Positions 1-33,011 of a stretch of 33,011 nt of DNA are shown here, piece after piece. The DNA is from a virus. The translations under genes were made by a program, and so were the position numbers. The stretch is from positions 1 through 33,011 of the IMG/VR virus record IMGVR_UViG_3300025736_000100; one strand, given 5' to 3'. The notes below the pieces were generated by a model. That model had not been told where the DNA came from. It was given only the letters and a program-made list of their open reading frames with translations, and made no database searches. How positions within the stretch are numbered: the first letter of the stretch is position 1; every line of letters begins with the position of its first letter.

Positions 1-91
1 TCACTCCTCTGTTAGTGGTTGTGAATATGTCAGCGTTCCTTAAGAAGACTGTTATTTCTTCTTTTAATTTGAAGTAGTCGATGTAAGTCAT
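1..91 (-). CDS. Partial CDS, probable head-tail connector or tail completion protein
   Basis: The gene starts at ATG 91 in an ATGA overlap with the stop of the gp10-like gene and runs off the left edge of the window. Only about 30 residues are visible (MTYIDYFKLKEEITVFLRNA and a few more), too few to name the family. In tailed viruses the gene after the gp10-like protein usually encodes a tail completion or tail terminator protein, and that is the best guess from position alone. Confidence 0.6.
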   Translation of the reverse strand, partial: MTYIDYFKLKEEITVFLRNADIFTTTNRGV

Positions 92-477
92 TTGAATTGC
101 CTCTCAATGTTATCCTCGATGATGCCCGGGAGTTTGTTGTGTAATGTGTTCCTAATGAATGGTTGAGGAGTGGTTCCAGGATGGTGTACTACTTTTGCGA
201 ATACGTCACCTCTACCAGTACTACCAGGAGTTCCGCTCTTCCAATGTAAGGCTTTCTTATTCTTCGGCTTAATGATGTGAGGTGCCGTACCGAATTCGAC
301 ATACAATCCATAGTCAGCCATCTCAACAGTGATAGTATCACCTTCCACATTGTAGACAATACTGTTCTTCAACCGACCAGTATCAACAGGCACGACATCT
401 ACGAGAGCATTCATCAAATCATTACCGATGCCCTCTAGAGCCTTAGCCCAACCAACTTCAAATGTCTCGCTAGTCAA
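88..477 (-). CDS. HK97 gp10-like head-tail connector / tail completion protein
   Basis: 129 residues. The centre carries the pattern typical of the HK97 gp10 family: VPVDTGRLKNSI near residues 29-40, then YGLYVEFGT near 56-64, H.I.PK..KAL.W, and a C-terminal HPGT..QPF segment. Members join the filled head to the tail tube. The start is TTG 477, overlapping the upstream stop as TTGA, with GGGGG about 8 bases upstream; no better start is visible. It lies in the usual place, after the neck protein and before tail genes. Family assignment rests on motif recognition, not on a search. Confidence 0.8.
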   Translation of the reverse strand: MTSETFEVGWAKALEGIGNDLMNALVDVVPVDTGRLKNSIVYNVEGDTITVEMADYGLYVEFGTAPHIIKPKNKKALHWKSGTPGSTGRGDVFAKVVHHPGTTPQPFIRNTLHNKLPGIIEDNIERQFK

Positions 478-830
478 ATCTTAAACCCCCATGCAACGTT
501 ATAGAAATGTGTATCGCCCAATAGTCTTGGCTCAGCTTCGTGAATACGATATGTGTATGAACCATAAGTTATCTTATCGTTCTTATTAATAGTCACGTCT
601 GGCAACACCATTATAACCACGTCGGCTTCTCTGAAAAGGCCTACTTTGTCTTGCGACCAAGCATCCTCCTTACGATAGAGAGCACCGCTTATAGAAGAGT
701 CGGTTCCGTCTGTTAAGACTTCCTCGCCTGTGATTGGGTTAGTAGTTTTCGTTGCTGGGGTCCTTGTGAGCGTCTTAGCAAAATTGTTTATCATGTTTGC
801 GTATGTGTCCGCTCGAAAGTTTATACTCAT
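474..830 (-). CDS. Probable head-closure / neck protein
   Basis: 118 residues, ATG start with GGAGG upstream. The C-terminal half is beta-rich, with KNDKITYGSYTYRIHEAEPR, resembling the small beta-barrel stoppers (SPP1 gp16 / HK97 gp7-like head closure family) in length and in position between the adaptor and the gp10-like gene. The sequence has no catalytic motif. The role, sealing the portal after packaging and offering a surface for the tail, is inferred mainly from gene order. Confidence 0.6.
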   Translation of the reverse strand: MSINFRADTYANMINNFAKTLTRTPATKTTNPITGEEVLTDGTDSSISGALYRKEDAWSQDKVGLFREADVVIMVLPDVTINKNDKITYGSYTYRIHEAEPRLLGDTHFYNVAWGFKI

Positions 831-851
831 TGTTTGACCTCCTGGTCACTA

Positions 852-1676
852 TTAATAAACTGATACGTATTTAACTATCGTTTTTTTTAAGGCGTCACGT
901 TCTTTGCTGAGCATGTCCCATGCGCCCCTGATGTTAATGTATGCTTGTCCTACAGTTAAACTTCCTTCTGGAAGACTGTAAGTGCTTGGAATATTATGTG
1001 TTCCGCCTGCTTGTGCCATCAACGCTTTTAGTGCTGCATACACCATTGTTAGTCGTTGAGCCATGTAAGGTAGTTTCACGCCGTAGTAATAAGTGAAGCT
1101 GTTTAAAAGGCTAGAAGCCGATGTCCATGTAGTCACTTCAGAACTGCTGGAGAGCTTCAATTTACCAGATTCTTTGTACTGGTAAACTGACGAGGGGGTG
1201 AGGGTGGTGGAGTTACTGGACACCGACTCTAGCAAAAGGAGTGGATACTTGTTGAGCATTAGTTCAATTGTGTCGTCTCCGTCTCTTAACTCTTCGGAGA
1301 TGAACGGGTCTTGTGCTGTGTAGTAAATTTCGTATGTTGAAGTGCTGTCAGGGTTAGTCGTCCAAACAGCGCTGACCATCAATGCGGTTGTGGTGTTGCT
1401 ACTTATCTTTCTTATTTGACCACTTCCTAACCCGCCGGTAATCCATACGTAATGTTTCTTGTATGCGTTACCTGTCCAACTAGCCGCGCTATCAGTTAAT
1501 GTACTTGCTGCACCTGATGTTGCTGTGCCTGAGTCTTCTTCTTTCCAATAGGTCATATTGGTGAGTCTATCAACCTCTGCTTCTGCTCCTTTGATGAAAT
1601 AGCCTAGGTTCTTCTCTGCTATCTCACTGAGCGTTATGCCTGTTGTCGCGTATGCTTCATCGGTTGTACAATACAT
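852..1676 (-). CDS. Head-tail adaptor-like protein
   Basis: 274 residues. The N-terminus (MYCTTDEAYATTGITLSEIAEKN) and the C-terminal helical stretch (YGVKLPYMAQRLTMVYAALK, then GAWDMLSKERDALKKTIVKYV) resemble the helical gp6/gp15-type adaptors that dock below the portal. The middle (about residues 45-180) is a Ser/Thr-rich beta region that ordinary 100-150 residue adaptors lack, so this may be an adaptor with a surface insertion. ATG start two bases after the previous stop, with GAGGG upstream. Function is inferred from position between head and neck genes. Confidence 0.55.
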   Translation of the reverse strand: MYCTTDEAYATTGITLSEIAEKNLGYFIKGAEAEVDRLTNMTYWKEEDSGTATSGAASTLTDSAASWTGNAYKKHYVWITGGLGSGQIRKISSNTTTALMVSAVWTTNPDSTSTYEIYYTAQDPFISEELRDGDDTIELMLNKYPLLLLESVSSNSTTLTPSSVYQYKESGKLKLSSSSEVTTWTSASSLLNSFTYYYGVKLPYMAQRLTMVYAALKALMAQAGGTHNIPSTYSLPEGSLTVGQAYINIRGAWDMLSKERDALKKTIVKYVSVY

Positions 1677-1678
1677 TT

Positions 1679-2023
1679 TCAGGTTCCCTCTACAAAAATG
1701 ACTACTTGTGCTGACTTACTAGCTCCCATGTTTGCTCCGACAATGTTTACTTTGCCTACTACACAATATGGGCTATCTGTCTTTGTTCCTGTCGTGGTAA
1801 TCCAAGGGAAGAATACTGAGTTGCCAGTCGCTAAGACTGCTGTGTCAGTATAGATTGCTGTTCCGAATGCGTCAGTCACTGCTATATCATAGCTAGCACT
1901 TGGCGCAGCAGTTGATGATGGAACATTGACTAGCTGTATTACTCTACCACTAACACTAACGCTACCGGTTGCGTTGCCACTACTATCACTAGTAAGGCTT
2001 ACTACGTGTGATTGAATAGTCAT
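1679..2023 (-). CDS. Small beta-rich virion protein, function unknown
   Basis: 114 residues from ATG 2023 (MTIQSHVVSLTSDSSGNATG). This start lies one base after the stop of the EF-hand gene and has GAGGGAAG upstream; a longer reading from 2089 would only overlap that gene. The sequence is rich in Ser, Thr, Val and Gly with alternating hydrophobic residues, as in an Ig-like or jelly-roll structural protein. It sits in the head operon, so a decoration or minor head role is likely, but I do not recognise the family. Confidence 0.6.
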   Translation of the reverse strand: MTIQSHVVSLTSDSSGNATGSVSVSGRVIQLVNVPSSTAAPSASYDIAVTDAFGTAIYTDTAVLATGNSVFFPWITTTGTKTDSPYCVVGKVNIVGANMGASKSAQVVIFVEGT

Positions 2024-2024
2024 T

Positions 2025-2222
2025 TTATTTCTTCCCTCTTCGTAATGGTTTGAGAGCGACTTTGACATCTTCGATATCAACTTTGCCATCTTTGTTTAAG
2101 TCGAAACGACTTGTTTTCTTTTCTTCAACTTTCTTTGGTACAGTCTTCTCGACCATCTCAACATACAGTTGACCTTTCTCATTCTTCTTGATAACCCCTT
2201 CTGGGTCTTTGTGTCCTGGCAT
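2025..2222 (-). CDS. 65-residue EF-hand / dockerin-like calcium-binding protein
   Basis: The protein is short and highly charged. Residues 41-52 read DLNKDGKVDIED, a textbook 12-residue calcium loop with acidic or oxygen ligands at positions 1, 3, 5 and 12 and Gly at 6, followed by a hydrophobic helix (VKVALKPL), as in one half of a dockerin type I or a single EF-hand. The N-terminal 40 residues are Lys/Glu-rich and probably flexible. ATG 2222 has GGAGG upstream and follows a T-rich terminator-like tract. In the head operon it might bind calcium to stabilise the virion or recruit a partner; the role is inference. Confidence 0.7.
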   Translation of the reverse strand: MPGHKDPEGVIKKNEKGQLYVEMVEKTVPKKVEEKKTSRFDLNKDGKVDIEDVKVALKPLRRGKK

Positions 2223-2262
2223 GATTGTAACCTCCGTTGGTGTTGTGTTGTATTATGAAAGA

Positions 2263-2279
2263 TAAAAAAATAAAAAAAT
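2263..2279 (-). terminator. T-rich archaeal-type terminator after the decoration gene cluster
   Basis: On the - strand two runs of seven T, separated by one A, follow the stop of the third 105-residue paralogue. There is no GC hairpin, so it looks like an archaeal U-tract terminator rather than a bacterial one. The stop and following bases (GCATAAGCAAC) match those that precede the T-tract behind the major capsid gene. Confidence 0.5.
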
Positions 2280-2290
2280 AAGTTGGTTGC

Positions 2291-2608
2291 TTATGCGAAT
2301 GCTCCAGGTGTTGCTCGACCTTGAATCTCGATAACCCTACATTTGTTAGCGTTAGCACTCTGAACCGTCACGGTGACGGTTCCAGTCGTTACAGAACAAG
2401 TAGCAATATCCGTTACTATGATGCTACCACTCGTAGTGTGTACCCAGCTCTTAATCGTTAATAGACCAGTTGGCGACATGCCATAGTCTGCTAAGTCAAA
2501 AGTGAAGGTGTTGTTTTCGTCAGCGGTGTTAGGAGTCATAAAATAAACTCTCTTAATACCGGCGTTTGGCATTACTTCCCAATTTTCTAATACGCTAATT
2601 GCTGTCAT
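2291..2608 (-). CDS. Decoration-like paralogue 5 (105-residue type, copy 3)
   Basis: 105 residues. It shares the whole layout with the next two upstream genes: an N-terminal W.x.PNAG.K segment, P/ANT.D..N, DYG..PTGLL, SWVHTTSGS, a C.V..G.(L/T)TVTV strand, and RVI.I.GRA near the C-terminus. The fold is probably an all-beta sandwich. Start ATG 2608 overlaps the stop of the previous copy as TAATG. Small beta proteins encoded just after the major capsid gene are often head decoration or cement proteins; that role is inferred from position and tandem copies. Confidence 0.65.
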   Translation of the reverse strand: MTAISVLENWEVMPNAGIKRVYFMTPNTADENNTFTFDLADYGMSPTGLLTIKSWVHTTSGSIIVTDIATCSVTTGTVTVTVQSANANKCRVIEIQGRATPGAFA

Positions 2609-2925
2609 TATACAAACACCCCTAGGTCGGCTCGACCGGTTATTTGAATTACCCTAAAGTCGTTGTCTGTTCCTGCCGCTAATGTCACGGTTAGTACGCC
2701 TGCTGATACTGCGCAGGTGTTGAGCTCTGTCGTAACGACGCTTCCACTAGTCGTGTGTACCCAGCTTTCAACTGTTAGTAATCCTGTTGCTGAGATGCCA
2801 TAATCCGTAAGAGTGATTTCTAACGTGTTACCTGCATCTGATGTGTTCGCGGTGGTTAAAAGAACTGTCTTTAAACCATTGTTCGGGGATTGCTCCCATG
2901 CTTTCAATAGTGTAGTTGCTGCCAT
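2608..2925 (-). CDS. Decoration-like paralogue 4 (105-residue type, copy 2)
   Basis: 105 residues, about the same length and motif order as its two flanking copies: WEQSPNNGLK, TANTSDAGNT, DYGISATGLL, ESWVHTTSGS, LTVTLAAGT and RVIQITGRADLGVFV. It overlaps both neighbours by TAATG junctions, so the three copies are translated as a coupled set. The conserved SW(V)xT and GRA positions suggest a common structural core, with variable loops that could tune surface properties. No enzymatic motif is visible. Decoration or minor capsid role is inferred. Confidence 0.65.
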   Translation of the reverse strand: MAATTLLKAWEQSPNNGLKTVLLTTANTSDAGNTLEITLTDYGISATGLLTVESWVHTTSGSVVTTELNTCAVSAGVLTVTLAAGTDNDFRVIQITGRADLGVFV

Positions 2926-3242
2926 TATACAAACACCCCTGCGTCGGCTCGTCCAATTACTTGGATTACCCTTGCGTCGTCGTTTGTTCCTGCTGCTACT
3001 GTTACCGTCAAGACACCAGATGATACTGCTGTGGTGTTTGCTTCTGTGGTTATAATGCTACCGTCTGCGGTTTGAACCCAGCTATCTACAGCTAACAAGC
3101 CAGTTGGATGTATGCCATAAGTTGCTAGTGTTATCGCAATAGAATTGGTTGCGTCGGTAGTATTAGGTAACAAGAACAGCATGGTCTTCAACCCAGCGTT
3201 AGGAAGTCCTTCCCAACTCTTTAATATACTTGTTGCTGTCAT
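2925..3242 (-). CDS. Decoration-like paralogue 3 (105-residue type, copy 1)
   Basis: 105 residues: WEGLPNAGLK, LPNTTDATNS, ATYGIHPTGLL, DSWVQTADGS, LTVTVAAGT, RVIQVIGRADAGVFV. Its C-terminal half is closest to copy 2 (both end in GRAD.GVFV), suggesting a more recent duplication between these two. ATG 3242 has GAGGTAA upstream. See the family note under the tandem paralogue finding; function in virion decoration is an inference from location. Confidence 0.65.
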   Translation of the reverse strand: MTATSILKSWEGLPNAGLKTMLFLLPNTTDATNSIAITLATYGIHPTGLLAVDSWVQTADGSIITTEANTTAVSSGVLTVTVAAGTNDDARVIQVIGRADAGVFV

Positions 3243-3253
3243 CTTTTTTTACC

Positions 3254-3520
3254 TCATTCCTTGTACACGATAAGCCCTGAAGCAAGTAAGTATGCTGCTC
3301 CTGTCATCGTGATTACGTTCGTTGCGAGAGTGCAAGCATCGACTGTTCCTGCACTATCATCTATAATTACTGCGCTTACTACCGCCGAAGCGTTAGTCAC
3401 AGTAAAAGTGTCATTCTGAGCGGCCTTATTTGCTGAATCTATAAACCCAAGTTTATACCCAGCATTAGTCATTCCGCCTAGAGGTGCTAATTCAATAGCG
3501 ACTACATTTACATTTGTCAT
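3254..3520 (-). CDS. Decoration-like paralogue 2 (about 88 residues)
   Basis: The likely start is ATG 3520 (MTNVNVVAIELAP), which has GAGG eight bases upstream; ATG 3526 would leave almost no spacing. It aligns by eye along its whole length with the following-upstream gene at 3536-3805: N.NV.AIE..P.G, N.G.KLG..DS..K.A, DT.TV.NA, DACT..TNVI.MT.A, SG.LVY. The PN(A)G.K and G..(D)ACT/CSVT positions also echo the 105-residue copies. Probably an all-beta minor head protein. Confidence 0.6.
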   Translation of the reverse strand: MTNVNVVAIELAPLGGMTNAGYKLGFIDSANKAAQNDTFTVTNASAVVSAVIIDDSAGTVDACTLATNVITMTGAAYLLASGLIVYKE

Positions 3521-3535
3521 GTTCATTACCTCTGA

Positions 3536-3805
3536 TTATCTATATACTAGGAAGCCTGAGTGTGTTCCAGCATTTGCGTCTGTCATAACTATAACGTTAG
3601 TTGTGATAGTGCAAGCGTCTATTACTCCTGTTGCGTCGTCTGCTAAGACAGCCAGACCGACTTCTCTAGCGTTCATTACAGTCCATGTGTCGTCTGCTGC
3701 AACTTTCGCTTTCGAATCAACCCTTCCAAGTTTCCATCCCTCATTCGGGACACTCCCTGTTGGGCTTACTTCGATAGCAGTTACGTTTGTGTTTGCTAAT
3801 ACCAT
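3536..3805 (-). CDS. Decoration-like paralogue 1 (89 residues), first gene after the capsid
   Basis: 89 residues (MVLANTNVTAIEVSPTG ... THSGFLVYR). ATG 3805 has a strong AAGGAGGA site. It follows the major capsid gene across a T-rich terminator, so its expression probably depends on read-through or on a promoter within that 55-base gap. It is a divergent sister of the gene at 3254-3520. A head decoration role is inferred from this position; there is no recognisable enzymatic motif. Confidence 0.6.
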   Translation of the reverse strand: MVLANTNVTAIEVSPTGSVPNEGWKLGRVDSKAKVAADDTWTVMNAREVGLAVLADDATGVIDACTITTNVIVMTDANAGTHSGFLVYR

Positions 3806-3820
3806 GATTGTCCTCCTTGT

Positions 3821-3853
3821 ATAATCTTATAATAAAAAAGAAAAAAAGATTAT
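3821..3853 (-). terminator. T-rich terminator with inverted repeat behind the capsid gene
   Basis: On the - strand the capsid stop is followed by ATAATCTT, a T-rich loop (TTTTTTTCTTTTTT), then AAGATTAT. The two 8-base arms (3846-3853 and 3821-3828) are perfect inverted repeats. The long T-tract suggests partial termination of the capsid transcript, giving more capsid mRNA than downstream mRNA. Confidence 0.5.
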
Positions 3854-3860
3854 TCGTTGC

Positions 3861-4958
3861 TTATGCGCTGATACCGGTGATTGAAGAGCAGAACGCGGTG
3901 TTCTTGATGATGAGTGCTTCGTACACTTTAAGTGCGAATTTCTCACTATCGTTGGTTCTGGCAAGCTCAAAGTATGTTAAGTCTTGCAAGACTCTCATTT
4001 CCACGACGCTCATGTCTAGGAAGTAGATTGCCTTCTCAGCTGTGGTGTTGCTCAAGTACATGCTAGGTACGATAGGAATACTACCAACCATGCTGTGGAA
4101 TACGATTGTGGTGAATCCCCAGAATACTTGTGCTTCGGCTTTCATGTAACCGATTTTCTGCGTTAACAACTTGAGTATGTCGGTGTAGACACTTGAAGCG
4201 CAGATTCCTAAGTTAGGTCTTCCGCCATCATCGAATGCGTACTGGACTGCTGTGTGCATGTCGTCAAGTGAAAGAGCAGTGGTTCCTTTTGCTACAGCGT
4301 TCGTAGTACTCATTAACTTCACGATACCTGAGTATTGCGTTGCGTCAGTACTAGCGTCACCATTGACAATTAGGCTTTCTTGCTTCTCTCTGATTTCTCT
4401 AGTCTTAACTAAGACTTCTTGCTGCTTTGCGTTTGGTGCTCCTGCGTCCGCGAAAGGACCGGTTGCGCCTGCGCCAGGCTGCATTCCAGCTAATACGTAG
4501 CTAGGTTGTGCTGCGATTGATGGACCAGTTACTCGGCCGACAGCATAAATGTACTTAATTGCTGTGCTCTTTCTATCGTACGTAGTCACAGTCTCTGAGA
4601 GAGCCGCGTCTTCGTTTGCAGTGATTGCTCCACCTTTTGCGGTGATTTCGTTGTAGTCAGCGTAAGTTCCTTGGTTGGTAACCCTAGGGATTAACTCAAC
4701 AATAGGAGTGTACTTTCGTGTAGTATCAATGATACGTGGGTCAACATAAACTGGGACCATTGCGTATCCTGCTGTACCTGGGCCACCTGCGGTGACACCG
4801 TGTGCTTTGAGACCAACATCGAATGCTTTACCGACGTTCTCACGTAAATCAAGTGCTTTTACTCCAAAAACATTCTGATATACGGTTTTGTCTGGAAGGC
4901 TACCAAATGATTGCTGGTATGCGCTTGCAGGATTCATATTTACGGGTTGTGTGGACAT
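3861..4958 (-). CDS. Major capsid protein, HK97 fold
   Basis: 365 residues. It directly follows the prohead protease/scaffold gene, the usual place for the HK97-type capsid protein. The N-terminal 60 residues are helical and may act as a delta-like domain; then come PVYVDPRIIDTTRKYTPIVELIPRV (an N-arm/E-loop type region), ITANEDAALSETVTTYDRK, and KYIYAVGRVTGPS. The C-terminal half holds TREIREKQESLIVNGD, a spine-helix-like segment, and the P/A-domain strands SIPIVPSMYLS...KAIYFLDMSVVEMRVLQDLTYFELA. ATG 4958 has GAGGTAA upstream. Fold assignment is by pattern and context. Confidence 0.85.
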   Translation of the reverse strand: MSTQPVNMNPASAYQQSFGSLPDKTVYQNVFGVKALDLRENVGKAFDVGLKAHGVTAGGPGTAGYAMVPVYVDPRIIDTTRKYTPIVELIPRVTNQGTYADYNEITAKGGAITANEDAALSETVTTYDRKSTAIKYIYAVGRVTGPSIAAQPSYVLAGMQPGAGATGPFADAGAPNAKQQEVLVKTREIREKQESLIVNGDASTDATQYSGIVKLMSTTNAVAKGTTALSLDDMHTAVQYAFDDGGRPNLGICASSVYTDILKLLTQKIGYMKAEAQVFWGFTTIVFHSMVGSIPIVPSMYLSNTTAEKAIYFLDMSVVEMRVLQDLTYFELARTNDSEKFALKVYEALIIKNTAFCSSITGISA

Positions 4959-4986
4959 TTTCTTTTACCTCATGTCTGTCTTTTTT

Positions 4987-5334
4987 CTACACATAATCGA
5001 GAGGCGATTTTGCCTTCACTTTTACTGTAGTTACTTTGTCTAGGCCAGTGTTTACAATTCCTTTCATCATAGGCTTATTCATTTTTGCCTTTAGCTCAGC
5101 AACTACTTTCTTCTGCTCAGCTAATTCATCTTGTAAACTCTTAATCTGGTCAAGAGGGTTATTCTTTGGTGCTTCAGGTTCCGTTACAGGTTCTTCCTTT
5201 GGCTCCTCAGCTGGTTCTTCCTTTGGCTCTTCCTTAGGTTCTTCCTTTGGTTCTTCCTTCGGTTCCTCAACTACTACTACTTCTTCTTTGGGCTCATCAG
5301 CCACTTCTTCCTTTGGTTGTTCGTCTTCTGGCAT
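4987..5334 (-). CDS. Nested in-frame scaffold protein (internal start)
   Basis: ATG 5334 lies in frame within the protease gene at residue 184, exactly where the protease domain ends. It is preceded by AAGGAGGAT, with GGAGG eight bases from the ATG, as good a ribosome site as any in the window. The product would be 115 residues: MPEDEQPKEE, the PKEE repeat, a coiled coil and a basic C-terminus. Nested scaffolds made this way are known in other tailed phages (lambda C/Nu3). The internal site is seen in sequence; its use is inferred. Confidence 0.65.
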   Translation of the reverse strand: MPEDEQPKEEVADEPKEEVVVVEEPKEEPKEEPKEEPKEEPAEEPKEEPVTEPEAPKNNPLDQIKSLQDELAEQKKVVAELKAKMNKPMMKGIVNTGLDKVTTVKVKAKSPLDYV

Positions 5335-5883
5335 ATTACCATCCTCCTTGTCCTTCAACAGTATAGTGTTCATACTTTTGTAGAAACTCTCTGTCATCCT
5401 GGCACCCTTGTTAACTGGGTTGCCTGTGATTGCGACATTTAATAGTTCGAGATTCTTCAGTAATGTAACCTGGGCTCCATTTATGAATTCTTTAGCTGAG
5501 TCCTTAACTTTGTAAGCTATGCTAAATGCATCAAGAAACCCGTCTCGGATACTTTTCCAGATGGTCTCGAACTTATCGTGGGATTTGTTGATAACTGCCT
5601 CAACCCATAAGCCTTTCTTATCCATGCCAGCGCTAACTATCTTCCCTACTGGGATGTCGTTTTCGCCGACAAAGGTTCCGTGCTCGATATCTAATTTGAC
5701 GTTACCGGCTTTGATTTGACCAACCATGTCTGTCATGGCGTCTCTAGTGACTATTTCGTTGGCTCGGTCTAACTCGTCGGTAGATATGTATCCTTTGACG
5801 TGGTATTCTTTGCCTGCTTTTATGCCTAGTTCTGCGTATTCGAAACTGTTTGTTACGAATGAAAAGGAGCTTTTTGATTCCAT
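4987..5883 (-). CDS. Prohead serine protease fused to a scaffold domain
   Basis: 298 residues. Residues 1-165 are a prohead protease of the HK97 gp4 / S78 type: LDIEHG with likely catalytic His68, DAFSIAY with likely nucleophile Ser121, and LLNVAITGNPVN at 148-158, a signature of the family. Residues about 185-235 are a Pro/Lys/Glu repeat, and about 240-275 a coiled coil (DQIKSLQDELAEQKKVVAEL), as in scaffolds. The enzyme would cleave scaffold and capsid N-termini during head maturation. ATG 5883 has GAGG upstream and follows an AT-rich regulatory gap. An internal start can make the scaffold alone. Confidence 0.9.
   Translation of the reverse strand: MESKSSFSFVTNSFEYAELGIKAGKEYHVKGYISTDELDRANEIVTRDAMTDMVGQIKAGNVKLDIEHGTFVGENDIPVGKIVSAGMDKKGLWVEAVINKSHDKFETIWKSIRDGFLDAFSIAYKVKDSAKEFINGAQVTLLKNLELLNVAITGNPVNKGARMTESFYKSMNTILLKDKEDGNMPEDEQPKEEVADEPKEEVVVVEEPKEEPKEEPKEEPKEEPAEEPKEEPVTEPEAPKNNPLDQIKSLQDELAEQKKVVAELKAKMNKPMMKGIVNTGLDKVTTVKVKAKSPLDYV
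5189..5270 (-). repeat. 12-base tandem repeat coding for PKEE units
   Basis: A degenerate 12-base unit (GAAGAACCAAAG-like on the - strand) is repeated about six to seven times and encodes EEPKEEPKEEP. Such repeats change length easily and form an extended acidic linker between the protease and scaffold coiled coil. Confidence 0.75.
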
Positions 5884-5914
5884 TTTTGTCTTCCTCGTAT
5901 TGTTTTTTAATTTT

Positions 5915-5937
5915 AATCTTTTTAAAAATATTTATTT
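5915..5937 (-). promoter_or_regulatory. AT-rich element before the protease-capsid genes (copy A)
   Basis: On the - strand this 23-base element contains TTTTTAAAAAGATT and overlaps the stop of the preceding gene. It matches the element at 18121-18143 with a single mismatch. The core TTTAAAAAG resembles an archaeal TATA box about 35-40 bases before the protease ATG, which suits a promoter with a short leader. It could also serve as a terminator for the preceding gene. Confidence 0.45.
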
Positions 5938-6403
5938 ATATCGCTGTGTATAATATCCAAGCACACACAGTACATGGTGATGATGATGTTGTGACTGATG
6001 TGGTCCTGAATGTTAGTCTATCATTATTAGATAGCGCTACTGGTGTGAATGTGTCATTAGTTGCACTTCTTGCTCCTGCTAAAGTGACATTACAAAGTGC
6101 TCCTTGTAATGCTCCACTGATATTGGCTTCTATAACTGCAGCGCCAGCAGCATTGTTGATAGTAGCAGACATAGCTACTATTGCTGCAGTGTGTGTAGCT
6201 GGTATATACACAGCTATACCTGCGTTTGATGGTGTGTTAGCTCCATTACCAAAAGCCCATTCGTAAGTTGTATTTCCTAGTGTGCTGTTTTCTTCAGCCC
6301 ATATAGGCACCATGTAATTATTAGTTGCTGCTCCTGCTGCTCCAGTATCTCCTTTTGGTCCTTGGGTTCCACCCTGTCTTACACCGTCGATTATAATATC
6401 CAT
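5936..6403 (-). CDS. Small fibre-like protein with a short collagen segment
   Basis: 155 residues from ATG 6403 (MDIIIDGVRQGGTQ), which follows the previous stop after one base. Residues about 11-28 form a short Gly-X-Y stretch (GTQGPKGDTGAAGAA), followed by a beta-rich C-terminal domain of about 120 residues ending in SSPCTVCAWILYTAI. This is the shape of a small trimeric fibre or spike: collagen stalk plus globular tip. It sits between MuF-type and protease genes, so it may be attached to the head. No receptor-binding family recognised. Confidence 0.65.
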   Translation of the reverse strand: MDIIIDGVRQGGTQGPKGDTGAAGAATNNYMVPIWAEENSTLGNTTYEWAFGNGANTPSNAGIAVYIPATHTAAIVAMSATINNAAGAAVIEANISGALQGALCNVTLAGARSATNDTFTPVALSNNDRLTFRTTSVTTSSSPCTVCAWILYTAI

Positions 6404-6404
6404 T

Positions 6405-7445
6405 TTAGTTCTTGTCCGTATGCTCATACCAAGTGACTTCTATCGATGCTGGTCCATTTGATGTAGCCGTGTCGGCTCCGACATATCTGAAGCAATATCT
6501 AGTGCCTGCTAGTAAGATGTACTCATCGGTTCCTCTTGAGCCACCAGCTGTTCCTCCTTTTCCAGCACCAACTGCTTCTATATGTAGTTGAGTTGTTGAG
6601 CTGGTATAAGTTGCGTTAACCACTGGAGTGGTTGCTGTTGAGACTTTTACTGAGTTCCTATTTCTATTGTGTGGGACATAAGCTGTTCCTCCACTTGTAA
6701 CTGCTACTTCTTCAATACTGAAGAGCCCAGCGTTTGTTGCTCCAACCATGGCTTCACAATGAAACCATTTATCTCCTGCAGGTGTAGTGAACGCAATATT
6801 GATTTCTCCATCTTTCGCAAGATTAGCATCTGCTACGTGTATAGCAAAAGAACTTCCAGAGTGGACTTCGTGATGTGAATAATCAATATTCATTAAAACA
6901 TTAGTGCTTGCATCAACGCCAACATCTAAATCATTAGCTACCAAACCAACATTACCAATAGTGTTGGTTCCTGATGCAATAACAGGGTCAGCAGTAAGAG
7001 CAACAGGACTGTTCTTGATATTAGCAGAAACATCAACTGTGCAAGCACCACTTGTCTGAGTGATAATTATAGTGAAAGACTGACCGTTAGTCTGTCCAAA
7101 ATTAATAGAAGAAACAGCTACTGAAAGACTGGTGTTACCTACGCTCTCGTAAATCTTAGTACCATTGTCAGAAGATATAGTTATAGTTCGAGACTCAGCA
7201 CTTGAGAACTCAAGACCAACGTTATCTAATATGTAATCATAAGAAGGAGTTACTACCTCTGAATAAGGTGCTGCGTTTATGTCGTAAGCCGTGTCGTTAA
7301 TAACATTCTCAATCTTTAATTGTGATGTTGTAGGAAGGGGATTATCACTGTCCACTGGTAGCCCTGTGTCATAGTCCATTATTTTTATAGGTACTGGGTT
7401 GTCTTCCTTGACCATAGCGTTGTTGTTGAATTCGGTTAGTGTCAT
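6405..7445 (-). CDS. Beta-rich virion surface protein
   Basis: 346 residues with Ser/Thr/Asn-rich, alternating hydrophobic sequence typical of virion surface proteins. The N-terminus (MTLTEFNNNAMVKEDNPVPIKIMDYDTGLPVD) looks like an attachment segment. The C-terminal 150 residues, with GDKWFHCEAMVGATNAGLFSIEEVAV and LLAGTRYCFRYVGADTATSN, resemble a jelly-roll tip often seen in baseplate or head-fibre proteins. It is coupled by ATGA to a 36-residue acidic gene and followed by the small collagen protein, so the two may form one spike. I do not recognise a named family. Confidence 0.6.
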   Translation of the reverse strand: MTLTEFNNNAMVKEDNPVPIKIMDYDTGLPVDSDNPLPTTSQLKIENVINDTAYDINAAPYSEVVTPSYDYILDNVGLEFSSAESRTITISSDNGTKIYESVGNTSLSVAVSSINFGQTNGQSFTIIITQTSGACTVDVSANIKNSPVALTADPVIASGTNTIGNVGLVANDLDVGVDASTNVLMNIDYSHHEVHSGSSFAIHVADANLAKDGEINIAFTTPAGDKWFHCEAMVGATNAGLFSIEEVAVTSGGTAYVPHNRNRNSVKVSTATTPVVNATYTSSTTQLHIEAVGAGKGGTAGGSRGTDEYILLAGTRYCFRYVGADTATSNGPASIEVTWYEHTDKN

Positions 7446-7552
7446 TCTTCATCCTCGAACAAGTGGTCCATACCAATAACCTTACCTTCAACGCCTGCTA
7501 ATACTGCGTCATCCTCTTCATCATCCATCCTTTTGAATTCTTCTTCTAACAT
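7442..7552 (-). CDS. 36-residue acidic protein
   Basis: MLEEEFKRMDDEEDDAVLAG... : 36 residues, about a third Asp or Glu. The start overlaps the MuF-zeta stop as TAATG and the stop overlaps the next gene as ATGA, so it is tightly coupled on both sides, the main support for its being real. Acidic mini-proteins next to toxin domains can be antitoxins or DNA mimics; with no family match here, that is only a possibility. Confidence 0.6.
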   Translation of the reverse strand: MLEEEFKRMDDEEDDAVLAGVEGKVIGMDHLFEDEE

Positions 7553-9072
7553 TATAGGTACCCCCGCTTGGCTATGTCTTTATTTTCAGCTAACATCTTA
7601 GCTGGCATAGTGTTGTCTTTCCTTGTGAATGAGCCGAAATGTTGGCTCAGTTTATCAACTGTAGATTTAATCATGTGTTCGTAATCAACTATCATCTCGT
7701 AGGGTGTGTATCGTCCTTCTTCGACGTATCTTTTAGCCGCCATTGTCATTGCTTGGTCTACTGGAACATCAACGAATATGAGTGTGGACTTGTAACCTTT
7801 AGCGTGTAGTTTATCAACAACCTTCGCTGACTTGTCGTGGTTCTTCATCGTCCCATCAATTATGAAGTTTGCTCCTTGTTTTGATGCTTCTGCTATGAAT
7901 GTCTGATTAAGTGTAGTGCTCTCTTTGTGTACTATCTGTGAGCCTTTACCACCGTTGTACTCTGGTAGTCGCTCTTTAATCTGGTCTGCGGCTAACATTA
8001 CATATCGTTCTCCAGCGTTGTCTTCTAATAATAACTTGTTGTCTCCTACTTGTTTGAAGTCGTTTTGTGTTGCGAATGTTTTACCAGCTCCTGGTAGTCC
8101 TGCCATGAATACAACTTTTGATTGACCGTCGTTAGGTGCGGCTTGTTTGATTGCATTCGCGTAATCTCCTGCTATCTCTTTGTGTACTTTTACACGTGCC
8201 GGATTCCATGTCATAGTCGCATGATTGTAGTTATTACCTAATGTATCTTTACCTGCTTGTACAAGCCTTGTTTGCTCCTTCATACTCTTGATGTCAGCGG
8301 GTTTAATGTATGAGTCCAACTCTTTAGCCAACTCGTGTTTATTCTGCTGTCTGGTGGGTGATTGAGGGCTGCTTGCTAACCTGCCGGTTTTTGGGTCTTT
8401 GTACCAATAACGGTAGTGTCCTGGGCCACCTGTTCGTTTAACATACTTTGCTTTCATCCCAACAGATAATTCTGTGATGGACTTCTCTTGAATGTAAACA
8501 CACCTACTCCTACAATTAGGGTGAGCTGGTGGCATATCAAACTCTTGACCTTCATATTTGAATCGTTGGTCGATGCCGATTGTTTTACCATCAAGTGCTC
8601 TACATACAGGGCTTGTTCTATTGTCAAGGTGTGCGTCCCATCGTTTCCTTAACTTCAACCCGCTTTCACGAGCCGCATCTAAGTGTCCCATGTTTTCGGC
8701 TCTGTTCATTTCAGTTCTTGCTATCATCCTAGCTCTGTCTACTGATACGTCGAGGACTTTCTTTACACGGTCCTTCATAGCCTCAACTGACTCGAGGTTC
8801 AGTAGGCTTTGTGATAACTCCTTACGTAACTTGTTAGAAGCTTCATCCTTCAAATCTTTAATGTTCTCAAAGGTGAATCGTTCAAGCATGTCGTATCTCG
8901 CAGGGTTACCGGTAAAGTTCATATTAAATTGTATGCCTAAAGCATCTAATCCTTCCTCATAGCTTTCTCTAAGGTATTTGCTTATCAGTGGGCTAAGTAC
9001 ACCCACGTCTAAGATGCTGACGAACTTAATCGTCAAGTCTTCAATTATCCCTTTGAGTTCAGCGTCAATCAT
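7552..9072 (-). CDS. MuF/SPP1 gp7-type minor head protein fused to a zeta-toxin-like kinase
   Basis: 506 residues in two parts. Residues about 60-195 are a MuF/gp7 head morphogenesis domain: ARTEMNRAENMGHLDAARE (118-136), HLDNRTSPVCRALDGK (148-163) and PPAHPNCRSRCVY (181-193). Residues about 318-480 are a P-loop kinase of zeta toxin type: Walker A GLPGAGKT (325-332), MLAADQIKERLPEY with likely base Asp363, HKESTTL, IIDGT, and RYVEEGRYTP near 448-457. The MuF part is found with portal proteins at the vertex; the toxin part in known zeta enzymes phosphorylates UDP-sugars. A linker at 205-240 joins them. ATG 9072 overlaps the portal stop. Confidence 0.85.
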   Translation of the reverse strand: MIDAELKGIIEDLTIKFVSILDVGVLSPLISKYLRESYEEGLDALGIQFNMNFTGNPARYDMLERFTFENIKDLKDEASNKLRKELSQSLLNLESVEAMKDRVKKVLDVSVDRARMIARTEMNRAENMGHLDAARESGLKLRKRWDAHLDNRTSPVCRALDGKTIGIDQRFKYEGQEFDMPPAHPNCRSRCVYIQEKSITELSVGMKAKYVKRTGGPGHYRYWYKDPKTGRLASSPQSPTRQQNKHELAKELDSYIKPADIKSMKEQTRLVQAGKDTLGNNYNHATMTWNPARVKVHKEIAGDYANAIKQAAPNDGQSKVVFMAGLPGAGKTFATQNDFKQVGDNKLLLEDNAGERYVMLAADQIKERLPEYNGGKGSQIVHKESTTLNQTFIAEASKQGANFIIDGTMKNHDKSAKVVDKLHAKGYKSTLIFVDVPVDQAMTMAAKRYVEEGRYTPYEMIVDYEHMIKSTVDKLSQHFGSFTRKDNTMPAKMLAENKDIAKRGYL

Positions 9073-10877
9073 TGTATCTTGTCTAACTCACTACTCTTCA
9101 ATTGGTCAATGCGTGATAGTATTTCTTTGCCACGAGTCTTCATAGCAGCAACTAAATCTTTTTCTAAGTCGTTCCAAGGCTTGTCTGCCTTCATACTCTT
9201 CTCTTCAACGTAAGCATCTTCGAATTCGGGTTCTTCTAATTGAACTCCTCCATCTATGACTTTAAGCTCCTCGTAGAAGAACACATCCATACCGTCTTGG
9301 AATCGCACCATGTAAACCTTTTCTTCGCCGTTGGTCTTAATGTATTCGACAATACCTGTCTTGCCAGCATGTGCTTTATGGTTACCGGTTACTTTGACAC
9401 GTGTACCTTTCATGATACCTAAAGCCTTCATCGACTTATTACCAGGTCCTTCGTCTCCGTTGAAACCAGCATTCTGTGTCTTAATCTCTCGGTCTAACTC
9501 TTTCTCAGCATTCTCATCCTTCTGCTTAGTAAGTTCGACAACATCAATGTTCTCTTCCTCAGCCACCATTTCCGGAGTCTTAATACCCATACGAATCTGA
9601 GCTTCATATAATGTGTGTCGCTGGATGTCTTCTGTGAGGTCGTAATCATCCCACTTGAACTCTAATAGTTCGAATGCTTCTTCTCCCCACTCAGGAATAA
9701 TCTCCTTATCGATATGGTACTTGATATTAAGAAGCATTGGCTTAACTGCTTTACGCTTGTTGACTTTGCTCTGGTTCTCAGCGACTGCTTTATTGCTGTC
9801 TTGTGTGAAGCCCATTTCTTCAGCTGTCACACCGAATGCGCCCCATACTAGCTTGGTGAACCATTCTTGTTGTTCGATTATCTGCATTACCTTAGGGTCT
9901 AATTGGAAAGGCGTGAATTTCACTTCTTGATTGACGATTGGGAACTTGAACCCAACCTTTCGCATGAAACCGGTTATTGTGTCTTTAACACGGAATTGTT
10001 TATCAAACCGGTTACGGAACGCTGTGATGCTATCTTGGTCGCCGTTTAATAAACTAATCACTCCTTCTGGCATGTTGTTATTCATATAGAAGTCTAGGTT
10101 GTAATTAGCACCGTATACTAATGTCGTGATTGTGTCAGCAAGTATTTGTATTGGGCTAAGGCCGTATACGTTATTGCTCTGAGGATTGGCTTTAACATAG
10201 ACAATCTCTCTCCTTCCGAAAGGCACTGGTAAAGCCATCGCTGTAGTTCCATATTGGAAGTAAGCAGCAACTTCTTTGTATGCTAATCCGTATTGGTGAA
10301 TGGTTGATTGCCAGTCAGGGCTTTCAGGTGTCATGGCATAGTTAATATTAACCGGCATTACGTAGTCAGTCCTGTTACCGATGTATCCGTATATGTCAGG
10401 GTTCAGTAAGAATGAACCACCGTCTCTTGCGAACATCTCAACGAATTGTCCGCCTTTGTTGAATATCTTAACTATGACTCCTGCGTCTACTTCACAAACA
10501 TCTTTAACTACTGCTCGTAGTATGTATTGGAAGCTTTCCTTGTTGTTGTTAGGATTGTCTAAGAACTTCAGTATGTCGAGCCTTATCTTATCAGCTGCTG
10601 GTGTTGGCTCTGCTTCTTCCTTATACACAATATCATAGTGTGTACTAGCTGCTTCGTCAGCAATAGACTTGATGACGCTGTAGATGTAAGGGTTCTTCGC
10701 CAATTGTCTTAATAGTGGTATGTTCTCTTTCCTTGGGTATCCGAACGGAGGCTTGTAGAGGAAATCAGGGATATAGGCTTTCATGATACCGCTGGTATCA
10801 TTTATCGCCACATCACCTGCACCTCTGTCGCTAAGTGGTTCGGCTTTCCTTCCTATGTCGTATCCAAAAAATTTCAT
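9069..10877 (-). CDS. Portal protein with a C-terminal KOW-like domain
   Basis: 602 residues. The body (about 40-450) is a portal: NPYIYSVIKSIADEAA near 62-77, QSNNVYGLSPIQILADTI, FYMNNNMPEGVISLLNGD, and a C-terminal VWGAFGVTAEEMGFTQDSNKAVAENQ, all typical of the dodecameric DNA-entry channel. Residues about 485-544 are an SH3/KOW-like beta barrel (KGTRVKVTGNHKAHAGKTGI ... VRFQDGMDVFFYEELKVID), unusual for a portal. ATG 10877 with GAGGTAA upstream. It precedes MuF, as in SPP1-like modules. Confidence 0.9.
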   Translation of the reverse strand: MKFFGYDIGRKAEPLSDRGAGDVAINDTSGIMKAYIPDFLYKPPFGYPRKENIPLLRQLAKNPYIYSVIKSIADEAASTHYDIVYKEEAEPTPAADKIRLDILKFLDNPNNNKESFQYILRAVVKDVCEVDAGVIVKIFNKGGQFVEMFARDGGSFLLNPDIYGYIGNRTDYVMPVNINYAMTPESPDWQSTIHQYGLAYKEVAAYFQYGTTAMALPVPFGRREIVYVKANPQSNNVYGLSPIQILADTITTLVYGANYNLDFYMNNNMPEGVISLLNGDQDSITAFRNRFDKQFRVKDTITGFMRKVGFKFPIVNQEVKFTPFQLDPKVMQIIEQQEWFTKLVWGAFGVTAEEMGFTQDSNKAVAENQSKVNKRKAVKPMLLNIKYHIDKEIIPEWGEEAFELLEFKWDDYDLTEDIQRHTLYEAQIRMGIKTPEMVAEEENIDVVELTKQKDENAEKELDREIKTQNAGFNGDEGPGNKSMKALGIMKGTRVKVTGNHKAHAGKTGIVEYIKTNGEEKVYMVRFQDGMDVFFYEELKVIDGGVQLEEPEFEDAYVEEKSMKADKPWNDLEKDLVAAMKTRGKEILSRIDQLKSSELDKIQ

Positions 10878-10886
10878 TTGTTTACC

Positions 10887-11216
10887 TCAGTTACTTTGGT
10901 CTTTAATGTCTTGCTTTATCTCTAATAGTAATGCTTCGATGTTTGCTAGTTTTGCGTTGATTAATGCTATGTCAACGTCCCTGTCGCTATCGATTGCTTG
11001 TAGTGCTAGGATTGATTCTTGGTTTGAATAAAACCCGTTTGATACGTGGTTGATTCGGTCGTCGAATTCTTTGTGGTCTGCGTTCATGTCTGCTTTCCAT
11101 GTTGCAAAATTGAAAGACATTACCAATAGGAAGATAATAACTGTGATTGCTACACCAACGCTGATTTTGAAGCTATGCTTCTCTATACTTGTTTGTTTCT
11201 TTGTGACCATAATCAT
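10887..11216 (-). CDS. Single-pass membrane protein with coiled coil
   Basis: 109 residues from ATG 11216 (MIMVTKKQTSIEK), which overlaps the glycosyltransferase stop as ATGA and has AAGGTGA upstream. Residues about 17-38 (FKISVGVAITVIIFLLVMSF) form one transmembrane helix, preceded by basic residues, so the N-terminus is probably cytoplasmic. The rest is charged and coiled-coil-like (ALINAKLANIEALLLEIKQDI). Candidates are a holin-like or spanin-like lysis factor or a virion membrane-contact protein; nothing in the sequence decides. Confidence 0.7.
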   Translation of the reverse strand: MIMVTKKQTSIEKHSFKISVGVAITVIIFLLVMSFNFATWKADMNADHKEFDDRINHVSNGFYSNQESILALQAIDSDRDVDIALINAKLANIEALLLEIKQDIKDQSN

Positions 11217-12961
11217 TTCACCTTCTCTGCAGCTAATTTTTGAATTAGTAGCTCTTTGTCTTCTGCTTGATTTTTCCACCCTTTATCTATAATTGCATCC
11301 CTTAGAGCTTCTTGACCTTCTCTTGAAAAATGATGATGTAATACTTTCCCTTTTGATATCATAGATTGATTTAACTTTGTGCATCTGGCCCATAGTAAAT
11401 CGTCTACACCTACATGATGGAAATCAGTATCAAATATTTCGCCACCTATCTGGTCTATCAAATCCCTTTTGATTAGGAAATGTTCGCAGATATAACCTTC
11501 AGCATTACGAACACCAGTATCAAAAGCAACGAGACCTTTTACCTTTGAATCATCGACTGCAATTTTTAAGCTATCAGGTAGGAACTCCATATCATTAGCA
11601 GCATACACTATAAGATTCGAAGTTGCTTGTCTTAAGCCTTTTGCGACTTTAACAGGCACTGTCTCATCACCTTCAATGATAATTCGTTGTATTTTGTATT
11701 GTGGGTAGTCTAATTTCTCAATTGAGTCAAGTAATCTTTTTAATCCTTCAGGTCTTCCTAATTGAGGAATAATTATTGATACAATCGGTAAATCAACTGT
11801 TTCTTTATCAACATAATAATGAATGTCACGTAGATAAGTTTTATTTCTTGGTTGATATCTTAGCGCTTCTAGTATGTGTTTTTTAGCACCTTCAATATCT
11901 CCTAGCCAACCTCTTGCCCAGTAAAGTAGTTCATGAGGTTGATAAGTATAATGTGCCATATTATTAGCATAAAAAGGGAACCAAGGTAATTCCATAGCAG
12001 CTACCGTATATGCAGCTACCATTTTAGGATTATTCATGTATTTGTAATATTCAGCAATCTTTATAAATGGTTCACGTCTTGAGTCTTCAATAAATAACGA
12101 TTTGTTATAGCACTCGATTTGTTCTTTATGCATTCCCAACATCTTATAGCAATCACCCATAAATATCATACTTTGTGCTTTTTCTGTTGGCCATTTATTC
12201 ATAGCGATATGTCTTTCAAATTCTTTGATTGCACTTTTAGGTCGATTGCACCACATCAATTCTCTAGCAAAATAATGGCTGTTTCTATCTTCGCCTTGAT
12301 TTTGAAAACAATCAAGAGCTAAGCCAGCAAGATAATTACCTCTGTGTTCTGATGGAATTTGGAAGTGTTCTAGTTTAAATATTTCTTCACCAAAAAAGAA
12401 TCTTTTGCCTGGGCCACTTAATACTTCATGCACCATATTTACCCATTTAATATTAGTTTGATTATACATCTTACTTTGAACGAATTTGATAGCCTCATTA
12501 CCATATTCATCGTGAGCATAAACAAAGTTGTATTCGAATTGGTCCCAACCATCAGCAATGTGTTTGTTAATAGTATCGATGTCTAACATTGTAAATATTT
12601 CATCTGCATCAGCATAACTTACGATATCATTTGAAGCTAGACTTGTACAATAGTTTCTTGCTTCACTAAAGTCGAAGAATTTATTACCATCAACGACAAC
12701 CGGTTCTTCACCTTCAACAATGAATAGATTATTTATTTCATCTGCTTTTTTAGCGTCAATAGTCTTGATAAATTTTGTGCCTACTTCTTCAGTCTTGCAA
12801 CCAAAAGCTTTTGCAATTTCTACAGTTTTATCGTTACTACCAGTATCTACAACGACCGTTTCTCCTCCTCTCGCTTTAAAATCTTCTAAAGACTTTAATA
12901 GTTTAGGAAGAGTTTTCTCTTCGTTCTTGGTTATTACGCAAACTGTAAATTTCGGTTTCAT
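11213..12961 (-). CDS. Two-domain family 2 glycosyltransferase with TPR linker
   Basis: 582 residues. Residues 1-~200 are a GT-A family 2 domain: VCVITKNEEKTLPKLLKSL, nucleotide-binding VVDTGSNDKT (37-46) and the metal-binding DAD at 118-120. Residues about 210-385 form TPR-like helices (LALDCFQNQGEDRNSHYFAR). From about 393 a second GT-A-like domain starts (LPIVSIIIPQLGRPEGLKRL), with ND at VYAANDMEFLPDS. The substrate is unknown; in virus genomes such enzymes decorate virion proteins, DNA or host surface. Hand-counted lines are about one third GC against about 42 % around it, hinting at transfer. ATGA overlaps on both sides. Confidence 0.85.
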   Translation of the reverse strand: MKPKFTVCVITKNEEKTLPKLLKSLEDFKARGGETVVVDTGSNDKTVEIAKAFGCKTEEVGTKFIKTIDAKKADEINNLFIVEGEEPVVVDGNKFFDFSEARNYCTSLASNDIVSYADADEIFTMLDIDTINKHIADGWDQFEYNFVYAHDEYGNEAIKFVQSKMYNQTNIKWVNMVHEVLSGPGKRFFFGEEIFKLEHFQIPSEHRGNYLAGLALDCFQNQGEDRNSHYFARELMWCNRPKSAIKEFERHIAMNKWPTEKAQSMIFMGDCYKMLGMHKEQIECYNKSLFIEDSRREPFIKIAEYYKYMNNPKMVAAYTVAAMELPWFPFYANNMAHYTYQPHELLYWARGWLGDIEGAKKHILEALRYQPRNKTYLRDIHYYVDKETVDLPIVSIIIPQLGRPEGLKRLLDSIEKLDYPQYKIQRIIIEGDETVPVKVAKGLRQATSNLIVYAANDMEFLPDSLKIAVDDSKVKGLVAFDTGVRNAEGYICEHFLIKRDLIDQIGGEIFDTDFHHVGVDDLLWARCTKLNQSMISKGKVLHHHFSREGQEALRDAIIDKGWKNQAEDKELLIQKLAAEKVK

Positions 12962-13851
12962 GTACCGTTCACCTTTGAAATGCTTGCTATTGCGATGCCG
13001 TTGATTTTTGCGATGCTAGCGTTTGCTACGCCTAAGAAGTTGTTAGCCCAGCCAGCAGCTGGTAGGAAAGGATACTGTATTCCTGTTCCACCATTGTATA
13101 GTTCATCTATGTCGGCTTGTTCTAAAGCTCTGTTCCAAATGCCTATTTCATCGATACCACCATCCCACCAACGAGTTGCGTTACCATCGGCACCACCTAT
13201 TGTTAAGTCTTTGGTGCTTCCAAAGGTTCCTGGAGAAGGTTCAGGCGAAGCACATCTGACTCCATCAAGATATAAGTAAGCGTTAGTGTTACTCTGGTCT
13301 ATAACAAGAACTACATGATGCCAATTAGTATCAACGATTGGTGATTCATCCATACCGAAACTCATGTTTGCATTATCACCGTAAGCTTGAACTACGCCTG
13401 TAGATTTAGGTACACGAACCATCCACTCACCCGCGCCTGTGTCGCCTTTACCAAAGATAGAACACCAGTCAGGAGTAATAGTAGCGTCTAACTTAACCCA
13501 AGCACTGATTGTGAAGTCGTGGCTATCAGGTCGTAAATCAGCGTGGTCGGGGACAGTGATAACATCGCCATTACCGTCATAATCAAAAGCGCCATTTATC
13601 TTACCACTACCATTATATACAGCATTAGCAACCGTTCCGTCATGTGAATTTACTGAGTCAATTTGTGTAGCACTATCAACATCGAACTTCCAATAAGCGA
13701 CACAACCTATTGATAAAGCTATACGATTAGCTGACATCATAGACAATAGTTTACCATCAGCCATATACTCTAATTCTCTGTTCCAAATATCAGTAACAGG
13801 AAGTAGCTTACCATCAGCCATATAGTTTAATGCTTCGTTGAGGTCTGCCAT
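12958..13851 (-). CDS. LamG / concanavalin A-like fibre or adhesin protein
   Basis: 297 residues. Residues about 48-255 are a LamG-type jelly roll of the laminin G 3 kind: VAYWKFDVDSATQIDSVNSH, FDYDGNGDVITVPDHADLRP, FTISAWVKLD, WHHVVLVIDQSNTNAYLYLD and GGIDEIGIWNRALEQADIDEL, the last being a family hallmark. The N-terminus has two copies of (Y)MADGKLLP/S spaced by about 20 residues. The domain usually binds sugars, so this is a probable receptor-binding or fibre-tip protein. It overlaps both neighbours in the fibre operon. Confidence 0.85.
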   Translation of the reverse strand: MADLNEALNYMADGKLLPVTDIWNRELEYMADGKLLSMMSANRIALSIGCVAYWKFDVDSATQIDSVNSHDGTVANAVYNGSGKINGAFDYDGNGDVITVPDHADLRPDSHDFTISAWVKLDATITPDWCSIFGKGDTGAGEWMVRVPKSTGVVQAYGDNANMSFGMDESPIVDTNWHHVVLVIDQSNTNAYLYLDGVRCASPEPSPGTFGSTKDLTIGGADGNATRWWDGGIDEIGIWNRALEQADIDELYNGGTGIQYPFLPAAGWANNFLGVANASIAKINGIAIASISKVNGT

Positions 13852-15590
13852 TAGGTTACCTCTATTGAGTCAACTGTGAAGTCTGAACTAGCATTTTGAC
13901 AAACAATCCTTACGAGATACAACCCATCTCTCGTTGGAGTGATTGTCGCTGATTGTTGGTGTCTTGAAGTGTCGTTATCATCGAATAGAACGCTGTCTTC
14001 TAACAACCCATTAGAACCATAAACATCCATTCTTGGCTCACGAGTCCAACCAGTCGTTGAAGCCTTCGTACCATATAATGTTATTGCTGTATCAGTTGAT
14101 TTCACATACACAGGTATAGTCATTTTGAACCATGTGCTACTATTCGTTGAATTAATAATCCAAGCCTTTGGAGAAGCAGCATTCTGAAATTGTGCGTCAC
14201 CATAACCACTATAAAATCTATGGTCATTTATTGTCTGGTTATAGTGTTCAAAACCCACTGGATAATCACCAGTAGCTACACGTTGGTTAAAAGTTACATC
14301 AGCTACGACTAACTTACAATATGAGAAGAGCGCCTGTCCTCCTCTACCTATTTCAACAGAGTTTGCGTTGTTAGCTTGTGACCCACCAGGCCCTATGCTG
14401 AACTCGCAACTACGAAATATTACATTAGCTACGCCAGCTGATATAAACACTCCTGATGCAGTCGTTGTAGCGTATACCTCACAACTATTAAACGCTAGTC
14501 CACCACCGTCACCGCTATTAAGGTATATAGGTCTGACACAGTTGCTAAACACACAATTATTAAATGATGTAGCGTAACCACTGACTCCATCTGATTGATA
14601 CACTGAACCGTTGGACTTTGTATAATTCATCCAGACACAATCCTTAAACGTTACTCCACCACAACCATTAAAAGAACGATATATAAAATATGAGCCGTAA
14701 CCAACGCATTCAGTAGCTGTTATTCCTACATCGCTAGCCGTACCAGGTCTTATTAACATACCACTTGCTTGTTCGTTCTGGCTTACCCCTTCGACGACAA
14801 TATTTTGTGAACTTGAACCATCAACCGCCATAAAAGCTGTGTAGTCGCTAGTTTTGACACAATCGCCTCTTATCTCGACATTCTTGACAATCGCAGGAAC
14901 GTTATCGCTGAATTTTGTTACACATTGACTTCCACCCCATCGGTGAGTTGCGTCAACTGATGAGAAGACAACGTTACGTGTTAGGTTTACTACACGAGCA
15001 CCGTCTGCGTGGGCGTTAGCAAAACCTGTTGAATAGCTAATTGTTAAACCTGCAACACCAGTTACTGTCACCTTCTCTGTATTTGCAGCATCAGTATAAG
15101 TGTCAGTATTCTCAACTGCTATCTCATCACCTACTAGCCAACCAGTAGCAGCTGCAACAGTGATGTCTGTATCGGTAGCTGTTATTGCAGCTGTTAGCGT
15201 TGTATGATTAGTCTTAGCTGCACCAACAATCTCTATGTCAGCACTACCCCAGCCTTGAAAGTAAGGCCCACCATCTGTTCCATCAGCAATTATTTCTGCA
15301 GTGAAAGCAGCTCCAATAGGTGTTGCTTCAGTCCCTATTTCTAGCTTACCAGCTACTCCTGGTATTCTCCAATAACTTGATATACGAAGCGAAGTATCCT
15401 TAGTGGTATCCCAAGTTAGTGTACCACCTGCTCTTATATCAATAATAGCGTAAGTCTTTAAGGCATCATCCTCATCGAATGTTACGGTATCATCTATCCA
15501 TACGGTGTCACCATCTGCAGGTACTGAACCTCCTACCCATGTTGCTCCTGCTGTCCAATTACCATCTGTGGTTGATGCGACTGTTGCCAT
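13851..15590 (-). CDS. G8 domain / right-handed beta-helix spike protein
   Basis: 579 residues. Residues about 8-75 match a G8-like module (GNWTAGATWVGGSVPADGDT, then IDDTVTFDEDDALKTYAIID). A short Ig-like insertion follows (TALTAAITATDTDIT-type motif near 130-200). Residues about 210-440 show repeated short strands of parallel beta-helix type (GGVTFKDCVWMNYT, TSFNNCVFSNCVRPIYL, VIFRSCEFSIG). The C-terminus is a jelly-roll-like tip (DGLYLVRIVCQNASSDFTVD). Such proteins act as host-binding or polysaccharide-degrading spikes. No catalytic residues could be assigned. Confidence 0.75.
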   Translation of the reverse strand: MATVASTTDGNWTAGATWVGGSVPADGDTVWIDDTVTFDEDDALKTYAIIDIRAGGTLTWDTTKDTSLRISSYWRIPGVAGKLEIGTEATPIGAAFTAEIIADGTDGGPYFQGWGSADIEIVGAAKTNHTTLTAAITATDTDITVAAATGWLVGDEIAVENTDTYTDAANTEKVTVTGVAGLTISYSTGFANAHADGARVVNLTRNVVFSSVDATHRWGGSQCVTKFSDNVPAIVKNVEIRGDCVKTSDYTAFMAVDGSSSQNIVVEGVSQNEQASGMLIRPGTASDVGITATECVGYGSYFIYRSFNGCGGVTFKDCVWMNYTKSNGSVYQSDGVSGYATSFNNCVFSNCVRPIYLNSGDGGGLAFNSCEVYATTTASGVFISAGVANVIFRSCEFSIGPGGSQANNANSVEIGRGGQALFSYCKLVVADVTFNQRVATGDYPVGFEHYNQTINDHRFYSGYGDAQFQNAASPKAWIINSTNSSTWFKMTIPVYVKSTDTAITLYGTKASTTGWTREPRMDVYGSNGLLEDSVLFDDNDTSRHQQSATITPTRDGLYLVRIVCQNASSDFTVDSIEVT

Positions 15591-15853
15591 TATAGTTCAC
15601 TTCCTTCTTCGCCTATGAATGGTTCAACCATCGCTAGCCAGGCAGCTGTTCGTTCCATGCTGAGTTGTTCGTTCTTGATTCTTATCCTAATCAGGCCCTT
15701 TAGTTCATTCTTGGTCTTGTTGTGTATCTCATAGACAGAGAAGTACACTATATGAATACTCTCAGGTGAACCATCATGTGACACACCAACTCTCAACTTC
15801 ATGATGTAGTCGGAGTATTTCTCGACTTCTCGTATTGTAAATAGTCTAACCAT
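15590..15853 (-). CDS. 87-residue protein of the fibre operon
   Basis: The likely start is ATG 15853 (MVRLFTIREVEKYSDYIMKL), one base after the stop of the collagen-like gene, with GGAG about ten bases upstream. The protein is mixed alpha/beta with hydrophobic strands (SIHIVYFSVYEIH) and a helical C-terminus (RTAAWLAMVEPFIGEEGSEL). It could be a fibre assembly chaperone, since such proteins are often coded beside fibres, but I do not recognise a family. Confidence 0.55.
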   Translation of the reverse strand: MVRLFTIREVEKYSDYIMKLRVGVSHDGSPESIHIVYFSVYEIHNKTKNELKGLIRIRIKNEQLSMERTAAWLAMVEPFIGEEGSEL

Positions 15854-15854
15854 C

Positions 15855-17714
15855 TTATACCAACTCCACGTAACTGTTGTCTGGGTCAAACCATAAGTTA
15901 TCTCCATCGACTGCGTGCCCTATGATTCTTACTATACCAGCACTAGTCGTTGGAGCAGTAGCTGTTGGATTACCAGGCGTCTCACTAATGTATAATATGT
16001 CGCCTGCTGTCCAAGCCCATGTGTCATCTCTTATGAATCCTTTTAATAGGAATATATGAGCAGCGTCCGGACTTGCTACGGTGCCTGTTGCCATTGCTAT
16101 CATTGTGTCAGCTGTTGCGGCCGCGCTTGCGTCTGCTTGCCACATCTTTCCGTCGGCTGCTTTTAAGTAACATATATCTCCTATGACCATTTGTTCTCCT
16201 GCTGTGAATGATGCGGATATTCCTTCGTATGTTTCGTCAGTGTCTGGTGTTGGGTCCCATACTAAGTCTGTGGTTGAGCCAGTATATCCTGTATATCCGG
16301 TGTAGCCTGTTGGGCCGGTGACTGTACTTGCAGCACCTGTATATCCGGTGTAGCCTGTTGGGCCGGTGACTGTACTTGCAGCACCTGTATAACCTGTATA
16401 TCCAGTCGGACCAGTTACTGTACTTGCAGCACCTGTATAACCTGTATATCCAGTCGGACCAGTTACTGTACTTGCAGCACCTGTATAACCTGTATATCCA
16501 GTCGGACCAGTTACAGTACTTGCAGCTCCAGCTGAACCTGTGTAACCAGTATATCCAGTAGGACCTGTGACTGTGCTAGCAGCTCCAGCTGAACCTGTGT
16601 AACCAGTCGGACCAGTAACTGTGCTAGCAGCTCCAGCTGTACCTGTGTAACCTGTATAGCCTGTGTAACCAGTAGGACCTGTGACTGTGCTAGCAGCTCC
16701 AGCTGACCCAGTATATCCAGTCGGACCAGTAACTGTGCTAGCAGCTCCAGCTGAACCTGTGTAACCAGTATATCCAGTAGGACCTGTGACTGTACTTGCA
16801 GCTCCAGCTGACCCAGTATATCCAGTCGGACCAGTAACTGTGCTAGCAGCTCCAGCTGTACCTGTGTAACCAGTATAGCCTGTGTAACCAGTAGGACCTG
16901 TGACTGTGCTAGCAGCACCTGTATAACCTGTATATCCAGTCGGACCAGTTACAGTACTTGCAGCTCCAGCTGAACCAGTATAACCTGTATATCCAGTCGG
17001 ACCAGTTACTGTACTTGCAGCTCCAGCTGACCCAGTATATCCAGTATATCCTGTGTAACCCGTGTAACCAGTTGTTCCTATTGATACCCATAAGTCCCAT
17101 TCAGCATCAACACCTGGTGTTTTATTAAGACTCGATGAATTTGCAACATATGATGAACCATTATATCCTACAGCATCGAATTCGTCATAATTAGTTCCAC
17201 TATCCCATGCACCTAGCCAAGTAATTCCTGAACCTGCAGCACCTGTGTAACCTGTATAGCCTGTATATCCAGTTGGGCCTGTGACTGTACTTGCAGCTCC
17301 TGTTGTTCCTGTAGCACCAGTATAGCCGGTATATCCAGTTGGACCTGTGACAGTACTAGCAGCTCCAGTATAGCCTGTGTATCCAGTTGCACCTTGAGCG
17401 CCTGTGTAACCGGTATATCCTGTAGGGCCTGTGACTGTACTTGCAGCACCAGCTGACCCGGTAGCGCCAGTTGCTCCAGTAGCACCTGTACTACCAGCAC
17501 CTGCAGGACCAGTAGGACCTGTTGCGCCTGTTGGACCAGTTCCGCCAGCACCAGTAGCACCAGTGGCACCAGTAGGACCTGATGCTCCTGTAGCGCCAGT
17601 CGCACCTGTAGGACCAGTAGGACCAGTCGCACCTTGAGGACCAGCAGTTAAACCAACATCAGCAGTAACAAAAGTAGTCTCAGAAGCAGTAGTCACATCA
17701 ATATATGTAGTCAT
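15855..17714 (-). CDS. Collagen-like fibre protein with CBM-like insertion
   Basis: 619 residues. Residues 25-162 and 213-480 are continuous Gly-X-Thr triplets, mostly GPT, GYT and GAT. Within them the block [11 protein letters not shown] occurs 17 times. Residues about 163-212 break the triplets with [20 protein letters not shown]...W..W, resembling a CBM5/12-type carbohydrate-binding module. Residues 480-619 are a beta-rich tip with [20 protein letters not shown] and a G.I..G(H)AV pattern seen in phage fibre ends. A trimeric collagen helix is expected. GTG-preceding neighbour overlaps by ATGA; ATG 17714 has GAGGTGA. Confidence 0.9.
16275..17642 (-). repeat. Tandem DNA repeats coding for Gly-X-Thr triplets
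   Basis: Higher-order units of about 48-60 bases encode [16 protein letters not shown]. Several adjacent units are nearly identical at DNA level, for example around 16330-16500, where copies keep the same codons. This implies recent slippage or gene-conversion events and a length-variable fibre. The regular 9-base period also keeps other frames open, giving false reading frames. Confidence 0.85.
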
Positions 17715-18064
17715 CTTGTCACCTCAAATGATAAAGTCACCGTCCCCTCTATCAACCGACTAACGACGCCACCAGTTGTTAACTCTAGGTCGTAGTAAGC
17801 TGTAATAAAATTGAATAGTGTAGTATCAGCCGAGGCAATGACAAGCGCTATCTCATTATCATCCGTTCCACCAATGGTTAGTCCAGCACCGCTGGATATC
17901 TCCTTGATTACTGTAGGGTCACGTTTTGACAACCTTATCTGCATTTTACCAGTGTATGCGCTGATGTCTTTAGGCGTAGTCTTTGCTTCATCGGTGTATA
18001 AAGAAAGAAGTGTAGCCCAATCAGCACCTTGTTCAATTGTTATATTATAAGTACCTGCTGTCAC
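17711..18064 (-). CDS. Ig-like/BppU-type small virion protein
   Basis: 117 residues. GTG 18064 with GAGG eight bases upstream is the only suitable start. The sequence ([20 protein letters not shown], then [19 protein letters not shown], and [20 protein letters not shown]) matches the pattern of short beta-sandwich proteins that precede fibre genes in many phages, related to the N-terminal domain of BppU-like baseplate proteins. It probably anchors the collagen-like fibre. It is first in the fibre operon, behind an AT-rich regulatory gap. Confidence 0.7.
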
Positions 18065-18120
18065 GATTATAACCTCTTGGTGCGTTGTTTTAATAAGTAG
18101 CTATGTTTCTTGTTATTTAC

Positions 18121-18143
18121 AATCTTTTTAAAGATATTTATTT
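18121..18143 (-). promoter_or_regulatory. AT-rich element before the fibre operon (copy B)
   Basis: This near copy of the element at 5915-5937 contains the palindromic-looking ATCTTTAAAAAGAT on the - strand, and begins at the stop of the preceding coiled-coil gene. It lies about 60 bases before the GTG of the Ig-like gene. TTTAAAAAG could be a TATA box; the palindrome could be an operator. Its placement at a module boundary supports transcription control. Confidence 0.45.
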
Positions 18144-18518
18144 CTTGGCTCTTTTCACCTCGGGAATAGCCATTTCTATCTCCTTCATCTGACTACTGTA
18201 CATATTATAGTCTTTCTCCTGTTGGATTATTTGTTTCTCTAACTTCTGGTATTCTACATGTTTTGCGGCTTTCTCCATTATGTCTAACATCTTTTTCTCT
18301 TCAGGTGTTATGACAACCTTTACTGCTGCGGCGCTCTTCTTTGATGCTTCTAATGACTGCTTGGTCTGCATGGTGTTTAACTTGAGGCTTTCGTATGCTT
18401 CTTTAAGTTCATGCTTGCTGTAGCCTTTCTCTTGGTGTAGTCGGTTCTCCACGTCGTCCATTGATAACATGTATTGGTTCTCGCTTATCTTCGTTAATGT
18501 TCTGCTGTTTTTGTTCAT
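18138..18518 (-). CDS. Coiled-coil protein, function unknown
   Basis: 126 residues, nearly all helical and charged (YSKHELKEAYESLKLNTMQT; YQKLEKQIIQQEKDYNMYSS). ATG 18518 overlaps the previous stop as ATGA. It is the last gene of the terminase operon and is followed by the AT-rich element that separates it from the fibre genes. A scaffolding or DNA-packaging accessory role is possible from location only. Confidence 0.6.
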   Translation of the reverse strand: MNKNSRTLTKISENQYMLSMDDVENRLHQEKGYSKHELKEAYESLKLNTMQTKQSLEASKKSAAAVKVVITPEEKKMLDIMEKAAKHVEYQKLEKQIIQQEKDYNMYSSQMKEIEMAIPEVKRAKK

Positions 18519-18637
18519 AGTTGTTCCCTCGTGTATGTCTTAATCTTGTCTAATGATATAGCAATCAGTATGTCACTGACAAGCCTGTCGTTCTCTTGTA
18601 ACTGCTTTATTTCATCCAACTTAATGTACTCAGTCAT
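18515..18637 (-). CDS. 40-residue protein
   Basis: MTEYIKLDEIKQLQENDRLV and 20 more residues. ATGA overlaps at both ends (18637 and 18518) show that it is translated with its neighbours. It looks like a short amphipathic helix pair. No family recognised; it may pair with the coiled-coil protein encoded next. Confidence 0.6.
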   Translation of the reverse strand: MTEYIKLDEIKQLQENDRLVSDILIAISLDKIKTYTREQL

Positions 18638-18750
18638 GGTAGATACCACCTCGTCGTGTCGGTCTTTGAGAATATTGGGATAAATCCAAAGAGGGTTATC
18701 CTATAATTCCTTTCTTCTGTCCTGTAAAGAATTTTCTTATTCTTAGTCAT
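18634..18750 (-). CDS. 38-residue basic protein
   Basis: MTKNKKILYRTEERNYRITL followed by FGFIPIFSKTDTTRWYLP. ATG 18750 has GGAGGA seven bases upstream and its stop overlaps the next ATG as ATGA. The product has a basic N-terminus and a hydrophobic/aromatic C-terminus, not long enough for a clear membrane helix. No family recognised. Confidence 0.55.
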   Translation of the reverse strand: MTKNKKILYRTEERNYRITLFGFIPIFSKTDTTRWYLP

Positions 18751-18919
18751 CTTTTTGTCCTCCTCGGATGTACCTAAACCTCATAATGTACTTGCAAGTC
18801 TTGCAAACAAGCTTCAGGTTGGTATCATCTTCGTAAACCCTCCAGTTGGCGTAGCTATGGACTGACCCTGTCTTTCCATTACCACACCTAGGGCAACCTA
18901 ATAATACGTAATTGCTCAG
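18743..18919 (-). CDS. 58-residue zinc-ribbon protein, apparent CTG start
   Basis: The frame encodes LGCPRCGNGKTGSVHSY ... LVCKTCKYIM: two CxxC knuckles about 35 residues apart, a zinc ribbon as found in archaeal small DNA/RNA-binding proteins. The only start-like codon before the first Cys pair is CTG 18919, which overlaps the preceding TGA as CTGA exactly as ATGA does elsewhere, with GGTGA six bases upstream. A CTG start is unusual and needs proof; the frame itself is well supported by its cysteines. Confidence 0.5.
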   Translation of the reverse strand: MSNYVLLGCPRCGNGKTGSVHSYANWRVYEDDTNLKLVCKTCKYIMRFRYIRGGQKDD

Positions 18920-19335
18920 CTTCCTTCACCTCTATTCTTATTCGCGTAACAATTAGGTGTGATGTAGAATCTTTCATGACTTGGTGGGTTGTTTATGTCT
19001 AACTCCTGGCATATGAAAGGCTTATTATTTGGGTGTCCCTTACATAAGTTTCCTTCTAGTAGTGAGCAATCCCTGTATAGTAACATCTTATTGCCTTCGA
19101 ATGCTATACGGTAGAGTGATGGATTAATAGTCATGTATTGTCGGTCAAGGACCATCCCATGTAGTTTGTAATACCAGGCTCGGTCCTTGGTTAAATCCTG
19201 ACCACGCCTAGGCATACGGAAAGACAAGCCTTCCTTCACCATAACCTTAAGTTGTTCCAAGTCATTTATTATTGTAATGCTCATGACCCTGCAACACTCA
19301 GCATGGCACTTATCATGACAATCAAGGCAGTTCAT
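18916..19335 (-). CDS. YkgJ-like cysteine-cluster protein
   Basis: 139 residues. The N-terminus has C3, C6, C10, C14, C15 (MNCLDCHDKCHAECCRV), and the C-terminal half adds DCSLLEGNLCKGH..NKPFICQE, the arrangement of the YkgJ/FliB family of zinc or iron cluster proteins, in which a CxxxCxxxCC motif and later Cys pairs bind metal. Biochemical role of the family is poorly known (possible oxidoreductase or methylase partner). It overlaps both neighbours by ATGA in the terminase operon. Confidence 0.7.
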   Translation of the reverse strand: MNCLDCHDKCHAECCRVMSITIINDLEQLKVMVKEGLSFRMPRRGQDLTKDRAWYYKLHGMVLDRQYMTINPSLYRIAFEGNKMLLYRDCSLLEGNLCKGHPNNKPFICQELDINNPPSHERFYITPNCYANKNRGEGS

Positions 19336-19973
19336 CGTTGAACCCCTGCTAGTTCTGTCTCCGTGCTCATATCATCCTTAGTGCGTTGCTTAACTAACTT
19401 CAAGTATCTCAACTCATCAATGTTATTCATCTGGCCTGGGACGCATCGCATCAAATGGTCTTTCTCTCCTGCTTCTACTAACTTGCGCATTTCAAAGTAT
19501 GTACGCCATAAGAAGAATGGTATGTAGTCAGCATACGCGTCATCATTAACACAGATGGTTACGCCTATCTCCTTACACAACTTAACCAAAGCATTAGAAT
19601 TAGTACCCTTGCTATTATAGTATTGGATGCGGCACTCATCCAATGATGACTGCTTCTTACGCAATGAATTAATGTATATATGATTCCATTCAATGCTAGC
19701 CTCGTCCACTATCTTATTAAGCAGTTTCACATACTTGAATTGTGGTTCTGGCCCAACCTTTGTGACTAATCGTTTACCTAACACCTTCTTGACTAATAGC
19801 ATGGCTGGTATTAGTAGTTTGTATTTTAAGACGAAGTGAGCGAAGTGAAACCTCTTAGTCTGCTCCCCTTGGGTTCCTGAGCCGTAGAAGTTCTCTACAT
19901 AGTGTTTGCTTTCATATTGTGACTTAGTCATGCGCTTGTCCTTCCTACTCCAAGTCTTGAATACATTAGTCAT
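19332..19973 (-). CDS. 213-residue protein, function unknown
   Basis: The likely start is ATG 19973 (MTNVFKTWSRKDKRMTKSQY), which forms an ATGA overlap with the preceding zinc ribbon; ATG 19994 would add seven residues. The protein is basic and mainly helical, with KLLIPAMLLVKKVLGKRLV as a hydrophobic patch that is probably a buried helix, and Trp/Tyr-rich segments (IPFFLWRTYFEMRKL). There is no nucleotide-binding or catalytic motif that I recognise. Its place just after the terminase suggests a packaging or DNA-handling role, but this is guesswork. Confidence 0.55.
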   Translation of the reverse strand: MTNVFKTWSRKDKRMTKSQYESKHYVENFYGSGTQGEQTKRFHFAHFVLKYKLLIPAMLLVKKVLGKRLVTKVGPEPQFKYVKLLNKIVDEASIEWNHIYINSLRKKQSSLDECRIQYYNSKGTNSNALVKLCKEIGVTICVNDDAYADYIPFFLWRTYFEMRKLVEAGEKDHLMRCVPGQMNNIDELRYLKLVKQRTKDDMSTETELAGVQR

Positions 19974-20092
19974 ACGTTCATCCACCAGCCGCATGCATCA
20001 CAATAATGTTGTACGACAACTTTCTTTCCATCGATTAACTTTTCAGCCACCGATGTCACTTCTCCACAAATATCACATCTACCAGTCGACAA
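19970..20092 (-). CDS. 40-residue zinc-ribbon protein, TTG start
   Basis: STGRCDICGEVTSVAEKL ... YCDACGWWMNV: two CxxC pairs about 22 residues apart, a compact zinc ribbon. TTG 20092 has AAGGTGG about five bases upstream, inside the 3' end of the terminase gene; GTG 20101 is an alternative. The stop overlaps the next ATG as ATGA. Probably a small nucleic-acid- or protein-binding adaptor. Confidence 0.6.
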   Translation of the reverse strand: MSTGRCDICGEVTSVAEKLIDGKKVVVQHYCDACGWWMNV

Positions 20093-21389
20093 TATAACCA
20101 CCTTGTTTAGCCCCTTGGGCTGCTAATGCTAATGCGTCACAATAATCATCATGACCGTACTCTGAATGGTGTAGCTTAACCGCGCCACCGTCAGTTGTCT
20201 CATAACGGAAGTCCCTTAGTTGTGTTACTAACTTATGGTTCTTAGGAAATATAAGCTCCTTCTGCTCCATTAAGACTTTCAAGTTGCTGAATATATCTAG
20301 TTTGCTTTTGATGGTGAAGGTGACGCCTATAACCTTATCAGCTATTGCGACGGCTGGCGCCCTGACTCCGGGCGTCTGCTTCAATGGATTGTGACTGCGC
20401 GCCAATACATCTTTTACTCCTGCGCCTAGTCCTGTCTCGTCAATGTATATCTTCTTGAAGTGCCAAGTCTTATCCATGATGTTTATCTTGTCAATGATGA
20501 AGTCCAAGGTAGCCTTTGGTATGTCTATTATCTTAACTATCTTACATGGTTCGTTTGGTTCCTTCTCCATGACCATCATGCAAGTGCTGTCTTGTCCCAT
20601 ACGCGCTATGTCTGCTCCTAAGTAATAGGATACGCCAGGCTTTGGCTTGTCCTTCTGGTATACATCCTTTGCGCATGAGTCTACTAAGTCATAACCGAAG
20701 TATGCGTCTTCGTCTGCTATGAACATTGCTTCCATTTCTGTTTGGAATTGTGTGACTGGTACTTGGGCTCTTACTTCGTCTACGTATGATTGCTTGACTA
20801 TGCCTTGCTCCACTGCCGTCTTCCATGCTATCTGGTGTAGCTTATACTCTCCACCTCTGAATGACTCGTAGAAGTGATTCATTCCCCTTGGTGTTCCTAT
20901 CTTTATGACTTTGGCGCTAGTGGTTGCGCCCATTGGTAATATGACACTGTGTACTATGCTGTCTTTGATGGAGCCTGCTTCCTCTAGTATTATAGCGTGG
21001 GCTGTGTATCCTCTTAGGTTCTCTCCTGTGTCTCCCGTGGTGTCACAGATGATGCTACTCCCGTTGCTGAAGTAGAACTCTCTTTGTGTCTGACGCTTAA
21101 TATAGAAGTCTGAAGTAACAAACATTTGTGCTATAGTATTGGTGATCTTCTCCGCTATCAACCCTGCTTGTCGGTCGGTAGGAGCAATGATTAGAATCTT
21201 CTGGTTTGGTTTTAAGTCTGCTAGTATTATAGCCACCTTGGCAGTCGCTTCTGACTTACCGCTTTGACGACAGAACACTGCTACTACATACTGATGGTTT
21301 ATACAATCGAAGGCGTACGCCAACTGGTAGTCAGTCAGCTTAAACTTCATCATGACTTTGCAATAATCGTATATGTTTTGTTTCTTCAA
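20079..21389 (-). CDS. terL: Terminase large subunit
   Basis: 436 residues. ATPase domain: Q-motif region KLTDYQLAYAF, Walker A variant CRQSGKS (40-46), Walker B AIILEEAG (132-139) and coupling motif GTPRG (165-169). RNase H-like nuclease: Asp260 (LGADIARMGQDS), Asp317 (IYIDETGLG) and Asp414/415/418 (HDDYCDAL). The protein pumps DNA into the prohead and cuts it. TTG 21389 starts it, overlapping the upstream small gene as TTGA, with GGTGA about 4-5 bases upstream. It follows the putative small subunit, with a cysteine mini-protein between them. Confidence 0.95.
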   Translation of the reverse strand: MKKQNIYDYCKVMMKFKLTDYQLAYAFDCINHQYVVAVFCRQSGKSEATAKVAIILADLKPNQKILIIAPTDRQAGLIAEKITNTIAQMFVTSDFYIKRQTQREFYFSNGSSIICDTTGDTGENLRGYTAHAIILEEAGSIKDSIVHSVILPMGATTSAKVIKIGTPRGMNHFYESFRGGEYKLHQIAWKTAVEQGIVKQSYVDEVRAQVPVTQFQTEMEAMFIADEDAYFGYDLVDSCAKDVYQKDKPKPGVSYYLGADIARMGQDSTCMMVMEKEPNEPCKIVKIIDIPKATLDFIIDKINIMDKTWHFKKIYIDETGLGAGVKDVLARSHNPLKQTPGVRAPAVAIADKVIGVTFTIKSKLDIFSNLKVLMEQKELIFPKNHKLVTQLRDFRYETTDGGAVKLHHSEYGHDDYCDALALAAQGAKQGGYIVDW

Positions 21390-21532
21390 TGATTCACCCT
21401 TAACTTTTTTAGTTGTCTGCTTCGTTCAGGACCACATTTCTTGTAGTACCTACAGCCAATACACATGCTACTGTTTTTTGAGTATTCTTTTGTGCCGAAG
21501 CATTTGAAGGGTGCTTGTTCGATGCTGCTCAT
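21386..21532 (-). CDS. 48-residue cysteine-rich mini-protein between terminase subunits
   Basis: MSSIEQAPFKCFGTKEYSKN then SSMCIGCRYYKKCG.E: C11, C24, C27 and C33, a possible zinc or Fe-S knuckle. ATG 21532 has GAGGA seven bases upstream; the stop overlaps the terL TTG. Between 21533 and 21646 lie about 110 bases with no gene I can support. The mini-protein may bind the terminase or DNA, by position. Confidence 0.65.
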   Translation of the reverse strand: MSSIEQAPFKCFGTKEYSKNSSMCIGCRYYKKCGPERSRQLKKLRVNH

Positions 21533-21646
21533 GGTATGTTCCTCTAATGATTATGGATGCTCCTTTTTGTCCGTCTCCAGCTAGGAACAACAGCTGTCAA
21601 AAAGGGATGAATAACCCCTGCGGATATGTGTGGTGGTTGATTTGGA

Positions 21647-22024
21647 TTACTCGAGCATACGCTTATGAAATTCGTCAATGTCAACGTTCACATTCATATT
21701 AATATTTTTATGAGTCTCCCCATGAATACTACGCTTAAGGTTGGTGACTGCATTGAGCCAAGCAATCTGTTGCGATGGGTCTAATTGACTCTTTATCTGG
21801 TCTGCGTAACCTAGTAAGTCAATAGCCATAGCATCAGGGTTCATGACTCGTTCAATGAGCCAGTCACCATGCTTGGTCTTTAGCTTGCCGGTCTTGATTA
21901 ACTTCTTTAATTCCCGTACCTTAGCTGCTTCCTTCTTGGCAGGTGTAGCTTTACTACCGCCAAGTGATTGCAACTTAGTGTTAGGGTCGCCCTTCTTGAA
22001 CCTTATTAAATCTTTTTCACTCAT
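21647..22024 (-). CDS. Probable terminase small subunit
   Basis: 125 residues. It lies just upstream of terL and has the shape of a small terminase: a basic N-terminal region (KKEAAKVRELKKLIKTGKLK) with helices able to bind DNA, a central oligomerisation helix (DLLGYADQIKSQLDPSQQIA, WLNAVTNLKRSIHGETHKNI) and a short acidic C-terminus that would touch the large subunit. ATG 22024 overlaps the small gene before it. No exact family motif; the call is from length and gene order. Confidence 0.7.
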   Translation of the reverse strand: MSEKDLIRFKKGDPNTKLQSLGGSKATPAKKEAAKVRELKKLIKTGKLKTKHGDWLIERVMNPDAMAIDLLGYADQIKSQLDPSQQIAWLNAVTNLKRSIHGETHKNINMNVNVDIDEFHKRMLE

Positions 22025-22121
22025 CTTGACTTACCAACTTATCTACGTATTGGCCCATGCCTTTCTTCTTGATGAGTGTAGCTGTGTCCACGTCGACGCT
22101 TATTTGTAATGTGACTCTCAT
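22017..22121 (-). CDS. 34-residue possible ribbon-helix-helix protein
   Basis: MRVTLQISVDVDTATLIKKK followed by GMGQYVDKLVSQDE. A beta strand (RVTLQISVD) followed by two short helices is what a very small ribbon-helix-helix (CopG/Arc) repressor would look like. ATG 22121 has only a weak GGA upstream. It lies directly behind a palindromic repeat, which would suit an autoregulator. The product is shorter than most of the family, so the call is weak. Confidence 0.45.
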   Translation of the reverse strand: MRVTLQISVDVDTATLIKKKGMGQYVDKLVSQDE

Positions 22122-22140
22122 TTTTCTGTGTTGTCCTTTT

Positions 22141-22196
22141 GTTGTTGTACTAGTAGTAGTACTAGTACTAGTACTTAGTTATTATTGTACTACAAC
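22141..22196. promoter_or_regulatory. Palindromic TAGTAC repeat, operator or origin candidate
   Basis: Positions 22159-22174 are a perfect 16-base palindrome built of TAGTAC steps (GTACTAGTACTAGTAC), flanked by further TAGTAG repeats. Outer arms 22141-22150 and 22187-22196 are inverted copies with one mismatch. It fills the only 80-base gap between the ERCC4 nuclease and the terminase operon. A TATA-like AGTATATG sits near its right edge on the - strand. It could be an operator, an iteron set or part of a packaging site. Confidence 0.5.
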
Positions 22197-22201
22197 ATAT
22201 A

Positions 22202-22627
22202 CTATGTATTTAATGTATTATATGTACTCAACAACGACTTAACCACTCGCTTCGCCTCAACCCGGTTAATACAATAAAAAACTGGTATGCCATACTTTAT
22301 ATGAAGCGTGAATAATATCTTGTTAATCACATAACCTTTCATTCTGCTGTGGTGACTGCCGTCGAAGTCTTTGTTTTCAACCGTTGTATTGCTTCCTTCA
22401 ATGACTATGGCAAAGTAATCAAGTAATGTCGCTCTTGCTAATTCTTTTTTGAATCGTGCATGACCTCCGCCTAATGTTCCGAATAAGTCACTGCAACTTT
22501 TTCTTTCTATGCCTATTTTTGTTTCGAATCCTTCAATGCTGTAATCGCCTACGTCTAACTTTTTGGTTATTGTGTCTTTGCCTTTGAATAAAGGTTTTTG
22601 TTCTCTGGTGTCAACGACTATTTTCAT
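22202..22627 (-). CDS. XPF/ERCC4-family nuclease
   Basis: 141 residues, essentially one ERCC4 nuclease domain. Motifs: VVDTREQ (4-10) with metal ligand Asp6, DVGDYSI (25-31), and IGIERKSCSDL (38-48), the E-R-K-x3-D core of the family. The usual (HhH)2 DNA-binding part and helicase domain are missing, as in short viral and plasmid members. It would cut branched or flap DNA during replication, recombination or before packaging. ATG 22627 overlaps the preceding zinc ribbon as ATGA. Confidence 0.9.
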   Translation of the reverse strand: MKIVVDTREQKPLFKGKDTITKKLDVGDYSIEGFETKIGIERKSCSDLFGTLGGGHARFKKELARATLLDYFAIVIEGSNTTVENKDFDGSHHSRMKGYVINKILFTLHIKYGIPVFYCINRVEAKRVVKSLLSTYNTLNT

Positions 22628-22746
22628 TTCTCAACCTCTTCCAATGACAGTTTTAGTAGCATCGTCCTGCACCTTCTGCATTTGGTGTTGTTCCCTATCA
22701 CTTGTTGTTTTCCGCATCCTGGGCACTTAACTCTTTTGTATCCCAT
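22624..22746 (-). CDS. 40-residue zinc-ribbon protein
   Basis: MGYKRVKCPGCGKQQVIGNN then TKCRRCRTMLLKLSLEEVEK: CxxC pairs 13 residues apart, a classical small zinc ribbon followed by a helix. ATG 22746 has GGAGG nine bases upstream. The stop overlaps the ERCC4 start as ATGA, so the two are coupled and may work together on DNA. Confidence 0.75.
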   Translation of the reverse strand: MGYKRVKCPGCGKQQVIGNNTKCRRCRTMLLKLSLEEVEK

Positions 22747-22873
22747 CGTCAATAGCCTCCGATTCTTTATTTTTATAATACCTTTTTCTTTTCATATAAT
22801 TATTTTGACATCTTGAAGAACAAAATATTGCATAAGAGTTTTTACAATCTTTACAATCATTTATTTTTTTCAT
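22727..22873 (-). CDS. 48-residue zinc-finger protein
   Basis: MKKINDCKDCKNSYAIFCSS RCQ... carries C7, C10, C18 and C22, then a strongly basic tail (NYMKRKRYYKNKESEA). ATG 22873 has AAGGAGGC eight bases upstream; a longer reading from 22927 would only overlap the previous gene. The last codons repeat the EAIDD segment of the preceding gene and double as the ribosome site of the next gene. Likely nucleic-acid binding. Confidence 0.65.
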   Translation of the reverse strand: MKKINDCKDCKNSYAIFCSSRCQNNYMKRKRYYKNKESEAIDDGIQKS

Positions 22874-23084
22874 CGTCAATAGCCTCCTTGTGTATCCTTG
22901 CGTATCGGTCCATGATGTCCAAAGCATTATCTTCTAATGACTTGTAACTTATGTGTTTTTGTTGTTCTGTTAATCGGTTATACATTTTTTGTTCTTGGAA
23001 TAGGTAAGTGTCTAATAGTTGTCTGCGACTATATCCTGTTGTTATTCGTAAACTGTTTATTCTTTCTGCTAAGTCATGTGTCAT
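22857..23084 (-). CDS. 75-residue helical protein
   Basis: MTHDLAERINSLRITTGYSR ... ALDIMDRYARIHKEAIDDEKNK. The first 40 residues could form a helix-turn-helix-like pair (LAERINSLRITTGYSRRQLL), and the rest is a charged helix. ATG 23084 overlaps the previous stop as ATGA. It may be a DNA-binding regulator, but the pattern is not strong enough to name a family. Confidence 0.55.
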   Translation of the reverse strand: MTHDLAERINSLRITTGYSRRQLLDTYLFQEQKMYNRLTEQQKHISYKSLEDNALDIMDRYARIHKEAIDDEKNK

Positions 23085-23293
23085 AGTCCCAACTCCTTCT
23101 CGAATTTTATTGCTTCATGTGTTGGCAACAGCCATCTTTCTATTGCTTCTCTGACTCGTTCTTTGTCAAGACAATGTTTTTCTACATCTTCCAATAATCT
23201 TTCCATTGTCCAAGCAGAATACATTAATGGATAATTATGTGTTCCTTGTTGTATTTTTAATTTCAAACTTGGAAATTGTTCTTTAAATGTCAT
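23081..23293 (-). CDS. 70-residue helical protein
   Basis: The likely start is ATG 23293 (MTFKEQFPSLKLKIQQGTHN), which overlaps the preceding stop as ATGA with GAGGTGA upstream; ATG 23299 would leave no spacing. The C-terminus is helical and charged (KERVREAIERWLLPTHEAIK). Sequence like MTFKEQFPSL is common at the start of small phage proteins of unknown role. No family recognised. Confidence 0.55.
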   Translation of the reverse strand: MTFKEQFPSLKLKIQQGTHNYPLMYSAWTMERLLEDVEKHCLDKERVREAIERWLLPTHEAIKFEKELGL

Positions 23294-23487
23294 ACCCATT
23301 CACCTCGTTGTTTATGTTGCTCAATCTTATGCTGTAAATCATTCTTAATATTCTTAACTAGAATCATAAGATAATGGTTTTTGTCCATGCCAACCATCTT
23401 CTCTACTTCTCCTAGCGTGAACATGAGTTTTTCCATGTCTGTTTGGAAGAACTCGAACTTTATCGGCTCGTAATTTTTATGTTTCAT
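23290..23487 (-). CDS. 65-residue protein
   Basis: Start ATG 23487 (MKHKNYEPIKFEFFQTDMEK) is chosen because it overlaps the stop of the zinc ribbon before it as ATGA; the longer reading runs through that gene in another frame. The product has an Asp/Glu-Lys-rich helix (LMFTLGEVEKMVGMDKNHYL) and a basic C-terminus. Function unknown. Confidence 0.55.
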   Translation of the reverse strand: MKHKNYEPIKFEFFQTDMEKLMFTLGEVEKMVGMDKNHYLMILVKNIKNDLQHKIEQHKQRGEWV

Positions 23488-23591
23488 TTCCTGCACCTGT
23501 GACAACGAAGTGTTTCTACCGCTTCGTGGTTCTTGCTGACGTTGAACGTTCTGTGACATTGGCCACACCTAAGCCGTATCATATTCTTCAT
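23484..23591 (-). CDS. 35-residue zinc-ribbon protein
   Basis: MKNMIRLRCGQCHRTFNVSK then NHEAVETLRCHRCRK: two CxxC pairs about 18 residues apart, a minimal zinc ribbon. ATG 23591 has GGAGGTAA about six bases upstream, inside the end of the preceding gene; the stop makes ATGA with the next start. Strong ribosome site plus paired cysteines argue that it is real despite its size. Confidence 0.7.
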   Translation of the reverse strand: MKNMIRLRCGQCHRTFNVSKNHEAVETLRCHRCRK

Positions 23592-23751
23592 CTTTGTTAC
23601 CTCCCTCACTCAACTCTTCCATTATCCTCTTCCTTTTCTCCTCCATCAATTCTGGGACCATGTCAAAGTAGTATTCTACTCTTTGAACTAGTTGTTTGTT
23701 GTTTCTTAGTTCTTCGTTGGTCGTGTGTTTCCACTTGCTGATTGATGTCAT
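23569..23751 (-). CDS. 60-residue charged helical protein
   Basis: MTSISKWKHTTNEELRNNKQ ... VPELMEEKRKRIMEELSEGGNKDEEYDTA. One long amphipathic helix with an acidic tail. ATG 23751 follows the PolB stop by about 30 bases and has AGGT upstream. Might be a polymerase accessory or regulatory peptide given that it follows PolB directly, but there is no motif. Confidence 0.55.
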   Translation of the reverse strand: MTSISKWKHTTNEELRNNKQLVQRVEYYFDMVPELMEEKRKRIMEELSEGGNKDEEYDTA

Positions 23752-23782
23752 CTTATAATACCTGTTGTATATTTTGAACTTT

Positions 23783-25525
23783 TTAACAATTTGTCCATGC
23801 TAATAAGTCCATTTGTGCTTTATGGTTCTTGGTTGTTGTTGCGTCTGGCTTATAGTTAAGGAACTCTTGTAGTTCATTCCACATCTTGTTTAGTATGATG
23901 CTGTGCATGTTGAAGTCTTTGGCTCGGAATTCTTCTTCGGTGCAATACTTCACGCTTTGGCCTACGCCATAATACTTGTTTGGTATTAGTATGTGTTTGC
24001 CTGCACCATATTTTCTTGCTATGACTGCTTGTAATTGATTCTTTTGTTTATAGCTGTCTGGTGTTCCTACTATGAACTTCCTTGCTACTAATGATAAGTC
24101 CTTGTCTATTTCATCATAAACAATCTTTCTTATTTCAGGGTATGAATGCTGTATTGTCCCATTGATTATGTTGTCACGCATGTATTTGTTGAATATGTAT
24201 AATCCAATCCCGCTTCCGTCTCTCTTAATCATTGGTAGGCCTTTGATTATTAGTTCGTTTTCCTCTGTTACCAACATATAATTCTTCTTCTTGTAATGTT
24301 CTCCTGTCTTGAAGAACCAAATATGCTTTATGCGGTAGTCTATTCCTAGGTCGAATGTGTCGACTGGAAAAGGCACTTTGGTTTTAAGGAATGCTATGAC
24401 TCGGTCTTTGACTGCCATCATTGATGGTTCGTCTTTGAATGGGTCTTGTATGTAGACTGAATCTGTGTCTGTGTATAAGAATTTGTATCCGTAAGCCTCA
24501 AATATTTGTTTTGTGTATTTGATACATTTCCTTCCCATGGCGGTGCAGTCGCTTGCTGTCTTGTAGTTGTATAAATTCTTGAATACAGGATTACCGGTTA
24601 CGCCGTAGAAAGTGTTCATGACAATCTTGATAGCATACTCTAAAGGATTCTTAACCTTCTTGAATCCAACACGTTTCTTATACAGCATATGGAGGACTGA
24701 TTCCTTAACTCCCATGCCTGTATTGTTGTATGTTCCTTGTAAGTCAAAGAATAAGTCTCTAGCCCATCCACCAGTATTAATAGGAGTTGATAGGTTGCCC
24801 ATGATATACATGTGTGGGTATAGGCTGTTGAAGTCTAAACAATAGATGTTTCCATGCGCTTCTCCGACTGTTGGTTCAGCGACGAATCCTCCTTTGAAAG
24901 GCTTCCTGGTGGTCTTGTCATCATATTCTTCTTTTATTCCTGTTTGGTGGCACATGACCTTGTAGGTGTAGGTTGCGACACTGCTCTTAAGCCATGATAG
25001 GTTGTCTTGGTCTGCTTTGCTAACGAACTCCTTGAATGGTGTGAAGTATTCGTGGAACTTACGGAATAATGCTGCTGTCACTTTGATGTCTTGTATGTTA
25101 TATACTTCAATGTATGCTAGTTCTTCGTCTGTCCATTCATCCTTCTTTAAGATGTCATAGTCGAACTCTTCATCTTTGAATTCAGATAGGTTCAGATGCT
25201 TAGCAATATTCGCTAGTGATAAGCTGGTGTTGTCCAAGCCGATGTATTCGCCTCTCTTCTTAGCTACTTCTCGCAAGTCGATGTTGTTGTGATATTTTAA
25301 GCTGACGCCAGCCCTTTTCAGTATTGGGTCGTCGTAATGCCAATTGTTAAACCCAACAATTATCTTATGCTTCCTGAACAGCTCCTTTATCTCTGTTAGT
25401 TGATGGTATGTGTAGAAGTGTTCTTTGTCTGATTCTAACTCATACATCGCAATAGTCCGGAACTTATCTTTGGTTGTGTCGAATTGCCCGTAAGCCCAAG
25501 TCTCGATATCGTAGATTAAAGTCAT
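23783..25525 (-). CDS. polB: Family B DNA polymerase, short form
   Basis: 580 residues against 750-900 for most replicative PolB. Exonuclease: Exo I YDIET (Asp6, Glu8), Exo II FNNWHYDD (59-66), Exo III YNIQD (142-146). Polymerase: motif A DFNSLYP with Asp231, motif B KNPLEYAIKIVMNTFYG (292-308), motif C YTDTDS with Asp353/Asp355. All catalytic residues are present; the size reduction is mainly in the N-terminal and fingers/thumb regions. It copies the viral genome and should proofread. ATG 25525 overlaps the DpdA-like stop as ATGA. Confidence 0.95.
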   Translation of the reverse strand: MTLIYDIETWAYGQFDTTKDKFRTIAMYELESDKEHFYTYHQLTEIKELFRKHKIIVGFNNWHYDDPILKRAGVSLKYHNNIDLREVAKKRGEYIGLDNTSLSLANIAKHLNLSEFKDEEFDYDILKKDEWTDEELAYIEVYNIQDIKVTAALFRKFHEYFTPFKEFVSKADQDNLSWLKSSVATYTYKVMCHQTGIKEEYDDKTTRKPFKGGFVAEPTVGEAHGNIYCLDFNSLYPHMYIMGNLSTPINTGGWARDLFFDLQGTYNNTGMGVKESVLHMLYKKRVGFKKVKNPLEYAIKIVMNTFYGVTGNPVFKNLYNYKTASDCTAMGRKCIKYTKQIFEAYGYKFLYTDTDSVYIQDPFKDEPSMMAVKDRVIAFLKTKVPFPVDTFDLGIDYRIKHIWFFKTGEHYKKKNYMLVTEENELIIKGLPMIKRDGSGIGLYIFNKYMRDNIINGTIQHSYPEIRKIVYDEIDKDLSLVARKFIVGTPDSYKQKNQLQAVIARKYGAGKHILIPNKYYGVGQSVKYCTEEEFRAKDFNMHSIILNKMWNELQEFLNYKPDATTTKNHKAQMDLLAWTNC

Positions 25526-26799
25526 AGTAATCCCCTGTGTTCAGCAATCACTTTAAGGCTTGAATCCTTTACACCTGGGAACTCCTTCCTTAACATCTCT
25601 AACTTCTCTTCGACTAATGCTTTTTGGTCTACTTCCTCTGCTCCTGACTCCTGATTGAAGAAGTTGGTTAGCTTTTGACTCTTGATTACATTCTTGCGAT
25701 AGCTCTCTTGCTTACCAAACTTTGCTACTTCGTCAATGTAATCCATGACGTTAAGGAACTTCTGACCAAAGTGTTTGAAGCAGAACTTCCTGAATATTTC
25801 CTCGTCATCTCTTATTGCGTTCAAGTACTTGACGTATTTGATTATCTGGTATAGGTTGTGTAATGTGATTAGGAATCCTGGTGGACTCCTTGTGTCCCAC
25901 TCATCATATGTTAGGTGCTTATGCTCTATCTTATTACAGACTGGGCAGTCACATGCTAAAGTCTTTAACTTGACGGTGTTCCTTGCTCCAAAGTCCCAGT
26001 TGTTCTTGAATTCATATGGGTCAAAGTAAGTGAAGTACTGCCTTCCAACTGTTGCCGTGCTACTATCAACAGTGACGGTTGACTTGAAGAACTTAGCGAC
26101 GTAGCAAGACATAGCTAATGATTCAAAACCACTAATCTGTAATATGTGTATTGGTTTGTCAGTCATGCCTCTGTCAATGAGGTTTGCGGCGTGTGTTGCT
26201 ATCTGTTTGATATCATGGCTTGGCTTAGGACTAAGGCTCCAACCAGCAAACTCTCGTCCTTTATCCTTCTCCACCTGTAGCATTGCTTCAGTCCATTCCT
26301 CCTGTCGATTGACTGTGTCGCCTTGTATGACACCCATCAATGTAAAGTCAGGATTGGTCCAGTTATCCAATGCTACCTTAGCGTTAACAATAGTCTTATT
26401 AAGTGCTTCAGTGAATACTTCTGGTGTTGTCTCACCGAATTGTGCGCTTCCTTCAATCTTCTTGAACGGCGGACAATCTAATATTAGTCCTGTGTCACAA
26501 TTCTTTTGTTGCCAAGTGATTACGTCTAATGGGTCTAGGTTTGCGTCTTGCGTGATATTCTGGAACCCACCACTGTCACCTTTTATCTTTATTTCAGGGC
26601 TTAACCCTGCTTCTCCTCTTAAATCCTTATATTTGCGTCCGTAGTAGTATGAGATTAGCATTTGCGGATAGTAGTAAGAGCTCTTATCTTTGTCCAGAAA
26701 GTTCTGGTTGTAACCAAATACTTTCTTTAGCTCTTCCACCGGTGTCCCGTTGTCCAAATCGCTTGTTCCTACTGCTGGTATGTATGTTAAATAACTCAT
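25522..26799 (-). CDS. dpdA: DpdA/TGT-like 7-deazaguanine transglycosylase
   Basis: 425 residues from ATG 26799 (MSYLTYIPAVG) with GGAGGG seven bases upstream. TGT-fold signatures: GDSGGFQ with Asp75 (74-80), LDCPP (107-111), MGVIQGD (155-161), TVDSST with probable nucleophile Asp245, and the zinc site CDCPVC (283-288) plus His314 in LHNLY. TGT enzymes swap guanine for a 7-deazaguanine base; tRNA TGTs read the RNA loop, while viral DpdA acts on DNA. The PUA-type tRNA domain is absent and the next gene upstream is a precursor transporter, both favouring DpdA. Whether the product is preQ0 or a further modified base cannot be read here. Confidence 0.85.
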   Translation of the reverse strand: MSYLTYIPAVGTSDLDNGTPVEELKKVFGYNQNFLDKDKSSYYYPQMLISYYYGRKYKDLRGEAGLSPEIKIKGDSGGFQNITQDANLDPLDVITWQQKNCDTGLILDCPPFKKIEGSAQFGETTPEVFTEALNKTIVNAKVALDNWTNPDFTLMGVIQGDTVNRQEEWTEAMLQVEKDKGREFAGWSLSPKPSHDIKQIATHAANLIDRGMTDKPIHILQISGFESLAMSCYVAKFFKSTVTVDSSTATVGRQYFTYFDPYEFKNNWDFGARNTVKLKTLACDCPVCNKIEHKHLTYDEWDTRSPPGFLITLHNLYQIIKYVKYLNAIRDDEEIFRKFCFKHFGQKFLNVMDYIDEVAKFGKQESYRKNVIKSQKLTNFFNQESGAEEVDQKALVEEKLEMLRKEFPGVKDSSLKVIAEHRGLL

Positions 26800-26837
26800 C
26801 CTTAGTCCCTCCAATTATTTCTTATGATTATGATAAC

Positions 26838-26855
26838 AAAAAAAAAATAAAGTAT
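26838..26855 (-). terminator. T10 tract behind the transporter gene
   Basis: A run of ten T on the - strand lies about ten bases after the transporter stop, with no GC stem: an archaeal-style terminator. The 40-base gap before the DpdA-like gene is otherwise AT-rich and may also carry its promoter. Confidence 0.5.
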
Positions 26856-27542
26856 TTATGCTGGCACTAGCCCTTTAGCCTTCATCCACTTAGCAATGTA
26901 TACGAATGGTGTGTCCATGATTGCGGTTATTAACTTCATAAGGTATGTTGTTAACATTATCTGAAGGAATATGTCATTACTGAACATTCCCCAGAATGCT
27001 ATGAAGCTAAAGATTACTGAGTCGATTGTCTGACTAGTAAAGGTTGAGGCAACATTTCTGAACCATAACCACTTCTCGCCTGTCATTGCTTTTATCTTAT
27101 GGAATACGTATACATCGTTAAGGTTTGAGATGACATACGCTATCAAAGACGCAATCATTATCCTTGGCATAACTGTAAAGATTGTGCTTAATGCTCCACT
27201 GGCGAAGTCACTGCTATGCGGTATGAATAATGTACAAACATACATCATCGCAGTCGATAATACTGCTACCACTAAGCCTATCTTTATTGCCTTTTGTGCG
27301 TCTTTCTTTCCATGGTTCTCAGATAATATATCTGTAATGAGGAATGATGCCCCGTAGATGATATTACCTAATGTTGCTACCAATCCAAATAGTTGGACTG
27401 TCTTCAACACTTGTATGTTTGCTAGTACAATACCTATACCTGCAAACACAAACAAGCCGTTCTTTCCAAATAGTCTGTAGATTATTATTATCGACGTGAA
27501 TGTCAACAATGCCAACCCTAACCATAATAGTTCGTTTATCAT
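26856..27542 (-). CDS. yhhQ: YhhQ/VUT-family queuosine-precursor (preQ0/preQ1) transporter
   Basis: 228 residues, about six transmembrane helices. Family signatures: TDILSENHGKKDAQKA (about 69-84), NLNDVYVFHKIKAMTGEKW (140-158), LWFRNVASTFTSQTIDSVIF (159-178). YhhQ (DUF165) proteins import the 7-deazaguanine bases preQ0/preQ1. In this virus it would feed the DpdA-like enzyme encoded next in the same direction. ATG 27542 follows a structured 100-base gap with two hairpins and has GGAG about 11 bases upstream. Confidence 0.9.
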   Translation of the reverse strand: MINELLWLGLALLTFTSIIIIYRLFGKNGLFVFAGIGIVLANIQVLKTVQLFGLVATLGNIIYGASFLITDILSENHGKKDAQKAIKIGLVVAVLSTAMMYVCTLFIPHSSDFASGALSTIFTVMPRIMIASLIAYVISNLNDVYVFHKIKAMTGEKWLWFRNVASTFTSQTIDSVIFSFIAFWGMFSNDIFLQIMLTTYLMKLITAIMDTPFVYIAKWMKAKGLVPA

Positions 27543-27572
27543 TTTCGTTGTTTCTCCATATTTTTTTTGTTG

Positions 27573-27647
27573 TTGATTGGGAGTAATGTTCTCCCATCAA
27601 GTGCTAAGTAAGAGAGGGACAAGTTGCCTTGCCCCTCAATTTACTTA
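27573..27647 (-). promoter_or_regulatory. Two-hairpin RNA element before the precursor transporter
   Basis: Hairpin 1 (27605-27647): TAAGTAA/TTACTTA, a 3x2 internal loop, then a ten-pair stem GAGGGGCAAG/CTTGTCCCTC capped by a GCAA (GNRA) tetraloop. Hairpin 2 (27573-27600): TTGAT-GGGAG / CTCCC-ATCAA with one bulge and a seven-base loop, followed by an A-rich stretch before the ribosome site. No U-run follows, so neither is an intrinsic terminator. It could be a riboswitch, a processing site or a stability element. Confidence 0.55.
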
Positions 27648-27983
27648 CAGTGTTAACTCCTTCACACTATATTGTGTGTTGAACTTTTCACCGACCCTGA
27701 TGATTTGTACTTTCGCACCTTCCTCAGGTTTCTTACCTTCTAGCATTGGCCGAAGCTTCTTCTTTAGCCTGTTACTGCTGGTGTTGAAGGTTTTCTCTAC
27801 TTCTTCACCGTCTTCATTGACGCAGTCAGCTTGTAATTCCACTAGTTCGTCGTCAAACTTCTTGACTTTGACTAGCTTCCAGTTCTTGATGACCAATGTT
27901 TTTGGCTCATCGACTGGCAAATCTACAAATTGTCCGCCACTAAATGCTTCGTCCCATCCTACTTCCTCTGGTTTGTCACTCAT
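27645..27983 (-). CDS. Probable single-stranded DNA-binding (OB-fold) protein
   Basis: 112 residues from ATG 27983 (MSDKPEEVGWDEAFSGGQFV), with AAGGAGGTG eight bases upstream; GTG 27992 is a less likely start. The acidic N-terminus is followed by a beta-barrel pattern (TLVIKNWKLVKVKKFDDELV, ELQADCVNEDGEEVEKTF) and basic stretch NRLKKKLRPMLEGKK, as in small OB-fold DNA-binding proteins. It lies after the primase in the replication operon. No exact family match; an SSB role fits location and layout. Confidence 0.6.
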   Translation of the reverse strand: MSDKPEEVGWDEAFSGGQFVDLPVDEPKTLVIKNWKLVKVKKFDDELVELQADCVNEDGEEVEKTFNTSSNRLKKKLRPMLEGKKPEEGAKVQIIRVGEKFNTQYSVKELTL

Positions 27984-28045
27984 TTTTGACACCTCCTTGG
28001 CTTGACTCTATGGTCCTGCCTTATGTTGGTCAAATGTTGTGAATA

Positions 28046-28165
28046 TTATTTTCTACACACCTGACAATATACTCTGCTGTGATGGAAAGCGGTGAATCTT
28101 AATCCACATTTCCTACAGTTATGTATTGCCTGATATGGTTTCCTATTAGGGTTATGTTTTCTCAT
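28046..28165 (-). CDS. 39-residue zinc-ribbon protein
   Basis: MRKHNPNRKPYQAIHNCRKC GLRFTAFHHSRVYCQVCRK: basic N-terminus, then CxxC pairs 15 residues apart. ATG 28165 overlaps the primase-helicase stop as ATGA. A 60-base gap separates it from the ssDNA-binding gene. Probably helps nucleic-acid binding by the replication machinery. Confidence 0.75.
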   Translation of the reverse strand: MRKHNPNRKPYQAIHNCRKCGLRFTAFHHSRVYCQVCRK

Positions 28166-30870
28166 TCTAATATTATGTACTGGCCGTTCTTTGGTTCGTA
28201 CAAATCTCCTTTTGTTTTCATCTCTAAAACCTTCGCGTAAACGACTATTTCGCCGTAGGTATCGAAGTGTTTCACTAATTCTTCAAACGGTATCATCACA
28301 CTCTCTGATTGATGAAAATAGTCAAGAATCATCGAAGCTGATAACATCTCATCATCTATTAATGAAACGGCGTGCGGACGTACCGTAATTTTTTTGTCGG
28401 TGCGTTGAATATTTTCCGGTACGGCTGTATCGGATTTGATTAATAGGTCCGACCCCCTTGATTCTGGCGAATTCTTAGGGCTCACCGAGTCACCTATTAC
28501 GAGGGTGTCGAATAGCCCTAATTTCTCCGGTTTTGTGATTTGATATTTTTCAGGGCTAAGTAGGAGCTTCGTAATAGGTAACGGTCCTTTCCGGTTCATT
28601 TCATCCATTATTTTCTCGGAAGATGGAAGGCTTATTATGTTGATTGCACGCTCCGGAACAAGGTTGTATAGCGTGCTCTTTCCACTTTTATCTTCGGTGA
28701 AGAATCCTACGTCAACTAGCTGGTTCATCATCCCCCACCAGTGGCCTTGACTCTTACCAAGTCGCCTCATTAAATCTTGTATTTCAAACCCGTCTATCCA
28801 GTTCTCAGTTCTTACAAAGTTGATTAAATCTATCTGTGCGTTGGTTAGGCCGCTGAATGTTGCTCCTAGTATGTCTTCGCTGTAGCTTTTTGCTACTTCG
28901 TAGTCGTCCAAGTTACAGATTAGGTACTCTTCGCCCCGGTCGTTCTTGATTATCACTCGTTGTTGTTGGTGCAAATAAGCACTACATTTAATGAGTGTCA
29001 GGAACTTCTGGTAGTCTCGCCTGCTCCTAACGTCAGTTATTGGTATTTGTAGGAACTTATGGTCTGCGAATGGTATCAGGAAGTGGTACGGTTTGAGGAG
29101 TTGTATCGCATCTTTGATGTTCCGCTTCTTGACATCGTCTGTTTGGAAGCTACCAATGTTTACTTTGTCTTGGAAGTCTAAGATGCTAGAGGTCTGCTTT
29201 GATGTTACGTCAGCGCTGATAACCCATGACCTGTTGTTCAGTTGTGTCTCGACCACTCCTTCTGCTTGGTTGGTGATGAATACTGGTTGTCCTTGGGTGG
29301 TTCTCCTTACCTCTTGGTTTCGTTCTACACCGTCGTCACCTGTTACTTTCTCGACTGTTGACAGGTTCAGTTGTCCTTCACTCATCCAAACACGTAATTG
29401 CTCCGTATGCTCGTCCAAGCCTTGTAGTTCCTCAATGAATATTACCCTGCCGTCCATGTTTATCTCTGTGTAATAGTTGAGAGCGCTCTTCGTAATACGG
29501 CTTATTAGGAAGTAATCTTCTCCTTCACTGCCTATTAGGTTGAGTATCTTCTTACAGATGTAAGATTTTCCACTGCTGCTGTCACTGCTTAAGATTATGT
29601 TTTGACTCATTGGGTCTCCTACGACGTTCCAACCGGGTGTTCCTGTACTGCTGGGGAATGATTTGCTAAGCGCCAAGAGGAATATTAACATCTTGGTGTT
29701 GTCTTCGCCCATGATTTCTAAGTCCAAGACGTCTTTAACCTTCTTCAAGATGTTACCATCGGTTAAGAGTTTCAATGCTTCCTTGTTCTTTCCTTTACAG
29801 AAGTTACAAGTGCTTGCTTCGTGGCACTCGATGTCCTTGAGTAGTTGGCAGTTCCAGAAAGGTTTCTCGTGGTTGTATATCCAGTTCAACCATTGGAGTG
29901 CTTCTTCTATGGTGAATTCTGTGCCTACTTGTTTACAGTTGCCGACGTATTCTTCTATTAACACCTTGGCTTGGTTCTTGGTTAGGTTGTCGAGTTTTGC
30001 TGCGATGCTGATGATGCTCGCTCCAGCGCTTCTCTGTCCTTCGCCTAATCCTTCACGAATCTTTAGCACACCTTCTAATTGAATGTATTCTCCTTCGAAT
30101 CGTTCGTGACGCATTTGTTCGTCACCGCGTACCTCTGCTTGTTTAATGAATGATTCAAGCATTTCGCCTAATTCAGCTGGGTTTATGTCGAACAAAGGCA
30201 ACGTCTTTGGATACCTAACGTCTTCTAGGCGTTTGATTAATACTTTGGTGGGTTTATAGTCTTCTTTTTCGATGAAGGTCTTATAGGCCGTGCTGAACGT
30301 TCCCTCCGCAGTCGCCGAGTATTTGCGTCCTCCAATGTCTCTTATAAGATGAGTTGTACCGTTGAAATAGTTGAATATCATTGGCGCACTATCAACCTTG
30401 TTACCTTTACCTCTGTATCGTTCATCGATACCAGCGTAATCAAGAATCTTATTCCAGAACCAGAGCCTGATATGTTTGTAAGAGAAATCATACGATAACG
30501 CCTTACGGAACAGCTCCTTCTGTTCTTCATCATTGAATTCTATCTTCTTAAAGAAAGTGTGAATGTGTACTCCTTTACCACCGGTTGGGCATATCATAAA
30601 TGGGATACTGAAGTTCTCCAATGCTTCGATAACCTTCTTGGCTTCGATGTAGTTGGCTTTGTAACTTCTCCAATCAAAGTCGAATATGACTTCATTAACA
30701 GCGGCGTTACGCTCATCGTGTAACTTGAATTTGTCTGCATTGTACCTTTTTCCTGGCTTGTATGTCTGTAGCTTGCTATCAAAGAAGTTGTTAGCTACTT
30801 TCAAATCACCGGGGAAAGTAATGCTCATGAGCTGTTTGAAATAGGTCTCTTGCTCATTCACTCTCTTCAC
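28162..30870 (-). CDS. Archaeo-eukaryotic primase fused to PriL-like domain and AAA+/SF3-type helicase
   Basis: 902 residues. Residues 55-200: AEP primase with motif I IFDFD (Asp64, Asp66) and motif II GGKGVHIH (97-104). Residues about 265-360: helical segment with Cys341, Cys349, Cys355, Cys358, reminiscent of the PriL C-terminal or PriX domain, where four cysteines hold an Fe-S cluster or zinc. Residues 415-560: helicase, Walker A SSDSSSGKS (428-436), Walker B RVIFIEE (475-481), sensor PVFITNQ (529-535). A winged-helix-like segment follows (about 665-735). It would unwind and prime viral DNA. GTG 30870 has AAGGA upstream; GTG 30861 with GGTGA is an alternative. Confidence 0.85.
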   Translation of the reverse strand: MKRVNEQETYFKQLMSITFPGDLKVANNFFDSKLQTYKPGKRYNADKFKLHDERNAAVNEVIFDFDWRSYKANYIEAKKVIEALENFSIPFMICPTGGKGVHIHTFFKKIEFNDEEQKELFRKALSYDFSYKHIRLWFWNKILDYAGIDERYRGKGNKVDSAPMIFNYFNGTTHLIRDIGGRKYSATAEGTFSTAYKTFIEKEDYKPTKVLIKRLEDVRYPKTLPLFDINPAELGEMLESFIKQAEVRGDEQMRHERFEGEYIQLEGVLKIREGLGEGQRSAGASIISIAAKLDNLTKNQAKVLIEEYVGNCKQVGTEFTIEEALQWLNWIYNHEKPFWNCQLLKDIECHEASTCNFCKGKNKEALKLLTDGNILKKVKDVLDLEIMGEDNTKMLIFLLALSKSFPSSTGTPGWNVVGDPMSQNIILSSDSSSGKSYICKKILNLIGSEGEDYFLISRITKSALNYYTEINMDGRVIFIEELQGLDEHTEQLRVWMSEGQLNLSTVEKVTGDDGVERNQEVRRTTQGQPVFITNQAEGVVETQLNNRSWVISADVTSKQTSSILDFQDKVNIGSFQTDDVKKRNIKDAIQLLKPYHFLIPFADHKFLQIPITDVRSRRDYQKFLTLIKCSAYLHQQQRVIIKNDRGEEYLICNLDDYEVAKSYSEDILGATFSGLTNAQIDLINFVRTENWIDGFEIQDLMRRLGKSQGHWWGMMNQLVDVGFFTEDKSGKSTLYNLVPERAINIISLPSSEKIMDEMNRKGPLPITKLLLSPEKYQITKPEKLGLFDTLVIGDSVSPKNSPESRGSDLLIKSDTAVPENIQRTDKKITVRPHAVSLIDDEMLSASMILDYFHQSESVMIPFEELVKHFDTYGEIVVYAKVLEMKTKGDLYEPKNGQYIILE

Positions 30871-31027
30871 CCCTTTCCTTTACTCGAAGAACCCTACTCA
30901 TAGGTATTGTTATCTTGTTCTTGCCCGTAAGGAAAGTGATGTATCCAGATGTCAGCTCGACGATTTCATACCAACCCTTTTGTTGTTGGTTTTCTTCGTC
31001 TATGTATGTTATATGTGCGTCTCTCAT
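30854..31027 (-). CDS. 57-residue beta-barrel-like protein
   Basis: MRDAHITYIDEENQQQKGWY followed by EIVELTSGYITFLTGKNKIT and IPMSRVLRVKERGEESE. The pattern of alternating hydrophobic strands looks like a small SH3/Sm-like barrel. ATG 31027 has GGTGATGAGG upstream and is the first gene behind the promoter-like box; its end overlaps the primase start. Function unknown; position suggests a replication or regulatory partner. Confidence 0.65.
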   Translation of the reverse strand: MRDAHITYIDEENQQQKGWYEIVELTSGYITFLTGKNKITIPMSRVLRVKERGEESE

Positions 31028-31075
31028 TTCCTCATCACCCTATAATTCCTTATTGTCATATGTTAAATTGACCGT

Positions 31076-31087
31076 CTTATTTAAATA
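31076..31087 (-). promoter_or_regulatory. TATA-like box of the replication operon
   Basis: TATTTAAATAAG on the - strand matches an archaeal box A and lies about 50 bases before the first ATG of the replication operon. The gap of 111 bases (31028-31138) holds no gene and also contains a terminator-like T-tract upstream of this box, as expected between two transcription units. Confidence 0.5.
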
Positions 31088-31097
31088 CTATTATTAA

Positions 31098-31120
31098 GTA
31101 AAATAATAAAAACAAAAATA
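31098..31120 (-). terminator. T-rich terminator of the small early operon
   Basis: On the - strand ATATTTTTGTTTTTATTATT follows the membrane-peptide gene by about 20 bases. A TATTATT/AATAATA stem overlaps its end. U-rich without a GC stem, it fits archaeal termination and separates the early genes from the replication operon. Confidence 0.5.
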
Positions 31121-31138
31121 TATGTTGTAGTTCGGAAT

Positions 31139-31243
31139 TCACTTGTTAACGCCTTTGGCGATGTGGTATAACAAATAAATCAAAGCCAATGGGAAGAACA
31201 CTATTGTTAGTGTTACTACCCAACCTGTTTTTGGTCCTGCCAT
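31139..31243 (-). CDS. 34-residue single-pass membrane peptide
   Basis: MAGPKTGWVVTLTIVFFPLA then LIYLLYHIAKGVNK. One hydrophobic helix (about 8-27) with a basic C-terminus. ATG 31243 has GGAGG eight bases upstream and follows the previous stop by one base. Early membrane peptides may alter the host membrane or bind host factors; nothing shows which. Confidence 0.65.
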   Translation of the reverse strand: MAGPKTGWVVTLTIVFFPLALIYLLYHIAKGVNK

Positions 31244-31244
31244 C

Positions 31245-31433
31245 TTATTTTCCTCCGTCTAAATCTAGTTGTCGTTGACACATCTCTCGACACTTACCTT
31301 GCAACTTAGCAAGGTCCATTGTCGGATCGTATGCGATGTCTTCTTCTTTGTTCACCTTTGCGGTGATGCTGACAGTGTATGTCTGGTATGCTTTACTCTT
31401 CTTTGCTTCTGCTGTTATTTCAGTCATTATCAT
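31245..31433 (-). CDS. 62-residue protein, function unknown
   Basis: MIMTEITAEAKKSKAYQTYT then VSITAKVNKEEDIAYDPTMD. An N-terminal beta-hairpin-like half is followed by a helical half (LAKLQGKCREMCQRQLDLDG). The layout resembles small phage proteins of the ssDNA-binding/ssRNA-related type, but I cannot name it. ATG 31433 has GGAG eight bases upstream, one base after the previous stop. Confidence 0.6.
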   Translation of the reverse strand: MIMTEITAEAKKSKAYQTYTVSITAKVNKEEDIAYDPTMDLAKLQGKCREMCQRQLDLDGGK

Positions 31434-31434
31434 T

Positions 31435-31809
31435 TTATATCTCCTTCCTTAAGAAGTAAAATGCTGTTCGTCCTTCCTTTCGTTTATCAACACCCACCAT
31501 CTTGCCTACCTTTGCCATGAGGTTAGCAGTAGTTGTTGGTTCGTAACCTCTTTTGTTAAAGAAGGCGTTACCGACTTCTTGTCCCATCTTCATCGCATTG
31601 TATGCTTCTTCCAATACTGCTGAGCGGTCTTGTCGTTTACCATAAGCCCTTGATATATTGCTGACAGGGTTAAGAGCTTTCTGTACCTCACGCAATAGTG
31701 TGACCGCTGACTCTATCTTCTGGTCGTATTCTTCATATCGGCCTTTCATGTGGTCGTACTTGTTCGCCTTGGTGTTCAAAATCTTCATTTGTTTTAGTAT
31801 TTCTTGCAT
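31435..31809 (-). CDS. 124-residue helical protein
   Basis: The likely start is ATG 31809 (MQEILKQMKILNTKANKYDH), with AAGGTGA five bases upstream; GTG 31818 is the alternative. The first 60 residues are a coiled coil; the C-terminal part (NKRGYEPTTTANLMAKVGKM, VGVDKRKEGRTAFYFLRKEI) looks like a small winged-helix DNA-binding domain. A regulatory or DNA-binding role is possible. Confidence 0.6.
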   Translation of the reverse strand: MQEILKQMKILNTKANKYDHMKGRYEEYDQKIESAVTLLREVQKALNPVSNISRAYGKRQDRSAVLEEAYNAMKMGQEVGNAFFNKRGYEPTTTANLMAKVGKMVGVDKRKEGRTAFYFLRKEI

Positions 31810-31814
31810 CCTTA

Positions 31815-32141
31815 TCACCTTATGTTTTTGTTGTCTCTTAACAACTTTTTGTATTCTCTGACTTCTTCTACTAAGTAGTTCGCTTCTCGGCCGACCCTTA
31901 TTAATAGGTTGTACCGCTTCTCGAAACTCATTGGCGTCTCCTTCTCTATCAAACCTTTTGTTTGAATCCTTAATGGTGCTAACCTTTTCTCAAGGTTCCT
32001 GGTTATTACGTCGTCGTAAGCCATGATTTCTGCTGCTAGTGTCCTCTTTCTGTCGTTGGTTGTCTCATGTTTTTCTATTTCAATCCATAAGTCGTTCCTT
32101 TTCTGGATTAGTTCTGTATTTTCAGTTACCCTTGTTGCCAT
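31815..32141 (-). CDS. 108-residue coiled-coil protein
   Basis: MATRVTENTELIQKRNDLWI ... EKRYNLLIRVGREANYLVEEVREYKKLLRDNKNIR. Almost wholly helical with heptad-like spacing, hence probably a dimer. ATG 32141 has AAGGA upstream. It is coupled to the following helical gene, and both may form a complex. No known family. Confidence 0.6.
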   Translation of the reverse strand: MATRVTENTELIQKRNDLWIEIEKHETTNDRKRTLAAEIMAYDDVITRNLEKRLAPLRIQTKGLIEKETPMSFEKRYNLLIRVGREANYLVEEVREYKKLLRDNKNIR

Positions 32142-32151
32142 TCTTTTTCCT

Positions 32152-32502
32152 TCAGTTTATCACTTTCTCTGGGTGGTCTTCTAATTCTTCGTGTCCGCAT
32201 TCACACCTCCAGGCGTATTCGTCTGGTTCGACTTGGAATAGTTCCATGAACCCTGTTGCGCCACAACCCTTACATCTGATGTCTGGGTCTTTCATTAATG
32301 GTTGTTGTTCGTCGTAGATTTTGAATAATGTTTTGTCTGATGTGTCTACTTCTTCTACTTCACCATATTGTGACTGGTATTCTTCGTCTGTGTGGTGTTT
32401 TCTGTAGTGGGTCCTCATTGTACCAGCGTCAGAGAAACACTCCGTACAATACACACAAACATAGATTAATGGTGTTTGCTCAACGTTCTTCCACTTCATC
32501 AT
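32152..32502 (-). CDS. C2H2 finger plus zinc-ribbon protein
   Basis: 116 residues. Residues about 16-36 (CVYCTECFSDAGTMRTHYRK) contain a C2H2-type finger, with Cys pair, TMRTH and a second His. Residues about 78-105 form a zinc ribbon: RCKGCGATGF ... WRCECGHEE. C2H2 fingers occur in many archaeal viruses as transcription regulators. The start ATG 32502 overlaps the preceding stop, with GGTGA four bases upstream. Confidence 0.75.
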   Translation of the reverse strand: MMKWKNVEQTPLIYVCVYCTECFSDAGTMRTHYRKHHTDEEYQSQYGEVEEVDTSDKTLFKIYDEQQPLMKDPDIRCKGCGATGFMELFQVEPDEYAWRCECGHEELEDHPEKVIN

Positions 32503-32615
32503 TTTTTCACCTTTGTCATCATTATGTTGTTGTCCTGTACTATCCTGTGGCTGAGGTAATAAAAGTTTCCTCTGCCAAAGAGTATTGGTTCGAATTTAAA
32601 TCTGTTCATTTTCAT
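32499..32615 (-). CDS. 38-residue basic protein
   Basis: MKMNRFKFEPILFGRGNFYY then LSHRIVQDNNIMMTKVKK. Both ends are ATGA-type overlaps (32615 with the previous stop, 32499 with the next start), and AGGTGA precedes the ATG. Basic and aromatic, possibly beta. No family recognised. Confidence 0.6.
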   Translation of the reverse strand: MKMNRFKFEPILFGRGNFYYLSHRIVQDNNIMMTKVKK

Positions 32616-32839
32616 TTTGTTTCACCTGTCTTGAATTCTGCTCCATGTTGTCTGTAATATTTCTCCACTAATGCTTTTACGAACTTCCTGTTGACTAGTA
32701 ATGCCGCATCGATTAGTGCTTGGACCCTCGCTTGTTCTTTAACTCCGTTCCTCCATTGACTTCCATCATCACTGTGATTGTAGTAATAGTCGAACTTCTT
32801 TAGTTCTGCGTCTAATTCTTGGAATTGCTCACTGGCCAT
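32612..32839 (-). CDS. 75-residue helical protein
   Basis: Start ATG 32839 (MASEQFQELDAELKKFDYYY) is chosen because GGAG lies nine bases upstream and it overlaps the previous gene by only 11 bases; GTG 32878 would overlap by 50. The sequence is helical with a conserved-looking NHSDDGSQWRNGVKEQ segment and RKFVKALVEKYYRQHG. Function unknown. Confidence 0.6.
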   Translation of the reverse strand: MASEQFQELDAELKKFDYYYNHSDDGSQWRNGVKEQARVQALIDAALLVNRKFVKALVEKYYRQHGAEFKTGETK

Positions 32840-33011
32840 CTGATTCATCTCCGAACGCGTTATTGATTTGTTCTTCACCTACGTAAACACCGTAAATGGT
32901 TACTGCTAAGTATAAGTTAAAGCTCTCGCCCTCTTCTCCATGGTAAACACTGCTGTCTTCTAAGTACATTTGTACGTTCTTAAATGTTACTTTGTCGACA
33001 CCAAGTTGGTA
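32829..33011 (-). CDS. Partial CDS, C-terminal end of an acidic beta-rich protein
   Basis: The frame is open from the right edge of the window and ends at TGA 32829. Visible residues include YQLGVDKVTFKNVQMYLEDS and LYLAVTIYGVYVGEEQINNA, ending FGDESDGQ. Strand-like, acidic; the start lies beyond the window. No family could be assigned from 60 residues. Confidence 0.6.
   Translation of the reverse strand, partial: YQLGVDKVTFKNVQMYLEDSSVYHGEEGESFNLYLAVTIYGVYVGEEQINNAFGDESDGQ

What the first reader, a model, noticed from the sequence alone, without database searches (positions are those of the whole stretch)
7552..9072. Minor head protein carrying a zeta-toxin-like kinase
A MuF/gp7 domain (HPNC, ARTE motifs) is joined in one frame to a P-loop kinase with GLPGAGKT, IIDGT and R...GRYTP. 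MuF fusions to toxin domains are known in temperate bacterial phages as polymorphic toxins. Finding a full zeta-type kinase in a probable archaeal virus head suggests a protein delivered with DNA, or one that acts on nucleotide sugars in the producing cell. The next gene is a 36-residue acidic protein that could be its antidote.
Basis: partly seen in the sequence, partly recalled or inferred. Interest (0 to 1): 0.75.

Follow-up and report, generated by a model that had tools for sequence, protein, structure and literature searches.

The report
Capsid protein fused to zeta-like kinase
A tailed virus, probably of tiny uncultured archaea, has a toxin-like kinase fused to a minor head protein; relatives attach the same kinase, or other enzymes, to neighbouring head proteins through one recurring 16-residue tag, so the head may carry enzymes into the host cell.

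Summary
Observation confirmed. ORF 7552-9072(-), 506 aa, joins a MuF/SPP1-gp7 domain (res 80-190) to a zeta-type P-loop kinase (res 309-479) in one frame. A second IMG/VR contig has the same DNA. The kinase models well and resembles zeta/PezT and AvrRxo1; Walker A K331, D363, T408, R448 and R454 are kept. Two UDP-GlcNAc contacts of zeta are lost, so UDP-GlcNAc is an unlikely substrate; NAD, as for AvrRxo1, fits at least as well.
MuF-zeta fusions are already reported for phages (Iyer 2017), so the kind is known. New here:
(1) In close relatives the kinase is absent, fused to the portal, or a separate gene beside MuF; all five kinases of this clade group together.
(2) It is joined by a recurrent unnamed peptide, KYxKRxGxPGxYxYWY, which in relatives also joins other enzyme-like modules to portal or MuF. 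Free-standing proteins with it sit just downstream of portal/MuF far more often than other genes (24/47 vs 17/213).
(3) Major capsid relatives lie in Woesearchaeota/Nanoarchaeota MAGs, suggesting a DPANN host, where a peptidoglycan target is implausible.
The 36-aa acidic gene recurs in one relative only; its antidote role is unproven. Packaging, toxicity and substrate are untested.

The parts
7552..9072 (-). MuF-linker-zeta fusion protein, 506 aa
   Evidence: open frame; Pfam PF04233 and PF06414; identical in L002
8473..9072 (-). MuF/gp7 minor head domain, residues 1-200
   Evidence: PF04233 res 80-190; 55-59% identical to short MuF proteins of L003 and L004, which stop just after this domain
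8401..8448 (-). linker tag KYVKRTGGPGHYRYWY, residues 209-224
   Evidence: same motif in at least 119 IMG/VR stretches; modelled as three short beta strands
7636..8148 (-). zeta-type P-loop kinase domain, residues 309-479
   Evidence: PF06414 4e-30; model pLDDT 88.6; PezT/zeta and AvrRxo1 top structural matches
7442..7552 (-). 36-aa acidic ORF, possible antidote or cofactor (role unproven)
   Evidence: overlaps the stop of the fusion and the start of the next gene; similar 34-aa acidic ORF after the kinase in L013, shuffle p 0.0045
9069..10877 (-). portal protein, directly upstream (context)
   Evidence: PF04860 6e-28
4987..5883 (-). prohead protease (context); in L003 and L004 it follows MuF directly
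   Evidence: PF04586 1e-9
3861..4958 (-). major capsid protein (context; marker used for host)
   Evidence: position after the protease; relatives in DPANN MAGs

Best explanation
The protein is a virion head component whose MuF part docks at the portal vertex inside the capsid. Through a small beta-strand tag it carries a zeta/AvrRxo1-type small-molecule kinase. The kinase is probably packaged with the genome, enters the new host with it, and phosphorylates an abundant host metabolite there (NAD or another nucleotide rather than UDP-GlcNAc), slowing host metabolism or a defence response at the start of infection. It is one of a set of exchangeable effectors (kinase, metallopeptidase-like, ADP-ribosyltransferase-like) that these viruses attach to portal, MuF or protease. 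Shown here: the fusion, the fold match and catalytic residues, the exchange of modules, and the link to head genes. Inferred: packaging, delivery, the substrate and the effect.
For: Domains. Fold: (pLDDT 88.6), Foldseek PezT 1e-8 and zeta 2e-8, VIA Z 18.2 AvrRxo1, 17.0 zeta and 16.5 PezT against 13.4 for polynucleotide kinase. Among 12 viral homologues G325, G330, K331, D363, K366, E384, D406, R448 and R454 are invariant. D363 is the equivalent of catalytic Asp67 and T408 of Thr118 of zeta. Module exchange: short MuF without kinase in L003 and L004; kinase on the portal in L087 and L111, and separate but tag-bearing in L013 right after MuF; these plus L133 and the window form one clade, support 95/98. 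Other cargo behind the same tag: a shared HExxH-type module on MuF (L010, L152) and on the portal (L016), with Peptidase_Mx1 2e-6 in L152; ART-PolyVal 1e-22 in L154. Head link: tag ORFs not fused to portal/MuF lie directly downstream of them in 24 of 47 cases against 17 of 213 other ORFs, p 9e-11; 34 of 120 carry a head-protein domain themselves. Precedent: MuF-fused enzymes proposed as injected effectors, and zeta-MuF fusions named (PMC5512222); MuF-toxins Bxa and Apk2 are toxic in bacteria (PMC11699363). Host: MCP relatives at 56-64% identity in two Woesearchaeota, one Nanoarchaeota and one unplaced archaeon MAG.
Against: No virion proteomics, expression or enzyme data. Most MuF relatives lack any tail, so the kinase is dispensable. 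The tag also occurs in proteins with no head gene found on the fragment held (34 of 120). One of five MAGs with a capsid relative is a WOR-3 bacterium, and none of the MAG hits is shown to be integrated. The substrate cannot be read from sequence.
Confidence: 0.55

Rival explanations
1. It is a MuF polymorphic toxin in the strict sense: made in the producing cell, held in check by the small acidic gene, released at lysis and used against competing cells or viruses.
For: MuF plus a swappable toxin-type C-terminus matches the definition. A small acidic ORF is overlapped with the kinase gene in the window, and a similar one follows the kinase in L013 (shuffle p 0.0045). No such ORF (up to 50 aa, pI under 4.5, starting at the MuF stop) was seen between MuF and protease in the relatives listed, where the kinase does not follow MuF. 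Experimentally tested MuF toxins have small immunity genes next to them.
Against: No acidic ORF follows the portal-zeta fusions L087 and L111. Similarity of the two peptides rests on one pair of acidic sequences. 36 aa is much shorter than the known antitoxins of this kinase fold (own knowledge). No integrase was recognised in the ORFs scanned, while MuF toxins are tied to temperate phages.
Confidence: 0.2
2. The kinase serves the virus itself in the infected cell or in assembly, for example as a nucleotide or DNA/RNA 5'-end kinase near the packaging machine, and is not a toxin.
For: Polynucleotide kinases are the next structural neighbours (Z 11-13) and phrog_505 polynucleotide kinase matches at 4e-6. 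Position at the portal would suit DNA end work.
Against: Zeta/PezT/AvrRxo1 are clearly closer in sequence and fold. The same tag carries unrelated enzymes, which suits effectors better than a packaging function. Close relatives do without it.
Confidence: 0.15
3. A neutral or decaying passenger: a recently acquired moron that happens to be in frame with the minor head protein.
For: The kinase and the following genes up to 5884 are absent between MuF and protease in L003 and L004.
Against: Catalytic residues are intact and invariant across 12 homologues; the kinase is kept in three different attachments in one clade.
Confidence: 0.07

Closest known systems
MuF-zeta-type fusions and polyvalent proteins of phages (Iyer et al. 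2017, PMC5512222)
   Same: MuF domain fused to a zeta-toxin-like kinase; proposed to be packaged and injected with DNA
   Different: That paper ties the kinase to peptidoglycan precursors in bacteria and reports a paucity of polyvalent proteins in archaea. Here the virus group is DPANN-associated, two UDP-GlcNAc contacts are lost, and a defined tag links the parts and recurs on portal and protease.
MuF polymorphic toxins (Jamet et al. 2017, PMC5576092; Bxa and Apk2, PMC11699363)
   Same: N-terminal MuF, variable C-terminal enzyme, short MuF forms without tail, small ORF behind
   Different: The main text of the 2017 survey contains neither 'archaea' nor 'zeta' nor 'kinase'; immunity gene and temperate lifestyle are not established here
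Zeta/PezT toxins of the epsilon/zeta system (PMC3062530)
   Same: Fold, Walker A, catalytic Asp, Thr118 equivalent, two lid arginines
   Different: No epsilon/PezA-like antitoxin recognised next to it; E100 and T128 equivalents lost; part of a virion protein
AvrRxo1/XopAJ NAD kinase effectors (PMC5491322)
   Same: Best structural Z (18.2); NCBIfam NF041405 is the best kinase-family match of the relatives L013 and L087; AvrRxo1 does not use UDP-GlcNAc
   Different: Scores far below the curated cut-off (36-37 vs 300 bits); a secreted bacterial effector, not a virion protein
Zeta-toxin proteins of haloarchaeal tailed viruses HVTV-1 and HCTV-5
   Same: Archaeal virus zeta homologues (tblastn 1e-15 and 5e-14); role unknown (PMC4284463)
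   Different: Separate proteins, not MuF fusions; in HCTV-5 the MuF-like gpF gene is a different gene a few kb upstream

Membership tests
MuF/SPP1 gp7 minor head proteins | MuF domain, encoded right after the portal | tested here: met
   PF04233 9e-19 and TIGR01641 1e-16; portal ends where it begins
Zeta toxin family (PF06414) | profile match above cut-off over the kinase core | tested here: met
   105 bits vs cut-off 22.3, profile 8-177 of 199; note that this profile also rings in all 14 control genomes in a genome search, so weak matches mean little
Zeta toxin family (PF06414) | Walker A Lys, catalytic Asp, phosphate-binding Thr, lid arginines | tested here: met
   K331, D363, T408, R448, R454; roles of the two arginines from own knowledge
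Epsilon/zeta toxin-antitoxin (UDP-GlcNAc kinase) | UDP-GlcNAc contacts Glu100, Arg120, Thr128 | tested here: not met
   Q390, K410 and V418 at these places by the pairwise alignment; contacts from PMC3062530
Epsilon/zeta toxin-antitoxin (UDP-GlcNAc kinase) | adjacent epsilon/PezA-type antitoxin gene | tested here: inconclusive
   36-aa acidic ORF with no family match; a similar ORF in one relative only
AvrRxo1/XopAJ NAD kinases | family profile above curated cut-off; NAD 3'-kinase activity | tested here: inconclusive
   relatives L013 and L087 match at 2e-9 and 4e-9 but 36-37 bits vs cut-off 300; the window protein itself is not listed; activity not testable here
MuF polymorphic toxins | C-terminal module swapped among relatives with a conserved N-terminus | tested here: met
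   no tail (L003, most relatives), HExxH-type module (L010, L152), other module (L016), kinase (window)
MuF polymorphic toxins | cognate immunity gene | tested here: inconclusive
MuF polymorphic toxins | temperate phage | tested here: inconclusive
   no integrase family among the window ORFs scanned, but not every ORF was scanned and the record may be a fragment
MuF polymorphic toxins | toxicity of the C-terminal domain | not testable with these tools
   needs expression experiments
Polyvalent/injected virion effectors | presence in the virion and transfer to the host cell | not testable with these tools
   only genomic association with head genes

The most novel reading that the evidence does not exclude
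The peptide KYxKRxGxPGxYxYWY is a general head-packaging or anchoring tag of uncultured tailed viruses: it marks proteins destined for the capsid interior and lets these viruses, including viruses of DPANN archaea, load exchangeable enzymes (here an NAD-type kinase) onto portal, MuF or protease for injection.
Probability: 0.3. Interest if true: 0.8.

Novelty: new variant of a known kind. Interest (0 to 1): 0.55.

Why it matters
Very little is known about how viruses of DPANN archaea take over cells. If true, this shows that they carry ready-made enzymes in their heads, as T4 does with Alt, and it extends MuF-borne effectors to archaeal viruses, where a 2017 survey saw a paucity of such proteins. 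The recurrent tag gives a simple handle: search for it, and one finds candidate virion cargo next to head genes in uncultured viruses. It also gives a testable alternative to the cell-wall model of zeta kinases in hosts where a peptidoglycan target is implausible.

Tried and rejected
A zeta Pfam search across 371 genomes of the presumed host phylum was useless: it matched 320 of them and all 14 control genomes, because the profile picks up many P-loop kinases. A search for spacer-like DNA matches of the window (1-20000) in the same phylum gave mainly homology in the capsid and portal/MuF region, repetitive Glu/Pro-rich sequence (5157-5329) and short matches of chance type, so no CRISPR evidence for the host. 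The MuF query in genome contigs found no relative. A joint alignment of MuF and zeta rows misaligned and was discarded. The tag alone has no clear PDB fold match (best Foldseek E 2.0; core pLDDT 84-86) and no match in PHROGs or NCBIfam, nor a Pfam match over it in the window protein. The tag query found no convincing match in 50,697 isolate phage records (only E 4 hits), though 34 residues is a weak query. The tag pattern occurs in only one of 343 genomes of the host phylum, a Woesearchaeota MAG, and in none of 147 of the WOR-3 phylum. A UDP-GlcNAc/peptidoglycan mechanism was considered and put second for lack of the contact residues and because of the likely archaeal host. ParB-like and ADP-ribosyltransferase readings of the tails of L016 (MuF), L192 and L231 by eye are not supported by Pfam above cut-off.

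Full report
OBSERVATION. The 506-aa frame at 7552-9072(-) is real and uninterrupted. It holds a MuF/gp7 domain (PF04233 9e-19, res 80-190) and a zeta-type kinase (PF06414 4e-30, res 309-479). An IMG/VR contig identical over 11.5 kb carries the same junction. The gene sits between portal and prohead protease with the order portal, MuF-kinase, 36-aa ORF, 346-aa ORF, 163-aa ORF, protease, major capsid.

THE KINASE. An AlphaFold2 model of res 205-506 has mean pLDDT 88.6. Foldseek ranks PezT and zeta first (1e-8). VIA-align gives AvrRxo1 Z 18.2, zeta 17.0, PezT 16.5, with polynucleotide kinases next at 13. In 12 viral homologues K331, D363, E384, D406, R448 and R454 are invariant. By the pairwise alignment, with the Walker A and Asp motifs matched by eye, D363 corresponds to catalytic Asp67 and T408 to Thr118 of zeta, while Glu100, Arg120 and Thr128, which contact UDP-GlcNAc (PMC3062530), are Q390, K410 and V418. 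AvrRxo1 also lacks predicted substrate residues, does not use UDP-GlcNAc, and makes 3'-NADP (PMC5491322). The closest relatives L013 and L087 match the AvrRxo1 family model at 2e-9 and 4e-9, well below its curated cut-off. NAD is therefore a reasonable first guess for the substrate, not a finding.

THE LINKER TAG. Between the domains lies KYVKRTGGPGHYRYWY (res 209-224). Positions that the pattern did not force are also conserved: His before it (71 of 128), Thr/Glu at +5, Pro at +8 (93 of 128), Asn/His at +10 and Trp at +14. It is modelled as three short beta strands, without a PDB match and without a family match in PHROGs or NCBIfam. Tag ORFs carry a head-protein domain themselves in 34 of 120 cases. 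On loci with a portal or MuF gene on the same strand, tag ORFs not fused to these lie immediately downstream of one in 24 of 47 cases, against 17 of 213 other ORFs (Fisher p 9e-11). A 34-residue tag query found nothing convincing among 50,697 isolate phage records.

EXCHANGE OF MODULES. 70 MuF relatives were fetched. Most end right after the MuF domain, including the close relative L003; L004 has only a 41-aa tail; in both the protease follows directly. The same kinase type is fused behind the tag to the portal in L087 and L111, and is a separate tag-bearing gene right after MuF in L013. A tree puts these, L133 and the window in one clade (support 95/98). A different, HExxH-type module follows the tag on MuF in L010 and L152 and on the portal in L016 (Peptidase_Mx1 2e-6 in L152). 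An ART-PolyVal domain follows the tag in L154 (1e-22). Within one virus group the enzyme parts thus move between head proteins while tag and head parts stay.

THE ACIDIC ORF. The 36-aa ORF overlaps both neighbours by start/stop codons. L013 has a 34-aa acidic ORF in the same place after its kinase; the two are more alike than composition predicts (p 0.0045). In the MuF-protease intervals of the relatives listed I saw no such ORF starting at the MuF stop. The portal-zeta fusions L087 and L111 have none behind them. An antidote role is possible but rests on two loci.

HOST. Capsid protein relatives (56-64% identity) were found in five MAGs: two Woesearchaeota, one Nanoarchaeota, one archaeon without finer name, one WOR-3 bacterium. 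One Woesearchaeota MAG also holds the tag twice, once in a protease and once behind a portal-MuF fusion with a further C-terminal domain. The window also carries a B-family polymerase, a weak match to the small primase subunit and an ERCC4 nuclease. A DPANN archaeal host is likely, not shown; the MAG contigs could be misbinned virus contigs.

KNOWN AND NEW. Iyer et al. 2017 already state that the zeta-toxin-like kinase is fused to MuF domains in phages and propose injection; they note few such proteins in archaea. MuF toxins with small immunity genes have been tested in bacteria. Zeta proteins are annotated in haloviruses with unknown role. What is new is the variant: a DPANN-associated virus group, a recurrent unnamed tag, one kinase clade seen on MuF, on the portal and free, and the loss of UDP-GlcNAc contacts.

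MECHANISM. Most likely the MuF part places the kinase in the head near the portal and the kinase acts in the newly infected cell on NAD or another nucleotide. The anatomy and the link to head genes are shown; packaging, delivery, substrate and effect are inferred.

Noticed in passing
L013 3226-4762: MuF is interrupted at HPN|C by an intein-like Hint domain; its N part ends one ORF and the C part, with an HNH endonuclease and the end ...VHN|CRSVLQYIQVD, lies in an overlapping second ORF. It may be a split intein or a frameshift. L027 has a similar Hint-like tail at the same place.
   Followed up: partly
window 25522-27542: A weak TGT match (E 0.005, below cut-off) next to a Vut_1-type transporter (3e-49): possibly preQ0 import plus 7-deazaguanine modification of viral DNA.
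   Followed up: no
L231 1-2007 (Woesearchaeota MAG): Portal-MuF-tag protein with a C-terminal part containing YHGTS, which by eye looks like an ADP-ribosyltransferase; Pfam does not confirm it.
   Followed up: partly
window 15855-17714: Collagen-like protein with long GPTG/GYTG repeats, probably a fibre.
   Followed up: no
window 11213-12961: Glycosyltransferase-type protein with TPR-like repeats upstream of the portal (Glycos_transf_2 6e-16).
   Followed up: no
L044, L106, L115, L161, L169, L171 and others: Portal and MuF are fused into one protein with the tag and a 150-330 aa segment between them; the four such segments scanned (L044, L115, L169, L171) have no Pfam match above cut-off.
   Followed up: partly
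L007, L006, L005: Zeta homologues in Bacteroides phage DAC16 (annotated as hypothetical), halovirus HCTV-5 and the 1499-aa 'minor head protein' of cyanophage PSS2.
   Followed up: partly

Follow-up and report, generated by a model that had tools for sequence, protein, structure and literature searches.

A transporter gene of the YhhQ type and the adjoining gene for a DpdA-like transglycosylase very probably constitute a minimal viral module for 7-deazaguanine hypermodification of DNA, in which an importer takes the place of the operon that synthesizes the base in close relatives. The pair lies in IMG/VR virus record IMGVR_UViG_3300025736_000100, positions 1 to 33,011 of which form the stretch analyzed here (the window, 33,011 nucleotides); the host of this virus is probably an archaeon. 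The relevant features are as follows, with identities given relative to L230, the record of a related virus.

20079-21389, minus strand: large terminase (TerL), with its nearest named relative in Halogranum tailed virus 1
22202-22627, minus strand: ERCC4/Hef-type nuclease (PF02732, 40.4 bits), right-hand synteny anchor, 68% identical to L230
23783-25525, minus strand: family B DNA polymerase (PolB; PF00136, E 7.4e-21), present near DpdA in 29 of the 40 homologue clusters
25522-26799, minus strand: predicted DpdA-like DNA-guanine transglycosylase of 425 aa (TGT fold, zinc site, no PUA)
26800-26855, minus strand: yhhQ-dpdA spacer, read directly, with a ten-T run after yhhQ and then a GGAGG ribosome site for dpdA
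26856-27542, minus strand: predicted YhhQ/COG1738 7-deazaguanine precursor transporter of 228 aa (TIGR00697, PF02592, tree)
27543-27644, minus strand: structured leader upstream of yhhQ with a pair of hairpins (z -5.5) and nothing matching in Rfam
27645-27992, minus strand: small conserved protein of unassigned function, left-hand synteny anchor, 55% identical to L230
28162-30870, minus strand: AEP-type primase-helicase (PF01896, E 1.8e-4), synteny anchor, 47% identical to L230

The reading frame of the enzyme is open over 25522-26814 (from a TTG), and its start is likely the ATG at 26799, which is preceded by GGAGG and makes the coding part slightly shorter than in a first-pass annotation of the sequence. 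That annotation had described a TGT-fold enzyme with DSGGFQ motif, nucleophilic aspartate and zinc site and lacking a PUA domain, a description that was borne out. D75 (in DSGGFQ), D108, Q159, the nucleophile D245 and the zinc ligands C283-x-C285-x2-C288-x25-H314 are all present, and a domain profile search for PUA gave no match in the enzyme. In the Zymomonas mobilis TGT, with its nucleophile at D280 and its zinc site at C318, C320, C323, and H349, the zinc ligands are spaced identically (CxCx2C-x25-H) and the first cysteine likewise lies 38 residues beyond the nucleophile. Residues D75, D108, G160, H218, and D245 are invariant in 50/50 non-redundant relatives. The predicted model (pLDDT 85.6, pTM 0.82) superposes on TGT/arcTGT over residues 1-357 at a Z of about 27, with residues 358-425 forming a short helical tail; Foldseek matched it to nt-1 DpdA2 (3.6e-12), arcTGT (1.1e-11) and the solved DpdA 7ui4 (1.3e-9). 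Comparison with a relative of 63% identity revealed differences at codon positions 1/2/3 in 30/18/62% of codons, indicating that the gene is under purifying selection. The 425-aa version has a phage match at E 1e-9, and BFVD entry A0A516LV99 is 45% identical to it. Single-sequence scans of viral and genome contig collections returned no relatives; recovering these required alignment-based scans.

A catalytic core and zinc site so like those of TGTs, together with the fit of the model, could also belong to a stripped-down tRNA-guanine transglycosylase acting on host or viral tRNA, for which YhhQ would boost the supply of precursor for archaeosine or queuosine during infection. The archaeosine enzyme (TIGR00432; 1iq8, 1j2b) provides the closest solved structure, and in comparisons of family profiles arcTGT ranks first (hhalign probability 100, against 98.4 for DpdA2 and 85 for DpdA1). 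However, the window enzyme lacks the C-terminal PUA part, no tRNA genes were found in the window, and all tRNA-TGT cut-offs are missed (PF01702 16.4/26.3, TIGR00432 28.8/350, TIGR00430 24.6/306.75 bits). In trees the viral enzymes form a clade apart from tRNA-TGTs (support 100/98 and 100/100), and placement inside arcTGT, the outcome that the first-pass annotation had singled out as speaking against its reading, was rejected by the AU test (p 1.6e-5); a branching of the window enzyme as sister of the TGTs as a whole was not (p 0.064). The DpdA2 of Vibrio phage nt-1 falls on the side of the viral enzymes, as a very long branch (3.18), and nt-1 DNA is reported to contain dPreQ0 (PMC6884629). Viral relatives moreover adjoin PolB and carry preQ0 synthesis of their own, and we regard action on tRNA as quite improbable.

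Sequence and position make a DpdA-type DNA transglycosylase the most probable identity of the window enzyme, since its large viral clade lies outside the tRNA-TGTs and has members beside PolB and preQ0-synthesis genes. The enzyme displays features of DpdA in the broad sense: a TGT-like barrel, both catalytic aspartates, a phylogeny apart from tRNA-TGTs, the lack of PUA, and linkage to supply and replication genes (yhhQ and PolB in the window; complete Que operons in L230 and in two further viral loci, L100 and L101). The subfamilies with which it was compared were DpdA1, DpdA2, and the bacterial equivalog NF041059; a 2023 NAR paper reportedly also defines DpdA3 and DpdA4. DpdA1 (9g, CAjan, Rosebush type) is distant at best (hhalign 85%, E 7e-7), and NF041059 was absent among the NCBIfam matches of the enzyme at E up to 1. 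The transglycosylases of phiFN37, Roos, and Salmonella 7-11 were considered as kin, with no relatedness detectable by profile.

The stop of the enzyme gene overlaps the start of PolB by 4 nt (ATGA). The first-pass annotation had supposed that the base is inserted while PolB copies DNA, for which we find no support: the overlap shows co-expression only, and DpdA enzymes are thought to swap bases in already existing DNA (PMC6884629). Entry of the modified base as a triphosphate used by PolB in replication, a route that had at one time been suggested for Campylobacter phages (see PMC6884629), would accord with this overlap and with the presence of PolB near 29 of the 40 clusters of enzyme homologues. 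It is scarcely credible for the window, given the TGT/DpdA base-exchange residues of the enzyme, the failure to find any kinase or nucleotide-forming gene beside the yhhQ-dpdA pair, and the abolition of modification by dpdA deletion in phage CAjan (PMC6884629). On the minus strand yhhQ precedes the enzyme gene, and the ten-T run between them could end transcription, so that the two are possibly not on one transcript. An Rfam search upstream of yhhQ for a preQ1 or other riboswitch gave no match.

The product of yhhQ passes the cut-offs of TIGR00697 (queuosine precursor transporter; 207.8 bits, cut-off 50.95) and PF02592 (167.6 bits, cut-off 27.2) and contains both the TDILSE..G and N.NDVYVF motifs, confirming the YhhQ signatures noted earlier and assigning it by homology to the queuosine precursor transporter family TIGR00697/PF02592, COG1738. 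It falls below the E. coli-type YhhQ equivalog NF008406 (63 bits, cut-off 252). Searches of the window, an unclosed fragment, for QueC, QueD, and QueF, and with local QueE and FolE profiles, were empty, in agreement with the earlier observation that no queC/D/E/F-like genes are visible.

The strongest evidence comes from gene order. The window reads primase, small protein, yhhQ, enzyme, PolB, ERCC4, TerL, while L230 reads primase, small protein, queD-queE-folE-queC-queF, enzyme (63%), PolB (49%), ERCC4, TerL, portal, so that yhhQ sits at the exact site of the five-gene operon. Between these two records import seems to have replaced synthesis at a single site, although both are fragments, and the virus of the window may have Que genes elsewhere, as that of L230 may have a YhhQ. 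The idea that a viral DpdA-like enzyme is accompanied by an importer in place of synthesis genes is well supported. L100, which lies close to the window in the tree, carries queD-queE-folE-queF-enzyme-queC-PolB (enzyme 38% and PolB 37% identical to those of the window), L101 carries queD-queE-folE-queC-enzyme-PolB, and in L225 a yhhQ lies beside an enzyme of the same clade, independently of the window. A preQ0-synthesis gene is nearby in 19 of the 40 homologue clusters. PF14489 (QueF) matches in L225, in the record of L055, and a second one in L230 were below cut-off; in L225 and L230 the match lies on FolE, and neither was counted as QueF.

Import need not be the source of the base. Archaea make preQ0 for archaeosine, and the pair might modify DNA with a base drawn from this host pool, YhhQ being a mere supplement or serving another purine. 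DpdA is also known from settings with neither Que genes nor a transporter (third group in PMC6884629), and the COG1738 family is not uniform, so that other purines may be carried (PMC5372724). Against this, yhhQ occupies the very site of the L230 synthesis operon, and the association of viral YhhQ with DpdA genes is strong (32 of 40 viral YhhQ clusters have a DpdA-like gene at most 1.5 kb away), which leaves reliance on the host pool unlikely. The further proposal that the virus competes with host archaeosine formation is speculation, and the archaeal host is itself deduced.

YhhQ-DpdA pairs as such are already common in viruses, usually with a DpdA type other than that of the window. CAjan, PSTCR7, and phiFN37 have a precursor transporter near a DNA transglycosylase, as does the window, but their transglycosylase, short and DpdA1-like, resembles the window enzyme little in sequence. 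In CAjan and PSTCR7 clamp and PolB come after dpdA and, unlike in the window, the synthesis genes are retained. The Druskaviridae (HCTV-1, HVTV-1), tailed viruses of haloarchaea, likewise differ in having the full synthesis pathway, HCTV-1 combining QueC/D/E/FolE/QueF with YhhQ, and HVTV-1 DNA carries dPreQ1 (PMC6884629). HCTV-1 gp64, a FolE neighbor, was considered as an archaeal counterpart of the enzyme and had no similarity to it by BLASTP or profile. Also comparable are nt-1 DpdA2 (YP_008125322) and its jumbo-phage homologues (GR7B, Motura, NCTB), which share the TGT fold, the lack of PUA, and the DSGG[FL]Q and DSST/DAST motifs. These are carried with QueC/QueD or inside a Que cluster, as in Motura (among named jumbo phages with a homologue, QueC occurs in 6/6 and QueD in 5/6), whereas the window record is without Que genes. 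In comparison with them, the window enzyme retains the full zinc site and Q159, and its base-binding loop is rewritten (SPKPS, HILQ).

This signature, SxKPS in the base-binding loop plus HxxQ, is found in 4 of 177 family ORFs, namely those of the window, L230, L100, and L225. QueF is carried by two of the three relatives that share it, hinting at preQ1 instead of preQ0. The first-pass annotation does not hold up in its choice of preQ0, as the base may be preQ1. It is conceivable, albeit doubtful, that the sub-clade as a whole uses preQ1 and that the window virus, having dropped QueF with the operon, relies on preQ1 imported from its surroundings. Archaea make preQ0 but are not known to make preQ1.

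In the mechanism that we favor, YhhQ in the host membrane would bring in the free base, preQ0 or preQ1, from the surroundings of the cell, and the DpdA-like enzyme would be expressed together with PolB. Asp245 would become covalently linked to deoxyribose of the viral DNA, with release of guanine and insertion of the imported base, and the modified base would shield the DNA against restriction. Close relatives make the same kind of base from GTP through FolE-QueD-QueE-QueC(-QueF), an operon whose place in the window is taken by the importer alone.

Two viruses that are related and alike in gene order, one with a five-gene operon and the other with a single importer, represent an apparent natural experiment, in which the link between YhhQ and DNA modification comes from position as well as from co-occurrence. 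By implication, the restriction shield of a virus can depend on a base obtained outside the cell. The TGT-like DpdA sub-clade with its altered base pocket offers a direct test case for the choice between preQ0 and preQ1, and if the preQ1 reading were true, an archaeal virus would owe the protection of its DNA to a base that bacteria make.

The window is a virus record of 33 kb whose ends are not closed. Its genes of interest lie on the minus strand in the following order:

28162-30870, minus strand, primase-helicase, first in order
27645-27992, minus strand, 115-aa protein, between the primase-helicase and YhhQ
26856-27542, minus strand, YhhQ transporter (TIGR00697, PF02592)
25522-26799, minus strand, TGT-like enzyme with catalytic and zinc residues
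23783-25525, minus strand, PolB
22202-22627, minus strand, ERCC4 nuclease
20079-21389, minus strand, TerL, with tail/surface and head genes beyond

The enzyme and PolB genes overlap (ATGA), and the short spacer between yhhQ and the enzyme gene (26800-26855) contains a ten-T run. The fold of the yhhQ leader (27543-27644, minus strand) comprises two hairpins of high stability (z -5.5), which no shuffled sequence equalled; the leader has no Rfam match and is possibly a terminator plus regulatory element. Its counterpart in the relative L230 has a short hairpin only. Elsewhere on the minus strand are a Mu F-like head-morphogenesis protein fused with a zeta-toxin-type kinase domain (7552-9072; PF06414, 105 bits), a tandem triplication of similar adjacent 105-aa ORFs spaced 317 nt apart (2291-3242), and the gene of a collagen-like tail fibre (15855-17714), in which 48/57-nt repeats form long arrays. 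Genes for G8-domain, laminin-G-like and glycosyltransferase-TPR proteins adjoin it, and these surface genes together form an unusual set.

The first-pass annotation had read a YhhQ-type transporter beside a TGT-like enzyme with intact DSGGFQ, nucleophile and zinc site, and both readings hold. The transporter scores 207.8 bits to TIGR00697 and 167.6 bits to PF02592, and its predicted identity as a queuosine precursor transporter is, at family level, beyond doubt. The enzyme carries D75 (in DSGGFQ), D108, Q159, D245 and the zinc set C-x-C-x2-C-x25-H, while falling far under the tRNA-TGT cut-offs (16.4 of 26.3 for PF01702; 28.8 of 350 for TIGR00432). Compared with its L230 orthologue, codon positions 1/2/3 differ at 30/18/62%, indicating purifying selection.

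Against PDB sequences, a profile of 24 relatives matched arcTGT 1iq8 at 3e-13 and 7ui4, a DNA-guanine transglycosylase of solved structure, at 1.5e-5. The predicted structure (pLDDT 85.6) gave Foldseek matches to arcTGT/TGT (1e-11) and DpdA 7ui4 (1.3e-9), and in VIA matched arcTGT/TGT over residues 1-357 (Z about 27); among viral models it matched an unnamed protein (45% identity), jumbo-phage proteins and nt-1 DpdA2. Alignment-based scans yielded relatives in 80 viral loci, eight genome contigs and further loci. The viral clade stood apart from ten archaeal and two bacterial tRNA-TGTs both in a tree where nt-1 DpdA2 fell on the side of the viral clade (support 100/98) and in a further tree (100/100). 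Forcing the enzyme into arcTGT was rejected (p 1.6e-5), as expected under the earlier DpdA-like reading; a position as sister of all TGTs was not (p 0.064). Profile comparison with the enzyme family gave arcTGT 100%, bacterial TGT 99.1%, nt-1 DpdA2 98.4% and DpdA1 85%; no similarity was returned for the enzymes of HCTV-1 (gp64), phiFN37, Roos or 7-11. From the trees and profile comparison, the enzyme is classed by sequence as DpdA-like in a broad sense, nearest to DpdA2 and placed in no named subfamily.

Its neighbours point the same way. Within the fetched stretches, PolB is present in 29 of 40 non-redundant enzyme-family clusters and a FolE, QueC, QueD or QueE gene in 19 of 40; of the six named phages that have a homologue, all encode QueC and five QueD, and in Motura the homologue sits between QueC/asnB-like and QueE/FolE genes. 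A tRNA enzyme would have no reason to keep such regular company. Deletion in CAjan showed that phage dpdA is required for 7-deazaguanine in DNA, a modification that protects against restriction (PMC6884629).

L230 (IMGVR_UViG_3300025131_004984) shares its gene order with the window, at identities of 47% (primase), 55% (small protein), 63% (enzyme), 49% (PolB), 68% (ERCC4) and 44-51% (TerL). Its TerL comprises two overlapping ORFs (L230:13102-14426), reflecting a frameshift, an assembly error or a true split; that of the window is intact. The interval that separates the small-protein and enzyme genes of L230 carries queD, queE, folE (with an additional N-terminal part), queC and queF, all recognised by NCBIfam models: QueC scores above cut-off and FolE above two subfamily cut-offs, with QueD slightly below (87.0 of 89.25), QueF below (77.9 of 86.9, although above the Pfam cut-off) and QueE far below. 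In the window the same interval holds yhhQ alone. YhhQ was not found in the L230 record, and searches of the window for QueC, QueD and QueF were empty, in agreement with the initial impression that such genes were missing. Another close relative, L100, has a complete Que set. The simplest account is that import replaced synthesis in the window's lineage, the direction being unproven; both records are fragments.

The enzymes of the window, L230, L100 and a further relative, L225, share an SxKPS base loop and HxxQ (only 4 of 177 family ORFs), the latter position reading HxxG in other members. The loop corresponds to G-G-x-x-V of TGT, which contacts the 7-substituent. QueF of L230 and L100 has the NADPH-type motif (ELKTLKMY and ESKSLKLY), as does that of HCTV-1 (ELKSLKYY), which belongs to the same virus family as HVTV-1, whose DNA contains dPreQ1 (PMC6884629, PMC8651126). 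These hints raise the hypothesis that the sub-clade may insert preQ1, which we keep as such because the L225 record has no QueF.

The host is likely, though not established, to be an archaeon. The closest match of TerL is in Halogranum tailed virus 1 (1e-38), all named records matched by the primase-helicase are archaeal viruses, the portal has its lowest E-value among matches listed with Halorubrum tailed virus 28 (5e-15), and the window encodes an ERCC4/Hef-type nuclease and an archaeal-type primase domain. Bins labelled Bacilli or Nitrosotalea hold sister contigs that may be mis-binned viruses. Two contigs of the 'Bacilli' MAG CSBr16_96, L100 and L103, each carry a Que-DpdA module; since one MAG holds two such modules, they are probably virus contigs of uncertain host.

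In L225, too, YhhQ is paired with an enzyme of the window's clade, the second such case; this relative retains QueE, QueC and FolE, and its YhhQ is 48% identical to an archaeal cellular YhhQ versus 40% to that of the window. The window YhhQ groups with viral YhhQs from L135, L137 and L138 (support 100/99), each of which (n=3/3) adjoins a DpdA of phiFN37/Roos/DpdA1-like type, the types found across viral YhhQ clusters; two transglycosylase types are therefore paired with one transporter lineage. E. coli YhhQ accepts both preQ0 and preQ1 (PMC5372724). A DpdA-like gene lies within 1.5 kb of YhhQ in 32 of 40 viral YhhQ clusters, and YhhQ with a DpdA1-like enzyme but no Que genes is common among viral contigs L135-L214 (27/40 clusters). 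Because 27 of the 32 paired clusters have no Que gene within the fetched stretch, import in place of synthesis is a common viral strategy. For the window's virus, one may infer or speculate that the imported base would be inserted during replication, that there would be competition with archaeosine, and that the DNA would be protected from restriction.
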